This document shows positions 1 through 45,803 of a stretch of DNA of 45,803 nt, piece after piece. The notes under the pieces were generated by a model, which saw nothing but the letters and a program-made list of their open reading frames with translations, was not told the DNA's origin and made no database searches. Both the position numbers and the translations under genes were made by a program. The stretch's first letter is position 1; each line of letters opens with the position of its first letter. The stretch lies in the NCBI GenBank assembly GCA_001899205.1, contig MKVL01000033.1, positions 1 through 45,803 of the forward strand, given 5' to 3'. The DNA comes from Mesorhizobium sp. 65-26 (GTDB lineage Bacteria > Pseudomonadota > Alphaproteobacteria > Rhizobiales > Rhizobiaceae).

Positions 1-172
1 TGCAAGAGATGCATCCGGCGCGCGGCGAAGGAGATCCAGAACGGTGTTGGGCACGTGTCAGCTCCGTTGTTTCATTTCGATCGGGATCGTTCCGTGGGGA
101 GGGCCACCCCCCGATCAGAACCATCGCTTTGGACGAAAGCGTGGCGGCAAGGGTGCGCCCTGCCGTCGCGGA
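1..172. other. left-edge non-coding stretch
   Basis: I see no supported gene here. Short overlapping frames in several phases have no recognisable protein character. The stretch lies downstream of the stop of the lactonase-like gene on the minus strand and runs into the window edge, so it may hold the end of that transcript and the 3' or 5' flank of a gene outside the window. Confidence 0.4.
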
Positions 173-952
173 TCAATCGTAGAATTCCGGCGCCAGCCGC
201 AGCGTCTGTACCCGCACGGGGTCGTGCAGCAGGATCAGCTCGCCCGCCCGCTCCCGCGCGATCGCCTTCAGCTTGCGGATGGAGGCGAGCGCGGCCACGT
301 CGTCGCAGCTTTCGCCCGGGATGACTTCGTCCTCGAAATTCTCCCAGAGGTCGCCGGCATCGGCGGTCAGCACCTTCACGCCACCCTTCGGCAAGGTCAC
401 CACCAGCGACTGGTGCCCGGGCATGTGGCCGCGCGTGAAGATGCCCTCGATGCCCGGCATCAATTGCCAGTCGCCATCGACGATCTGCCAGCGCATGTCC
501 GGGAAGTCGAAGTCGTCGTTGAACACGGCCGGGCTGTTGTGGTCGGAGAAGGCGAATTCATGCTCCAGCCGCTGGATCCAGATCCGCGCGTGCCGCAGGT
601 GCTTGAGATTGCCGGTATGGTCGCAATGTACGTGGCTTAGCACGACGTCGCCGATATCGGCGGGGGAGACGCCGATCGCGGCGAGCTGGGCCAGGAAATC
701 GTGCTCCGGCAGGACGATCGGCGGCGCCAGCCAGCCACGGCTCATGAAAAGGCTCTCGCGGCGGACGGGATCGCGGATGTTGTCGACATTGACGCCCGTG
801 TCGAAAAGCACCAGGCCGCGCTCGGTCTCGATCAAATAGGCGCAGATCGGCTCCGCCATGACGAAACGGGCGCCACGGTCGCGGGTCGAGACGGTTTTCG
901 GTATGACTTCATAGCCCAGCAGCAGGACGGTGATCTTTCTGGCAAGCGTCAC
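173..952 (-). CDS. N-acyl homoserine lactonase-like MBL-fold hydrolase
   Basis: The 259-residue protein has the metallo-beta-lactamase metal motif HVHCDH (residues 107-112) followed by GN, and a later H in GHMPGHQS. This is the two-zinc site of the AttM/BlcC/AiiA lactonase branch, and the length is normal for that family. The known family reaction is opening of a lactone ring (acyl-homoserine lactone or gamma-butyrolactone). The substrate here cannot be told from sequence. The protein has no signal peptide, so it should be cytoplasmic. The start is GTG, with GGAG six bases upstream; the nearby ATG is out of frame. The gene is divergent from the BMP-type importer at 1163, which may mean a shared promoter region or a shared substrate theme. 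It could also be a lactonase of a sugar or lactam pathway. The fold is certain and the substrate is not. Confidence 0.85.
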   Translation of the reverse strand: MTLARKITVLLLGYEVIPKTVSTRDRGARFVMAEPICAYLIETERGLVLFDTGVNVDNIRDPVRRESLFMSRGWLAPPIVLPEHDFLAQLAAIGVSPADIGDVVLSHVHCDHTGNLKHLRHARIWIQRLEHEFAFSDHNSPAVFNDDFDFPDMRWQIVDGDWQLMPGIEGIFTRGHMPGHQSLVVTLPKGGVKVLTADAGDLWENFEDEVIPGESCDDVAALASIRKLKAIARERAGELILLHDPVRVQTLRLAPEFYD

Positions 953-1162
953 TACATTCTCCTCGCATGCGCCGGCGCTTCCTGGTGGCCATCCGCCAAG
1001 AGCTCCAGTCTGCCACAGACGGCGTTGGCGTTTTTTTGCAAATTTTCCGGTCTCGCGCGTTTTTTTGTCAATTGGTGCGCATGTTCACGGAATTTTTGCA
1101 TCCGCCTGCCGATAGCCTCTCATCAATAAGATAATCCAGGGTGGGACAATCGGGAGGAACGG
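953..1162. promoter_or_regulatory. divergent promoter region, lactonase-like gene and BMP importer
   Basis: This is a 210-base spacer between two divergent genes. It holds T-rich runs near 1031-1037 and 1060-1066, unusual in this GC-rich window. On the minus strand TTGACA can be read at 1071-1066 as a -35 element for the lactonase-like gene, but only a weak -10 (GAAAAT-like) lies at suitable spacing. GGGAGGAAC before 1163 is a clear ribosome binding site for the importer. No operator symmetry was recognised. Confidence 0.35.
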
Positions 1163-2161
1163 ATGGACCACAAGCGTCGCGAACTACTTAAAATCACCGC
1201 GCTCGGGCTTGGCGCCTGGGCAACGGGCCTGCCGCTTGCCAGGGCGGCGACTGCCACTCCGCGCATCCGAGCCATTTTCGAGACACCGATGGAGGAGCCC
1301 TTCGTCACCCAGCTTCATCTGGCGATGACGCGCATCGCCAAGGAAGACGGTCTCGACTACAAATATTCCGAATCGGTCAAGGCCGCCGATTTCCCCCGCG
1401 TGCTGCGCCAGTGGTGCGAGGAAGGCATCGAGCTGATCGTCGGCGATGCCTATGGCACGGAGCAGATGTGCCGCCGCGTCGCCGGCGATTATGCCGAGAC
1501 CGCCTTCACCCTCGGCTCGGCCATGGGGCCGACGGGGCCGAACGTCTCGACCTTCTACGGGCAGAACTACGAGGCCGCCTATCTCGCCGGCATGCTGGCG
1601 GCGGGCCTGTCGAAATCCGGCAAGATCGGCGTGGTCGCCGGCATCGCCGTTCCCACCACCTACGGCCTGCTCAACGCCTACCGTACAGGCGCCAAGGTGG
1701 CCAAGCCCGGCGTGCAGCTCAAGGCGGCCTATATCGGCTCGATGTTCGATCCGCCCAAGGCCAAGGAAGCCACCATCGCCATGGCCGACATGGGCGTCGA
1801 CGTGGTCTTTGCCGAACGCATCGGCGTCATCGAGGCGGCGACCGAGCGCAACATGATCGCCATCGGCAACATGACCGACCAGTCGGCGATCAACCCGAAG
1901 ACCGTCGTCAGCAGCGTGATCTGGGATCCCTATCCGATCATCAAGGCGTCCGTTGACGCGGTCCGGGGCGGCACCTTCGCGGCCAAGGACTACAGCACCA
2001 TCGAGAACATAGCCAATGGCGTGAACTATCTCGCGCCCTACAAGACGTTCGACGACAAGGTTCCCGCCGAACTGAAGGCGGCGATCGAGGCGAAATCCAA
2101 GGAGATCGCCAGCGGCGCCGTCAAGGTCGCCTACGACACCGCCGAAACCAAGTCAGACTGA
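1163..2161 (+). CDS. BMP-family ABC transporter substrate-binding protein
   Basis: The 332-residue periplasmic binding protein belongs to the BMP/Med family, whose known members bind purine nucleosides or related compounds. The N-terminus has a basic stretch (KRRELLK) and a hydrophobic segment ending at an alanine-rich site near residue 29 (PLARAATA). This fits a signal peptide, possibly Tat-like. Family features include IFETPMEEPFV at the start of the mature part, AYLAGMLAAGLSKSGKIGVVAG in the middle, and the C-terminal Asn-rich region before ANGVNYLAPY. The start has a strong Shine-Dalgarno sequence (GGGAGGAAC). The gene leads a four-gene transporter operon with its ATPase 17 bases downstream. 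The ligand is probably a nucleoside or nucleobase-like molecule, inferred from the family only. Confidence 0.92.
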   Translation: MDHKRRELLKITALGLGAWATGLPLARAATATPRIRAIFETPMEEPFVTQLHLAMTRIAKEDGLDYKYSESVKAADFPRVLRQWCEEGIELIVGDAYGTEQMCRRVAGDYAETAFTLGSAMGPTGPNVSTFYGQNYEAAYLAGMLAAGLSKSGKIGVVAGIAVPTTYGLLNAYRTGAKVAKPGVQLKAAYIGSMFDPPKAKEATIAMADMGVDVVFAERIGVIEAATERNMIAIGNMTDQSAINPKTVVSSVIWDPYPIIKASVDAVRGGTFAAKDYSTIENIANGVNYLAPYKTFDDKVPAELKAAIEAKSKEIASGAVKVAYDTAETKSD

Positions 2162-2178
2162 CGAGCGCCGCGAAGGCC

Positions 2179-3720
2179 ATGGCGATGCCCACAGACACGC
2201 CGATCCTGTCGCTGGCGGGCATCACCAAGCGTTTCGGCGGCACGACGGCCAACAAGGCCGTCGACTTCGATCTCGCCCCGGGTGAGATCGTCGGCCTGCT
2301 TGGCGAGAACGGCGCCGGCAAGACCACGCTGATGAACGTGGTGTTCGGCCTCTACCGGCCGGACGAAGGCATCATCCGGATCGATGGCCAGCCGGTCGGC
2401 ATCGCTACCACCGCCGATGCCATCGCGCTGGGCATCGGCATGGTCCACCAGCACAGCCATGCCGTGGCGCGGCACACGGTGCTCGAGAACCTGATGACCG
2501 GCCTGCCCGGCCGCAAGGGCTTGCTCGATCGCCGCTCCGCCCTGCGCAGGTTGACCGAGATCGGCGACGCCTATGGCCTGCGCCTCGATCCGGACCGGCC
2601 GGTGGGCGAACTGGCGGTGGGCGAGCGGCAGCGGCTCGACATCATCCGCGCGCTTTTCCGCAAGGCCCGCGTGCTCATCCTCGACGAGCCCACCTCCGTG
2701 CTGACGCCGCAGGAGTCGGAAGGTCTGTTTTCCGCCCTGCGCGCGCTCAGGAACGACAAGGTCGGCATCGTCTTCATCAGCCACAAGCTCAACGAGGTGC
2801 GCGCCATCACCGACCGCATCGTCGTCATGCGTCGCGGCGAGGTGGTCGCCGACGTGCCCAATGACGGCAAGCTGACGAATGTCGGACTGGCGTCGCTGAT
2901 GTGCGGGCACGAACCCGAGCGTGTGGTGCGCCAGCCACGCCAGCGCGGCGAGGCAAGGCTGTCGCTGCGGGGCCTGAGACTCACCGACACCAGGCATGGC
3001 GGCGCGGCGAAGGCGCCGATCGACCTCGACATCCACGCCGGCGAGATCGTTGGCATCGCCGGCGTTTCCGGCAACGGTCAGGTGCGGCTCGCTGAAACCG
3101 TCGCCGGCGTGGAGGCCGCGGCTGCCGGCGAGATCGGCCTCGACGGAAACATCGTCCGCGATCCCTCGCCCCGGCGCATGCAGGCGCATGGCCTGGCCTA
3201 CATCCCCGAGGACCGCATCGGCGCCGGCCTCGTTGGCTCGATGCCGGTGCGGGAGAACATGGTGCTGTCGCGTTATGTCGAGGCGCCGTTCTCGCGCCGT
3301 GGCTGGCTGGACTGGCAGGCGATCCTCGATTTCGCCAGGCGCCAGATCGCCGCCTATGACGTGCGCCCGACCGATCCGCACCTGCCGGTCGGCCTGCTGT
3401 CGGGAGGCAACCAGCAGAAGGCCATCATCGCGCGCGAGCTCGCCTTTTCGCCGCGCGTGCTGGTCATCGCCCAGCCTACGCGCGGCCTGGACGTCTCGGC
3501 CATCGCCTTCGTCCACCGCGCCCTGATGAACCTGCGCGACGAGGGCTGCGCCATCATGCTGATATCGGACGATCTCGACGAGATCTTCCAGCTCTCGGAC
3601 CGCATCGCCGTGATGTACGAGGGCGAGATCGTCCGCGACACGCCCGTCGAGGAAGCGACCGTCCCGACGGTCGGCCTTGCGATGACCGAAGGCAGGATGG
3701 CCGGGAGAAACGCCGCATGA
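2179..3720 (+). CDS. BMP-type ABC importer ATPase (two nucleotide-binding domains)
   Basis: The 513-residue protein carries two fused ABC ATPase domains, as in sugar and nucleoside importers. Domain 1 has Walker A GENGAGKTT (residues 42-50), an unusual signature region (LAVGERQ) and Walker B LILDEPTS. Domain 2 has the typical degenerate P-loop (GVSGNGQ), the signature LSGGNQQK and AQPTRGLD. The asymmetry is normal for this family. It would energise uptake through the two downstream permeases at the inner membrane. A second ATG six bases on (2185) has better spacing from the AAGG ribosome site, so translation may begin there. The stop overlaps the first permease start by four bases (ATGA), indicating translational coupling. 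Confidence 0.95.
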   Translation: MAMPTDTPILSLAGITKRFGGTTANKAVDFDLAPGEIVGLLGENGAGKTTLMNVVFGLYRPDEGIIRIDGQPVGIATTADAIALGIGMVHQHSHAVARHTVLENLMTGLPGRKGLLDRRSALRRLTEIGDAYGLRLDPDRPVGELAVGERQRLDIIRALFRKARVLILDEPTSVLTPQESEGLFSALRALRNDKVGIVFISHKLNEVRAITDRIVVMRRGEVVADVPNDGKLTNVGLASLMCGHEPERVVRQPRQRGEARLSLRGLRLTDTRHGGAAKAPIDLDIHAGEIVGIAGVSGNGQVRLAETVAGVEAAAAGEIGLDGNIVRDPSPRRMQAHGLAYIPEDRIGAGLVGSMPVRENMVLSRYVEAPFSRRGWLDWQAILDFARRQIAAYDVRPTDPHLPVGLLSGGNQQKAIIARELAFSPRVLVIAQPTRGLDVSAIAFVHRALMNLRDEGCAIMLISDDLDEIFQLSDRIAVMYEGEIVRDTPVEEATVPTVGLAMTEGRMAGRNAA

Positions 3721-4790
3721 GACTGGTCGCCCGGCCGAACCGCAATTCGCCCCTGCGCGATGCCATGATGCCGGTGGCGGCGGTTGCCGCCAGCCTGCTC
3801 ATCTGCGCCGTGCTCATCCTGCTCGCCGGCGCCAATCCGCTCACCGCTTTCGGCATCATGGCCAAGGCCGCCTTCTGGGGAAAGTTCGCGCTGACCGAGA
3901 CCCTGGCGCGCGCCGCCCCGCTGATTCTTTCAGGTCTCGCCGCGCTGGTGGCGTTGCGGACGCGCTTCTGGAACATCGGCGGCGAGGGGCAGATCATCGT
4001 CGGCGCCATGGCGGCCGCCTGGGTCGGGGCCCTGACGAGCCTGCCCACGCCGCTCCTCATCCCTTTCATGCTGATCGGCGCGGCGCTTGCCGGGGCAGCG
4101 CTCGCCGCCGTCCCGGCCTCGCTCAAGACGCGGCTCGGCGTTGACGAGGTGGTCAGCACGCTGATGCTCAACTTCATCGTCATGTATCTGATGCAGGCGC
4201 TGCTCTCGGGGCCGTGGAAGGATCCGGTCACCGGCTGGACGAACAGCCCCAGCATCCTGAGGGCGGCCGAGTTCCCGGTGTTCTGGAAGGGCACGCGGCT
4301 GCATCTGGGCGTGCTCGTGGCTTTCCTCGCCGTCGGCGTGGTCGGCGTGATCATGAAGCGCACCACGCTTGGCCTGTCGATGAAGATCGTCGGCGAGAAC
4401 CCCAGGGCGGCGCGCCATGCAGGCCTCGACGTCACCCGCGTCACGCTGGCCGCGGCGCTCCTGTCGGGGGCGCTGGCCGGACTGGCCGGCGCCGGCGAGA
4501 TCGGCGGCATCCAGTTCCAGGTCATCGCCTCGATCTCTTCCGGCTACGGCTATGCCGGCATCGTCGTGGCCATGCTTGCCCGCCTCTCGGCTGCGGGCAT
4601 CATTCCGGCGGCGCTGTTCATCGCCGCCATCACCACCGGCGCCGACGAGATGTCGCGCCAGACCGGGGTGCCCTTCTTCATCGCCGACGCCATGCAGGGA
4701 ATCTGCCTGATCGCCGTGCTCGTGGCGATGACGCTATCGCGCTACCAGATACGTTTCCGCACCTCCCCCGAACGCAGGGCCACACCGTGA
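3717..4790 (+). CDS. ABC transporter permease 1 (BPD_transp_2 family)
   Basis: The 357-residue integral membrane protein has about eight to ten hydrophobic segments and the family motif WNIGGEGQ near residue 82. A second family region, [14 protein letters not shown], lies in the cytoplasmic loop that contacts the ATPase. This type forms the inner-membrane channel of BMP-type nucleoside importers together with a second permease. The start overlaps the ATPase stop (ATGA). The stop overlaps the GTG start of the next permease (GTGA), so the four genes form one tight operon. Function follows from family and context; the substrate is unknown. Confidence 0.93.
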
Positions 4791-5728
4791 GCATCGTCGA
4801 CCTCGTCCTGGATACAGGCTTCTTCGCGGCGGCGGTTCGCCTTGCCATCCCGCTGCTGTTCGGGACGCTGAGCGAGCTTACGGCGGAGCGCTCCGGCGTC
4901 CTCAATCTCGGCATCGAGGGCATGATGCTGTCCGGCGCGCTCGCCGGTTTCGGCACCGCCTCCGCCACCGGCTCGCTGTGGCTCGGCGTACTCGCGGCGA
5001 TCGCGATCGGCATGACGATCGGCGCCGTCATGGCGGTGCTGGTGGTGAACCTTCGTCTCGACCAGACAGTGACCGGGCTCGGCGTCAGCCTGGCGGCCAC
5101 GGGGCTCGTCTTCTACAGCTACCGGCTGGGCTTCGGCGAAAGCAGCACGCCGCCCTCTATCACGCCCTTCAGCACCATCCCGTTGCCGTTCCTGTCGGAC
5201 ATTCCGGTGATCGGCCAGGTATTCTTCAACCAGTACGCGCTGACCTATGTCGCCTATCTGCTGGTGCCGGCGCTGGCCTTCTTCCTCTACCGGACGCCGG
5301 CCGGGCTTTCCCTGCGCACCGTCGGCGAGAACCCGCAGGCGGCGGCGGCGGCCGGCATCGATCCGATCCGGGCGCGCATCCTGGCGCTGGTCGTCGCCGG
5401 CGGCCTTGCCGGGCTCGCGGGCGCCTATCTCAACCTTGCCGCCTTCGGTTCCTTCACCTTCGGCATCGTCTCGGGGCGCGGCTGGATCTGCCTGGCGCTC
5501 GTCGTGCTTGGCCGCTGGAACCCGATCGCCTGCGCGGCGGCGGCGGTGCTGTTCGGCGCCGTCGATGCTTTCCAGTTGCGCCTGCAGGCAAGCGGCGCGG
5601 TCGACCTGCCCTACCAGCTCTTCCTGGCGCTACCCTATGCCGCGACGCTCGTGGCGATGATCCTCAACGCCAAGCGCGCCGTCGGCCCCGCGGCGCTGAT
5701 GCAGCCCTACGACGCCGAGCACCGATAG
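4787..5728 (+). CDS. ABC transporter permease 2 (BPD_transp_2 family)
   Basis: This is the second membrane subunit, 313 residues, with the family motif LNLGIEGMM near residue 40 and VGENPQAAAAAGID near residue 180, matching the loop in permease 1. The frame is open much further upstream, but that part overlaps permease 1 and has no membrane character. The GTG at 4787 overlaps the upstream stop by four bases, has AGGG seven bases before it, and gives the usual family length with an N-terminal hydrophobic segment. This is the last gene of the importer operon. It converges on the minus-strand block ending at 5795, 66 bases away, with no clear terminator hairpin between them. Confidence 0.92.
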   Translation: MSIVDLVLDTGFFAAAVRLAIPLLFGTLSELTAERSGVLNLGIEGMMLSGALAGFGTASATGSLWLGVLAAIAIGMTIGAVMAVLVVNLRLDQTVTGLGVSLAATGLVFYSYRLGFGESSTPPSITPFSTIPLPFLSDIPVIGQVFFNQYALTYVAYLLVPALAFFLYRTPAGLSLRTVGENPQAAAAAGIDPIRARILALVVAGGLAGLAGAYLNLAAFGSFTFGIVSGRGWICLALVVLGRWNPIACAAAAVLFGAVDAFQLRLQASGAVDLPYQLFLALPYAATLVAMILNAKRAVGPAALMQPYDAEHR

Positions 5729-5794
5729 GGCGACGGTCTCCGAGTCTGGCTCGATGAAAAACGTTAGCCGGCGAAGTTATAGTCCGAGCTGGGA

Positions 5795-6286
5795 TCAATC
5801 CAGGAAATCAGCGTCGCTCTTGTCCGCTAGATAGCCGGCCAGCGCGCGCGACGCCTCGGCCTTCACGGCCGCGGCGATCCAGTGGGAGAACATCTCGTCG
5901 TCGCGTGGCTCGAGCCCGGCGCAGGCCACCACGATGCCCTCCAGCACGGCACTGCCCGAATAGACCGTGTCGCCGGCAAGCAGGTGATGCGCGGCAAGTG
6001 CTGCGGTCGGCAGTCCGGTCCGCGCCGACATCTCCGCCTTCTTCAGCGCGATCTCCATGTTGGGGTAGGGAGAACGCGACAGATCGCCGATCGAGGTCAC
6101 CAGGTGGCAGCGCTCTCGGAAATGCGCCGCATCCTTGCCAGGCGCCGGGTCGATCGCCGGCGTCGCCGCCACCACGATCGCGCAGCCGGCACGGTCCGGC
6201 ATCGCCTGGCGCATCATCAGTTCCAGCGCCGGCCGGATCTTGTCGAAGGCGCGTCGCGCCAGGGTCTCGTTCAGGATCGATGCCAT
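5795..6286 (-). CDS. small GlcG/HbpS-like protein of the 13-gene catabolic block
   Basis: The 163-residue protein is not confidently recognised. The C-terminal half (KAEMSARTGLPTA, then YSGSAVLEGIVVACAGLEP and a helix with MFSHWIAAAVKAEA) resembles the GlcG/HbpS (DUF336) fold. In that fold a KA..A..TG.PT helix precedes a G-rich strand pair and a final helix. It lacks a signal peptide, so it should be cytoplasmic, unlike the secreted relative at 20800. The ATG at 6286 has a GGGAGGC-like ribosome site; the frame stays open upstream only as a shadow of the neighbour. It is the last gene of the block, 11 bases after the GGT-like gene. GlcG-like proteins often end catabolic operons without a settled role. 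Confidence 0.75.
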   Translation of the reverse strand: MASILNETLARRAFDKIRPALELMMRQAMPDRAGCAIVVAATPAIDPAPGKDAAHFRERCHLVTSIGDLSRSPYPNMEIALKKAEMSARTGLPTAALAAHHLLAGDTVYSGSAVLEGIVVACAGLEPRDDEMFSHWIAAAVKAEASRALAGYLADKSDADFLD

Positions 6287-6297
6287 TCTTGCCTCCC

Positions 6298-7770
6298 TCA
6301 GACGATGCCGGCCCAGGTGGTGCGGCGCCAGTCGGCGCAGGCGATCGGTGCGCCGTCGACGATGCCGGCTGCAGTCACCGCGCCGGCGCGCATGTCGCCA
6401 TCCGGCATCTCGACCACGTCGTGACCAAGCCCCGCCAGCTCCGCCTTGTGGGGGTGGCTCTTCTCGACCAGCAGCTTGCCGTTCTCGCTGCGCCAGCGCG
6501 GACGGTCGATCGCCTTGGCAAGGTCGACCTTCTCGATCGCCAGGCCGCTGATCACCTGGAGCAGCGTCTGCACCTGGCCGTCGGCGCCAGGCGTCGACAG
6601 CGCGAGCGGGCCGCGCGGCGTCTCGAGGATCGCCGGCGCCAGCGTATGGACGGGCCGCTTGCCGGGGGCCGCGTCGTTGGGCGCGGCGGTGAAGCCGCCG
6701 GCGCGGTTGTTGAGGGTAAAGCCGCATTCGGGAACGAACACGCCTGAGCCGAAATCGTCGAAAACGCTGACCAGAGAGGAGATGCAGCAGCCATGGCGAT
6801 CGGCGACGGAGACGCCGGCGGTGTGGAGATAGGCGCGTGGGCCGCCGCGGTTCGACGCCCTGTCGAGGTCGAGCGTCAGAGGCTCCGACAAGAGGCGTTC
6901 GCCCTCGGCGATGCGGTCGCGGAAGGCGAAGCTGGCCTCCGTCAGCTCAATGCCGGCATGGTCGATCCTGTTGCGCGGGATGTCGCCCAGCGCCGACAGC
7001 GCCTTGGCCGACATGGCCAGCAGCAGGCCCTGTGAGATCGGCGGCTGCACCATCAGCCGCATGCCCCTGAACTCGACGGCGACCGGATCGTCGACGACGG
7101 TGCGGTGCGCCTGCAGGTCCTCCATGGCCAGTGCCCCGCCATGCGCCCGCACGGCCCGGACGATGGCCTCGGCGCAAACGCCGGAATAGAAGGCGTGGTC
7201 GCCCTCCTTGCCGATGCGGTCCAGCGTCATGGCAAGCTCTTCCTGGACGACGAGGTCGCCCGCCGACGCCGAAAGCAGGACCCACTCCGCCGCGCCGTTG
7301 CGCTCCAGCCTGCCGCGATGCTTCTGCACGGCGGCGGCCAGCGAGGGTGGCACTTGCATCTTCAGCCGCGCCAGCCTTATCGCTGGCTGCAGCACCAGAT
7401 GCAGCGGCAGCCGGCCATAGTCGTCGAGCACCGCGCACCAGGCACCGACCATGCCGGGCACCGTCACGCTGGCGCCGCCATCGTCGGAGACGGACTTGAG
7501 CTTGCCGGGCGCCGCGCCCGTGCCGTTGAAGGCGCGGGTGCGCCCGCCGGGCTCCCGCACCAGGCACAGCATGTCGCCGCCAAGGCCGCAGGCCTGCGGC
7601 GCTACAACGGCCAGCACGGCCTGCGCCGCCACCAGCGCGTCGGCCGCACTGCCGCCGGCGGTGAGGATTTCCTGCGCCGCCGCCGCCGCGAACGGGTCGG
7701 CCGCCGCAACGGCGCCGCCGCGCCCGATCAGTACCGGTCTTTCCCTCGATGCGAAAGCATCGGCAAGCAT
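6298..7770 (-). CDS. gamma-glutamyltransferase-family protein (Ntn hydrolase)
   Basis: The 490-residue protein is GGT-like. The N-terminal part has AQEILTAGGSAADALVAAQ and ACGLGGDM. A region near residues 341-356 (GSGVFVPECGFTLNNR) matches the small-subunit core. In the known family the precursor cleaves itself before a threonine, which becomes the nucleophile in a TTH.SV.D motif. Here that place reads TAGVSVAD, keeping the threonine (residue 317) but replacing the next Thr-His. No signal peptide is seen, whereas classical GGTs are periplasmic, so an intracellular hydrolase of a gamma-glutamyl or related amide is likely. The start at 7770 has GGAGG five bases upstream. An earlier ATG at 7794 overlaps the SDR stop (ATGA) and is an alternative. 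The protein is shorter than typical GGT (about 530-580 residues). Confidence 0.88.
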   Translation of the reverse strand: MLADAFASRERPVLIGRGGAVAAADPFAAAAAQEILTAGGSAADALVAAQAVLAVVAPQACGLGGDMLCLVREPGGRTRAFNGTGAAPGKLKSVSDDGGASVTVPGMVGAWCAVLDDYGRLPLHLVLQPAIRLARLKMQVPPSLAAAVQKHRGRLERNGAAEWVLLSASAGDLVVQEELAMTLDRIGKEGDHAFYSGVCAEAIVRAVRAHGGALAMEDLQAHRTVVDDPVAVEFRGMRLMVQPPISQGLLLAMSAKALSALGDIPRNRIDHAGIELTEASFAFRDRIAEGERLLSEPLTLDLDRASNRGGPRAYLHTAGVSVADRHGCCISSLVSVFDDFGSGVFVPECGFTLNNRAGGFTAAPNDAAPGKRPVHTLAPAILETPRGPLALSTPGADGQVQTLLQVISGLAIEKVDLAKAIDRPRWRSENGKLLVEKSHPHKAELAGLGHDVVEMPDGDMRAGAVTAAGIVDGAPIACADWRRTTWAGIV

Positions 7771-7790
7771 TGTGTCCTCCCAAGGTCTCG

Positions 7791-8534
7791 TCATACCGCT
7801 GTGTATCCCCCATCGACGACGATCGACGTGCCGGTCACGTAGCGCGAAGCCGGCGAAGCCAGGAACAGAACCGTTCCCGCGACATCCTCCGGCACGCCCT
7901 GCCGGCGCATCGGTATCTGCCGCAGCAACTCCCGCTCGGCCGCGGCCGGGTCGGCCTGGAACGACCAGAAGGAGCTGTTGAACGGCGTGTCGATCCAGCC
8001 CGGCAGCAGGCAGTTGACCCGGGTGCCCTGCGCGGCGAGTTCGTCGGCAAGCGCGCGGCAGAGCCCGAGCAGCCCCGATTTCGTCGCGTGATAGGCGGGC
8101 ATGCCGGCATGTCCGCGCAGCGCGCCGGTCGAGGCGGTGAAGATGATGCTGCCATTGTTCGAGCGCGCCAGGGCCGGCGCCGCCGCCTGGGCAAGAAAGA
8201 AGGGGCTCGACAGGTTCAGCGCGAGCGACCTGTTCCAGCGCTGCGGAGTCCAATCCTGCAGCGGAGCCGATTCCAGGATCGCCGCATTGGCGAAGACGCA
8301 GTCCAGCCCGCCGAAAGCGTCCAGCGCGGCTTCGACAGCCACGCGCGGTCCGTCATCGGTGGAAAGATCGCAGGCGAAGGCGCGCGCCTCGCCCTTGCCC
8401 GGCTCCGCCGCCACCTGCGCGGCGCGCGCGCCGTCAATGTCGGCGAGCAGCACGCTGTCGCCTTGCGCGCGGAAAGCGCGCAGCGCCGCGAGGCCGATGC
8501 CGGACGATCCGCCCGCGATCAGAACGACACCCAT
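7791..8534 (-). CDS. SDR-family oxidoreductase 1
   Basis: The 247-residue classical short-chain dehydrogenase has the cofactor motif GGSSGIG (residues 8-14), NAA near 83, and catalytic Ser135, Tyr148 and Lys152 (YHATK). An acidic residue after the second strand (ADID) suggests NAD preference. The length is normal and the C-terminus ends in the family's VDGGYTAV. It starts three bases after the M20 gene stop and lies within 20 bases of the GGT-like gene. It probably oxidises or reduces a hydroxyl or keto group in the pathway of this block; the exact substrate cannot be read from sequence. It is a distant paralogue of the SDR at 9776. Confidence 0.9.
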   Translation of the reverse strand: MGVVLIAGGSSGIGLAALRAFRAQGDSVLLADIDGARAAQVAAEPGKGEARAFACDLSTDDGPRVAVEAALDAFGGLDCVFANAAILESAPLQDWTPQRWNRSLALNLSSPFFLAQAAAPALARSNNGSIIFTASTGALRGHAGMPAYHATKSGLLGLCRALADELAAQGTRVNCLLPGWIDTPFNSSFWSFQADPAAAERELLRQIPMRRQGVPEDVAGTVLFLASPASRYVTGTSIVVDGGYTAV

Positions 8535-8537
8535 CGA

Positions 8538-9776
8538 TCACTCCTTCGGATGGTGGCTGGAGAGGGCGCAGAGACCGAGCGCGGCGGTCATGTAGACGGC
8601 CACGCAATCCACCACGTCGTCCTCGAAAACATGGTCGTCGATGCCGGAGGCGAGTTCCGCCTGCGGCCCGTAGCAGATCGCCGGAATGCCCCTTGCGCGC
8701 CAGCGGGCGGCGTCGCTGGCCGGCAGCCGCACAACCGGCAGGGCCGGCCTGCCGCGCACGCCCTCGCTGGCGGCGAGCATGGCCTGGCTGAGCGGATGGT
8801 CGATGGCCGTCCAGTTGGGGTTCCAGCCCTTGATGCGTCGCACCGCGATGCCGCCGATACGCGCGGCCTCGGCCGTCAGCCGCGCTTCCACGGCTTCGAT
8901 GGTGAGGCCTGGCGGCACGCGGAAATCGATCTCGGCGCCGGCGCGGGTGGCGACCTGGCTGACGAAGCCGTCGGCGCGAAGGGTCCCGACGTTCGCCGAA
9001 AGCCTCAACCCATGCTCGCCGGCACCTTGCGCAAGGCGCGCCATGGCGGCGGGCGGAGCCACCTGCTCCTCGTTCCAGGCATCGATCGCGCCGATGAATT
9101 TCGCCAGCCGCGCCGTGGCGGAGGTGCCGGCACCGGTCAGCATGCCCTGGCCACCGGGCGCCGAAGCCTCGACCTCGACCCAGAGCAGGCCCTTCTCGGC
9201 GACCGCGACGTTCATGTGCCCAGGCCCCTCTGCGTTGATCAGCAGGTCGCCGGCGAGATCCGGTTCCCGGTCGAGCAGATAGGCGGCGCCGTCCGGGCCG
9301 AACACGACCTCGTCGGCGACGAGGGTGAGCGTGACCCGGCCACGCAGCCTGGAGCGCAATCCGTGCAGTCCGGTGAAGGCCATGGCGAGCGCCGCCACGC
9401 CAGCCTTCATGTTGCCGATGCCGAGGCCGGTCAGCCGCCCGTCGCGGCGGCCCATTTCGAAGATGGGCACCGACCAGGCGCTGGCGTCGCCGGGATTCAG
9501 CGTATCGAGATGTCCGTTGAGGACGAGATGCGGGCCGGGTTCCGCGCCCTCGAAGGAACATACCAGATTGGGCTTGCCGGGCGTGGCGGCGACGATCCGC
9601 GCCTGCAGGCCGGTTTCCCTGAGGAAGGCGCTTAGCACCCCCGCGGGCGCGGTGGTGTCGCCCACCGGCTGCGGGCTGCGCGCCGCGACCAACCGCGCGC
9701 AGAGGTCGACCAGGCGCTCGCGCCCGGCCTGCGCGAAATGCCTCGCGGCCTCGATGTCCCCTCCGGCCAGGATCAT
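8538..9776 (-). CDS. M20-family peptidase/deacylase with altered metal site
   Basis: The 412-residue M20 (ArgE/DapE/CPG2-type) hydrolase family normally uses two zinc ions to cleave amide bonds of N-acyl amino acids. The first motif NGHLDT (His89, Asp91) is intact. The usual bridging-Asp motif G.G..DMK.G reads GIGNMKAG, with Asn122 in place of Asp. The DEE motif reads ADEVV: the general base Glu156 is kept but the next metal ligand is Val157. Glu183 and the C-terminal His382 (DDHVFED) are present. It may use one metal, bind metal differently, or have drifted in function. The start is ATG at 9776, overlapping the upstream SDR stop by one base (TGATG). The long upstream extension of the frame is a shadow of the SDR. 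It is the likely amide-splitting enzyme of this block. Confidence 0.88.
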   Translation of the reverse strand: MILAGGDIEAARHFAQAGRERLVDLCARLVAARSPQPVGDTTAPAGVLSAFLRETGLQARIVAATPGKPNLVCSFEGAEPGPHLVLNGHLDTLNPGDASAWSVPIFEMGRRDGRLTGLGIGNMKAGVAALAMAFTGLHGLRSRLRGRVTLTLVADEVVFGPDGAAYLLDREPDLAGDLLINAEGPGHMNVAVAEKGLLWVEVEASAPGGQGMLTGAGTSATARLAKFIGAIDAWNEEQVAPPAAMARLAQGAGEHGLRLSANVGTLRADGFVSQVATRAGAEIDFRVPPGLTIEAVEARLTAEAARIGGIAVRRIKGWNPNWTAIDHPLSQAMLAASEGVRGRPALPVVRLPASDAARWRARGIPAICYGPQAELASGIDDHVFEDDVVDCVAVYMTAALGLCALSSHHPKE

Positions 9777-10573
9777 CAGCCGACCTGCCAACCGCCGTCG
9801 ATGACCAGCGACTGGCCGACGACGTAGCGCGCCAGCTCGGACGCCAGGTAGACATAGGCGCCGGCCAGTTCCTCCAGCGGGCCGAGCCTGCCGACCGGAA
9901 TGCGCGCCTCGAAGGCGCTTCGCAGGGCTTCCGCGCTGGTGCCTTGCAGCACGGCGCGTTCGCTGAACAGCGACTGGATCATCTGGGTGTCGATCTGCCC
10001 GGGGCAGACGCAATTGACCAGGATTCCCTTCTCCGCCAGCTCCGCCGCGAGACTCTGCATCAGGCCGATCATGCCGAACTTGGATGCCGAATAGGCGCTG
10101 TTCTCGCGTCCACCGCGCACGCCGAACAGCGACGCGGTGAAGATGATGCGGCCGGGCGTGCCGGCCGCCACCATGCGCCGCGCGAACGAGGTCGCGGTGA
10201 TGAAGGCGCCGGTCAGGTTCACGTCGAGCACCCGGCGCCAGGTCGCGAGGTCGGTGTCGATGCCGTGCTTCAGCACGAGGATGCCGGCGTTGGGGACCAC
10301 GATGTCGACGCCGCCGTTCGAGAACAGCCTGTCGGCAAGCGCCTCGGTGGCGTCGAGGTCCGTCACGTTGAGGGCGACGAGCTCGGCCCGCCCCGGCGCC
10401 AGCGCCTCCAGGCGCCCCCGCGCCGCCTCCAGCGAGCGGGCGTCGATGTCGGCGGCGACAACCCTGGCGCCTTGCCGCAGGAAAGCTTCCGCCACGGCCA
10501 GTCCGATGCCCTGGGCGCCGCCGGTGATGAACGCGGTCTTGCCCGCGAGCAGGGAATTGCCGTGATCTTCCAT
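9776..10573 (-). CDS. SDR-family oxidoreductase 2
   Basis: The 265-residue classical short-chain dehydrogenase has GGAQGIG (residues 18-24), ADID after strand two (NAD type), NAG near 95, and catalytic Ser148, Tyr161 and Lys165 (YSASK). The C-terminus is VIDGGWQVG. The ATG is preceded by GGAGACAGGAA, a good ribosome site. It sits 14 bases after the ammonia-lyase gene and is coupled to the M20 gene. Having two SDRs within one operon suggests two redox steps or two stereoisomers of one hydroxy or keto intermediate. The substrate is not inferable. Confidence 0.92.
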   Translation of the reverse strand: MEDHGNSLLAGKTAFITGGAQGIGLAVAEAFLRQGARVVAADIDARSLEAARGRLEALAPGRAELVALNVTDLDATEALADRLFSNGGVDIVVPNAGILVLKHGIDTDLATWRRVLDVNLTGAFITATSFARRMVAAGTPGRIIFTASLFGVRGGRENSAYSASKFGMIGLMQSLAAELAEKGILVNCVCPGQIDTQMIQSLFSERAVLQGTSAEALRSAFEARIPVGRLGPLEELAGAYVYLASELARYVVGQSLVIDGGWQVG

Positions 10574-10587
10574 TTCCTGTCTCCTTC

Positions 10588-11805
10588 TCAGGCTGCCACG
10601 CTCTCGGAGGCGCGGCCGACGATGCGCTGGTAGGCATCCTCGTCGGTCGCTCCCTCGCTGCCGATGGTCACGATGCGCGATTGCGGTCCGATGCCCAGCG
10701 CCGCGCGCAGTTGCGGATCGAGCGCCGCCGCGATCAGGCCGGCCACGGCGGCGCAGCCGGATTCGCCGGCGACGATCGCCGGGTCGCCGGCAACGCCCTC
10801 GGCCAGCACCCGCATTGCCTCGGGAGCAGCCTCCTCGGGCAGCGCGATGACGCTGTCGATGGCGTGCTGCAGGATGACCCAGGCCGGCGCCGAAACCTCG
10901 CCCGCCGCCAGGCAGGCCATCACCGTGTTGGTGTCCCCGGGCACCGGCGTCGGCCGGCCCGCGGCTATGCTGCGGAAGACGCAGTCCGCCCGCTGCGGCT
11001 CGACCACGACGATGTTCGGGCGCTCGGCGCCGAGCAGGTCCCAGTAATGGGCCGCGACCGCCGCCGCGAGGCCGCCGACGCCGGCCTGGACGAACACATG
11101 CGTCGGCCTTTGCGCGCCCAGCTGGGCGAGGATCTCGTCAGCGATGATTGTGTAGCCCTGCATGATCAGGGACGGGACATGGGCGTCCGCCTCGCCTGAC
11201 GTGTCGCCGGCGAGGTGCCAGCCGTTGGCGGCCGAATCCGCCGCGCAGGCCTGGACCGAGTCGTCATAGTGCCCCTTGACGCGCACGATGCGGGCGTCGA
11301 AGCGCGCGATCTCGCGCTCCCGGGCAAGGCTGACATGCTCGTGCAGGTAGATGATGCACTGGCAGCCGAACATCTGGGCGCCCCAGGCGACCGAACGGCC
11401 ATGATTGCCGTCCGTAGCCGCCGCGACGATGACCTTCTCGATCAGCGCACGGTGCTTGCCGGCGATCAGGTCGGCGGCGGTCACGTGCTCGATTACCCCC
11501 TGGGCTGCCAGGTATTCCTGCAGGATCGCCAGCACCGCGTAGGCGCCGCCGATGGCCTTGAAGCTCTTCAGCCCCAGGCGTTGCCCCTCGTCCTTGTAGA
11601 ATATCTCGCCGACGCCAAGCTGGCGCGCCAGGCCCGTGAGCTCCACGAGCGGGGTCTTCTCATAGCCAGGCCAGGACGAGATCTCGGCATGGGCCTTGCG
11701 GAAGCCCTCCCGGCTCAGAACGCGTCGCTCGCACTCGCCATAGGGACGAGAACGGTCTGAGTGGGCATTTTGAACGGCCCGTGCGACGAAGCGCTTGAGT
11801 TCCAT
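10588..11805 (-). CDS. dpaL: diaminopropionate ammonia-lyase
   Basis: This 405-residue fold-type II PLP enzyme is of the DAPAL/YgeX group. The PLP lysine lies in GLKSFKAIGGAYAV (Lys83 by this start). A glycine-rich phosphate loop is seen in VQAGVGGLAAAVAAHY. The C-terminal GSEGATDED is typical of the group. The known reaction converts 2,3-diaminopropionate to pyruvate and two ammonia; relatives act on other beta-substituted alanines. Two start codons are possible. The ATG at 11814 lies only one base after GGAGG, so 11805 (nine bases after it) is preferred. It follows the binding-protein gene by 58 bases. It is the key clue that the imported compound yields a beta-amino-substituted alanine. 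Confidence 0.88.
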   Translation of the reverse strand: MELKRFVARAVQNAHSDRSRPYGECERRVLSREGFRKAHAEISSWPGYEKTPLVELTGLARQLGVGEIFYKDEGQRLGLKSFKAIGGAYAVLAILQEYLAAQGVIEHVTAADLIAGKHRALIEKVIVAAATDGNHGRSVAWGAQMFGCQCIIYLHEHVSLAREREIARFDARIVRVKGHYDDSVQACAADSAANGWHLAGDTSGEADAHVPSLIMQGYTIIADEILAQLGAQRPTHVFVQAGVGGLAAAVAAHYWDLLGAERPNIVVVEPQRADCVFRSIAAGRPTPVPGDTNTVMACLAAGEVSAPAWVILQHAIDSVIALPEEAAPEAMRVLAEGVAGDPAIVAGESGCAAVAGLIAAALDPQLRAALGIGPQSRIVTIGSEGATDEDAYQRIVGRASESVAA

Positions 11806-11863
11806 GAATTTCATTCCTCCGAAAAATGGGCCGGGCAGGTCGATGCCCGGCCCCGGGTCTCGA

Positions 11864-12685
11864 TTACTTTCGCTTCGCCAGTTCCTCGAACCACTTGTCG
11901 CGCAACTTGACGTTCTCGCCGGTGCGCACGACGTCGCGGATGAAGGTGTTGAGGAAGTTCAGGAAATGCTGGTCGCCGGGCCGGATCGCGTAGGCGAGGC
12001 CGACCGGCTTCACCAGCGCGTCCTCGCCGTTGAGGACGTTGATGCGCTTGGCGAGCGCCGGGCTGCGCAACTGCAGGAGCTTCAGCGTGCCGGGATCGAT
12101 GAAGGCGGCGTCGGCCTGGCCGGATGCCACCTCGCCGATCCATGCGGCGATGTCATTGGTCACCACGCCGCGCACGTTCGCCTGCGGGTAGAGCTCCTTC
12201 GGGTAGCTTTCCTCGACGGTGCCGCTTTCGCCGACGAAGGTCACCTTGGAAGAGTTGAGCGCGTCGAGCGAGGTCGGGCCCGACTTGGCGTTGGCGACGA
12301 TGTGGAAGCCATAGGTGAAGTACGGCTCGGTGAAGTCGACGACGACCGCCCGCTCCGGCGTCGCGAAGAGGTTGGCGAACACGGCGTCGTACTGGCTGGC
12401 CTGCAGTCCCGGGATGATCGTCGCCCAGCTGGCGGGCACGATCTCGAGGCGTACGCCAAGGACCTTCGCCACCTGCTGGGCGAGGTCGACGTTGAAACCC
12501 TCATACTGGCCACTGGTCGGGTTCGGCGACTGCCATGGCGGGCTTTCGGCCATGCCGACGCGGAACACGCCACGGTCCTTGATTTCCTGGAGAAGGTCGG
12601 CCGCGAAGGACGGTGCGGCGGCCAGTGCGACGACAAGCGCCAGAAGAAGCTTTGCCAGTCCAAATCTGCATATCAGTGTTTTCAT
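11864..12685 (-). CDS. polar amino acid ABC transporter substrate-binding protein
   Basis: The 273-residue SBP_bac_3 family protein has a clear Sec signal peptide (hydrophobic stretch then PSFAA, cleavage near residue 25). The mature part begins with DRGVFRVGMAESPPW. It has GFNVDLAQQVAK, then DAVFANLFATPERA, a binding-site region where Arg and Asp commonly hold the alpha-amino acid group. The start at 12685 has AAGGGG upstream; a start eleven codons earlier would place charged residues before the signal. It works with the two permeases encoded just upstream. No ABC ATPase of this class is in the window, so one must be supplied from elsewhere or shared. This protein decides which amino-acid-like compound the block takes up. 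Confidence 0.92.
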   Translation of the reverse strand: MKTLICRFGLAKLLLALVVALAAAPSFAADLLQEIKDRGVFRVGMAESPPWQSPNPTSGQYEGFNVDLAQQVAKVLGVRLEIVPASWATIIPGLQASQYDAVFANLFATPERAVVVDFTEPYFTYGFHIVANAKSGPTSLDALNSSKVTFVGESGTVEESYPKELYPQANVRGVVTNDIAAWIGEVASGQADAAFIDPGTLKLLQLRSPALAKRINVLNGEDALVKPVGLAYAIRPGDQHFLNFLNTFIRDVVRTGENVKLRDKWFEELAKRK

Positions 12686-12728
12686 TTTTTCATTCCCCTT
12701 TGGTTGGTTCGTTGGCACGGGACGCGGA

Positions 12729-13445
12729 TCAGGCCGCTCCCCGTGGAAGTTTCAGCCGGCTGAAGAAGCTGGCCTTCGCAACGCGTGGGAGCGCATTGCG
12801 GTCACCCAATCGGTGTTCGAGCCGACGGGCATAGAGCGTTACCGGGAAGATCAGGGCGAAGTAGATGATGGCGATCGCCGACAGGAACGAGATGTACTGG
12901 TAGGTCTTGCCGCCGAGCAGGTAGGCCTGCAGCGACAGGTCCATGACGCCGATGGCCGACAGCAGGGTCGTGTTCTTGAGGAACTCGGAGAAGTAGTTGA
13001 CCAGCGGCGCGATCACGAGGCGCAGCGCCTGCGGCAGGATCACCAGCGTCCATTTCGGAAAGGCCCTGAGCCCCAGCGACTCCGCCGCTTCCCGCTGGCC
13101 CTTCGGCACCGCCTCGATGCCGGCGCGGAAGATCTCCGCCAGATAGGCCGCGGCGATCAGCCCGAGCACCACCGAGCCGGCCCAGAAGCCGGACACGCTG
13201 GCGTCGAAGATCAGCGGGATGCAGTAATAGGCCCAGAAGATAAGGATCACTTCCGGCGTTATGCGGAAGAACAGGATGTAGCCGCGCGCCATGCCGCGCA
13301 GCAGCCGCAGCCGGCCGATGCGCAGCGCGCAGATCGCGCTGCCGAAGACGATGCCGATGATGGCGCCGACCAGCGCGATTGCCAGCGTGACCTTGACGCC
13401 GTCGAACAGCGCGTCGCTGTTGCGCAGGACGAGTTCAAAGTCCAT
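12729..13445 (-). CDS. amino acid ABC transporter permease 2 (HisM/GlnP family)
   Basis: The 238-residue membrane protein has about five transmembrane helices and the family's conserved loop (EAAESLGLRAFPKWTLVILPQALR), which docks the ATPase. The ATG at 13445 is chosen because GGGGGA stands six bases upstream and the membrane part starts just after it. It overlaps the preceding permease gene by 11 bases. It would pair with that permease as a heterodimer in the inner membrane. It is followed, 43 bases on, by the binding protein. Confidence 0.92.
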   Translation of the reverse strand: MDFELVLRNSDALFDGVKVTLAIALVGAIIGIVFGSAICALRIGRLRLLRGMARGYILFFRITPEVILIFWAYYCIPLIFDASVSGFWAGSVVLGLIAAAYLAEIFRAGIEAVPKGQREAAESLGLRAFPKWTLVILPQALRLVIAPLVNYFSEFLKNTTLLSAIGVMDLSLQAYLLGGKTYQYISFLSAIAIIYFALIFPVTLYARRLEHRLGDRNALPRVAKASFFSRLKLPRGAA

Positions 13446-14130
13446 GGGCGGTCCCCCGCTTGAGGGCACGCTCGGCATAGTAGCCGGCCGTGCTGATGAC
13501 TGCGCCCACCACGAAGGCGAGCATGGCCGCGGTGGTGTAGATCTCGACCGGCTGGAAGGTGAAGGTGGAGAGCCTGCTTGCCGTCCTGAGCAGGTCGTCT
13601 ATGGCCAGGATCGACAGGATGGTGGTGGCCTTGAAGATGCTGATGATGGTGCCGACCAGCGGCGGCAGCATCAGGCGGATCGCCTGCGGCAGGATCACCT
13701 TGCGCCAGGTGGCGTAGGGGCGCATGCCCAGCGCCCGCGCCGCCTCGAACTGGCCCTTGCCGACCCCGAGGATGCCGCCCCGGATGATCTCGCTGCAATA
13801 GGCGGCGACGTTGAAGATCAGGGCGATGGAAGCACTCTGGAACGGCGAGGTGGCGATGCCGGTGAGCCCGGGCACGGCGAAATGCACCCAGATCGCCTGG
13901 ACGAGCAGGGGTGTCGACCGCCAGAACTCGACGAAGGCGAGCGCCGGCCAGCGGATGATGCGATGCGAGGAGAGATTGGCCAGCGCCAGGGTGGTGCCGA
14001 CGACGATGCCGCCGCACAGGAAGCCAATGGCGGTCAGCAGGACGTTGATGAGCAGCCCGCCAAGCAGCACCGGGAGGTAGGTCCACGCGACCGAGAAATC
14101 CAGCGACTGTAGGAAGGCGTAGTCGATCAT
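13435..14130 (-). CDS. amino acid ABC transporter permease 1 (HisQ family)
   Basis: The 231-residue membrane protein has the HisMQ-type signature EAARALGMRPYATWRKVILP and about five transmembrane helices (first at residues 15-40). The ATG at 14130 gives the family length. The frame extends upstream only into the VOC gene region and has no membrane character there. The ribosome site is weak. It forms an importer with the next permease and the binding protein at 11864. It lies 53 bases after the VOC gene, same strand. Confidence 0.9.
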   Translation of the reverse strand: MIDYAFLQSLDFSVAWTYLPVLLGGLLINVLLTAIGFLCGGIVVGTTLALANLSSHRIIRWPALAFVEFWRSTPLLVQAIWVHFAVPGLTGIATSPFQSASIALIFNVAAYCSEIIRGGILGVGKGQFEAARALGMRPYATWRKVILPQAIRLMLPPLVGTIISIFKATTILSILAIDDLLRTASRLSTFTFQPVEIYTTAAMLAFVVGAVISTAGYYAERALKRGTAHGL

Positions 14131-14183
14131 CGACGCTGCTCGACCGGTTGACCTGGGACGCGCATCATGGCCGCTCGCTCCCT

Positions 14184-14717
14184 TCAGCGTCCGGGAAAGC
14201 CGGGATGCCACAGCCGCCGGGCCGGCGAATCCGCCTCACCCTTGCCGGCCGGATAGCTGACCAGCTCGAACTGCATGCCCCAGGGCGAAAGGAAGTAGAC
14301 CCAGAGCGAGCCTTTAGCCGGGCCGGAGTCGATCCGCTGGATCTCGCCCTGCACGGTCACGCCCTCGGCGCGCAGATGCGCCACCGCCGCCTCGATGTCG
14401 TCGACATAGAAGGCGATGTGGTGGCCGCCTATGTCGCTGTTGCGCGGCGGCTCCGGAGACTGTTGCGGCGCCGAATACTCGAAGACCTCGAAGTTCGGGC
14501 CGTTCGCGCAACGCACGAAACCCCAGCGGAAGCTGGAACGGCGGTCGACGCCGATCTGCCGTTCCATGAAGTCGGGATCGGAATAGACGCCGCCGTCGAG
14601 GATGAATTCGCAGCCGATGACGCGCACGAAGAAATCGATCGCGGCATCGAAGTCGGGCACTGTGATGCCGACATGCTCGGCGCCCCGCAGTCCTGGCAGT
14701 CCGCCGGATTTGCCCAT
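14184..14717 (-). CDS. VOC-superfamily (glyoxalase/dioxygenase fold) protein
   Basis: The 177-residue protein has two beta-alpha-beta-beta-beta modules of the vicinal oxygen chelate fold. The first starts AEHVGITVPDFDAAIDFF and the second GGHHIAFYVDDIEAAVAHL. Candidate metal ligands are His15, a His in GGHH and the Glu of MQFELVSY. Family members include glyoxalase I, epimerases and extradiol dioxygenases, so the reaction cannot be named. It sits two bases after the acoC stop, which ties the aco genes to the importer genes. It might handle an aldehyde or a methylmalonyl-like intermediate, by inference only. Confidence 0.88.
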   Translation of the reverse strand: MGKSGGLPGLRGAEHVGITVPDFDAAIDFFVRVIGCEFILDGGVYSDPDFMERQIGVDRRSSFRWGFVRCANGPNFEVFEYSAPQQSPEPPRNSDIGGHHIAFYVDDIEAAVAHLRAEGVTVQGEIQRIDSGPAKGSLWVYFLSPWGMQFELVSYPAGKGEADSPARRLWHPGFPGR

Positions 14718-14719
14718 GG

Positions 14720-15856
14720 TCAGCGGTCCGCGCCGGCGAGATGGGCGGCAAGCATACGGTTGACGGCCGCCGCTGCTTCCATCATCGGCATGTGGCCGGC
14801 GTCGGCCACACGCTCGACCTTTATGTTAGCCGGCAAGCCGTCGGCCTGGGCGGCGGGGATGACGCGGTCCTTCTCGCCCCAGACGGCCAGCACCGGCGCC
14901 TGCGTCGCCGCCAGCGCGTCGCGCAGGTCGATCGCCTGCCTGCCGCCGCTCGCCAGGTTGCGCGCGATGGCGCCGAGCGCTTCCGGAACGCCATCCAGCC
15001 GCTTGAAGCGCAGCACGTTCTCCACCATCTCGGCGCTCATCGCATCCGGGTCGGCGAAGAGCCTGGAAAGCACTTCCTTCATCGGCTTGCGCCGGTCGGC
15101 GGCGAGGAAGCCGTCGATGTAGTCGCTCGATATCTCCCCGCCGAGGCCGGCGGGCGCCAGCAGGCCGAGCGAGGCGACCCGGTCGGGCGCCGAGGCCGCG
15201 ACCGACAGTGCCACGGCTCCGCCGAGCGAATGGCCGACGAGATGCGCCCTGGCGATGCCCAGCGCGTCCAGCGCCGCGACCACCGCCTCGGCGAGCTCGT
15301 CCAGCTTGCCGGACGGTACCGTCGGCGCCGAACCGCCATGGGCGGGCAGGTCGAGGACGTGGACCGGCCGGTCCTTGGCGAGCGCGTCCTGCGTGAACAG
15401 CCAGGTCCCGCCGTCGCCGCCGAAACCGTGGATCAGCACCACCGGCGTGGCGTCGCCGTCACCTATGCTCAGCACGTTCAGCTGGTGCGGGCCAGCCTCG
15501 ACGACGCGCGGCGTCGGGTAGGCATCGGCATCGTCGCCGGCTGCTCCCGCCCGTTCGGCATAGCCCGCCACGAAGGCATCGACCTCGCTGTCGGGAACAC
15601 TCGTCTCGGCGACGACCGCCAGCAGCGCCCCAACCGGGGCGGTCGCGCCCTCCTCGACCACGATGCGGCGCAGCAGGCCGCTGACGTGCCCCTCGACCAC
15701 GTTGGTGATCTTTTCGGTCTCGACTTCCATGATCTCCTGGCCGGTGGCGATGCGTTCGCCTTCCTTGACCAGCCAGGCGGAGAGGCGGCCCTCGGTCATG
15801 GTCATGCCCCACTTAGGCATGGTGATCGGCTGCAGTTGCGCGTCCATCGTCGTCAT
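14720..15856 (-). CDS. acoC: AcoC-type lipoyl-domain/alpha-beta hydrolase fusion (E2)
   Basis: The 378-residue fusion begins with a lipoyl domain (residues 8-82) carrying the lipoylation lysine Lys49 in ETEKIT. An alpha/beta hydrolase domain follows, with nucleophile Ser210 (GHSLGG), Asp330 and His355. This layout is typical of AcoC, the acyltransferase of acetoin dehydrogenase, which passes an acetyl group to CoA. The ATG at 15856 overlaps the acoB stop (ATGA). A second ATG three codons on (15847) is better spaced from CAGGAA and may be used. The E3 (dihydrolipoamide dehydrogenase) gene is not nearby, so that subunit would be shared with other complexes. Confidence 0.9.
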   Translation of the reverse strand: MTTMDAQLQPITMPKWGMTMTEGRLSAWLVKEGERIATGQEIMEVETEKITNVVEGHVSGLLRRIVVEEGATAPVGALLAVVAETSVPDSEVDAFVAGYAERAGAAGDDADAYPTPRVVEAGPHQLNVLSIGDGDATPVVLIHGFGGDGGTWLFTQDALAKDRPVHVLDLPAHGGSAPTVPSGKLDELAEAVVAALDALGIARAHLVGHSLGGAVALSVAASAPDRVASLGLLAPAGLGGEISSDYIDGFLAADRRKPMKEVLSRLFADPDAMSAEMVENVLRFKRLDGVPEALGAIARNLASGGRQAIDLRDALAATQAPVLAVWGEKDRVIPAAQADGLPANIKVERVADAGHMPMMEAAAAVNRMLAAHLAGADR

Positions 15857-16866
15857 TTCCTGTAGGCCATGGTCTTGCGGACGGCTTCGGCGATGCGCTT
15901 GGCATCCGGCAGGTAAGCCGCCTCGAGATTGGGGGCGTAAGGCACCGGCGTGTGCGGCGCGGTCACCTTCATGATCGGCGCCTTCAGCGCGCCGAAGGCG
16001 TTCTCGGCGATGATCGAGGAGATGTCGGCGGCCATGCCGCAACGCGGATTGGCCTCGTCGACGATGACCACCCGGCCCGTCTCCTCCGCCGTTTCGAGGA
16101 TGGTGTCCTCGTCCAGCGGCGAGGTGGTCCTCGGGTCGACGACCGTGCAGTCGATGCCCTCCGCCGCGAGGATGGCGGTGGCCTCCTGCGCGAAATGCAC
16201 CATGCGCCCGAAGGCGATGATGGTGGCGTCGCCGCCCTCGCGCAGCACGTTGGCTTCGCCGAACGGTATGGCATAGGCGCCGTCCGGAACCTCGCCGACC
16301 GTGTCGTAGAGCAGCTTGTTCTCGAGGAAGATGACCGGGTCGTTGTCGCGGATCGCCTGGATCAGCAGGCCCTTGGCGTCATAGGGGCTCGACGGGATCA
16401 CCACCTTCAGGCCCGGCACATGGGTGAAGATAGGGTAGAGCGCCTGGCTGTGCTGGCTGGCCGAGCGGGTGCCCGCGCCATAGGTGGCGCGCAGCACGAA
16501 GGGCGTCACCGCCTTGCCGCCGAACATGTAGCGGAACTTGGCGGCCTGGTTGAAGATTTGGTCGAAGCAGACGCCGAGGAAGTCGACGAACATGATCTCG
16601 GCCACCGGGCGCAGGCCGGTGACGGCGGCGCCAGCCGCCGCGCCGACGAAGGCGCTTTCGGAGATCGGCGTGTCGCGCACGCGCAGCGGCCCGAAGGCGC
16701 CGAGCAGGCCCTTGGTGACGCCGAAGGCGCCGCCCCAGGCATCCTGCTGGCCGGACGCGCCGGCGCCGCCGGCGATGTCCTCGCCGAGCACGATCACCGT
16801 CGGATCGCGGCCCATTTCGTGGTGAAGCGCCTCGTTGAGGGCCTGGCGGAAGGATTTTTGCGGCAT
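15853..16866 (-). CDS. acoB: TPP-dependent acetoin dehydrogenase-type E1 beta
   Basis: The 337-residue transketolase-like pyrimidine domain plus C-terminal domain is typical of E1 beta subunits. Visible features are EDIAGGAG near residue 30, the DTPISESAFVGAAAGAA region and DPRTTSPLDEDTI in the C-terminal half. Together with AcoA it binds TPP at the subunit interface and decarboxylates or cleaves a 2-oxo acid or acetoin. It begins 11 bases after the acoA stop and overlaps acoC. Substrate assignment to acetoin comes from the AcoC fusion partner. A branched 2-oxo acid, or another acyloin from this pathway, is also possible. Confidence 0.92.
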   Translation of the reverse strand: MPQKSFRQALNEALHHEMGRDPTVIVLGEDIAGGAGASGQQDAWGGAFGVTKGLLGAFGPLRVRDTPISESAFVGAAAGAAVTGLRPVAEIMFVDFLGVCFDQIFNQAAKFRYMFGGKAVTPFVLRATYGAGTRSASQHSQALYPIFTHVPGLKVVIPSSPYDAKGLLIQAIRDNDPVIFLENKLLYDTVGEVPDGAYAIPFGEANVLREGGDATIIAFGRMVHFAQEATAILAAEGIDCTVVDPRTTSPLDEDTILETAEETGRVVIVDEANPRCGMAADISSIIAENAFGALKAPIMKVTAPHTPVPYAPNLEAAYLPDAKRIAEAVRKTMAYRK

Positions 16867-16877
16867 GTCTTTCTCGC

Positions 16878-17855
16878 TCAGGGATAACGGACGTAGACGT
16901 CGGTGGTGAGGCTATCGAGCGGCGGCTGGGGCGCGGCCCTGGCGGCCTTGACGGCGCTGTCGATCACGGCCTGGACCTCGGCGTCGACCGCGTCGAGATC
17001 GCTCTCGGCCAGCAGCTTCGCCTCGCCGACGCGGCGACGGAAGGTGGTCAGGCAGTCGCGGTCGCGGCGCATCGCCGCCTTCTCCTCGGCGGTGCGGTAA
17101 TTGTCGGGGTCGCCGCTGAAATGGCCGTAGTAGCGCGGCGTCTCGATGTGCAGCAGCGTCGGTCCCTCGCCGCGGCGCGCCCGCGCCACCGCTTCGGCGG
17201 CGGCGTCGTGCACGGCGAAGAAATCGACCCCGTCGACCTTGGCGAAGGCCATGCCCAACGCGTCGGCGCGCTTGACGATCTCGCCGGCGACGACGAAGGA
17301 GCTCGCCGTCGCCTCGCCGAAGCCGTTGTCCTCGACGGCGAAGATCACCGGCAGTTTCCAGACCTGGGCGAGGTTCATGCTCTCGGCCGTGGTGCCCTGG
17401 TTGATGGCGCCGTCGCCGGAAAAGACGACAGCCACGTCGTCGCGGCCGAGCACCTGCGCGGTCATCGCCGCGCCGCAGGCCAGCGGCGGACCGCCGCCGA
17501 CGATGCCGTTGGCGCCGAGCATGCCCTTGGAGAGGTCGGCGATGTGCATCGAGCCGCCCTTGCCGCGGCAGATGCCGGTGTCCTTGCCGAAGATCTCGGC
17601 CATCATGCCGTGCACGTCGCATCCCTTGGCGATGCAGTGCCCATGGCCGCGATGCGTGGAGGCAATGTTGTCGCTCTGGACGAGATTCATGCACACGCCC
17701 ACCGCCGAGGCTTCCTGCCCGGCGTAGAGGTGGGTGTTGCCCGGAATGTCGCCGCTCGCCATCTCGGCGCTGACGCGATCCTCGAAGACGCGTATCGTCC
17801 GCATCATGCGGTACGCCTCCAGCAGCTTTTCACGTGAAAGTTGCATTCCGGTCAT
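16878..17855 (-). CDS. acoA: TPP-dependent acetoin dehydrogenase-type E1 alpha
   Basis: The 325-residue E1 alpha subunit has the TPP motif GDGAINQG (147-154) through EDNGFG (175-180), and HRGHGH near residue 68. The ATG at 17855 is preceded by CGGAG at six bases. A GTG at 17876 is in frame, but it would put this ribosome site inside the gene. This is the first gene of the minus-strand block. It diverges from the Lrp-type regulator, and the spacer between them carries a perfect inverted repeat. The block would therefore be transcribed from just upstream of here. Confidence 0.93.
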   Translation of the reverse strand: MTGMQLSREKLLEAYRMMRTIRVFEDRVSAEMASGDIPGNTHLYAGQEASAVGVCMNLVQSDNIASTHRGHGHCIAKGCDVHGMMAEIFGKDTGICRGKGGSMHIADLSKGMLGANGIVGGGPPLACGAAMTAQVLGRDDVAVVFSGDGAINQGTTAESMNLAQVWKLPVIFAVEDNGFGEATASSFVVAGEIVKRADALGMAFAKVDGVDFFAVHDAAAEAVARARRGEGPTLLHIETPRYYGHFSGDPDNYRTAEEKAAMRRDRDCLTTFRRRVGEAKLLAESDLDAVDAEVQAVIDSAVKAARAAPQPPLDSLTTDVYVRYP

Positions 17856-17939
17856 ATCGAACTCCGGTACGGCCACAGGATGGGCATCTGGATTGAAGGC
17901 GGCTAGCAGGCCTACGATAGAAGGCAGGTCGCGCGTGAA

Positions 17940-17968
17940 TTTATCAAACGCGCGTCATTTGTGATAAA
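17940..17968. promoter_or_regulatory. inverted repeat, candidate Lrp-type operator
   Basis: TTTATCA (17940-17946) and TGATAAA (17962-17968) form a perfect 7-base inverted repeat around a 15-base spacer. They sit in the 156-base gap between acoA and the divergent Lrp-type gene. A second repeat follows, GATTC (17969-17973) and GAATC (17980-17984). The half-sites are AT-rich in a GC-rich region, which suits Lrp/AsnC operators. Binding by the neighbouring regulator is inferred. Confidence 0.55.
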
Positions 17969-18011
17969 GATTCGCAAAAGAATCGGGAACACGCAAAAAA
18001 GGAGCGTCGCC

Positions 18012-18470
18012 TTGCTCGACAGTTTCGATATCAAACTTCTCAACCTGGTGCAGACGGACACGCGGCGCACCGCCCAGGAGTTGTCCGAGGCGGTCGGCCT
18101 GTCACCATCGGCCTGCCTGCGCCGCCTCAACCGGTTGCGCGAGACCGGCGTCATCGAGGCCGAGATCGCCGTGGTCTCGCCGGCGGCGGTCGGACACCGG
18201 CTGACCATGGTCGTGGAAGTGTCGCTGGAACGCGAACGGCCCGACATCATGAGCGACTTCAAGAAGGCGATGCGCATGACGCCCGAAGTCATCCAGTGCT
18301 ACTATGTGACCGGCGAAGTCGACTTCATCCTCATCGTCGCGGTCAAGAGCATGAGCGACTACGAGACCTTCACCAACGACTTTCTCTTCAACAACAAGAA
18401 CATCAAGCGCTTCAACACTCTGGTCGTCATGGACCGGGTCAAGGTGAGCCTGGCGGTGCCCATCGAGTGA
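18012..18470 (+). CDS. Lrp/AsnC-family transcriptional regulator
   Basis: The 152-residue protein has the N-terminal winged helix (TAQELSEAVGLSPSACLRRLNRLRETGVI, residues about 17-45) and the C-terminal ligand-binding AsnC domain with YYVTGEVDFIL. The start is TTG at 18012, with GGAG seven bases upstream; this gives the usual Lrp length. The longer ATG form at 17961 would add an unrelated basic tail and would read through the inverted repeat. It is divergent from the thirteen-gene block and is its likely regulator. Lrp-type proteins usually respond to an amino acid, which fits the amino-acid importer and ammonia-lyase. Confidence 0.92.
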   Translation: MLDSFDIKLLNLVQTDTRRTAQELSEAVGLSPSACLRRLNRLRETGVIEAEIAVVSPAAVGHRLTMVVEVSLERERPDIMSDFKKAMRMTPEVIQCYYVTGEVDFILIVAVKSMSDYETFTNDFLFNNKNIKRFNTLVVMDRVKVSLAVPIE

Positions 18471-18555
18471 GGGCCGCGGCGGTCCCGGATCCGTGCGCCG
18501 GACAAAAGTCGCGGCATGGATTTGCGTTGGCTCCGCAAACTGCAAGAATGCCGCG

Positions 18556-20088
18556 ATGATGCGCAACGACCGCCCGTTCCTGGAAAGCCCGCTCAAGCTG
18601 GCGATCGTGGGCTGCCTTCTCCTACTTGCCGCGGCATCGGCGCTCGCGGTCTTTCAACGCCACGCCCTGGTGGCCGGGCTGGAGCAGGAAAGCGCCATCC
18701 TGCATCGGCTGGCCTCCCAGCGCGCCGACCAGCATGACGCGCATCTGACGGCGTTGTCGGCGATCGCGGTTGCCGCGCAGGGCGAGCGCCACGACCTGTT
18801 TCTCGATGTGGCCGCGACCATCACGCGCTTCTATCCGCGCATCGACGAGGTGCAGCTGGTGCCGCTCGATCCGGCCGCCGAGACGATCGGCACCGCGCCG
18901 CTCGATCCGGCCATGGCGCAGCTCGTGCGCTCGGCGGCCAGGGCCTCCAACGGACAGATCGCGCTGCTGCCGCATCCGACGCGTCCGCATCACTACATCA
19001 TGATCAAGCGCAGCCCCAACTCCGATGCGGCGCGCTACGGGCTGATGCTGGGCATCGATGCCGGGAAGCTTGTTGGCGAGGTGACGCCGTTCTGGTCGCG
19101 TCCCGACGTGGCGCTCCACCTGTCCCTGCCGGACGGTCATCCGTTGCTGGATGAGGGCAGGGTGCCCGAGACGATCCGCTTCTCAAAGGCGCTCGGCAGC
19201 GCGTCGCAGCCGCTGCTGCTGGAGACGGGAATGGCGATCGGCCTTGCCGATCTCTTTCCGCCCGTGCCAACCGTGCTGACGCTTCTCGCCGTCGGCCTGG
19301 CCTACCTCGCCATGCTTGCTGCCCTGCGCCAGCGCACGCGCGTTCGCGCGGCGGTGGAGCAGGCGCGATTGAGCGCGCTGGACTCGCGCCTCGCGCATGC
19401 TTCGCGCGTCAATGTGCTGGGCGAGATGGCGAGCGGCCTCACCCATGAACTGACGCAGCCGCTCACAGCCATCCTCGCGCAGGCGCAGGCCGGGCGGCGC
19501 ATGCTTGGCAAGGGAGACACGGCGGCGCTGGCGCCGGTGCTCGACGATACGGTGACGCAGGCGCGGAGGGCGTCGGCGATTCTCGATCGGTTCCGCAACT
19601 GGTCGCGCCCGCAGAAAATGCCGGCCTCGGCCTGCGACCTGCGCGAGGTCGTCGGCAATGTGCGGTCCTTGCTGACGCCGCAGGCGACAGCGCGCGGCGC
19701 GCGGCTGGAATTCGACCTGCCGGCAGAACCCGTCTCCGTCGTCGCCGATGCCGTCGAGATGGAACAGGTCGTCTTCAACCTCATGCGCAACGCTATCGAA
19801 GCGGTGGCCGAGGGCACGGGGCGCATCAAGATCACGCTCACGCAGGATCGAAGCCTGACCGTGCTGGAAATTGCCGATAACGGACCCGGCATAGAGGAGG
19901 CGCTGCGCCCGCATCTCTTCACGCCGTTCACCACCACGCGCGCGGACGGCACCGGCCTCGGCCTTGCGCTGAGCCAGCGTCTGGTGGAACGGGCCGGTGG
20001 TGAGATCGCGCTGATGGAGGGCGGACCAGGCGCGACGTTCCGGGTCGTGCTGCCGCGCCACAAGGGTTTCGCCGAGGCCGCGCAATGA
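18556..20088 (+). CDS. DctB/FixL-type membrane sensor histidine kinase
   Basis: The 510-residue kinase has two transmembrane helices (about 14-34 and 236-257) flanking a periplasmic sensor of about 200 residues. The H-box holds His297 (GLTHELTQPL), the N-box Asn412 (NLMRNAIEA), then DNGPGIEE (441-448) and GTGLGLAL. The periplasmic part begins with a helix rich in H and Q (QRADQHDAHL), like DctB-type sensors. Two adjacent ATGs (18556, 18559) lack a strong ribosome site. A GTG at 18493 is an alternative, but would add a non-membrane leader. Its stop overlaps the regulator gene by four bases. The signal is unknown; the secreted HbpS-like protein downstream is a candidate partner. Confidence 0.92.
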   Translation: MMRNDRPFLESPLKLAIVGCLLLLAAASALAVFQRHALVAGLEQESAILHRLASQRADQHDAHLTALSAIAVAAQGERHDLFLDVAATITRFYPRIDEVQLVPLDPAAETIGTAPLDPAMAQLVRSAARASNGQIALLPHPTRPHHYIMIKRSPNSDAARYGLMLGIDAGKLVGEVTPFWSRPDVALHLSLPDGHPLLDEGRVPETIRFSKALGSASQPLLLETGMAIGLADLFPPVPTVLTLLAVGLAYLAMLAALRQRTRVRAAVEQARLSALDSRLAHASRVNVLGEMASGLTHELTQPLTAILAQAQAGRRMLGKGDTAALAPVLDDTVTQARRASAILDRFRNWSRPQKMPASACDLREVVGNVRSLLTPQATARGARLEFDLPAEPVSVVADAVEMEQVVFNLMRNAIEAVAEGTGRIKITLTQDRSLTVLEIADNGPGIEEALRPHLFTPFTTTRADGTGLGLALSQRLVERAGGEIALMEGGPGATFRVVLPRHKGFAEAAQ

Positions 20089-20684
20089 CCCGCCCCGTCT
20101 ATCTGGTCGATGACGACGAAGCGGTGCGCCGCGCGCTCGCCCTGCTTCTCTCCACGGTCGACATCAAGGCCGTGGGCTTTGCCGATCCGCAGGCGTTCCT
20201 GGCCCAGGTGCCGAAGCTGGAGCCGGGCTGCCTGATCCTCGACATCCGCATGCCTCAGATTTCCGGGTTGAAGCTGCAGGAGCGGCTGACCGGGCAGGGC
20301 ATCGACTGGCCGACCATCATCATTTCCGGCCATGGCGACATCGAGGCCTGCCGCCGCGCCTTTCGCAACGGCGCCGTCGATTTCCTGTCCAAGCCGGTCG
20401 ACGAGCAGGACCTGATCGAGGCGATCCAGAAGGCGCAGGAAGCGTTGGAACGCACGCTTGGCCGCCGCGCCGAAAAGGCCGAGGCGCTGGCCTTACTTGC
20501 CGCGCTGACCGCGCGCGAACGCGAAGTGCTCGACCGCATCGCGGAAGGTTTCACGACGCGCCAGATCGCCGAGGGGCTCGGCCTGTCGCCGCGCACGGTG
20601 GAAAGCCACCGCGCCGCTATCGGCGCCAAATTGGGCACCACCTCGCAAGCGGAGATGACACGCCTTTGGCTCTACGGGCGCTAG
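20085..20684 (+). CDS. FixJ-family response regulator
   Basis: The 199-residue protein has a receiver domain (DDDE at residues 9-12, phospho-acceptor Asp53 in ILDIRMP, SGHGD, and Lys in SKPVD) joined by a short helical linker to a LuxR-type HTH (LTAREREVLDRIAEG..TRQIAEGLGLSPRTVESHR). This is the FixJ/NarL layout. It is translationally coupled to the kinase (ATGA overlap). A perfect palindrome lies 21 bases after its stop, before the HbpS-like gene, and is the natural candidate binding site. The target is therefore likely that gene. Confidence 0.95.
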   Translation: MTRPVYLVDDDEAVRRALALLLSTVDIKAVGFADPQAFLAQVPKLEPGCLILDIRMPQISGLKLQERLTGQGIDWPTIIISGHGDIEACRRAFRNGAVDFLSKPVDEQDLIEAIQKAQEALERTLGRRAEKAEALALLAALTAREREVLDRIAEGFTTRQIAEGLGLSPRTVESHRAAIGAKLGTTSQAEMTRLWLYGR

Positions 20685-20705
20685 GCGTTCCGTGGCCCAG
20701 CGCTA

Positions 20706-20721
20706 TCCGTAGAACTACGGA
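20706..20721. promoter_or_regulatory. perfect palindrome, candidate response-regulator site
   Basis: TCCGTAG, AA, CTACGGA form a perfect 7+2+7 palindrome. It lies between the response regulator gene and the HbpS-like gene, 79 bases before the latter's ATG. A related half-site, CTACGAA, stands at about 20736. LuxR-type regulators bind short symmetric sites of this size. The sequence is not followed by a T-run, so a terminator is less likely. Confidence 0.55.
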
Positions 20722-20771
20722 GGCGGCCGCAAGTCCTACGAATACCGCGTGGTCGGCGGTCGGATTAGCTT

Positions 20772-20790
20772 CTTTCCATCAATTGGAAAG
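20772..20790 (+). promoter_or_regulatory. hairpin overlapping the Shine-Dalgarno of the HbpS-like gene
   Basis: CTTTCCA (20772-20778) pairs with TGGAAAG (20784-20790) over a 5-base loop. The right arm overlaps the start of AAAGGAG (20787-20793), the ribosome site for the ATG at 20800. In the mRNA this could partly hide the site. A role in translation control is inferred. Confidence 0.4.
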
Positions 20791-20799
20791 GAGACCATC

Positions 20800-21285
20800 A
20801 TGTTCCGCAAACTCGTGCTCGCAGCCGCCCTTCTGGCCCCGCTTCCCGCCCTCGCGCAGGAACTGCCGACCGCGCCCTACCTGCCGCTCGACCTCGCAAC
20901 CAAGGCAGCCGATGCGGCCCTTAAGGCCTGCGTCGCCCAGGGTCACAATGTCAGCGTCGCCATAGTGGCGCGCGACGGCTCGACCAAGGTGCTGCTGAAG
21001 GCCGACAATTCCGGTCCGCATACCGTGACGAGCGCCACCGGCAAGGCCTTCACCTCGGCCGCGCTGGGCCGCGACACGGCCGGGCTCGCCGATTTCATTG
21101 CCACCAAGCCCGCCAATGCCGGCATGCGTGACATGGATGCGCGCATGGTGGTCCAGGCCGGCGGCCTGCCGATCAAGTTCGGCAAGGCGCTGATCGGCGG
21201 CATCGGCGTCGGCGGCGCGCCCTCGGGCGACATCGACGCCGGCTGCGCGGCGGCCGGCCTCAAGGCGATAGGTGCGGCCGAGTAA
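20800..21285 (+). CDS. secreted GlcG/HbpS-family heme-binding-like protein
   Basis: The 161-residue protein has a clear signal peptide (MFRKLVLAAALLAPLPALAQ). The DUF336/HbpS core follows: ALKACVAQGHNVSVAIVARDGSTKVLLKAD, a TSATGKAFTSA helix, then GLPIKFG and IGGIGVGGAPSGDIDA. Family members include Streptomyces HbpS, which binds heme and signals through a sensor kinase, and GlcG of glycolate operons. The ATG follows AAAGGAG at eight bases. It sits directly downstream of a two-component system and a palindrome, so it may be both target and accessory sensor of that pair. Whether it binds heme is not shown by the sequence. Confidence 0.9.
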   Translation: MFRKLVLAAALLAPLPALAQELPTAPYLPLDLATKAADAALKACVAQGHNVSVAIVARDGSTKVLLKADNSGPHTVTSATGKAFTSAALGRDTAGLADFIATKPANAGMRDMDARMVVQAGGLPIKFGKALIGGIGVGGAPSGDIDAGCAAAGLKAIGAAE

Positions 21286-21307
21286 GCCTATTCAGGAACA
21301 GAACTTT

Positions 21308-21347
21308 GGAGCGGGACGGTCGGTTCCCTTCGAACGCGTCCCGCTCC
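21308..21347. terminator. 11-bp stem hairpin after the HbpS-like gene
   Basis: GGAGCGGGACG (21308-21318) and CGTCCCGCTCC (21337-21347) are perfect complements around an 18-base loop. It starts 23 bases after the stop codon. There is no T-run after it, so it may end transcription weakly or protect the mRNA end. Confidence 0.55.
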
Positions 21348-21356
21348 GGACACAAC

Positions 21357-21383
21357 GGGCGGCCTGCAACAGGCGGGCCGCCC
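21357..21383. promoter_or_regulatory. second hairpin before the ankyrin gene
   Basis: GGGCGGCC (21357-21364) and GGCCGCCC (21376-21383) form an 8-base GC stem with an 11-base loop. It ends six bases before the AAGGAG ribosome site of the ankyrin gene. It could be part of the terminator above or affect ribosome access. Confidence 0.4.
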
Positions 21384-21401
21384 TCTCAAGGAGATGCTGT
21401 G

Positions 21402-22076
21402 ATGTTGCGCGTGATCTTCGTCTGCGGCCTGCTTGCCACGACCTCCATTGTGCATGCCCAGACCGCGCCGTCGCCTGCCGAGATTGCCGCCTATGATGGC
21501 CTGCATCGGGCGGCCCAAAACGGAAATGTCGACGACATAGATCGTCTCGCCAGGGCTGGCGCTCCGCTCGACGGGCGCGACCGGAATGGCCGCACCCCTG
21601 CCCATGTCGCGGCCTTCGCCGCCCAGGCCGGGGCGTTGCGCGCTCTGGCCAAGGCCGGCGCCGATATGAACGCGCTGGACGCCCAGGCCTACGATGTCGT
21701 CACCATCACCGCCGTCGCTGACAATCCCGAACTCATGTCGCTCGCCATCGAGCTCGGCAACGATCCGGGACTGACGACGAGCCCCTATCGCGGAACGGCG
21801 CTGATCGCCGCCGCGCATCTCGGCCATGTCGAGGTTGTGCGCCGCCTGATCGCTGCGGGCGCGCCGCTCGACCACGTCAACAACCTTGGCTGGACCGCGC
21901 TCATGGAAGCGGTCGTCCTGGGCGATGGCGGCCCGAACCACCGGCAGGTCGTACGCCTGCTCGTCGAAGCCGGCGCCGACCGGTCGATCGCCGATCGTGA
22001 CGGCGTAACCCCGCTCGCCCACGCTCGCGCCCGGGGATATACGGAGATCGCAAGCCTGCTGGAAAAGGGCCGCTGA
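21402..22076 (+). CDS. secreted ankyrin-repeat protein
   Basis: The 224-residue protein has a signal peptide (about residues 1-20, ending IVHAQ) followed by four or five ankyrin repeats: DGLHRAAQNGNVDDIDRLARAGAPLDGRD, NGRTPAHVAAF, RGTALIAAAHLGHVEVVRRLIAAGAPL, and a last repeat with VTPLAHARARGYTEIASLL. It is likely periplasmic and protein-binding. The ATG is preceded by AAGGAG at nine bases. It follows the HbpS-like gene after two hairpins and may be co-transcribed. A partner role with the HbpS-like protein or the sensor's periplasmic domain is possible but only inferred. Confidence 0.9.
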   Translation: MLRVIFVCGLLATTSIVHAQTAPSPAEIAAYDGLHRAAQNGNVDDIDRLARAGAPLDGRDRNGRTPAHVAAFAAQAGALRALAKAGADMNALDAQAYDVVTITAVADNPELMSLAIELGNDPGLTTSPYRGTALIAAAHLGHVEVVRRLIAAGAPLDHVNNLGWTALMEAVVLGDGGPNHRQVVRLLVEAGADRSIADRDGVTPLAHARARGYTEIASLLEKGR

Positions 22077-22090
22077 GCGCTGGCGGGCAT

Positions 22091-23116
22091 TTAGGGGTGG
22101 GACACCCGGACAAGCGTCTTTCCGAAAGTCTCTCCACGCAGCATCGCGATAAATCGTGAAGGTGCTTGCTCGATCCCCTCCGTGATATCCTCGCGATATC
22201 GCACGCGCCCGTCGCGGAGCCAGTTGGACATCTCTCTCCGAAACGTCTCGGCCAACTCGGCATGGTCGTCGACGATAAAGCCCTGGATACGGAGACGTTT
22301 CGTCAATATCGCGCGCATCAGGCTGGGCGATTGCCCGGGGAAGGCTGTGGTGTCGCTTTCACTGTAGATCGAAACGAGCCCGCAGACGGGAATGCGGGCG
22401 AAGCTGTTAAGCAGCGGCAGCACAGCCTCGGATACCCGCCCGCCCACATTCTCCCAGTATATGTCGACGCCGTCCGGGCAGGCGTCGGCCAACCGGGCCG
22501 CCAAGCCGGAATCCCGATGATCGAGCGCGGCATCGAACCCGAGTTCATCGAGCAGATAGCGACACTTGCGCTCTCCTCCGGCAATTCCCACGACGCGGCA
22601 ACCCCTGATCTTCGCGATCTGTCCGACGGCGGACCCCACCGGACCTGCCGCCGCCGCGACAACGAGCGTTTCACCCGGCTTCGGTTCGGCAATGTTGGTA
22701 AGCCCCACAAAGGCGGTCATGCCTGGCATGCCAAGCACGCCCAGCGCGGTGGAAACAGGCGCAAGCCGGCCATCGAGGCGTCGCAGGCCGGCTCCGTCGG
22801 TTACTGTTCGATCCTGCCAGCCGGCGTCGTGCACGACGATATCGCCTGCCTGCCAGTCCGGATGTCGAGACACCTGCACGGCGCTCACGAGCTCAGCCGG
22901 CATCGGCTGGTCCAGCTCGACATTTGGCGCATAGGATGCCGCCGCATCCATGCTGCCCCGCATATAGGGGTCGAGAGAGAGCCAGAGGGTGCGCAACAGA
23001 ACCTGTCCGTCGCTCAGCTCGGGACAAGGTCTCTCGACCAGGCGGAAATTCTCGGCGACAGGCGCGCCCCTGGGCCGGGATGCAAGAACGATGGAGCGGA
23101 TGGCACGCTGACACAA
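22091..23116 (-). CDS. NADP-dependent MDR oxidoreductase (CurA/LTB4DH-like)
   Basis: The 341-residue zinc-independent medium-chain dehydrogenase belongs to the leukotriene B4 dehydrogenase/CurA group, which reduces double bonds of alpha,beta-unsaturated ketones or aldehydes with NADPH. Visible are IVLASRPRGAP..ENFRL at the N-terminus, WLSLDPYMRG, the Rossmann motif AAAAGPVGSAVGQIAK and YWENVGG. The frame is open to 23281 with an ATG at 23164. A TTG at 23116 has GGGAGG nine bases upstream and gives the family's usual start and length, so I choose it. Its stop lies 14 bases from the convergent ankyrin gene. It is a general detoxification-type enzyme. Confidence 0.88.
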   Translation of the reverse strand: MCQRAIRSIVLASRPRGAPVAENFRLVERPCPELSDGQVLLRTLWLSLDPYMRGSMDAAASYAPNVELDQPMPAELVSAVQVSRHPDWQAGDIVVHDAGWQDRTVTDGAGLRRLDGRLAPVSTALGVLGMPGMTAFVGLTNIAEPKPGETLVVAAAAGPVGSAVGQIAKIRGCRVVGIAGGERKCRYLLDELGFDAALDHRDSGLAARLADACPDGVDIYWENVGGRVSEAVLPLLNSFARIPVCGLVSIYSESDTTAFPGQSPSLMRAILTKRLRIQGFIVDDHAELAETFRREMSNWLRDGRVRYREDITEGIEQAPSRFIAMLRGETFGKTLVRVSHP

Positions 23117-23332
23117 ATGTGAGTACCTCCCATGGACGACGTGGTTATGCGCTGGCTTGAGCATCTTCCCGCGACGGCCCGGAAATCCCCCCGGGAGTGA
23201 CGTCGGCGTGGGTACCTTACAATAACAAGCCAGGGAGTGGGGAGCTGGCCTGATCCGGACAGATACCGGATCGCTATGCATTGTCCGCCCAGATTGTATT
23301 AGACTTTGCCGGCTCAGCGCGGCCTAATCGCA

Positions 23333-23355
23333 GCAAGAGCTCGCAAGACTCTTGC
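23333..23355. promoter_or_regulatory. overlapping GCAAGA repeats and palindrome
   Basis: GCAAGAG (23333-23339) is followed by GCAAGA (23343-23348), one base, then TCTTGC (23350-23355). The last two form a perfect 6+1+6 palindrome. The first also pairs with CTCTTGC (23349-23355). Three half-sites in 23 bases suggest a regulator binding site upstream of the binding protein gene. Confidence 0.45.
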
Positions 23356-23436
23356 AATCTTCAACATCGAGGCACTCCGGTGCGTGTTCTGCCTTCTGTT
23401 CTCCGTGGCTTGCGGGGGCGAATTCCCTGTTGTGCC

Positions 23437-23452
23437 GTTCCGCTTGCGGAAC
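23437..23452. promoter_or_regulatory. perfect palindrome upstream of the orphan binding protein
   Basis: GTTCCGC, TT, GCGGAAC make a perfect 7+2+7 palindrome, about 170 bases before the ATG at 23621. No T-run follows. It is a candidate operator; the regulator is not in the immediate neighbourhood. Confidence 0.45.
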
Positions 23453-23620
23453 CTGCCATGCCCCGCCCCATGGTGTGGGCAGAGTGGGCACGGGAATGAG
23501 ATCCGCCCGCCCGATCGTCGTGCTGCAAGCCGGTCCGCGCCAACCGATGCGCCTCCGCCAGTCCATCTCCAACTGAGATCCACGCCCTTGTACCCGCGAC
23601 CCTGAACACAGGATAGACAC

Positions 23621-24601
23621 ATGAAACCCGGACTTTCCCTTGTCGCCCTTGCCACTCTTCTCGGCATGACCGCAGCCGTCCAGGCCGAGGATCTGCTTGG
23701 CTATATCTCTCCCATCGCCTCGCAGCCGAACGAACAGCTGACCATCCGCGGCGTGACCGAGGCCACCAAAACCAACGGCTGGACGATGCGGGTGCTGGAT
23801 TCCAATCTGTCGGCGGACCGGCAGGTTGGTCATGTCGATACGCTGATCACGTTGGGATCGAAGGTCATTGCCATCTGGTCGCTGGACCCGAACGCTGTGG
23901 CCGGTGCCCTGACCCGCGCCAATCAGGCGAGCATCCCTGTCATTGGCATCAACTCACAGGGCGAAGGCGTCACCGACACCGTATGGTGGGGCATCAATGT
24001 CTGCAATCCCGGCGGTGCCTTCGAGACCGAGGCAAAATGGATCGCCAAGCGCCGCCCGGGCGCAAAGGTGGTGGTGATGGGCGGTCCGCCCGCTCCCTCG
24101 ATCCGCGGAATGGTGGACTGCTTCACCGCGGCCGCCAAAGCCGCTGGCCTGGAGGTAATCGACCGGGTTGATAACACGAAGGATTCCTCGGCCAATGCCG
24201 CGACACTGGCCGCGGACGAGTTGATCCGTTTCCCCAATGCATCCGTTTTCTGGGCCTACAACGATGCCAGCGCCCTGGGGATTTCCGCGGCCGTCGTCAA
24301 CTCGGGCGGAAAGACCTACACGGCCGACTCTCCCGATGGCATCATGATCTTCGGAGCAAATGGCGATGCCGAGGCGATCGAGGCTGTGCGCGACGGCCGC
24401 CTGACCGGTACCTGGGATCCCGATACCTACGGCGTTGGGGTCGTGATCGCCAGGCTGGCCAAGGAACTGGCCGGCAACCCCGGCGCGGCCCGGCAGAACT
24501 TGACGGTGGCATCGACCCTGGTCACCGCCGAGACGGTGAAGGACTATATACCCCCGGCCGAGCGCAGCTACACGCAGGACAACGTTCCCCTGGTGAAGTG
24601 A
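23621..24601 (+). CDS. orphan sugar-type (RbsB-like) ABC substrate-binding protein
   Basis: The 326-residue protein has a signal peptide (MKPGLSLVALATLLGMTAAVQA) and the periplasmic-binding-protein type 1 fold (Peripla_BP_4). Features are the repeated domain-entry pattern (IPVIGINS), FWAYNDASALGISAAV, and IMIFGANGDAEAIEAVRDGRLTGTWDP near the end, typical of RbsB-like proteins. Proteins of this class usually bind sugars, but some bind other solutes. No matching ATPase or permease is encoded within the window. It is followed directly by two amidase genes, so the ligand may be an amide. The ribosome site is AGGA at seven bases. Confidence 0.9.
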   Translation: MKPGLSLVALATLLGMTAAVQAEDLLGYISPIASQPNEQLTIRGVTEATKTNGWTMRVLDSNLSADRQVGHVDTLITLGSKVIAIWSLDPNAVAGALTRANQASIPVIGINSQGEGVTDTVWWGINVCNPGGAFETEAKWIAKRRPGAKVVVMGGPPAPSIRGMVDCFTAAAKAAGLEVIDRVDNTKDSSANAATLAADELIRFPNASVFWAYNDASALGISAAVVNSGGKTYTADSPDGIMIFGANGDAEAIEAVRDGRLTGTWDPDTYGVGVVIARLAKELAGNPGAARQNLTVASTLVTAETVKDYIPPAERSYTQDNVPLVK

Positions 24602-24680
24602 TCCGGCGCAAAGGCCATTGAATGATGGTGCCGCCCGCACGGGCGTCGCCATCCGAACATGTCGGACCGCGGGCGTCGCC

Positions 24681-26066
24681 ATGCTGCATTACCAGGGTCT
24701 GGCCGAGACCGCCGACCACCTTGCCTGCGGTGACCTGCGCGCGGTCGTGCTGACCGAGGCGCTGCTGGACCGCATCGCGCGGCTGGATCCGCAGTTACGG
24801 GCCTTCGTCACCGTCACCGCCGACCGCGCGCTGGACATGGCGCGGCGGGCCGACGAGGCGCTGGCCAACGGCATGCGGCTTGGGCCGATGCACGGCGTGC
24901 CGATCGCGGTAAAGGATCTCTTCGACATTGCCGGCGTGGCCAATACCGCCGGCATGCCGATCCGCTCCCGCGCCATCGCGACCCAGACCGCCACGGTGAT
25001 CCGTCGCCTCGAGGCGGCCGGGGCGGTGCTGCTGGGCACGCTACGCCTGTCCGAGGGCGTCTTCGGCGAATACCTGCCGCCGGGCAGCACTCCCCGCAAT
25101 CCGTGGGATGCAGGTCTCTGGCCAGGGGCGTCCTCGGGCGGCAGCGCGGTTGCCGTGGCGGCGGGACTTTGCTTCGGCAGCATCGCCTCGGATACCGGCG
25201 GCTCGATCCGCATGCCCAGTTCGGTCACCGGTCTGACCGGGCTGAAACCCGGCTGGGGTCGGGTCAGCCGGCACGGTGTCTTTGAACTGGCGGCCTCGCT
25301 GGACCACGTTGGTCCCATCGCCCGCTCGGCCCGTGACGCGGCGCTGCTGATGGACGTCATCTCGGGCGACGATCCGCAGGATCCGACCAGCCTCGCACTG
25401 CCGGCGACCCGAGCGCTACGCGACCTCGGCTTGCCGCTGCGCGGGCTGCGCTTCGGCTTCGATCCCGCCTGGCTGGAGCAGGTCGATCCGGAGGTGGCCG
25501 CCTGCCACGCCGGGCTTTGCGCCGATCTCGCGGCCGAGGGTGCTGAGCGGGTGGAGCTGCGCCTGCCCGACTGGCGCGGTCTCGCTGCCGCCTGGTACCG
25601 GATCTGCGCGGCGCAGGCGGCGCTGGCACACCGTGACAGTTTCGCCCGCCACCGCGATGACTACGGCCAGGCGCTGGCCGGACTGATAGAGCAGGGCGCT
25701 CGCCTCTCCGCGTTGGACCTGCAGGCGGCGCTGCAACGGCGGCTGGATTTCACGTCGCGGTTGATCCGCGCACTGGCGGGGGTGGATGCACTGGTTCTGC
25801 CGGTCTTCCCTTTCCGCGCCCCCCGTCTGTCCGATGTCGCCGCCATGGACGAGGCTACGATCCTCGACCTGCACCGCTTCACCTGTCCCGTCTCGCTGGC
25901 CGGGCTGCCCGCCATCACCTTTCCCACCGGTTTCGACAGCGCGGGCGCGCCCGTCGGCATGCAACTGATCGGCCTGCCGCAAACCGAGGAGGTGCTGTTG
26001 CGGCTGGCCCACCGGTATCAGTGCGGAACCAGCCATCACGAGATTCACCCCGCCGCCTGGCCCTGA
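24681..26066 (+). CDS. amidase-signature enzyme 1
   Basis: The 461-residue amidase-signature protein has the Lys-cisSer-Ser triad: Lys78 (IAVKDLFD), Ser152 in GASSGGSAVAVA and nucleophile Ser176 in SDTGGSIRMPSS. The family cleaves carboxamides, acting as amidase, as a Glu-tRNA amidotransferase subunit or on ureido compounds. There is no sign of a GatA role here, since no gatB or gatC is nearby. The ATG at 24681 fits family starts (MLHYQGLAETA). An ATG at 24618 is also in frame, and neither has a strong ribosome site. It lies 79 bases after the binding protein and 23 bases before amidase 2. No signal peptide is seen, so it acts in the cytoplasm. Confidence 0.87.
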   Translation: MLHYQGLAETADHLACGDLRAVVLTEALLDRIARLDPQLRAFVTVTADRALDMARRADEALANGMRLGPMHGVPIAVKDLFDIAGVANTAGMPIRSRAIATQTATVIRRLEAAGAVLLGTLRLSEGVFGEYLPPGSTPRNPWDAGLWPGASSGGSAVAVAAGLCFGSIASDTGGSIRMPSSVTGLTGLKPGWGRVSRHGVFELAASLDHVGPIARSARDAALLMDVISGDDPQDPTSLALPATRALRDLGLPLRGLRFGFDPAWLEQVDPEVAACHAGLCADLAAEGAERVELRLPDWRGLAAAWYRICAAQAALAHRDSFARHRDDYGQALAGLIEQGARLSALDLQAALQRRLDFTSRLIRALAGVDALVLPVFPFRAPRLSDVAAMDEATILDLHRFTCPVSLAGLPAITFPTGFDSAGAPVGMQLIGLPQTEEVLLRLAHRYQCGTSHHEIHPAAWP

Positions 26067-26089
26067 CCCGACAGATCCCCGAGACCCCG

Positions 26090-27589
26090 ATGCAATCCGA
26101 AGATCTCCTGCAAGCTGCCGCCAGTCTTGGCATGACATTGACCCCGGCGGAGCGCGAGGCCATGCCTGCTCTGGTCGGCAGGCTGATGGCCGGTCTTTCG
26201 GCGCTGGCGCCGCTGCCCCGGCCCGATGCCCCCATCCGGTCCTGGTCGCGTCCGGCAAGGGGCGAAGACCCGCTGAACGCCTTTGCCGCGCTTACCGGAA
26301 TCGAGGGTGCGGCCACGGGGCCGCTGGTCGGGCTGCGCATCGCGCTGAAGGATACCATCGCGCTGGCCGGGGTGCCGATGGGCAACGGCACCAGCCTGCT
26401 GGACGGCTTCACCCCGTCCGAGGATGCGCCGGTGGTGACCCACCTGCTGGCTGCAGGGGCGCGCATCGTCGGCAAGACCAACTGCGAATGTCTTTGCGCC
26501 TCGGGGGCAAGCTTCACCGGGGTGAACGGACCGGTGCTGAATCCATGGGATCCGACCCGCTCGGCCGGGGGATCGTCCTCAGGCAGCGCCGTGGCGGTGG
26601 CCACGGGACAGGCCGATCTGGCGGTGGGCGGCGATCAGGGCGGCTCGATCCGCGTTCCGGCGGCCCTCTGCGGCATCGTTGGGCTGAAGCCCACCTTCGG
26701 GCGCATTCCCTATCTGGGCGTGGCCACGGTCGATCCGTCGCTGGACCATATCGGCCCGATGGCCCGCACCGCCCGGCTGGCGGCCCGGATGCTGTCCGTG
26801 ATGGCGGGCCATGATCCACGCGACCCGCGCGGCAGCCCCGACCTGCCCGCCGCCGACTGGGAAGCAGCCTGCGACCTGCCTGCCGCCGGGCTGCGCGTGG
26901 CGCTGGTGCGCGAGGGCATGGCGCCCGGCCGCGCCACATCGGAAGTAGCGGCCGCGGTGCGCGCGGCGCTGGATCGCCTGGCCGGAATCGGAGCAGAGGT
27001 GCGGCAGATCCAGGTCCCGCTTCATGCCCGAGGCATCGACATCTGGATGCCCGTGATCCTTTACGGCACCCTTGCCGGGCTTTGGACGGATGGCGTCGGA
27101 GCCGGGCTGACCCGCGACGAGATGGCGACGATGGGGCAGCACCTCTCGGGCTGGCAGGCGCGCGGCAGTGAACTTTCGGATGTGCTGCGCGTGCTGCTGC
27201 TGGCAGCCGAGGTGGCGCGGCGGAAGCATGGCTTCACCCCCTATTTCCAGGGCCATGCCGAGGGCCGCGCCCTGCGCGCCGCTTACGATGCCGCGTTGGA
27301 AGAGGTTGATGTTCTGGCCATGCCCACGGTGGCCGGTCTGGCCGGCAGGCTGCCCGATCCGGAGGCCAGCCTCCAGGCGCGTTTCGACGCCGCGGTCGAA
27401 ACCACCGGCAATACCGCGCCCTTCAACTTGACCGGCCATCCGGCGATCACCGTGCCCTGCGGCCTGGCCGACGGACTGCCGGTCGGGCTGATGTTCGTGG
27501 CCCGCCATGGCGACGAAGCCGCACTGTTCCGCGCCGCCGCCGCCGTGGAAGCCGTCACCCAGATGCCCGCCCCGCCCAGCTGGGGCTGA
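26090..27589 (+). CDS. amidase-signature enzyme 2
   Basis: The 499-residue second amidase-signature enzyme is clearly related to the first but diverged. The triad is Lys87 (IALKDTIA), Ser162 in GGSSSGSAVAVATG and Ser186 in GDQGGSIRVPAA. The DQGGSIR variant and the N-terminal helical extension (about 70 residues) place it in a different subgroup from amidase 1. The ATG at 26090 is chosen because upstream codons only run through the end of amidase 1. With the binding protein it forms a three-gene cassette that could import and split an amide in two steps. The substrate is unknown. Confidence 0.87.
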   Translation: MQSEDLLQAAASLGMTLTPAEREAMPALVGRLMAGLSALAPLPRPDAPIRSWSRPARGEDPLNAFAALTGIEGAATGPLVGLRIALKDTIALAGVPMGNGTSLLDGFTPSEDAPVVTHLLAAGARIVGKTNCECLCASGASFTGVNGPVLNPWDPTRSAGGSSSGSAVAVATGQADLAVGGDQGGSIRVPAALCGIVGLKPTFGRIPYLGVATVDPSLDHIGPMARTARLAARMLSVMAGHDPRDPRGSPDLPAADWEAACDLPAAGLRVALVREGMAPGRATSEVAAAVRAALDRLAGIGAEVRQIQVPLHARGIDIWMPVILYGTLAGLWTDGVGAGLTRDEMATMGQHLSGWQARGSELSDVLRVLLLAAEVARRKHGFTPYFQGHAEGRALRAAYDAALEEVDVLAMPTVAGLAGRLPDPEASLQARFDAAVETTGNTAPFNLTGHPAITVPCGLADGLPVGLMFVARHGDEAALFRAAAAVEAVTQMPAPPSWG

Positions 27590-27655
27590 GAAGGAACCGG
27601 CGCGGCCAACGGCAGCGAATCGTCAAAGAGCCTGAAAGACAACGACTTTCTGGGT

Positions 27656-27684
27656 AGCCCGTCGCTTGGGGGCGACTCCGGGCT
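27656..27684. terminator. hairpin between convergent genes
   Basis: AGCCC and GTCGC (27656-27665) pair with GCGAC (27672-27676) and GGGCT (27680-27684), leaving a 3-base bulge and a 6-base loop. It lies between amidase 2 and the convergent small membrane protein gene. No T-run is present, so terminator function is tentative. Confidence 0.35.
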
Positions 27685-27709
27685 TGGTGCCGTCAGGCGA
27701 TTTCACCGG

Positions 27710-27961
27710 CTATTTCTTCGTGCGGTATTCCCAATGGATGGCTATTGCCGGGATCAGGAAAAGGACGACGTTCAGAACCTTCCAGAACCCGATGATGTTG
27801 GCCATGTACGTATGCGTTTGATCGACGCTGAAGCCGAAAAACGTGGACATCAAATTTGTCGTGACGCCGCCGAGCGACATCAACCAGACTGCAATGATGG
27901 CCAGCAGATTGATGATGAAGGCCTTGAACAGGACGTTCCTGACTCTGAGCGGCGTTTCCAT
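27710..27961 (-). CDS. small two-helix membrane protein, unknown function
   Basis: The 83-residue protein has two hydrophobic segments: one in about residues 13-32 (AFIINLLAIIAVWLMSLGG), the second near residues 56-76 (FWKVLNVVLFLIPAIAIHW). Between them is a short polar stretch with a conserved-looking QTHTYMAN. I do not recognise a named family. The ATG at 27961 is preceded by GAGGAG at seven bases; an upstream in-frame ATG at 27979 is less well placed. It is convergent with amidase 2 and lies near the tRNA. It is likely an inner-membrane protein of unknown role. Confidence 0.7.
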   Translation of the reverse strand: METPLRVRNVLFKAFIINLLAIIAVWLMSLGGVTTNLMSTFFGFSVDQTHTYMANIIGFWKVLNVVLFLIPAIAIHWEYRTKK

Positions 27962-28088
27962 CGAAAGACTCCTCTCCAATGGATCGACACGACCTCATGG
28001 GGTCGGCGCGAGAGTCTTGAGTATAGCGCCACGCTCGTCGAATAGCCCGCCCGACATGGAGACGATATGTGGAGAATTATCGCGGCAA

Positions 28089-28165
<77 letters not shown>

Positions 28166-28442
28166 TTTCAGGATCGAAATCCGAAAACGAACCGGCCGGT
28201 GAACCGGCAAGTCCCGGCTTCTTAGCGGAAGCCGGGGCGGGCTTCAACGGGCTAGTGATCCTATTCTGACATTTGCGCGCCTCCGCGCGGTCGTCTGACG
28301 AGGCTATCGACCCGGAACGGAGGCTGAGCGAGGCGTCCTCGCGGGAACTGCCCGCAACCAACATCCGCCGTCCGGCAGCCTGCCGCCTCCCACCTTGCTC
28401 AAGGGCTGGCCGGGGCCCCGGCAACTGGCATGCCCGAGTAAT
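28166..28442. other. intergenic region between tRNA-Arg and DUF1003 gene
   Basis: These 277 bases lie upstream of the tRNA on the minus strand and downstream of the DUF1003 stop. I found no gene or clear repeat. The tRNA promoter should lie at the left end of this stretch. Confidence 0.4.
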
Positions 28443-29366
28443 CTATTGCGGGGCGGCTGGCTTCGCGCCGCGCCGGCTTGCGGCGCGGGCGGGGCGCTTC
28501 GGCTTCTTCGCCGTCAACTCGTGCATGGCGTCGAGCTGCATCTGCTGCATCTCCGCCAGCCGCTGCCACTGCCGCGAGATCAGGTAGTCGAGCTTCTCGT
28601 GCAAGTGGCGCACCTCCAGCTCGGCCTTGAGGTTCACCCGGTAGTCGTTGAAGGAGCGCAGGCGGTCCTTCGCCTCCTGCCGCCTCTGGCTCATCATGAT
28701 CACCGGCGCCTGGATCGCGGCGATGCAGGACAGGAACAGGTTGAGCAGGATGAAGGGGTAGGGGTCGAAGGCGCTGGTCTGGCCTTCCAGCAGGTTTATG
28801 CCGATCCAGACGAAAAGCACGGCGGAGAACGAGGTCAGGAACCACCAGCTTCCGCCAAAGGCGGCGAGCACGTCGGAGACCCTTTCGCCGAAGGTGCGAT
28901 GCTCCTCGAATTCCTCCTCGCTGTTTTCCGAGATCGTGTCCTGCCTGGCGATGCTCTCGACGACCTGCCGGTCCAGTTCGGAGAATTCGCCGTGCTCCTG
29001 CTGGAGCAACTCCTCCATGTAGCGCATGCGATAGCGGCCGAGTTCCTCGCGGCTGATGCGTGCCCCGCGCGGCAGGCCGGGGTGGTCGGAACGGATGCGG
29101 TCGGCGAGGCTCGGCCGAAGATCGTCGATGCGCACCAGATCGCGCTTGCGGAATTTCCTGCCGCTGATCGCCGACGGTTTCTTCTTGGCCTTGCCGCGCG
29201 TGCCGCCAAGGCCCGGCGGTTCGGAGTCCGGCACTTCCGGGGCTTCGAGATGTTCCTCGGCAATATGGTCCGCGCCGTCGGTCTCGACCGTGGACGCCTC
29301 GAAATACTCGCCGCCGCTGTCGTTCTGGTTGTCCGCCTGCTTGGTATCTGTCGACTTGGTGCTCAT
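28443..29366 (-). CDS. DUF1003 family membrane protein
   Basis: The 307-residue protein opens with an acidic, low-complexity N-terminus (about residues 1-60), then a basic patch, GKAKKKPS. The DUF1003 core follows, with two transmembrane helices in FLTSFSAVLFVWIGINLL and PFILLNLFLSCIAAIQAPVIMMSQ. After that come a DR.R...DY.VNLKAE.E motif, a coiled-coil segment and a basic Ala/Lys/Arg-rich C-terminus. The ATG at 29366 has AGGAG eight bases upstream. The frame extends far upstream into the MFS gene, but that is a shadow. DUF1003 has no settled function. The charged tails are longer than the core needs and may bind nucleic acid or lipid; that is only a guess. Confidence 0.88.
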   Translation of the reverse strand: MSTKSTDTKQADNQNDSGGEYFEASTVETDGADHIAEEHLEAPEVPDSEPPGLGGTRGKAKKKPSAISGRKFRKRDLVRIDDLRPSLADRIRSDHPGLPRGARISREELGRYRMRYMEELLQQEHGEFSELDRQVVESIARQDTISENSEEEFEEHRTFGERVSDVLAAFGGSWWFLTSFSAVLFVWIGINLLEGQTSAFDPYPFILLNLFLSCIAAIQAPVIMMSQRRQEAKDRLRSFNDYRVNLKAELEVRHLHEKLDYLISRQWQRLAEMQQMQLDAMHELTAKKPKRPARAASRRGAKPAAPQ

Positions 29367-29497
29367 GATGCGGGCTCCTGCTGTCGCGCATCGGACGATA
29401 CGACAACGCGGCGCCGCATATCCACCGCGGAAAACGGATTTCTTCCCGCATGCCGGTATTTTGATCCGGGCACGGCCCCCTGGCGCGCCCCAGGCCG

Positions 29498-30751
29498 TCA
29501 GGCCATGGCGGCGCGGTTTCCGTGAAGCCGCGACAGGAGAAGCCCCGTCAGCAACACCGCGGCGCCGGAGATGACGGTGGCGGTGATGAACAGCGCGAAA
29601 TAGCCCATCCGATCGGCCATCACGCCGGCCGCCATCGAGCCGACGAGATAGACGATGATCTGCGCGCAGGACAGGATGGTGAAGTCCGTGCCGGGCTGCT
29701 CCTTCGACGACACGGCCATGAACAGGCTGTAGAGCGCGACGATCTCCATGTAGCGGATCAGGGTCTGGAAGCCCGCCGCTCCGAGAATGGCCCACATGCC
29801 GGTCAGCTGGCCGGCCGCGTGCAGGGCAAACAGCAGGAAGCAGATGGTGCGCAGGCCGCCGAGCAGCAACAGCGTGCCACCGGCGCCCGACCGGCGCACG
29901 AGCAGCGCGGCGATGAAGGAGCCGGCTATGCCAGCCGTGGCCGCCGATATGCCACTGAGGTAGCCGATGGCCGACAGCGGCAGGCCCGCGTCGACCAGGT
30001 AGGATCCCTCCATGGATTTCACCAGCCCCTCGCTCGCCCGGTAGGTCAGGGCGATGACGAGCACGGTCACCGCTTCCGGTCGCTTCAGGAAGGCCGACAG
30101 CGATGGCCGCCGTGCGGGGCGCTGGCCTGCCGTGGCGGCGTCGTCGGGCATGAAGGCGATGGCCAGAAGCGGTAGCGCCGATATCGCGGCGATCGTCAGC
30201 GCCATGGCCCGCCAGCCCACCCAATCATAGAGGAGCAGCGACAGCGTGCCGCCGACGATGACGCTCAGCGCCACCGCGCCGCCCTGAATGGCGTTGCCGA
30301 CGGCGCGCTCCTCCCGCCGCAAGGCAAGCGTGGCGTAGCCGTCGGTGGCGATATCCTGCGTCGAGGTGAATATGGCGATGGCGAAGCCGATGGCGAAGAT
30401 TGCCTTGATGTCGGTCGGCTCCACCAGCGCGAGTGTCGCGATAGCTATGACCGTGCCGATCTGGGTGGGCAGGATCCAGCCGCGCCGGTGGCCGATAGCC
30501 ATTGGCTGGATGCGGTCGACCAGCGGCGCCCACAGGAACTTGACCGTCAGCGGGATCATCAGGATGGCCAGCATGCCGATGGCGGTCCGCGACACGCCGA
30601 GATCGCGCATGATCGGCGGCACCGCCGCGACCAGCAGATAGCCGGGAATGCCCTGGGCGAGATAAAGGCCGGCCAGCACGGCAAAGAGGCGTGCCCGCCG
30701 CCAGCTTTCGCCTGTGGCAGCCCCCGTCATGCCCGGTGTCATGTCGGTCAT
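29498..30751 (-). CDS. RhtX/FptX-like siderophore MFS permease
   Basis: The 417-residue major facilitator protein has about twelve helices. The N-terminal GLYLAQGIPGYLLVAAVPPIMRDLGVSRTAIG and KFLWAPLVDRI resemble the AmpG/RhtX/FptX branch, in which a single inner-membrane permease imports a siderophore (rhizobactin 1021, pyochelin). Its position as last gene after a TonB receptor, with a divergent AraC regulator, is the same arrangement as in those systems. The ATG at 30751 overlaps the stop of the 125-residue gene (ATGA). AmpG-type muropeptide import is an alternative on sequence alone, and context favours a siderophore. Confidence 0.85.
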   Translation of the reverse strand: MTDMTPGMTGAATGESWRRARLFAVLAGLYLAQGIPGYLLVAAVPPIMRDLGVSRTAIGMLAILMIPLTVKFLWAPLVDRIQPMAIGHRRGWILPTQIGTVIAIATLALVEPTDIKAIFAIGFAIAIFTSTQDIATDGYATLALRREERAVGNAIQGGAVALSVIVGGTLSLLLYDWVGWRAMALTIAAISALPLLAIAFMPDDAATAGQRPARRPSLSAFLKRPEAVTVLVIALTYRASEGLVKSMEGSYLVDAGLPLSAIGYLSGISAATAGIAGSFIAALLVRRSGAGGTLLLLGGLRTICFLLFALHAAGQLTGMWAILGAAGFQTLIRYMEIVALYSLFMAVSSKEQPGTDFTILSCAQIIVYLVGSMAAGVMADRMGYFALFITATVISGAAVLLTGLLLSRLHGNRAAMA

Positions 30752-31125
30752 GGTGCCGTCGCCCGATGCAGATGCCGCGAGGCGAAGGCGAGCGCTTCCG
30801 CCCGGTCCCTCGTCACATGCACAGGGATCGACCACAGCCGCTCGAACGACTGGCGCGAACGCGGATTGGGATTTTCGCGAACCATCGCCAGCGCGCGGCA
30901 GGCGCCGGATATACGCTGCCGGGTCGCCTTGGCCCATGCCGCCTGGCGGATCTCGCCTTCGCGGGAAAGATGCGCTCCGCCGGCGATGTCGACGACGATG
31001 GCGTAGGGCGCGTCGAGTTCGCCGATCCTGTCGAGAGCCGCGAGATAGGCCCCCTCGTCGGTCTCCGCGTAGGGTGGCTGAAGCCGCAGGTCGACGATAC
31101 CGTCGCGCAGGTCGAAGCTCACCAT
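30748..31125 (-). CDS. 125-residue unknown protein in siderophore cassette
   Basis: This alpha/beta protein has no signal peptide or membrane helix. It has a strand-turn pattern (YAIVVDIAGGAHLSREGEIRQAAW), a middle basic stretch, and FERLWSIPVHVTRDRAEALAFA near the end. The pattern resembles STAS/SpoIIAA-like folds, but I cannot assign a family. It is real on context: its ATG lies one base after the receptor stop and its own stop overlaps the permease start. It is probably cytoplasmic. Possible roles are handling or sensing of the imported iron-siderophore, or adapting the permease; this is inferred from position only. Confidence 0.75.
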   Translation of the reverse strand: MVSFDLRDGIVDLRLQPPYAETDEGAYLAALDRIGELDAPYAIVVDIAGGAHLSREGEIRQAAWAKATRQRISGACRALAMVRENPNPRSRQSFERLWSIPVHVTRDRAEALAFASRHLHRATAP

Positions 31126-31126
31126 G

Positions 31127-33322
31127 TCAGAAGGTCACCTTGTAGCCGAGCGATACGGTGCGGCCGAAGCCGTTGACGACGTTGTTGCGCGTCGCGCTCG
31201 CGGTCGGGTTCATGTAGGTGGTGTCGAAGAGGTTCTCGATGCCGATGCTCAGGTCGCCCTTGCCGAGCTTGTAGCTGGCAAGCACGTTGACCAGCGCGGC
31301 GCCCTTGATCTCGGGTGCCGTGGTGATCTTGTCGCGACCGGAGAAGAACTGCACCTCGCCGCGCAGGTTGAGGCCGTTGTCGAACACATAGGTGCCGTAG
31401 ACCGTGCCGTGCACGGGCGAGGCGATCCTGTTGTTGGGCAGCCATGAATCGATATGGCCGTCGCCATCCTTGTCGTAGCGCCCCTCGATGTAACCGATGA
31501 TGCCGCCGACGGTGAAATTGCTGGTCAGGCTCCACCAGGCCGTGGCCTCCACGCCCCAGATGTTTTCCTTCTGCTGCGACACGCGGTTGGACGCGATGTC
31601 GTAGTTGACGCCCTTGTCCGAGGTCGAAAGGAAGGCCGAAAGCGAGCCGCCATAGGCCGCGCCATTGCCGCGTATGCCGATCTCGTAGTTGTTGACCACT
31701 TGCGGGTCCGGCGCGATGTCGGCGTAGCTGACAGTGTAGTCCGGGGCGCCGGCGCCGGGGCAGGCGAGGTTGCCATAGGCATCGCACAGCTCTGAGCTGC
31801 TGTTGGCGCCGGCACGGCGGGTGAAGCCGCCTATGTCGGTCAGCGAGAAGCCCTGCGAGAACCCGCCGAACAGCTGGAGGCCGGGGCTGAGTTCGAACGT
31901 GCCGCCGAGGTTGAAAGTCCAGTTGTCGTAGTCGAAGGAGCCGCCCAGCACGTCGATCGCCGGGTAGGGCCGGTTGATGTAGTAGATGGCCGGACGCCTG
32001 AAGTCCTCGATGTTGAGGAAATAGCGCTCGTAGCGAACGCCGCCCTGCACCTGCAGCCGCTCCGTCACCGGCACCTCGAGCTGGGCGAAACCGGCGATCG
32101 AGTTCTGCGTCATCGGGCTGATGACGTCCCAGCCGTTCTCCAGCCGCTGCGACGTGTCGTCGTGGACGAAATCCGCGCCCCAGGTCAGCGTCGACCCCTC
32201 GCGCAGCACGTCGAGCGCCGTTTCCACCGTGGCGGTGATGCCGGCGCGCTTGCTGTACAGCGTGGTCTGGGCGAAGTCGGCCTGCGGATTGGCCGGATTG
32301 CCGGAGTAGTAGACCTGGTTGTTGACGAGCGTATCGAAGCGCGTGAACGGGAAGCGCTTCTGCATGTCGCTGTAGAAGCCCTTCACCTCGAGCGAGCCCA
32401 GAGCGAAGGCGCTGTCGGTGTAACGCGCGTTGAAATGCTTGGAGTTCTCGGCGATCGACCGGCCTGTGTAGGGGGCGGTATAATCCGGCACCGCCGGTGT
32501 CGCCTGGAAATTGGTGAACCAGTCGGGGTTCTGCTCCATGCGCACCAGTTCGCCCGAGACCTCGAAGCGCCGGCTCTCATCCTCGTAGCCAAGCCTTGCG
32601 TAGAGGTTGCCGAAGTCGGCGCGGTCGCCGCCGCCCTGTCCCAGCATGGCGTCGGACGGCAGCTCGCGGCCGTCGCCGTCGTAGGTGCGCCGCGTGCGCT
32701 GGCCGCTCGCCGAGAACAAATAGTCGAACTTGCCCACTTTCTGCGTCGCCGAGATCGAAAGCTCCGGCGCCGCGGATGTTCCCGGGTTCGCGGTGAAGGC
32801 CTTGACCTTGGTTTCGATGGTCACGGTGGGCTTTTCGCTGGCGTCGCGCCGGGTGATGAAGTTGATCGTGCCGCCCGTGGCGCCCGACCCGTAGAGGCTG
32901 CTGGCGCCGTTGACGACCTCGATGCGCTCGACCTTGCTCAGGTCGATCAGCGAGAGCGTGCGCGAGACGTCGCGCAAGGGCGTGTTGCGTGGAACGCCGT
33001 CGACGAGCACCAGAACGCCGCGTCCGCGAAACGTCTCCGAAGCGCCTGAGATCGTCTGGTTGGCGACCGAAAAGCCGGGCACCAGCTTGGAGATCACCGT
33101 CGCCGGATCGCTGGTCAGCTTGAGCTGCTCGGCGAGTTCCTCGCCCTCGATGACTTGAACGGAGCCCGGGATGCTGGAGATCGGGCGCTTGGTGCGGGTG
33201 GCCGTCACCAGGATCGTTTCCAGGAGCGTTGGCGTGCTCGCATCCTGCGCTTGCGCCGAATAGGCCGGCAGCATGGTTGGAACAAGCGCTAGGCAAACGC
33301 CTGCCCGCAGTCGGTTACGCAT
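31127..33322 (-). CDS. TonB-dependent siderophore receptor
   Basis: The 731-residue outer-membrane receptor has a signal peptide (MRNRLRAGVCLALV..AYSAQAQ), a TonB-box-like segment (LLETILVTAT), a plug domain (SIPGSVQVIEGEEL, FRGRGVLVLVDGVPRN, ERIEVVNGASSLYGSGATGGTINFITR) and a 22-strand barrel. The barrel ends in an aromatic residue (VSLGYKVTF), as outer-membrane proteins need. The start at 33322 follows GGGGGTAT. A much longer in-frame leader has no secretion signal and is rejected. It is the first gene of the cassette and diverges from the AraC gene. The ligand is probably a ferric siderophore, though not proven. Confidence 0.93.
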   Translation of the reverse strand: MRNRLRAGVCLALVPTMLPAYSAQAQDASTPTLLETILVTATRTKRPISSIPGSVQVIEGEELAEQLKLTSDPATVISKLVPGFSVANQTISGASETFRGRGVLVLVDGVPRNTPLRDVSRTLSLIDLSKVERIEVVNGASSLYGSGATGGTINFITRRDASEKPTVTIETKVKAFTANPGTSAAPELSISATQKVGKFDYLFSASGQRTRRTYDGDGRELPSDAMLGQGGGDRADFGNLYARLGYEDESRRFEVSGELVRMEQNPDWFTNFQATPAVPDYTAPYTGRSIAENSKHFNARYTDSAFALGSLEVKGFYSDMQKRFPFTRFDTLVNNQVYYSGNPANPQADFAQTTLYSKRAGITATVETALDVLREGSTLTWGADFVHDDTSQRLENGWDVISPMTQNSIAGFAQLEVPVTERLQVQGGVRYERYFLNIEDFRRPAIYYINRPYPAIDVLGGSFDYDNWTFNLGGTFELSPGLQLFGGFSQGFSLTDIGGFTRRAGANSSSELCDAYGNLACPGAGAPDYTVSYADIAPDPQVVNNYEIGIRGNGAAYGGSLSAFLSTSDKGVNYDIASNRVSQQKENIWGVEATAWWSLTSNFTVGGIIGYIEGRYDKDGDGHIDSWLPNNRIASPVHGTVYGTYVFDNGLNLRGEVQFFSGRDKITTAPEIKGAALVNVLASYKLGKGDLSIGIENLFDTTYMNPTASATRNNVVNGFGRTVSLGYKVTF

Positions 33323-33511
33323 CGGTGATACCCCCAAAAAGTGCCGTCCAGGCGCTTTGGAAACGGCGGCCGCCACAAATCGGTGGCTCCCCTTGCCCGG
33401 ATCGATTAAAACATGTCTCAATTACTCATGTTATAGGCTGACGGGACGGGGCGCTTGGGGTGAAGCGAAGCCGGCACTGCTCAGAACGAACTCGGCGAAC
33501 CGCATTTGAAG
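33323..33511. promoter_or_regulatory. divergent promoter region with inverted repeat
   Basis: These 189 bases lie between the receptor and the AraC-type gene. AACATG (33410-33415) and CATGTT (33427-33432) form a 6-base inverted repeat with an 11-base spacer, extended by one mismatch. This AT-rich patch stands out in GC-rich DNA and could be an AraC or iron-regulator site. I did not see a clear Fur box or RirA IRO box. Confidence 0.4.
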
Positions 33512-34489
33512 ATGTTGCACTTTGATCACAGGCCCGCCGGCCCCGCCGTCATCAGCCCGCTGAATTTCGACATGGCTGGCAGGGATGACGCCGAGGCCCT
33601 GCGCCTGTGCGCCGGCCTTTTCGGCACGGTGCTTGGAGATACGGAATTGCTGCTACCACCGGGCGCGCTGGCAGGGTTGCGCGGGGTCAAATGCGACATC
33701 GCCAATCTCAGCGTGATGACCTGTTTCTTTCCGGCCGCGCCGCTGCGCCTGCGCGGCTTCGGCATGGTGGGTGAGGCCAAGGTGCTCATGCTGCGCAGCA
33801 TGGAAGGACCGCTCGTCGTCGAGCAAGGCGGCCGCAGGATAGAGACAGATGCGGGTGATTTCCTCTTCGTCTCCGGCGGCGAGCCCTTTGATTGGCGCCT
33901 GCCGGAAGGCGGCAGGCTGGATTGCGGCAGCCTGCCCGCCGGGGCTTTCCGGCTCGGCGGCCCGGCGCTTTCCCGCCTCATGCTGCGGCCGATCCCAAGG
34001 GCGTTCCCGCCGCTTCAGCTGCTGATTACCTACGGCGCCTACCTGCTGATGCGTGGCCCGCATTCAGCCGGTGAGGCGGAGATGGCGAACACCCATTTCA
34101 ACGAGATACTGCCGCTGGTCGTGGCCTATCTCGAAGCGCCGGCCGAGGAGCCCGCGGACAGGCTGTCGCCGGTCAGGCGCTACATCGACGATCATCTGCG
34201 CGACGGTGCGTTGAGCGTATCCGCGGTCGCCGCCGTCCTCGGCGTGACGCCGCGATACGTGCAGAAGCTGTTCCAGCGCGAGGGCACGACCTTTTCGAGA
34301 TACCTGCTCGAGCGCCGCCTGGCCGAGGCGCGGAAGCTGCTGCTACAGGGCACGCGGATGCCTCCGATAAGCGTCACCGCCTACGAGGTCGGCTTCGGCG
34401 ACATCTCCTATTTCAACCGTGCGTTCCGCAAGCGCTATGGCGTGGCGCCCTCCGACATCCGCAAGGGAGCTGGCGCCGCCTCGGGCTGA
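33512..34489 (+). CDS. AraC-family regulator (RhrA/PchR-like)
   Basis: The 325-residue protein has an N-terminal sensor part without a known fold and a C-terminal double HTH (HTH_18). Features are LSVSAVAAVLGVTPRYVQKLFQREGTTFSRYLLERRL, then ISVTAYEVGFGDISYFNRAFRKRYGVAPSDIRKG. It starts at an ATG two codons after an in-frame TTG; the ribosome site is weak. It is divergent from the receptor operon. Such regulators of the RhrA/PchR kind often activate siderophore uptake when iron is short and the siderophore is present. Confidence 0.93.
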   Translation: MLHFDHRPAGPAVISPLNFDMAGRDDAEALRLCAGLFGTVLGDTELLLPPGALAGLRGVKCDIANLSVMTCFFPAAPLRLRGFGMVGEAKVLMLRSMEGPLVVEQGGRRIETDAGDFLFVSGGEPFDWRLPEGGRLDCGSLPAGAFRLGGPALSRLMLRPIPRAFPPLQLLITYGAYLLMRGPHSAGEAEMANTHFNEILPLVVAYLEAPAEEPADRLSPVRRYIDDHLRDGALSVSAVAAVLGVTPRYVQKLFQREGTTFSRYLLERRLAEARKLLLQGTRMPPISVTAYEVGFGDISYFNRAFRKRYGVAPSDIRKGAGAASG

Positions 34490-34494
34490 AACCG

Positions 34495-35436
34495 TCACTG
34501 CTGGTCGGCGAACATCAGCTTCGTCTTGGTGTCGGCGGATGCCGGCGCGAGGCTCCGCTGGATCAGCGCCTCGACATGGTCGTTGCGCTGGCGCGCGCTG
34601 TCGGCGCCCATAACCACCACGATAAGCTGGCGGCCGTCGGCATTGTAGGATGTCACGATGTTGAAACCGGAAGCCCTTATGTAGCCGGTCTTGATGCCGT
34701 CGACGCCGCGCACGCGGCCGAGCATGTCGTTGTGGCCGCGCACCAGCTTGCCGCGGAACATGAAGTCGCTTTCCGAGAAATAGTGGAAATGCTGCGGGAA
34801 GCGCGAGCGCAGCGCCATGCCGAGCACCGCCATGTCGCGCGCCGTCGTGTACTGGCCGTCGTCGGGCAGGCCCGAGGCGTTGCGGAACACCGTGCTCGTC
34901 ATGCCGAGCTGCCGTGCCTTGGCCGTCATCGTGGCGGCGAACTGCTGCTCGCTGCCGCCCAGCGCCTCGCCCACGGCCACCGCAACGTCGTTGGCCGACT
35001 TGACCACGATCGCGCGGATGGCGGAATCGACGTCGATCGTCTCGCCATGGCGGAACCGCAGCTTGGTCGGCGGCTGCGAGGCGGCGTAGTCGGAAACCGG
35101 GATCTGCGTCTCCTTGCTGACGCGGCCAGACTCCATGGCCTCGAACAGCAGGTAGAGCGTCATCATCTTGGTCAGCGAGGCGGGGTATCGCTGCGCCGTG
35201 GAATTGACCTCGAACATCTGCTTGCCGGTCTTCGCGTCGACCACGATGGCGGCATATTTCTGCGCCGGCGCCGGAACGGCCAGCACGCTCTCCGGCGGAG
35301 CCGTTGTGGCGCAGCCGGCGACGAGCATCAGCACGGCAAGGATGGCGAAGCATCGCTGGAGCAGCGAAAGACTACGGAGGTTGGGCAAGGCTGGTCTGTT
35401 CTGTTGCTTGATGGGGGCGAAGCTAACGTAACCCAT
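34495..35436 (-). CDS. D-alanyl-D-alanine carboxypeptidase lipoprotein (S11)
   Basis: The 313-residue penicillin-binding protein of peptidase family S11 has SxxK Ser87-Lys90 (ASLTK), SxN at 147-149 (SAN) and KTG at 249-251. The N-terminus (residues 24-42) is a hydrophobic stretch ending in the lipobox VAGC with Cys42, so it should be a lipoprotein. It is shorter than DacA/PBP5 and lacks the usual C-terminal domain. It trims terminal D-Ala from peptidoglycan in the periplasm. The ATG at 35436 gives the shortest leader before the lipobox, but no strong ribosome site is seen, so an upstream start is possible. The AraC gene converges five bases away. Confidence 0.88.
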   Translation of the reverse strand: MGYVSFAPIKQQNRPALPNLRSLSLLQRCFAILAVLMLVAGCATTAPPESVLAVPAPAQKYAAIVVDAKTGKQMFEVNSTAQRYPASLTKMMTLYLLFEAMESGRVSKETQIPVSDYAASQPPTKLRFRHGETIDVDSAIRAIVVKSANDVAVAVGEALGGSEQQFAATMTAKARQLGMTSTVFRNASGLPDDGQYTTARDMAVLGMALRSRFPQHFHYFSESDFMFRGKLVRGHNDMLGRVRGVDGIKTGYIRASGFNIVTSYNADGRQLIVVVMGADSARQRNDHVEALIQRSLAPASADTKTKLMFADQQ

Positions 35437-35661
35437 CCGGCGCGTCCATTTGGTTAACACGGCTCTGCCCAGGATTTTCGGCGTTGCCCGGGTCGGGAAA
35501 CGGCCACGAGGGCCGGCGCGCCTGATGCGAATTGCCGAAGCCGGCGCTTGCGAAAACCGCGCGAAGCGGGTTTTGCTGGCGAGGTGTTTGTTCAGCAGCA
35601 TTCGCGCCGCATAGGGTCTCCACCTCGCCGCGCAATGCTCCAGGGATCCGACGGGTGTGCG

Positions 35662-36768
35662 ATGGATACACTAACGATCAAGGCAGAAGGCATTACGGTG
35701 TCGGTCGACCTGTCGGTCGGGCATCTCGCCGATATGGAAATCGAGGCCGGCGGTCGGCGGCTGAAGCCGCTGCACCGCGCACCCTGGGTCGGTGATCCGC
35801 GCGAGACGCTGCCCGCCAACCTGCCTTATGGCACGGTCCGGCTGTCAGGCGATTTCCTCTGCGCGCCGTTCTCGGCGAGCGACGTCGAGGACGCCCCGCT
35901 GCATGGCTGGTCGGCGAATTCGGCCTGGGAGGTGCGTGACAGCCAGGCGACCGCCGATGGCTGGCGCGCAGTGCTGCGCCTGCGGCGCAAGATCATGGGA
36001 GCCAGCGTCGACAAGATCCTCACGCTGCGCGACGGCCACCCTTTCCTCTACCAGGAGCATGTCTTTTCCGGCGGCGCCGGCGCGATCTCGGTCGCGCATC
36101 ATCCGATGACGGTCATGAAGGCTGGCGGCAGGCTCGCCTTCTCGCCCAAGCGCCTCGCGGCAACGCTACAGGACCCGCTGGAGCCGGATCCGGCGCGTGG
36201 CCGTTTCCTGTTCGCCTATCCGGCGCGGAGCACCGATCTCACGCGCTTTCCGACCGCGGCCGGCGCCACCACTGACCTCACCGCCTACCGCATGGAAGAC
36301 CGGCGCGAGGATTTCATCACCCTGATCGAGGAAGATCATGGCGGGCCGGGCTGGACCGCGCTGGCGCGCGAGGCCGAGGACGATCTCGTGCTGGTGCTGA
36401 AGAACCCGGCCGAGCTGCCCGTGACCATGCTGTGGTTCAGTAATGGCGGTCGCGACTACGCACCCTGGAGCGGCCGCCATATCGGCGTGCTCGGCATCGA
36501 GGACGGCCGCAGCGCCGTCGGTCATGCCGCCTCGCTGGGCGACAATTGGCTGAAGCGAGAGAGCGTGCCCACCGCCTTCACGCTCGCCGAGGGCCGCGCC
36601 GTCTCCTTCCGCCACGTCATTGGCGCCGTGCCGCGGGCCGGTCGCGAACCGCCGGCTTCGCTGGCCGCCGAGGCCGGGCGGATGCGTCTCTCGGCTGCCG
36701 ACGGCGCGACCCGCGACATCCCCTTCGACGGCGCGTTCCTGCGCATCGGGCGGACCGTCGCGCCCTGA
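35662..36768 (+). CDS. galactose mutarotase-like (aldose 1-epimerase fold) protein
   Basis: The 368-residue protein has the galactose mutarotase-like supersandwich pattern: long beta strands, a GDFLCAPF segment, HGWSANSAWE, HPFLYQEHVF and HHPMTVMKAGG. The His-containing segments resemble those of the aldose 1-epimerase fold. Its sugar partner is unknown and no sugar operon is close. The ATG at 35662 has only a weak GGGTG upstream; the upstream frame has no family signal. It is followed 104 bases on by the RibD/DHFR-like gene, same strand. Confidence 0.82.
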   Translation: MDTLTIKAEGITVSVDLSVGHLADMEIEAGGRRLKPLHRAPWVGDPRETLPANLPYGTVRLSGDFLCAPFSASDVEDAPLHGWSANSAWEVRDSQATADGWRAVLRLRRKIMGASVDKILTLRDGHPFLYQEHVFSGGAGAISVAHHPMTVMKAGGRLAFSPKRLAATLQDPLEPDPARGRFLFAYPARSTDLTRFPTAAGATTDLTAYRMEDRREDFITLIEEDHGGPGWTALAREAEDDLVLVLKNPAELPVTMLWFSNGGRDYAPWSGRHIGVLGIEDGRSAVGHAASLGDNWLKRESVPTAFTLAEGRAVSFRHVIGAVPRAGREPPASLAAEAGRMRLSAADGATRDIPFDGAFLRIGRTVAP

Positions 36769-36872
36769 CCCGTCCCTCGGCGCTGTCGCGATTTCGGGGT
36801 TTTCGTAGACAGGCATTGTCGGAACCGATCGATCCGGCTCGTCCTTGGGCCGAGCAGCGAGAGGAAAAGGCG

Positions 36873-37505
36873 ATGAGAGAGTTGATCCTGACCATGTCCA
36901 TGTCGCTCGACGGCTTCGTCAGCGGCCCCGACGGCGAAATCGACTGGATATTCAGCGGCGACCAGCAGGCCATCGCCTGGAAACTCGATGTCGTGTCGAA
37001 CGCCGGCCTGCACATCATGGGCAGCCGCACCTTCAAGGATATGGCCGCCTTCTGGCCGACCTCCACGGGCGTGTTCGCGTCGCCGATGAACCGGATTCCC
37101 AAGGCGGTCTTCTCGCGGCAGGGACCAGCGGTGCTCAAGGCAACCGGGACGACCAGGGGGCTCAAGGACGCCCAGGCTGACGCGGGAGGTACCTCGACGG
37201 GACCATTGCAGCCCGGCGCGGAAAGCTGGGGCGAGACCTATGTCGCCAGCGGCGACCTGGCCGAGGAAATCGCCGGACTGAAAGCGCGGGACGGCAGGCC
37301 GATCGTCGCTCATGGTGGCGCCGCCTTCGCGCGCAGCGTCGTCGCGCGGGGACTGGTCGATCAATACATGCTGCTCGTGCATCCGGTGGTGCTCGGCAAG
37401 GGTTTGCCGATCTTCTCCGAGGTCGCCGCGCCACGGCGTCTCGAACGGACCGGCTCGATGGCCTTTCCAGGCGGTGCGGTGGCACTGATCTATCGGCCGG
37501 CGTGA
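36873..37505 (+). CDS. dihydrofolate reductase-family (RibD C-domain) protein
   Basis: The 210-residue protein has the DHFR/RibD-C fold: MRELILTMSMSLDGFVSGPDG at the start, LHIMGSRTFKDMAAFWP, IVAHGGAAFARSVVARGLVDQYMLLVHPVVLGKGLPIF. These are hallmarks of bacterial YyaP/YwjB-like proteins, whose substrate is often unknown. The ATG is preceded by GAGG at eight bases. A middle segment (about residues 88-120) is Gly- and Ala-rich and longer than in DHFR proper. It likely reduces a pterin, flavin-precursor or unrelated substrate with NADPH, inferred only. Confidence 0.88.
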   Translation: MRELILTMSMSLDGFVSGPDGEIDWIFSGDQQAIAWKLDVVSNAGLHIMGSRTFKDMAAFWPTSTGVFASPMNRIPKAVFSRQGPAVLKATGTTRGLKDAQADAGGTSTGPLQPGAESWGETYVASGDLAEEIAGLKARDGRPIVAHGGAAFARSVVARGLVDQYMLLVHPVVLGKGLPIFSEVAAPRRLERTGSMAFPGGAVALIYRPA

Positions 37506-37614
37506 CCACGTCCGAGAGGTGCAAGCGGCGATCAGCGCTCATTTCGGCGCCTTGCATTTGAAATCCCGGCCGTCTCGCGACAAGATGGTGGCGACATCCA
37601 CGCTGGAGGCGCCC

Positions 37615-38235
37615 ATGTCCGAGATCGCTCACATCGCAGCGGCTATCTTCAAGCGTGCCGGCGGCGCGCGACGCTTCATCGTCGCCATTGCCGGCCCTCC
37701 GGGCGCCGGCAAGTCGACGCTGTCGGCCAAGCTGAATGCCGTGCTGCCGGAAGGCGCTTCCGAGGTGGTGCCGATGGACGGCTTCCACTTTGACGACGGT
37801 ATTCTCGACCGCCGGGGGCTGCGCAGCCGCAAGGGCGCTCCGGAAACCTTCGACTTCGCCGGATTCGAAGCGCTGCTGCGGCGCATACGCAGCGGCGAGC
37901 CGGATATCGCGATTCCGATCTTCGACCGCGGCATGGAGCTGTCGCGTGCGGCGGCGGCGATCGTCGCCGCCGACACCAAATTCGTGCTTGTCGAGGGCAA
38001 TTATCTCCTGCTCGACGAGGAGCCCTGGGCGCGGCTCGCGCCTCTGTTCGATTTCACCATTTTCGTCGACGTGCCGCGCAACGAACTGGAGCGCCGCCTG
38101 CGGCAGCGCTGGCACGATCACGGCCGCAGCGAAGAGGATGCGCGCGCCTGGATAGCCTCCAACGACATGCCGAACATAGAGCGCGTATTGGGCCGCCGAC
38201 GCCCGGCCGATCTGGTGGTCGGCGATTACGTCTGA
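37615..38235 (+). CDS. P-loop kinase of the uridine/pantothenate kinase type
   Basis: The 206-residue protein has Walker A GPPGAGKST (residues 26-34), VPMDGFHFDD (a DGFHxDD motif of uridine kinase-like and FrcK-like kinases), then KGAPETFDF, FDRGMELS and LVEGNYLLLDEEPWARL. The family phosphorylates a nucleoside, pantothenate or sugar. Rhizobial relatives include the kinase at the end of the fructose ABC operon (frcK), so a sugar substrate is possible. The ATG has GGAGG five bases upstream. It stands 109 bases after the DHFR-like gene and is not obviously in an operon. Confidence 0.87.
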   Translation: MSEIAHIAAAIFKRAGGARRFIVAIAGPPGAGKSTLSAKLNAVLPEGASEVVPMDGFHFDDGILDRRGLRSRKGAPETFDFAGFEALLRRIRSGEPDIAIPIFDRGMELSRAAAAIVAADTKFVLVEGNYLLLDEEPWARLAPLFDFTIFVDVPRNELERRLRQRWHDHGRSEEDARAWIASNDMPNIERVLGRRRPADLVVGDYV

Positions 38236-38422
38236 TTCTATTGTTTTTGCGAGGGGAACCTTAAGATTCTCAGGTCGTTATGCGCATGCGCGACCCCAAG
38301 GAATCGGAACCGGTTTTCGCTCCGCCGCCCCCGGTTCGGAAGGATCGTGCGCCTGATTTTTCCGCGCGCCCGCAAGGGCGCGGCATTATGGACCGGCAGC
38401 GTTGCCGGATGTGGAATTGACG

Positions 38423-38758
38423 ATGGCACTCAAGGCAAGAAAGCCCGCGCCTGTAAAGGGCAAGGCGCGACCTGGCATCCACTCCAAGGCTGAAGCGAAC
38501 TCCGCCACTGCCGTCAGGGATGCCAAGCCCACCTTTGGCAAGGCGGCGCCAAAGAAGGTGGTTGCGGGCGCAGCCACGCCGAAGGCGGCCGGGGCGGTCG
38601 CGAAGACCCGCAAGCCGGTGGCCGACAAGAATTCCGGCGGCGCGGTTCGCTCGGCAGCGAGCATCGCCGTAGGCGCCGTCGTTGTCACGGCGCGCGGTGT
38701 TGCCTCGCTCGCCGCGTCGGTTGTCGGCCGTCGCGGTTCAAAGGGCAAGGCCAAGTAG
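38423..38758 (+). CDS. Lys/Ala-rich basic small protein
   Basis: The 111-residue protein is very rich in Lys, Ala and Val, with motifs like ALKARKPAPVKGKARPG and KAAPKKVVAGAATPKAAG. A hydrophobic Ala/Val segment near residues 77-100 is followed by a basic tail (GRRGSKGKAK). The composition resembles histone H1-like or nucleoid proteins. A membrane-anchored basic peptide is equally possible given the hydrophobic segment. The ATG at 38423 has no strong ribosome site. I do not recognise a family. No partner gene suggests a role. Confidence 0.65.
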   Translation: MALKARKPAPVKGKARPGIHSKAEANSATAVRDAKPTFGKAAPKKVVAGAATPKAAGAVAKTRKPVADKNSGGAVRSAASIAVGAVVVTARGVASLAASVVGRRGSKGKAK

Positions 38759-38787
38759 CGCGCCCCGAAGCCGGCCGGCCAAGCTTC

Positions 38788-39483
38788 TTACGGAATGGTC
38801 AGCCCGGCCTGCACGGCCGGACGGGCAAGGCCACGCTCCAGCCATGCCGCGACATTGGTGAAATCGTCGAAGCCGACGATCTCGCGCGCCTCGTAGAAAC
38901 CGACGAGGTTGCGCACCCAGCCGAGCAGCGAGATGTCGGCAATGGTGTAGTCCTTGTCCATGATCCAGCGTCGGCCCTTCAGCCGCTGGTCGAGAACGCC
39001 GACCAAGCGCCGCGATTCATCGCGGTAGCGTTCCAGCGGCCGCTTGTCGGCGATCTCGCGTCCGGCGAATTTGTGGAAGAAGCCGAGCTGGCCGAAGATC
39101 GGGCCGACATTGCCCATCTGGAAGAATACCCACTGGATCGTCTCGTAGCGGAGCGACGGATCGGCGGGGATGAGCTTGCCGGTCTTCTCGGCGAGATAGA
39201 GCAGGATAGCACCGGACTCGAAAAGGCCGATCGGCTTGCCGTCCGGCCCGTTGGGATCGACGATCGCCGGTATCTTGCCATTCGGGTTGAGCGACAGGAA
39301 TTCCGGCGTCCAGCTCTCGTTCTTGCCGATGTTCACGGCGTGCGCCTCGTAGGGCAGGCCGAGTTCCTCGAGCGCGATCGACACCTTCACGCCGTTCGGC
39401 GTCGGATAGGAGTAGAGCTGCAGCCGGTCCGGATGACTTGCCGGCCAGCGCTTCGTGATCGGGAATGCGGACAGGTCTGGCAT
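38788..39483 (-). CDS. glutathione S-transferase (YghU-like)
   Basis: The 231-residue GST has an N-terminal thioredoxin-like domain (LYSYPTPNGVKVSIALEELGLPYE; LNPNGKIPAIVDP; LFESGAILLYLAEKTG) and an all-helical C-terminal domain with the YTIADIS motif. The TPNG start and IVDPNGPDGKPIGLFESGAIL resemble YghU/YfcG disulfide-bond reductases. The ATG at 39483 follows AGGAG at five bases. It likely reduces organic hydroperoxides or disulfides using glutathione. It stands alone on this strand; the basic-protein gene converges 29 bases away. Confidence 0.92.
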   Translation of the reverse strand: MPDLSAFPITKRWPASHPDRLQLYSYPTPNGVKVSIALEELGLPYEAHAVNIGKNESWTPEFLSLNPNGKIPAIVDPNGPDGKPIGLFESGAILLYLAEKTGKLIPADPSLRYETIQWVFFQMGNVGPIFGQLGFFHKFAGREIADKRPLERYRDESRRLVGVLDQRLKGRRWIMDKDYTIADISLLGWVRNLVGFYEAREIVGFDDFTNVAAWLERGLARPAVQAGLTIP

Positions 39484-39680
39484 GGGAACTCCTGGCGGGT
39501 TTGTCGGCCGACATCGGGTGGGGTCTTGGGCCGCTGCGATCTCGATGGGATTGCGTGGGCTGGCGGGTTCGGGGCGAGGACCTGGGCATCGAACCCCGAT
39601 CAGGGGCACTTTAGGCTGGCGCAGCCGCCGCGATCAACATGGCGGCGGCGCACGCTCCGTCAACGCGGAGCGGCTCGTGG
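39484..39680. other. intergenic region with GC-rich hairpin
   Basis: These 197 bases separate GST and ketosynthase genes. GCCGCCG (39624-39630) and CGGCGGC (39643-39649) form a 7-base stem with a 12-base loop, 32 bases after the ketosynthase stop on the minus strand. It may help end that transcript. No T-run follows. Nothing else was recognised. Confidence 0.4.
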
Positions 39681-40886
39681 TCAGACCGGCTTGAACGCCA
39701 GCACCGCGTTGGTGCCGCCGAAGGCAAAGCCGTTGCTGATCGCCGCGCGCACCTTGCGCTCGCGCGCCACGTTCGGCGTCACGTCGAGGTCGCAATCGGG
39801 ATCAGGCTCGCGGTAATTGGCTGTCGGCGGCACGACGCCTTCGCGGATGGCCATCACGCAGGCAATCAGCTCCAGGGCGCCCGAGGCGCCGAGGCAGTGG
39901 GCATGCATCGACTTGGTCGACGACACCGAGAGCTTGCCGGAATGCTCGCCGAACACGCGCTTGATCGCCGCGGTCTCGATCTGGTCGTTGGCCTTGGTGC
40001 CGGTTCCGTGCGCGTTGAGGTAGTCGACGTCCTCGGGATTGAGGCCGGCATCGGCGAGGCAGGCGCGCATGGCCGCCTCGGGCCCTTCGATGGTCGGCGC
40101 CACGATGTCGGAAGCGTCGGCGGAAAAGCCGGCGCCGACGATCTCGGCGAGGATTTCGGCGCCGCGCGCGCTGGCATGCTCGTAGCTTTCCAGCACGGCC
40201 ATGCCGGCGCCTTCGCCGAGCACGAGGCCCTGGCGGTCGGCCGAGAAGGGGCGGCACGTATCGGGCGACAGCACCCGCAGGGCTTCCCATGCCTTCAGAA
40301 TGCCCCACACCAGCGGCGCGTCGGTACCGCCGGCGAGCATGACGTCGGCGCGGCCGAGCCTGATCTGGTCGACAGCGGAGGCGATGGCGTGGTTCGAGGA
40401 CGAGCACGCCGAGGTCACGCCGAAGACCGGGCCGCGCAGGCCGAGATTCATCGACACCTGGCCGGCGGCGGCGCCAGGCATCACCTTCGGCACCGTGAAG
40501 ATGCCGGCGCGGTTGCGCCCTTCGAGCAGGATGGCGCGATAGTTTTCCTCGATCGCCTCCCAGCCGCACACGCCGACGCCGACGATGGCGCCCGTACGGA
40601 ACGAGTTCGCGTCATCGACCTGCAGGCCGGCCTGTGCGGCCGCTTCCCGCGCGGCGATCGCCGCCAGCAGGCTGAAGCGGTCCATCGACACAAGTCGCTT
40701 GCGGTCGATACCGTGATCGGGCAGCGCCTTGATCTCCGAGCCGACCCTGATCTTCAGGTCGTGGAGTTCCGAGGTGACGGGGCCGATGGCGGAACGGCCG
40801 GCGCGCATTTCCGCCCAGATCGCGGAAGCATCGGTGCCAAGCCCACAGATACCGCCAATGCCGGTGATGACGACGCGTCTGCTCAT
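39681..40886 (-). CDS. NodE-like beta-ketoacyl-ACP synthase (KAS II fold)
   Basis: The 401-residue condensing enzyme has nucleophile Cys161 ([10 protein letters not shown]), His293 (NAHGTGT), Lys325 and His330 ([12 protein letters not shown]) and the C-terminal [11 protein letters not shown]. It lengthens an acyl-ACP by two carbons. It directly follows a NodF-like ACP gene with no gap (stop then ATG), the same order as nodF-nodE of rhizobia. A housekeeping fabF is usually located with other fab genes. Here only the ACP is present, so a specialised fatty acid is likely. Whether it acts in symbiosis cannot be told; no nod box was seen nearby. Confidence 0.92.
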
Positions 40887-41141
40887 TCAGGCTTTCTTCG
40901 CGATCAGAGCGCGAACCGCCTCGACCATGTCGCCGACGTTCTTCAGGTTGGCCCAGGCGTCGACCGTGTTCATCTCGATCTCGATGCCATATTCTTCCTC
41001 GAGATCGAAGATGATCTCGGTCAGTTCCAGCGAATGGATGCCAAGCGCCCCGAGTTCGGTGCTGGTGGTGATCGCCTCGCCGCCCGGTTCGGCGTGGGCC
41101 TTGATCTTCGCGATGATGTCGTCCGCCAGCTGGTCAGCCAT
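40887..41141 (-). CDS. NodF-like acyl carrier protein
   Basis: The 84-residue acidic helical protein has a candidate phosphopantetheine site LGIHSLEL with Ser37. In ordinary ACPs that motif is DSL, and here Asp is replaced by His36. The C-terminal part EMNTVDAWANLKNVGDMVEAVRALI strongly resembles NodF, by memory of that family. It would carry a specialised acyl chain for the adjacent NodE-like enzyme. The ATG is preceded by GGGGAAGAAACC. Since the serine stays, modification by a holo-ACP synthase is plausible, but the His change may alter partner recognition. Confidence 0.9.
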   Translation of the reverse strand: MADQLADDIIAKIKAHAEPGGEAITTSTELGALGIHSLELTEIIFDLEEEYGIEIEMNTVDAWANLKNVGDMVEAVRALIAKKA

Positions 41142-41349
41142 TCGGTTTCTTCCCCAAATCTGTCGTTCTCCGACGCCAACTGCGCAGCGCCCTTCGACCT
41201 CGGTATCAAGCCGCCATCGTCGCCTCTGAACCTCCGTCAGGCGTGCATGACCGTGCCAAGGTGGCTCCCTCTATAGAAACGGAAACGCTTTCAAGCAACA
41301 AGCTATATATCGACAATGCTGCCGGAGAGCTTAACGTTGGGTGGTGGAC
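41142..41349. promoter_or_regulatory. divergent region, NodF-like ACP and ureD
   Basis: These 208 bases lie between divergent genes. On the plus strand CTATAT (41303-41308) resembles a rhizobial -10. On the minus strand CTATAG (41271-41276) with TTGCTT 16 bases upstream (41293-41298) is a candidate ACP promoter. The local AT-rich patch suits promoters, though no full match was found. Confidence 0.35.
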
Positions 41350-42186
41350 ATGACGATGCATGACGGGATTCTGGCCCAGGCGGCGCAGCGCGTTGCCGGT
41401 ACGGCCCGGCTCGCCTGCGGGGAAATCGACGGCCGCACACGGCTCCGCCGGCTCTACCAGGACGGCTCGGCCAAGATTCGCATGCCGGCTGTCAATGGCG
41501 ATCCGCTGGAAGCCGTGCTGATCAACACAGCCGGCGGCCTGACCGGCGGTGACCGTCTCGCCTGGGAGGTGGATGTCGGCGCCGGCGCGGCGGCCGTCAT
41601 CACCACCCAGGCTTGCGAGAAGGTCTATCGCGCCAGCTCCGGCCATGCCGGGGTGCGGGTCGGGCTGAACGTCGGCGAGGGCGCCTGGATCGCCTGGCTG
41701 CCGCAGGAAACCATTGTGTTCGACCGCTCGGCCTTCGCGCGCACGCTCGACGTCGATCTCGCGCCAGGCGCCGAGGCGCTGCTGCTTGAAGCCACCGTCT
41801 TCGGTCGCCTCGCCATGGGCGAGCGCACGACGCATGGCCGGTTCCATGACCGCTGGCGCGTGCGGCGGCGCGGCGAACTGATCCACGCCGAGGATTTTCG
41901 AATCGGGCCGGATATCGCGGGGACGCTCGGTCGTCCGGCCGTCGCCGATGGCGCTGCCGCTGTGGCGACGGTGCTGCTGGTTTCGCCGCGCGCGGAAGAC
42001 TTGCTCGACCGGGTTCGCGGCATCGTCGGCGACGATGGCGGGGTCAGCGCCTGGAGTGTCGGCGGATCTGGCAAGCTTCTTGCGAGGCTCCGCGCTGGGG
42101 ACGGCTACAGCCTGCGCAAGCGGCTGGTGCCGCTCGTCGAATTGCTCAACGGACGGGCGGGCCTGCCCAAATTGTGGTCACTGTGA
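41350..42186 (+). CDS. ureD: urease accessory protein UreD
   Basis: The 278-residue protein has the UreD/UreH pattern: [37 protein letters not shown] and [22 protein letters not shown]. It is a chaperone that binds apo-urease with UreF and UreG for nickel insertion. The start is taken at ATG 41350; GTGs at 41341/41344 and an ATG at 41356 are alternatives. It heads the urease cluster, 16 bases before ureA. Confidence 0.93.
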
Positions 42187-42202
42187 GTTCGCGGGAAAAC
42201 GC

Positions 42203-42505
42203 ATGAACCTGACGCCGAGGGAAAAGGACAAGCTGCTCATCGCCATGGCGGCGATGGTGGCGCGCAAGCGGCTGGAGCGCGGCGTCAAGCTCAACCATCC
42301 CGAAGCGATCGCGCTGATCACCGATTTCGTCGTCGAAGGCGCCCGCGACGGCCGCCCCGTCGCCGAGCTGATGGAGGCGGGCGCGCATGTCGTCACACGC
42401 GCCCAGGTCATGGAGGGCATCGCCGAGATGATCCACGACGTCCAGGTCGAGGCGACGTTTCCCGACGGCACCAAGTTGGTGACCGTCCACGAGCCGATCA
42501 GGTGA
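42203..42505 (+). CDS. ureA: urease subunit gamma
   Basis: The 100-residue protein is a textbook Ure[66 protein letters not shown]. It is the small structural subunit of the urease trimer. The ATG at 42203 gives the family start, and the longer upstream frame overlaps ureD. The next gene (DUF1272) starts 12 bases later. Confidence 0.96.
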
Positions 42506-42517
42506 GGAGAAGGACCG

Positions 42518-42772
42518 ATGCTGGAGCTCAGGCCCAATTGCGAATGCTGCGACAAGGATCTTCCGCCGGAGGCGGCGGACGCCCTTATCTGCACCTTCGA
42601 ATGCACCTTTTGCGCCGATTGCGCCGAGACCGTGCTGGGCGGCGTCTGCCCCAATTGCGGTGGCAATTTCTCGGCGCGCCCGATCCGGCCCGCCGCCATG
42701 CTGAAGAAATATCCAGCCTCGACCCGGCGCGTGCTCAAGGCCGAAGGCTGCGGCCCGCGCCGCGCCGCCTAG
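42518..42772 (+). CDS. DUF1272 Cys-rich zinc-binding-like protein
   Basis: The 84-residue protein has CECCDKDLP, then CTFECTFCADCAE and CPNCGGNF. These many paired cysteines suggest a zinc-ribbon type fold, as in the DUF1272 family. Function is not known. It lies inside the urease gene cluster, between ureA and the hupE/ureJ gene. A metal-related role, such as nickel or zinc handling for urease, is possible but unproven. Confidence 0.9.
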   Translation: MLELRPNCECCDKDLPPEAADALICTFECTFCADCAETVLGGVCPNCGGNFSARPIRPAAMLKKYPASTRRVLKAEGCGPRRAA

Positions 42773-42822
42773 ACCCGGCCTTTTTGAACCAGACCCAGCC
42801 TGTTGAAAGGAAAGGCACTGCC

Positions 42823-43416
42823 ATGATTTCCGCCTCGACGAAACGCACCGCCCTTGCCGCGCTTCTGCTTCTTGCGGCGGCAATGCCGGCCTATGCCCAT
42901 GTCGGCGCCGGCGTCACCTCTTCCTTCACGGCAGGCTTCGGCCATCCGCTGTCCGGCCTCGACCACCTGACCGTGATGATCGCCGTCGGCCTGTGGGCGG
43001 CCATGAAAGGCGGCAGGGCCGTGTGGGCCTGGCCGCTTGCCTTTGTCGGCGTCATGCTCGCGGGCGGCGCGCTCGGCATGCTGCAGGTGCCGATGCCGTT
43101 CGTCGAGCCTGCCATTCTCGCTTCCGTGGTGACGCTCGGCCTGCTGGTGGCGCTGGCCATCGACCTTCCCGTCTCGGCCGGCGTCGCCATCATCGGCCTC
43201 TTCGCCCTGTTCCATGGCCATGCGCATGGCACGGAAGTGCCGGAAAATGCAGGCGGGCTGGAATACATGGCGGGGTTTGCCGTCGCCACGGCCCTTCTCC
43301 ATGCCGTGGGCATCGCGGCCGCGCTCGGCCTCGGGCTTCGGTTCCGTGGCCTTGCGCGGGCCGCCGGCGCCGCCTGCGCGGCGGTCGGCGTCGGCCTTGC
43401 CTTCGGTATGTTGTGA
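42823..43416 (+). CDS. ureJ: HupE/UreJ family membrane protein
   Basis: The 197-residue protein starts with a signal-like segment, then the HupE/UreJ core with [31 protein letters not shown] and [14 protein letters not shown]. It has about five or six transmembrane helices and several conserved His/Asp residues. The family is thought to move nickel (or cobalt) into the cell for hydrogenase or urease. The ATG at 42823 follows AAGG at nine bases. Its place in the urease cluster supports nickel uptake for urease. Confidence 0.92.
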
Positions 43417-43423
43417 GGGCGCG

Positions 43424-43729
43424 ATGATTCCCGGTGAAATCATTGCCGCCAAGGGCGAGATCGAGCTCAACAAGGGCTTGCGGACCGTGACGTTGAAGGT
43501 CGCCAACAGCGGCGACCGTCCGATCCAGGTCGGCAGCCACTACCATTTCTACGAAACCAATGCGGGGCTGAAGTTCGATCGCGAACTGGCGCGTGGCATG
43601 CGCCTCGACATCGCCGCCGGCACCGCCATGCGCTTCGAGCCGGGGCAGGAGCGCGACGTGACGCTCGTGCCGCTCGGCGGCGGCCGGGAGGTCTATGGCT
43701 TCCAGCGCAAGGTGATGGGGAAGTTGTGA
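43424..43729 (+). CDS. ureB: urease subunit beta
   Basis: The 101-residue protein is Ure[57 protein letters not shown]. It forms the urease trimer with UreA and UreC. The start lies seven bases after the ureJ stop. In this cluster it is separated from ureC by a small reversed gene. Confidence 0.96.
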
Positions 43730-43828
43730 GGCAAGCCTGCGCGCTTCAATCACTTGAGGGGCCTGGCGGTCGCACGGACTTGGCGACGCGAAATGATGGC
43801 TCCTGGCCGAGGCTCTGCCCGGCAACGC

Positions 43829-43859
43829 CGCTGGCGGACCCGGAACGGGTCCGCCAGCG
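43829..43859. terminator. 14-bp perfect hairpin between convergent genes
   Basis: Bases 43829-43842 and 43846-43859 are perfect complements (core GGCGGACCC/GGGTCCGCC) with a GAA loop. It lies between ureB and the convergent reversed gene, eight bases from the latter's stop. It is very stable and likely works as a terminator or mRNA end barrier for both, though no T-run is visible on either side. Confidence 0.65.
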
Positions 43860-43866
43860 CGTCCTG

Positions 43867-44250
43867 TCAGCTCGCTTTCTTGGTGATAAGGGTCAGCGAG
43901 CCATTCGGTTCCATGCTGGCGGCGATCACCTGCGCCGAGGTCATTCCCTTGGCCTCGAGGGCCGATTTCACCTTGGGCGTGGCATCGATCGAACTGCGCA
44001 GCTTCTGCAGGCCGGCGTCGCCGCGCTGCGCGACCACCTGGTTGACCTGGGTCTGCGTCGCTTCCGGCAGTTCCTTGATGTCCACGATGGTGACGCTTTG
44101 GATCGCGGGCGCGGCCGATTCGGCCTTCGGCGTGGCCGGGGCGGGAGCGGCTGGCGGCGTGCCGGGCTGAAGCGTGGGCTGCTGCTGCGCGCCGGCGGCG
44201 CCCGCCATCATCAGCGTGGCGGCCGTGGCGAAAAGTATCGTCTTGCGCAT
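43867..44250 (-). CDS. small secreted protein inside the urease cluster
   Basis: The 127-residue protein has a signal peptide (MRKTILFATAATLMMAGAAGAQ), then a Pro/Ala-rich linker (about residues 23-50), and a compact helical end with IQSVTIVDIKELPEATQTQVNQVVAQRGDAGLQKLRSSIDATPKVKSALEAKGMTSAQVIAASMEPNG. I do not recognise a named family. The final part looks like a small periplasmic fold. It is encoded on the opposite strand between ureB and ureC, with AAGGA before the ATG at 44250. It probably does not share the urease transcript. Confidence 0.8.
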   Translation of the reverse strand: MRKTILFATAATLMMAGAAGAQQQPTLQPGTPPAAPAPATPKAESAAPAIQSVTIVDIKELPEATQTQVNQVVAQRGDAGLQKLRSSIDATPKVKSALEAKGMTSAQVIAASMEPNGSLTLITKKAS

Positions 44251-44332
44251 GGATATTCCTTCCATCGGTTTGGCAAACGGTCGTCTGACCCCGCGCGCCG
44301 CCTGATCGGAACGCCCAAATGGGTATGCAAAG

Positions 44333-44373
44333 TGTCGCCGGGTGGGTCATTGCGTGACCATTGGATGGCGACA
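44333..44373 (+). promoter_or_regulatory. nested inverted repeats upstream of ureC
   Basis: TGTCGCC (44333-44339) and GGCGACA (44367-44373) form an outer 7-base inverted repeat. Inside it GGTCA (44345-44349) and TGACC (44355-44359) form a second repeat with a 5-base spacer. It lies 47 bases before the ureC start and between divergent genes, so it could be an operator or a leader hairpin. Confidence 0.4.
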
Positions 44374-44420
44374 ATGTGCGGCTCGTTTTCAATCCCCTCC
44401 AGTTTCGGGAGCAACCGCTG

Positions 44421-45803
<1,383 letters not shown>

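What the first reader, a model, noticed from the sequence alone, without database searches (positions are those of the whole stretch)
5795..18470. Thirteen-gene catabolic block with divergent Lrp regulator: an apparently unassigned pathway
Seen: thirteen same-strand genes from acoA (17855) down to the GlcG-like gene (5795), with gaps of at most 58 bases and several overlaps. They encode a TPP/lipoyl complex, a VOC protein, an amino-acid importer without its ATPase, a diaminopropionate ammonia-lyase, two SDRs, an M20 hydrolase and a GGT-like hydrolase. Known: the parts act on amino-acid amides, beta-substituted alanines and acyloins or 2-oxo acids. Inferred: together they could import and split a conjugated amino acid, lyse it to pyruvate and ammonia, and turn the side-chain into acyl-CoA. 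I know of no described pathway with this gene set.
Basis: partly seen in the sequence, partly recalled or inferred. Interest (0 to 1): 0.72.

Follow-up and report, generated by a model that had tools for sequence, protein, structure and literature searches.

The report
Widespread catabolic gene cluster, substrate unknown
Thirteen neighbouring genes look like one import-and-digest pathway for an unidentified nitrogen-containing compound; related gene sets recur in very different bacteria, where one key enzyme is sometimes swapped for a chemically different one.

Summary
In detail: thirteen minus-strand genes (17855-5795), largest gap 53 bases, divergent Lrp gene. Scanning 84,980 species genomes with the block's M20 protein gave 38 loci, 37 of them at 40-77% identity. 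With loci from other searches, those with enough flank show three layouts. (A) mostly Rhizobiales: acoABC, VOC and SDR1 in 11 of 11 (window included), GGT-like 10, dpaL 9. (B) Actinobacteria, 11 loci: GGT-like, dpaL and SDR2 in 9 each, SDR1 in 10, and either acoB (6) or a Baeyer-Villiger-type monooxygenase (5), never both. (C) dpaL and GGT-like without aco or SDR genes. The swap suggests cleavage beside a ketone made by the SDRs. In 35 of 35 aligned M20 proteins Asn replaces the bridging-metal Asp and Val, Thr or Cys the next Glu, as in 5-nitroanthranilate aminohydrolase. The GGT-like protein keeps its nucleophile but not the gamma-glutamyl-binding residues; DpaL keeps its catalytic residues. 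Best reading: one pathway releasing 2,3-diaminopropionate or another beta-substituted alanine, plus a hydroxylated remainder cleaved to acyl-CoA. Substrate unknown; my literature searches found no description.

The parts
16878..17855 (-). acoA-like E1 alpha of a TPP-dependent 2-oxo-acid/acyloin dehydrogenase complex
   Evidence: PF00676 E 6e-78; in 11 of 11 type-A loci
15853..16866 (-). acoB-like E1 beta
   Evidence: PF02779/PF02780; the 11 type-A acoB are one clade apart from 7 own-genome paralogs and one from G247
14720..15856 (-). acoC-like E2: lipoyl domain plus alpha/beta-hydrolase domain
   Evidence: NF011457 468.8 bits, cut-off 307; ATGA overlap with acoB
14184..14717 (-). VOC/glyoxalase-fold protein, next to acoC
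   Evidence: PF13669/PF00903; 11 of 11 type-A loci
13435..14130 (-). amino-acid-type ABC permease 1
   Evidence: PF00528, TIGR01726
12729..13445 (-). amino-acid-type ABC permease 2
   Evidence: PF00528, TIGR01726
11864..12685 (-). family-3 solute-binding protein
   Evidence: PF00497 E 1e-31
11828..11853 (-). GC-rich hairpin after the SBP stop codon, terminator-like or mRNA 3' stabiliser
   Evidence: 10-pair stem; a stem at the same place in 8 of 8 type-A loci with this SBP; z -3.6 here, -0.9 to -4.7 over the seven folded with shuffles
10588..11814 (-). diaminopropionate ammonia-lyase (PLP)
   Evidence: NF006058 456.8 bits, cut-off 276; PLP Lys and both catalytic Asp kept
9776..10573 (-). SDR1, short-chain dehydrogenase
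   Evidence: PF13561; 11 of 11 type-A and 10 of 11 type-B loci
8538..9776 (-). M20-family protein with altered metal site (N122, V157) and Q210 for the dimer-domain His
   Evidence: PF01546 E 1e-18; residues
7791..8534 (-). SDR2, short-chain dehydrogenase
   Evidence: PF13561; 9 of 11 type-B, 5 of 11 type-A loci
6298..7794 (-). GGT-like N-terminal-nucleophile hydrolase; no signal peptide evident by eye (not tested)
   Evidence: PF01019 E 4e-82; Thr nucleophile aligned, gamma-glutamyl-binding residues replaced
5795..6286 (-).
   Evidence: no Pfam hit at E 1; relatives in L093, L094, L097
17961..18470 (+). divergent Lrp/AsnC-family regulator
   Evidence: PF01037/PF13404; divergent relative at 83-89% identity in L093, L095, L096, L097, so in 5 of 11 type-A loci

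Best explanation
A single catabolic pathway. (1) The SBP and two permeases import an amino-acid-like compound, the ATPase being supplied by another locus (inferred). (2) The GGT-like Ntn hydrolase and the M20 enzyme, probably with one metal, cut C-N bonds and release 2,3-diaminopropionate or another beta-substituted alanine plus a hydroxylated carbon piece (inferred from families and residues). (3) DpaL turns the amino acid into pyruvate and ammonia (activity inferred; catalytic residues shown). (4) SDR1, helped by SDR2 or, in some relatives, a GMC oxidoreductase, oxidises hydroxyl groups to a ketone or hydroxyketone (inferred). (5) AcoABC cleaves next to the ketone to give an acyl-CoA and an aldehyde; in some Actinobacteria a Baeyer-Villiger-type monooxygenase does this step instead (the mutual exclusion is shown, the chemistry inferred). 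Lrp probably controls the block in Rhizobiales and GntR in Actinobacteria (from position only).
For: Recurrent gene content in three layouts and in a further type-A locus found by profile, L150. acoB or BVMO-type, never both and never neither, in 11 type-B loci with at least 8 kb on both sides: p 0.002, or 0.018 with near copies collapsed to 8 (a post hoc test without phylogenetic correction). DpaL Lys and the Asp120 and Asp189 equivalents kept in 29 of 29 cluster rows, two of them repeats. Published M20-plus-DpaL pair: YgeY and YgeX turn albizziin into pyruvate (PMC12507026, section 8 read).
Against: dpaL is not linked in L073 and L074 (a dpaL of the type-A clade sits elsewhere in those genomes) nor within 19.9 kb in L150. 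GGT is missing in L036; GGT, dpaL and SDR2 in L119 and L121; in L103 dpaL is the only core gene beside M20; L115 lacks SDR1 and acoA hits. SDR2 and GMC are not clean substitutes: L094, L097 and L098 have both, L095, L096 and L150 neither. Type-B dpaL and acoB are not the nearest relatives of the type-A ones: dpaL outside clusters in the host's order and E1-beta paralogs of the host are as close or closer, so the set was not inherited as one unit. Type C lacks aco and SDR genes. No expression or enzyme data.
Confidence: 0.6

Rival explanations
1. Two separate modules side by side: a hydroxyketone/diol module (acoABC, VOC, SDRs) and an amino-acid-amide module (importer, DpaL, M20, GGT-like), under shared control but without a shared substrate.
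For: Type C has M20, GGT-like and dpaL without aco or SDR; L119 and L121 have SDR1, acoAB and M20 without dpaL or GGT; terminator-like hairpin between SBP and dpaL.
Against: Genes of the two modules are interleaved and re-ordered but stay together in two phyla; SDR1 lies between dpaL and M20 in 9 of 11 type-A loci; where acoB is absent in type B a BVMO-type gene is present.
Confidence: 0.2
2. An aerobic ureide route like the last steps of reductive urate breakdown: M20 removes a carbamoyl group from a ureido-diaminopropionate and DpaL makes pyruvate.
For: YgeY plus YgeX do this to albizziin (PMC12507026); an NCS1-type permease (family of cytosine, purine, thiamine and allantoin carriers) in 5 of 11 type-B loci; a HyuA-like gene near the cluster in L073, L074, L103 and L150.
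Against: M20 is not YgeY: 57 bits against cut-off 321, 22% identity, different metal-site residues. No ssnA, ygfK or xdhD among the block's genes. Does not explain SDRs and AcoABC.
Confidence: 0.1
3. An acetoin/2,3-butanediol operon that has picked up unrelated neighbours.
For: acoC passes the acetoin dehydrogenase E2 model; SDR2 matches the meso-2,3-butanediol dehydrogenase model, below its cut-off.
Against: SDR1 and M20 recur with the aco genes in 11 of 11 type-A loci, GGT in 10 and dpaL in 9; an amino-acid-type importer; the acoB clade is distinct.
Confidence: 0.07

Closest known systems
Reductive urate pathway ygeW-ygeX-ygeY-hyuA-ssnA-ygfK-xdhD (E. coli, Clostridium)
   Same: An M20-family hydrolase next to a diaminopropionate ammonia-lyase, ending in pyruvate and ammonia (abstract and sections 8 and 9 of PMC12507026 read; E. 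coli locus seen).
   Different: M20 here is only 22% identical to YgeY and lacks the second-metal ligands; none of the upstream urate genes; adds GGT-like, SDRs, AcoABC, VOC.
Acetoin dehydrogenase operons acoABC
   Same: Same E1 alpha, E1 beta and lipoyl/alpha-beta-hydrolase E2 families.
   Different: Lrp regulator; fixed partners of another kind; in 5 of 11 type-B loci a BVMO-type gene is found instead.
5-Nitroanthranilic acid aminohydrolase NaaA (PDB 5k8m/5k8p)
   Same: M20 family; Asn at the bridging position, Ile at the second Glu, base Glu kept (alignment).
   Different: Only 67 bits for the profile; substrate of the present enzyme unknown; NaaA's single metal and chemistry are recalled, not read.
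GGT-family amidohydrolases without gamma-glutamyl specificity (2nlz, 2i3o; HpxW, recalled as 5hft)
   Same: Best solved relatives are 2nlz and 2i3o, ahead of E. coli GGT.
   Different: A clade of its own in a recurrent neighbourhood; substrate not known.

Membership tests
Diaminopropionate ammonia-lyase (DpaL/YgeX) | Passes a curated family model | tested here: met
   NF006058 456.8 bits vs 276; TIGR01747 274.8 vs 274; but TIGR03528 307.5 below 532.25
Diaminopropionate ammonia-lyase (DpaL/YgeX) | PLP Lys and the two catalytic Asp (E. coli D120, D189; roles recalled) | tested here: met
   Aligned; kept in 29 of 29 cluster rows
Diaminopropionate ammonia-lyase (DpaL/YgeX) | Activity on D/L-diaminopropionate | not testable with these tools
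   Type A lacks the DT-A/S-W/Y-x-G-Y motif of YgeX, which types B and C keep except L129, so specificity may differ
Di-metal M20 peptidase/deacylase (DapE, ArgE, YgeY) | Bridging Asp and second-metal Glu | tested here: not met
   N122 and V/T/C157 in 35 of 35 rows against D and E in DapE, ArgE, YgeY
Single-metal M20 of the NaaA type | Asn for Asp, hydrophobic residue for second Glu, base Glu kept | tested here: met
   4 of 35 rows have Thr and one Cys rather than Val at the second Glu; metal content and activity not testable
Gamma-glutamyltransferase | Thr nucleophile at start of small chain | tested here: met
   Thr 323 of window:6298-7788 falls on residue 1 of chain 2dbu_B by extending the printed ranges; Thr aligned with Thr in 2nlz
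Gamma-glutamyltransferase | Curated cut-off and gamma-glutamyl-binding residues | tested here: not met
   TIGR00066 220.8 vs 357.85; NNQMDDF to NNRAGGF and PLSSM to PVHTL (roles recalled)
Acetoin dehydrogenase complex | AcoC-type E2 model | tested here: met
   NF011457 468.8 vs 307
Acetoin dehydrogenase complex | Acts on acetoin | not testable with these tools
   E1 alpha is below its best model's cut-off (320.2 vs 393.85); E1 beta passes only a subfamily model
Reductive urate gene cluster | ssnA with ygfK/uacX and xdhD/xdhA next to ygeX and ygeY | tested here: not met
   None among the 13 genes and the divergent regulator

The most novel reading that the evidence does not exclude
The cluster is an undescribed aerobic catabolic route, spread over Pseudomonadota and Actinomycetota, for a common environmental molecule in which an alanine is bound through its beta carbon or an enamine-type nitrogen to a polyhydroxylated, possibly cyclic, carbon skeleton (mycosporine-like sunscreens would be one such class). 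Its M20 enzyme would be a single-metal C-N hydrolase acting by the unusual chemistry of 5-nitroanthranilate aminohydrolase, and its ring or chain would be opened by either a TPP/lipoyl complex or a Baeyer-Villiger-type enzyme.
Probability: 0.12. Interest if true: 0.85.

Novelty: new variant of a known kind. Interest (0 to 1): 0.6.

Why it matters
A rare but phylogenetically wide gene set (two bacterial phyla) points to a natural compound whose breakdown has, as far as my searches reach, no assigned pathway. It defines a clade of M20 proteins with a remodelled metal site and a GGT-like clade without the gamma-glutamyl-binding residues, both tied to the same partners, which makes the substrate question directly testable by induction and growth screens in a few cultured strains.

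Tried and rejected
Gamma-glutamyl conjugates: rejected, binding residues replaced. Plain acetoin catabolism: unlikely. Chloramphenicol-type substrate, prompted by the GMC gene in some relatives: of PMC9590159 only passages were seen; CapO is a GMC enzyme, but acetoin, thiamine, amidohydrolase and ammonia-lyase have no hits there; dropped. Ephedrine-type amino alcohols: search listing only; no link. Beta-oxalyl-diaminopropionate: search listing only; it would not explain SDRs and AcoABC. Mycosporine catabolism: one unrelated paper in the listing; kept only as the novel case. PMC8407117: two passages seen, a list of genes tied to nodule competitiveness that includes a diaminopropionate ammonia-lyase; no link to this cluster shown. 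A search with the term M20 was useless. Common operator between acoA and Lrp: five intergenic regions aligned and looked at by eye only, nothing clear. Plasmid carriage: no match for the GGT-like protein in 72,556 plasmid records at E 1e-60. Base composition of the block does not clearly stand out from its surroundings. PADLOC gave nothing for M20 and GGT. Structure prediction was off, so the metal site rests on sequence alignment alone.

Limits: the named-genome scan used the patterns GLG[VIM]GNMK and VADE[TV]VFG, so the Asn and, for some loci, the residue after the base Glu were selected for. Independent of those patterns are the window, L036, L039, L073 and L074 (found through dpaL or VOC) and L150 (found by profile), all six with Asn. 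Of 17 more distant M20 matches I fetched nine: all nine have Asp at that position and eight of nine the canonical DEE; L155 has DEG. L095 and L096 are near copies, as are L112 and L117, and L119 and L121. The BVMO-type gene of L109 is only 38% identical to that of L112. Counts use loci with at least 8 kb (type B), 5 kb (type A) or 4 and 6 kb (type C) beside M20; L103 (Sphingomonas) is left out of type B; genes elsewhere in those genomes were not looked for. My gene caller fails in some loci, so counts use tblastn with identity thresholds that I chose.
Full report
What is there. The block is real and compact: thirteen minus-strand genes between 17855 and 5795, gaps of at most 53 bases, four overlaps, and a divergent Lrp gene 105 bases from acoA. 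Families: E1 alpha, E1 beta and a lipoyl/alpha-beta-hydrolase E2 that passes the acetoin dehydrogenase model, a VOC protein, two amino-acid-type permeases with a family-3 binding protein, a diaminopropionate ammonia-lyase above its model cut-off, two SDRs, an M20 protein, a GGT-like protein and a 163-residue protein without any Pfam hit.

Relatives. In 297 genomes of the order, 28 had a dpaL at E 1e-100 or better, and none of the 7 others of the host's genus in that sample. I fetched 20 kb around six of them and the host's second dpaL: two, G037 and G095, carry acoABC-VOC, SDR1 and M20 beside dpaL with other orientations, the other four and the host's second copy do not. A VOC profile search of 397 genomes gave 39 with a match at E 1e-40; five score above 300 bits, and these are the host, G037, G095 and two further clusters in G106 and G070; weaker matches that I fetched lie in other neighbourhoods. 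A scan of the named genome collection with the M20 alignment gave 38 loci. With window and extra proteins as tblastn queries they fall into three layouts. Type A: mostly Rhizobiales, such as Mesorhizobium denitrificans, Aestuariivirga, Methylobrevis albus and Prosthecomicrobium hirschii, with one truncated locus from a MAG labelled Gammaproteobacteria (L116). Type B: Actinobacteria such as Micromonospora, Mycolicibacterium, Arthrobacter and Amnibacterium. Type C: Rhodoplanes, Bradyrhizobium, Afipia, Burkholderia and Paracoccus. Counts: type A, 11 loci with the window: aco and VOC 11, SDR1 11, GGT 10, dpaL 9, GMC 7, SDR2 5. Type B, 11 loci: SDR1 10, GGT 9, dpaL 9, SDR2 9, HbpS/GlcG-type 8, acoB 6, BVMO-type 5. 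Type C, 7 loci: a D-glutamate-cyclase-family protein 7, another GGT 6, dpaL 5. A later type-A locus, L150, has acoABC, VOC, SDR1, M20 and GGT but no dpaL in 19.9 kb.

Rarity. In the host's genus only the host has the clade's M20: 4 of 146 genomes matched at E 1e-60, and the other three are distant M20 proteins with the canonical Asp and Glu. The GGT-like clade occurs in 3 of 297 family genomes. In a class sample of 385 genomes 14 matched at E 1e-70, but only two, the host included, at clade level. The cluster is an accessory trait that has probably moved horizontally (inference).

The swap. In 11 type-B loci with at least 8 kb on both sides, six carry acoB (five also acoA) and five a flavin monooxygenase of the Baeyer-Villiger type (FMO-like PF00743; best NCBIfam hit a pentalenolactone D synthase, far below its cut-off; one member tested). 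None has both and none has neither. With near copies collapsed to 8 the probability is 0.018; the test is post hoc. Both kinds of enzyme can cut beside a ketone (recalled enzymology), so the SDRs most likely make a ketone that these enzymes cleave. A metallo-beta-lactamase-fold protein resembling lactonases occurs in 6 of 11 type-B loci, in both sub-types.

Inheritance. Window M20, GGT, SDR1 and SDR2 match type-B proteins at medians of 47, 53, 51 and 58%, dpaL at 37 and acoB at 43%. dpaL outside clusters in the host's order lies closer to type A than type-B dpaL does, and E1-beta paralogs of the host reach 52%. So dpaL and acoAB may have been recruited separately to the same task; my set lacks actinobacterial dpaL from outside clusters, so this is not proven.

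Enzyme details. In 35 of 35 aligned clade M20 proteins the HxD motif, base Glu and the third Glu are kept, but the bridging Asp is Asn and the second-metal Glu is Val, Thr or Cys; all 11 type-A rows also have Gln for the dimer-domain His that all 24 other rows keep (L100 stands for L039; L074 and L150 are not in this alignment). E. coli DapE, ArgE and YgeY are canonical. NaaA shows the same Asn and a hydrophobic residue at the second Glu; its unusual chemistry is recalled, not read. Retrieval bias and the unbiased controls are given under Tried and rejected. The GGT-like protein keeps the Thr nucleophile but replaces the residues that hold the gamma-glutamyl group. DpaL keeps Lys and both Asp, but type A lacks the DT-A/S-W/Y-x-G-Y motif of the E. 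coli enzyme; several dpaL outside such clusters (L010, L011, L015, L017-L019, L024, L033) and L129 of type C lack it too, so this does not mark the cluster.

Transcription. A hairpin follows the SBP stop codon in all 8 type-A loci with this SBP, with largely different stem sequences; in the seven folded with shuffles z ranges from -0.9 to -4.7, two of the seven being weak (-0.9, -1.7). Only in the window is it followed by a T run. The count of terminator-like sites in the region is no higher than in shuffles. An mRNA stabiliser that favours the binding-protein message is the likelier reading, but a partial terminator is possible. The divergent Lrp gene is found in 5 of 11 type-A loci.

Literature. 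My searches for the lyase name alone (22 papers), with Rhizobium, with acetoin dehydrogenase and GGT, and for three of six cluster terms showed no description in the listings; the library holds open-licence papers only. The nearest described M20-plus-DpaL pair is YgeY and YgeX in reductive urate breakdown (PMC12507026: abstract and sections 8 and 9 read; commentary PMC12990295: first of two parts read).

Verdict. One conserved catabolic unit with unidentified substrate. The shape of the pathway (import, two C-N hydrolases, DpaL, ketone formation and ketone cleavage) is likely; the compound and the intermediates are open.

Noticed in passing
G000 (own genome), loci L135-L141 and others: The host genome has 12 further E1-beta genes at 38-52% identity to acoB.
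   Followed up: partly
L095 and L096 after GGT; L102, L105, L128: A TauE/SafE-type permease (PF01925 shown for the L096 copy; the F31 family of L102, L105 and L128 named from its sequence only) adjoins the cluster in both phyla; it might export an anion released by the pathway.
   Followed up: no
L039, L073, L074: These type-A clusters add a GMC oxidoreductase with a small partner, an HpaB-type hydroxylase, a polysaccharide-deacetylase-family protein, an epimerase, a fused permease-ATPase and an XRE-cupin-like regulator; L073 and L074 also a RidA protein and a HyuA-like protein (regulator and HyuA named from sequence only).
   Followed up: partly
L036:47-1060: A short Rieske oxygenase alpha-subunit-like gene lies just upstream of acoA in G037.
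   Followed up: no
window 8772-8841 +: ARAGORN calls a tRNA-Ile inside the M20 gene on the other strand; probably a false call.
   Followed up: no
window 2179-5728 +: An ABC importer (ATPase and two permeases) next to the block, resembling the putative B6 ABC transporter models but below their cut-offs; not looked for in relatives.
   Followed up: no
L042 (G000:C10): A second dpaL (50% identity) with its own divergent Lrp gene in the host genome, without the cluster's other genes within 20 kb.
   Followed up: no

What the first reader, a model, noticed from the sequence alone, without database searches (positions are those of the whole stretch)
5795..18470. Thirteen-gene catabolic block with divergent Lrp regulator: an apparently unassigned pathway
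Seen: thirteen same-strand genes from acoA (17855) down to the GlcG-like gene (5795), with gaps of at most 58 bases and several overlaps. They encode a TPP/lipoyl complex, a VOC protein, an amino-acid importer without its ATPase, a diaminopropionate ammonia-lyase, two SDRs, an M20 hydrolase and a GGT-like hydrolase. Known: the parts act on amino-acid amides, beta-substituted alanines and acyloins or 2-oxo acids. Inferred: together they could import and split a conjugated amino acid, lyse it to pyruvate and ammonia, and turn the side-chain into acyl-CoA. I know of no described pathway with this gene set.
Basis: partly seen in the sequence, partly recalled or inferred. Interest (0 to 1): 0.72.

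Follow-up and report, generated by a model that had tools for sequence, protein, structure and literature searches.

The report
Conserved 18-gene amino-acid-conjugate catabolic island
A block of about eighteen neighbouring bacterial genes, kept in the same order in three related bacteria, appears to import and break down a still unknown amino-acid-containing compound, using enzymes whose standard database names are probably misleading.

Summary
In detail: thirteen same-strand genes (17855 to 5795, largest gap 53 bases) with a divergent Lrp gene. The unit is larger than reported: in both relatives it includes the convergent BMP-type ABC importer (1163-5728) and a lactonase-like MBL gene (173-952). 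Both also carry a GMC dehydrogenase that the window lacks. The island is rare: 3 of 394 same-family genomes, own included. It looks composite: a GGT-like/DpaL/M20 core occurs in Azospirillum brasilense (with Lrp) and Bosea vaviloviae, an AcoABC/SDR/DUF336 module on Sinorhizobium and Agrobacterium plasmids. Three labels are doubtful: DpaL lacks the canonical active-site loop, the GGT-like protein lacks gamma-glutamyl-binding residues, and the M20 protein has an altered metal site. Best reading: uptake and stepwise breakdown of an amide-linked, beta-substituted amino acid, its side chain leaving through SDR oxidation and AcoABC cleavage. Substrate unknown; no activity tested.

The parts
173..952 (-). 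MBL-fold hydrolase, AiiA/AttM/4-pyridoxolactonase-like, below every equivalog cut-off
   Evidence: 83% in LA-28, 81% in G953
953..1162 (.). MBL/BMP divergent intergenic region with TTTGC[AG]A motifs
1163..2161 (+). BMP/PnrA-type substrate-binding protein
   Evidence: PF02608 134.3 bits; 80-82% in both relatives
2179..3720 (+). double-ATPase ABC subunit of the BMP importer
   Evidence: PF00005, 2 stretches; 71% in both relatives
3717..4790 (+). permease 1 of the BMP importer
   Evidence: PF02653
4850..5728 (+). permease 2 of the BMP importer; in LA-28 and G953 followed by GMC and GluDH3-like genes that are absent here
   Evidence: PF02653
5795..6286 (-). DUF336 (GlcG/HbpS)-fold protein, no sequence-family hit
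6298..7794 (-). GGT-fold Ntn amidohydrolase; nucleophile Thr kept, gamma-glutamyl pocket residues replaced
   Evidence: PF01019 278.8 bits, TIGR00066 below cut-off, alignments
7791..8534 (-). SDR 2
8538..9776 (-). M20-family protein of a dpaL-linked group with altered metal-site residues
   Evidence: alignment
9776..10573 (-). SDR 1
10588..11814 (-). DpaL-like PLP (fold II) lyase of a divergent clade
11864..12685 (-). amino-acid-type solute-binding protein (family 3)
12729..13445 (-). amino-acid ABC permease B
13435..14130 (-). amino-acid ABC permease A; no ATPase gene for this importer stands in the operon in any of the three genomes
14184..14717 (-). VOC protein; H15, E77/E80, H99/H100, E151 invariant in 3 orthologues
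14720..15856 (-). AcoC-type E2 (lipoyl domain plus alpha/beta hydrolase)
   Evidence: PRK14875 468.8 bits, cut-off 307
15853..16866 (-). E1 beta (AcoB-like)
   Evidence: 90-91% in LA-28, 74-76% to Rm41/CFBP7129
16878..17855 (-). E1 alpha (AcoA-like)
   Evidence: 64.5-65.4% to Rm41/CFBP7129
17856..18011 (.). acoA/lrp intergenic region with a TCGCAAAA half site
18012..18470 (+). Lrp/AsnC regulator (start TTG 18012 preferred over GTG 17961)

Best explanation
Positions 173-18470 are one catabolic island of about eighteen genes plus its Lrp gene. It takes up an amide-linked, beta-substituted amino-acid compound and degrades it to central metabolites. Two importers (amino-acid type and BMP type) bring in the compound or its halves. 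The GGT-fold Ntn hydrolase, perhaps with the M20 protein, opens the amide, and the MBL protein opens a lactone. The divergent DpaL-like enzyme removes ammonia from the freed amino acid by PLP-dependent elimination, giving pyruvate or another 2-oxo acid. The SDRs (and, in relatives, a GMC dehydrogenase) oxidise the side chain to an acyloin-like compound, which the AcoABC complex cleaves to an acyl-CoA and an aldehyde; the DUF336 protein may sense or handle the aldehyde. Shown: the conserved gene order, the families, the replaced active-site residues and one predicted fold. Inferred: every catalytic step, its order, the regulation by Lrp and the substrate.
For: Identical order of all 13 operon genes, BMP importer and MBL, with Lrp next to acoA, in three genomes. 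Rare and patchy: GGT at E<=1e-100 in 3 of 394 and DpaL at E<=1e-200 in 3 of 297 same-family genomes, the same three. Partial modules elsewhere: Lrp | RidA-hydro-lyase-GGT-dpaL-M20-TRAP in A. brasilense, RidA-MFS-GGT-dpaL-M20 in B. vaviloviae, AcoABC-SDR-DUF336 in Rm41 and CFBP7129. RidA acts on 2-aminoacrylate (recalled), which fits an eliminating PLP enzyme in the two plasmid cores. The E2 is AcoC-type above its cut-off. The PLP lysine and two Asp positions (roles recalled) are kept in DpaL. The motif TTTGC[AG]A is enriched in both intergenic regions: 11 matches over six regions, shuffle mean 1.05, 0 of 1000 shuffles as high; BMP side alone 5 matches, mean 0.67, 3 of 2000 as high.
Against: No substrate, transcript or enzyme data. 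The island itself has no RidA gene. The M20 protein may not be a working metallohydrolase. No E3 gene and no ATPase gene for the amino-acid importer lie in the island. The motif was chosen after seeing the sequences, and TCGCAAAA as such is not rare in the window (2 found, 0.93 expected, 27 of 100 shuffles as high). The core occurs without aco in Azospirillum and Bosea and aco without dpaL in Rm41 and CFBP7129, so the two halves could serve separate substrates. A third aco context, P. phymatum, has neither SDR nor DUF336 next to aco, and an M20 relative in Methylobacterium sits with amino-acid ABC genes but no dpaL or GGT. The GMC gene is missing here, so one step seen in relatives is dispensable or replaced.
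Confidence: 0.45

Rival explanations
1. The DpaL-like enzyme works as a dehydratase/deaminase on a beta-hydroxy or beta-substituted amino acid whose side chain stays attached, and the AcoABC-like complex then acts as a 2-oxo-acid dehydrogenase on that product.
For: E1 beta passes a PDH-beta subfamily cut-off (355.8 against 321) and E1 alpha matches a PDH alpha model at 320 bits; the PDB relatives of E1 alpha are PDH and branched-chain or other 2-oxo-acid enzymes (no acetoin enzyme is among the 28 listed); the DpaL loop change suggests an altered substrate.
Against: The E2 is of the acetoin type, and E1 alpha is below the PDH cut-off (320.3 against 393.85); the two closest plasmid aco clusters looked at in detail carry an SDR and DUF336, as acyloin chemistry would suggest.
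Confidence: 0.25
2. Two or three independent systems (amino-acid amide module, aco module, BMP importer with lactonase) were packed side by side and share DNA but not a pathway.
For: Each module is found apart from the others elsewhere.
Against: Interleaving within one tight operon (aco first, GlcG last, four overlaps) and identical order in three genomes; a shared motif in both intergenic regions.
Confidence: 0.2
3. The substrate is a hydroxymethyl-heterocycle (vitamin-B6-like) compound: BMP import, GMC oxidation, SDR to a lactone and MBL lactone opening copy the logic of pyridoxine degradation.
For: The only NCBIfam hit of the BMP protein is a putative B6 binding protein, and the MBL matches 4-pyridoxolactonase (3aj3); the GMC gene is present in both relatives.
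Against: Both scores are far below cut-off (91.6 against 400; 106.9 against 325) and the MBL scores higher with AiiA and AttM; no ring-cleavage gene of that pathway was recognised in the island; GMC is absent from the window.
Confidence: 0.07

Closest known systems
Azospirillum brasilense Sp7 plasmid p3 cluster Lrp | RidA - hydro-lyase - GGT - dpaL - M20 - TRAP
   Same: Divergent Lrp (53%), GGT-fold hydrolase (31%), DpaL (50%), M20 (49%) with the same altered metal-site residues
   Different: Canonical DpaL loop, a GGT that passes TIGR00066 (395.2 against 357.85), TRAP importer instead of ABC, RidA and a D-glutamate-cyclase-like gene added, no aco, SDR, VOC, BMP or MBL; no characterisation of it was seen
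AcoABC-SDR-DUF336 clusters on S. meliloti pRM41A and A. tumefaciens pAtCFBP7129b
   Same: AcoA 64.5-65.4%, AcoB 74-76%, AcoC 46-47%, followed by an SDR and a DUF336 protein
   Different: Sugar-type importers and Gfo/Idh/MocA genes; no dpaL, GGT or M20; DUF336 proteins not detectably similar by BLASTP at 1e-3
Diaminopropionate ammonia-lyase (E. coli, PDB 4d9g)
   Same: Fold-II PLP family; active-site Lys and two Asp positions (roles recalled)
   Different: Loop DTAWEGY replaced by DTSGEAD; TIGR03528 below cut-off
Acetoin dehydrogenase complex (AcoABC)
   Same: E1 alpha/beta and lipoyl-abhydrolase E2
   Different: Own-genome E1 alpha paralogues only 47% or less; no E3 gene; linked to amino-acid genes
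Vitamin B6 degradation pathway I of Mesorhizobium loti (recalled)
   Same: GMC, SDR, MBL and BMP importer types in the relatives
   Different: Scores below equivalog cut-offs

Membership tests
Diaminopropionate ammonia-lyase | NCBIfam NF006058 score over cut-off | tested here: met
   456.8 against 276
Diaminopropionate ammonia-lyase | TIGR03528 equivalog cut-off | tested here: not met
   307.5 against 532.25; the own-genome paralogue, which has the canonical loop, is also below it (320.4)
Diaminopropionate ammonia-lyase | D-T-[SA]-[WY]-x-G-Y loop seen in E. coli and in most alphaproteobacterial enzymes looked at | tested here: not met
   0 of 120 best homologues have it; 21 canonical and 40 altered rows
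Diaminopropionate ammonia-lyase | activity on diaminopropionate | not testable with these tools
   needs enzyme assay
Gamma-glutamyltransferase | GGT fold family and Thr nucleophile | tested here: met
   PF01019 278.8 bits; T325 lies two residues before the aligned stretch, opposite the E. coli nucleophile (residue role recalled)
Gamma-glutamyltransferase | gamma-glutamyl-binding Arg, Asp and Ser-Ser | tested here: not met
   R to T, D to G, SS to HT in the alignment to E. coli GGT (roles recalled); TIGR00066 222.5 against 357.85
Acetoin dehydrogenase complex | AcoC-type E2 | tested here: met
Acetoin dehydrogenase complex | cleavage of acetoin to acetyl-CoA and acetaldehyde | not testable with these tools
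   needs assay
M20 metallohydrolase | M20 sequence family | tested here: met
   PF01546 68.4 bits against 24.6
M20 metallohydrolase | bridging Asp and Glu-Glu of the di-zinc site | tested here: not met
   N and E-V in window, LA-28, G953 and A. brasilense; D and E-E in the only two comparison proteins (roles recalled)
DUF336 (GlcG/HbpS) | fold | tested here: met
DUF336 (GlcG/HbpS) | Pfam PF03928 sequence match | tested here: not met
   no hit at E<=0.001; the Rm41 and CFBP7129 proteins do hit
Vitamin B6 degradation genes | NCBIfam cut-offs of B6 binding protein and pyridoxolactonase | tested here: not met
BMP/PnrA importer | Pfam Bmp, ABC_tran and BPD_transp_2 set | tested here: met

The most novel reading that the evidence does not exclude
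An undescribed pathway in which a new clade of DpaL-like lyases, an Ntn hydrolase that is not a gamma-glutamyltransferase and a TPP/lipoyl complex jointly dismantle an amide-linked beta-substituted alanine, possibly one bearing an N-heterocycle (hence the BMP importer), with side-chain carbon recovered as acyl-CoA.
Probability: 0.28. Interest if true: 0.7.

Novelty: new variant of a known kind. Interest (0 to 1): 0.5.

Why it matters
It gives a bounded, conserved gene set with a rare taxonomic pattern, so the substrate can be found by induction or growth screens. It also suggests that the automatic names 'diaminopropionate ammonia-lyase' and 'gamma-glutamyltransferase' mislead for a whole clade: 0 of the 120 best DpaL homologues listed (one of them 99% identical to the window's own) carries the canonical active-site loop, although sources name many of them diaminopropionate ammonia-lyase.

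Tried and rejected
Gamma-glutamyl conjugate as substrate: pocket residues missing. Oxamate from beta-ODAP (DpaL giving oxamate, GGT-like as oxamate hydrolase): considered from recall; it leaves aco, SDR, BMP and VOC unexplained, and one search found no paper with both of its terms. Allantoate-type M20: the best M20 models are DapE/ArgE-like, all below cut-off. Ectoine pathway: EhuB/EhuC/EhuD models are below cut-off. Plasmid search with the GGT and with the MBL, both at E<=1e-40: no match; the first limit also missed the 31-33% A. brasilense and B. vaviloviae GGTs found later. GlcG-like family as an island marker: order draw 4 of 397 including own, the other three distant proteins (41-44%) with no island on the stretches held, two of which are short contigs of 5.6 and 11.9 kb; class draw 1 of 385, own only. 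DpaL profile in a class draw: 21 of 337 including own at E<=1e-150; none of the 20 other loci shows the island, several being short contigs. 53% and 52% GGT homologues in G109 and G110 sit near genes that look like TRAP transporters (by eye), with no other island gene. Four plasmid dpaL contexts fetched: one without GGT or M20 neighbours, one without annotation, one Lrp/dpaL/amidohydrolase, one with hydantoinase and carbamoylases. Promoter and terminator scan: counts not above shuffles. PDB search of the GlcG-like sequence: no significant match. Literature: the listings showed no description of this gene set; one search listed 9 papers naming M. denitrificans. Only listings with starts of abstracts were seen, plus passages of PMC8153426.
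Full report

The unit is real and larger than reported. A scan of genome contigs with the GGT-like protein, which needs exact short peptide matches, found two loci: one close relative (77%), Mesorhizobium denitrificans LA-28, and one 29% homologue. LA-28 has the thirteen genes in the same order and the convergent BMP importer, the divergent Lrp (89%; 91% over 152 residues) and the MBL gene. Identities in the two relatives run from 57% (GlcG-like, G953) to 91% (Lrp and the aligned part of AcoB, LA-28). No window gene to the right of Lrp has a match in the LA-28 stretches fetched. In both relatives a GMC oxidoreductase and a small gluconate-2-dehydrogenase-subunit-3-like gene (label by eye; no family hit) lie between the two arms. 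The GMC gene is open in G953 and split between frames in LA-28. The window has only 66 bases there, and its genome has no close copy (best 36%).

Distribution. GGT at E<=1e-60: 3 of 121 genomes, the own one and two with 53% and 52% homologues. At E<=1e-100: 3 of 394 same-family genomes, namely own, G953 and G1019, whose contig number and positions match those of LA-28. The DpaL profile found 5 of 297 same-family genomes at E<=1e-150; the three island genomes score below 1e-200, the other two near 1e-155 to 1e-158. G857, of the same genus as LA-28, has no match there. So the island is sporadic. Wider protein lists hold close DpaL homologues in Rhizobium sp. LjRoot30 (85%) and Mycoplana sp. BE70 (83%), neither of which is named among the 120 listed of 1404 GGT rows, and close homologues of both proteins in Nordella sp. 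HKS 07 and metagenomes. By eye, 13 longest-contig lengths recur in both lists of 120 rows, which suggests but does not show linkage.

Altered active sites. In E. coli diaminopropionate ammonia-lyase the aligned loop reads DTAWEGY. The own-genome paralogue and four plasmid enzymes read DTS[WY]xGY, as do the A. brasilense and B. vaviloviae enzymes. Of 14 class-level loops printed, 11 are canonical and three (L078, L080, L092) are not. The island enzyme reads DTSGEAD, and 0 of its 120 best listed homologues has the canonical form. A tree of 61 sequences, two class loci left out because no ORF was found, places the window with 37 other altered-loop rows on one side of a modestly supported branch (83/93). 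One canonical row (L079) and one altered row (L080) branch just outside, and one altered row (L092) sits elsewhere; 3 label changes against a shuffled mean of 17.7. Rows were picked from the closest homologues, so clustering was partly expected. The PLP lysine and two aspartates (roles recalled) are kept. In the GGT-like protein the nucleophile Thr is opposite that of E. coli GGT, but Arg, Asp and Ser-Ser of the gamma-glutamyl pocket (roles recalled) are T, G and HT, and TIGR00066 is below cut-off. The A. brasilense GGT does pass that cut-off (395.2), a point against assuming one chemistry for the whole core. The M20 protein has N for the bridging Asp and E-V for E-E in window, LA-28, G953 and A. 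brasilense, while the two comparison M20 proteins keep D and E-E (roles recalled).

Modules seen elsewhere. A. brasilense Sp7 plasmid p3: divergent Lrp, RidA, D-glutamate-cyclase-like hydro-lyase, GGT, dpaL, M20, TRAP. B. vaviloviae plasmid: RidA, MFS, GGT, dpaL, M20, with the dpaL stretch not annotated and the M20 match in two pieces, so possibly decayed. A third M20 context, Methylobacterium, has amino-acid ABC genes but no dpaL or GGT. S. meliloti pRM41A and A. tumefaciens pAtCFBP7129b: AcoABC, SDR, PF03928 protein, next to sugar-type importers and Gfo/Idh/MocA genes; the third aco context fetched, P. phymatum, lacks the SDR and DUF336 neighbours. BMP importers with an amidohydrolase in Roseateles and Paracoccus plasmids. 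A simpler Lrp/dpaL/amidohydrolase arrangement exists in this genome, on a Bosea plasmid and in L088; gene labels are by eye. Of the 17 further Lrp-family matches in the own genome, the dpaL-paired one is the closest to the island Lrp (51%; next by score 38%).

Regulation. The motif TTTGC[AG]A occurs 11 times in six intergenic regions (two per genome) against a shuffle mean of 1.05, 0 of 1000 shuffles as high; 4 of the 11 are in one G953 region. In the BMP-side regions alone it occurs 5 times, 3 of 2000 shuffles as high; six other stretches between called genes of the window held 1 match in all. The motif was chosen after looking at the sequences, so this is a lead, not proof of an Lrp operator.

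Mechanism. The best-supported reading is given in Best explanation. DUF336 genes are noted in glycolate and 1,2-propanediol utilisation clusters, and EfgA senses formaldehyde (PMC8153426, passages read). This fits an aldehyde-producing AcoABC step but does not show it; the same passages say that HbpS senses haem, so the fold does not fix the function. The substrate stays open. The BMP/GMC/SDR/MBL set resembles the opening of vitamin B6 degradation in logic (recalled), yet the scores are below cut-off.

Verdict. A genuine, rare, conserved and probably catabolic island, composite in make-up, with at least three automatic labels that look misleading.

Noticed in passing
window 8772-8841: ARAGORN calls a tRNA-Ile (gat) on the + strand inside the M20 gene; probably a false call.
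   Followed up: no
L012 9746-12778 (G000:C10): Second dpaL (50%) with its own divergent Lrp (about 50%), an N-carbamoyl-type hydrolase and an M20D-like amidohydrolase (labels by eye) in the same genome.
   Followed up: partly
G000 whole genome: 14 further matches to the island AcoA besides itself, all at 47% identity or less, two of them pieces of one place.
   Followed up: no
L013 12419-14028: GMC oxidoreductase of LA-28 is split between two frames, while the G953 orthologue is open.
   Followed up: partly
L111 14001-25966: S. meliloti pRM41A carries two AcoABC sets with the same AcoB protein accession.
   Followed up: no
window 18556-20684: A histidine kinase and a response regulator follow Lrp; neither has a match in the LA-28 stretches, so they are not part of the conserved island.
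   Followed up: yes
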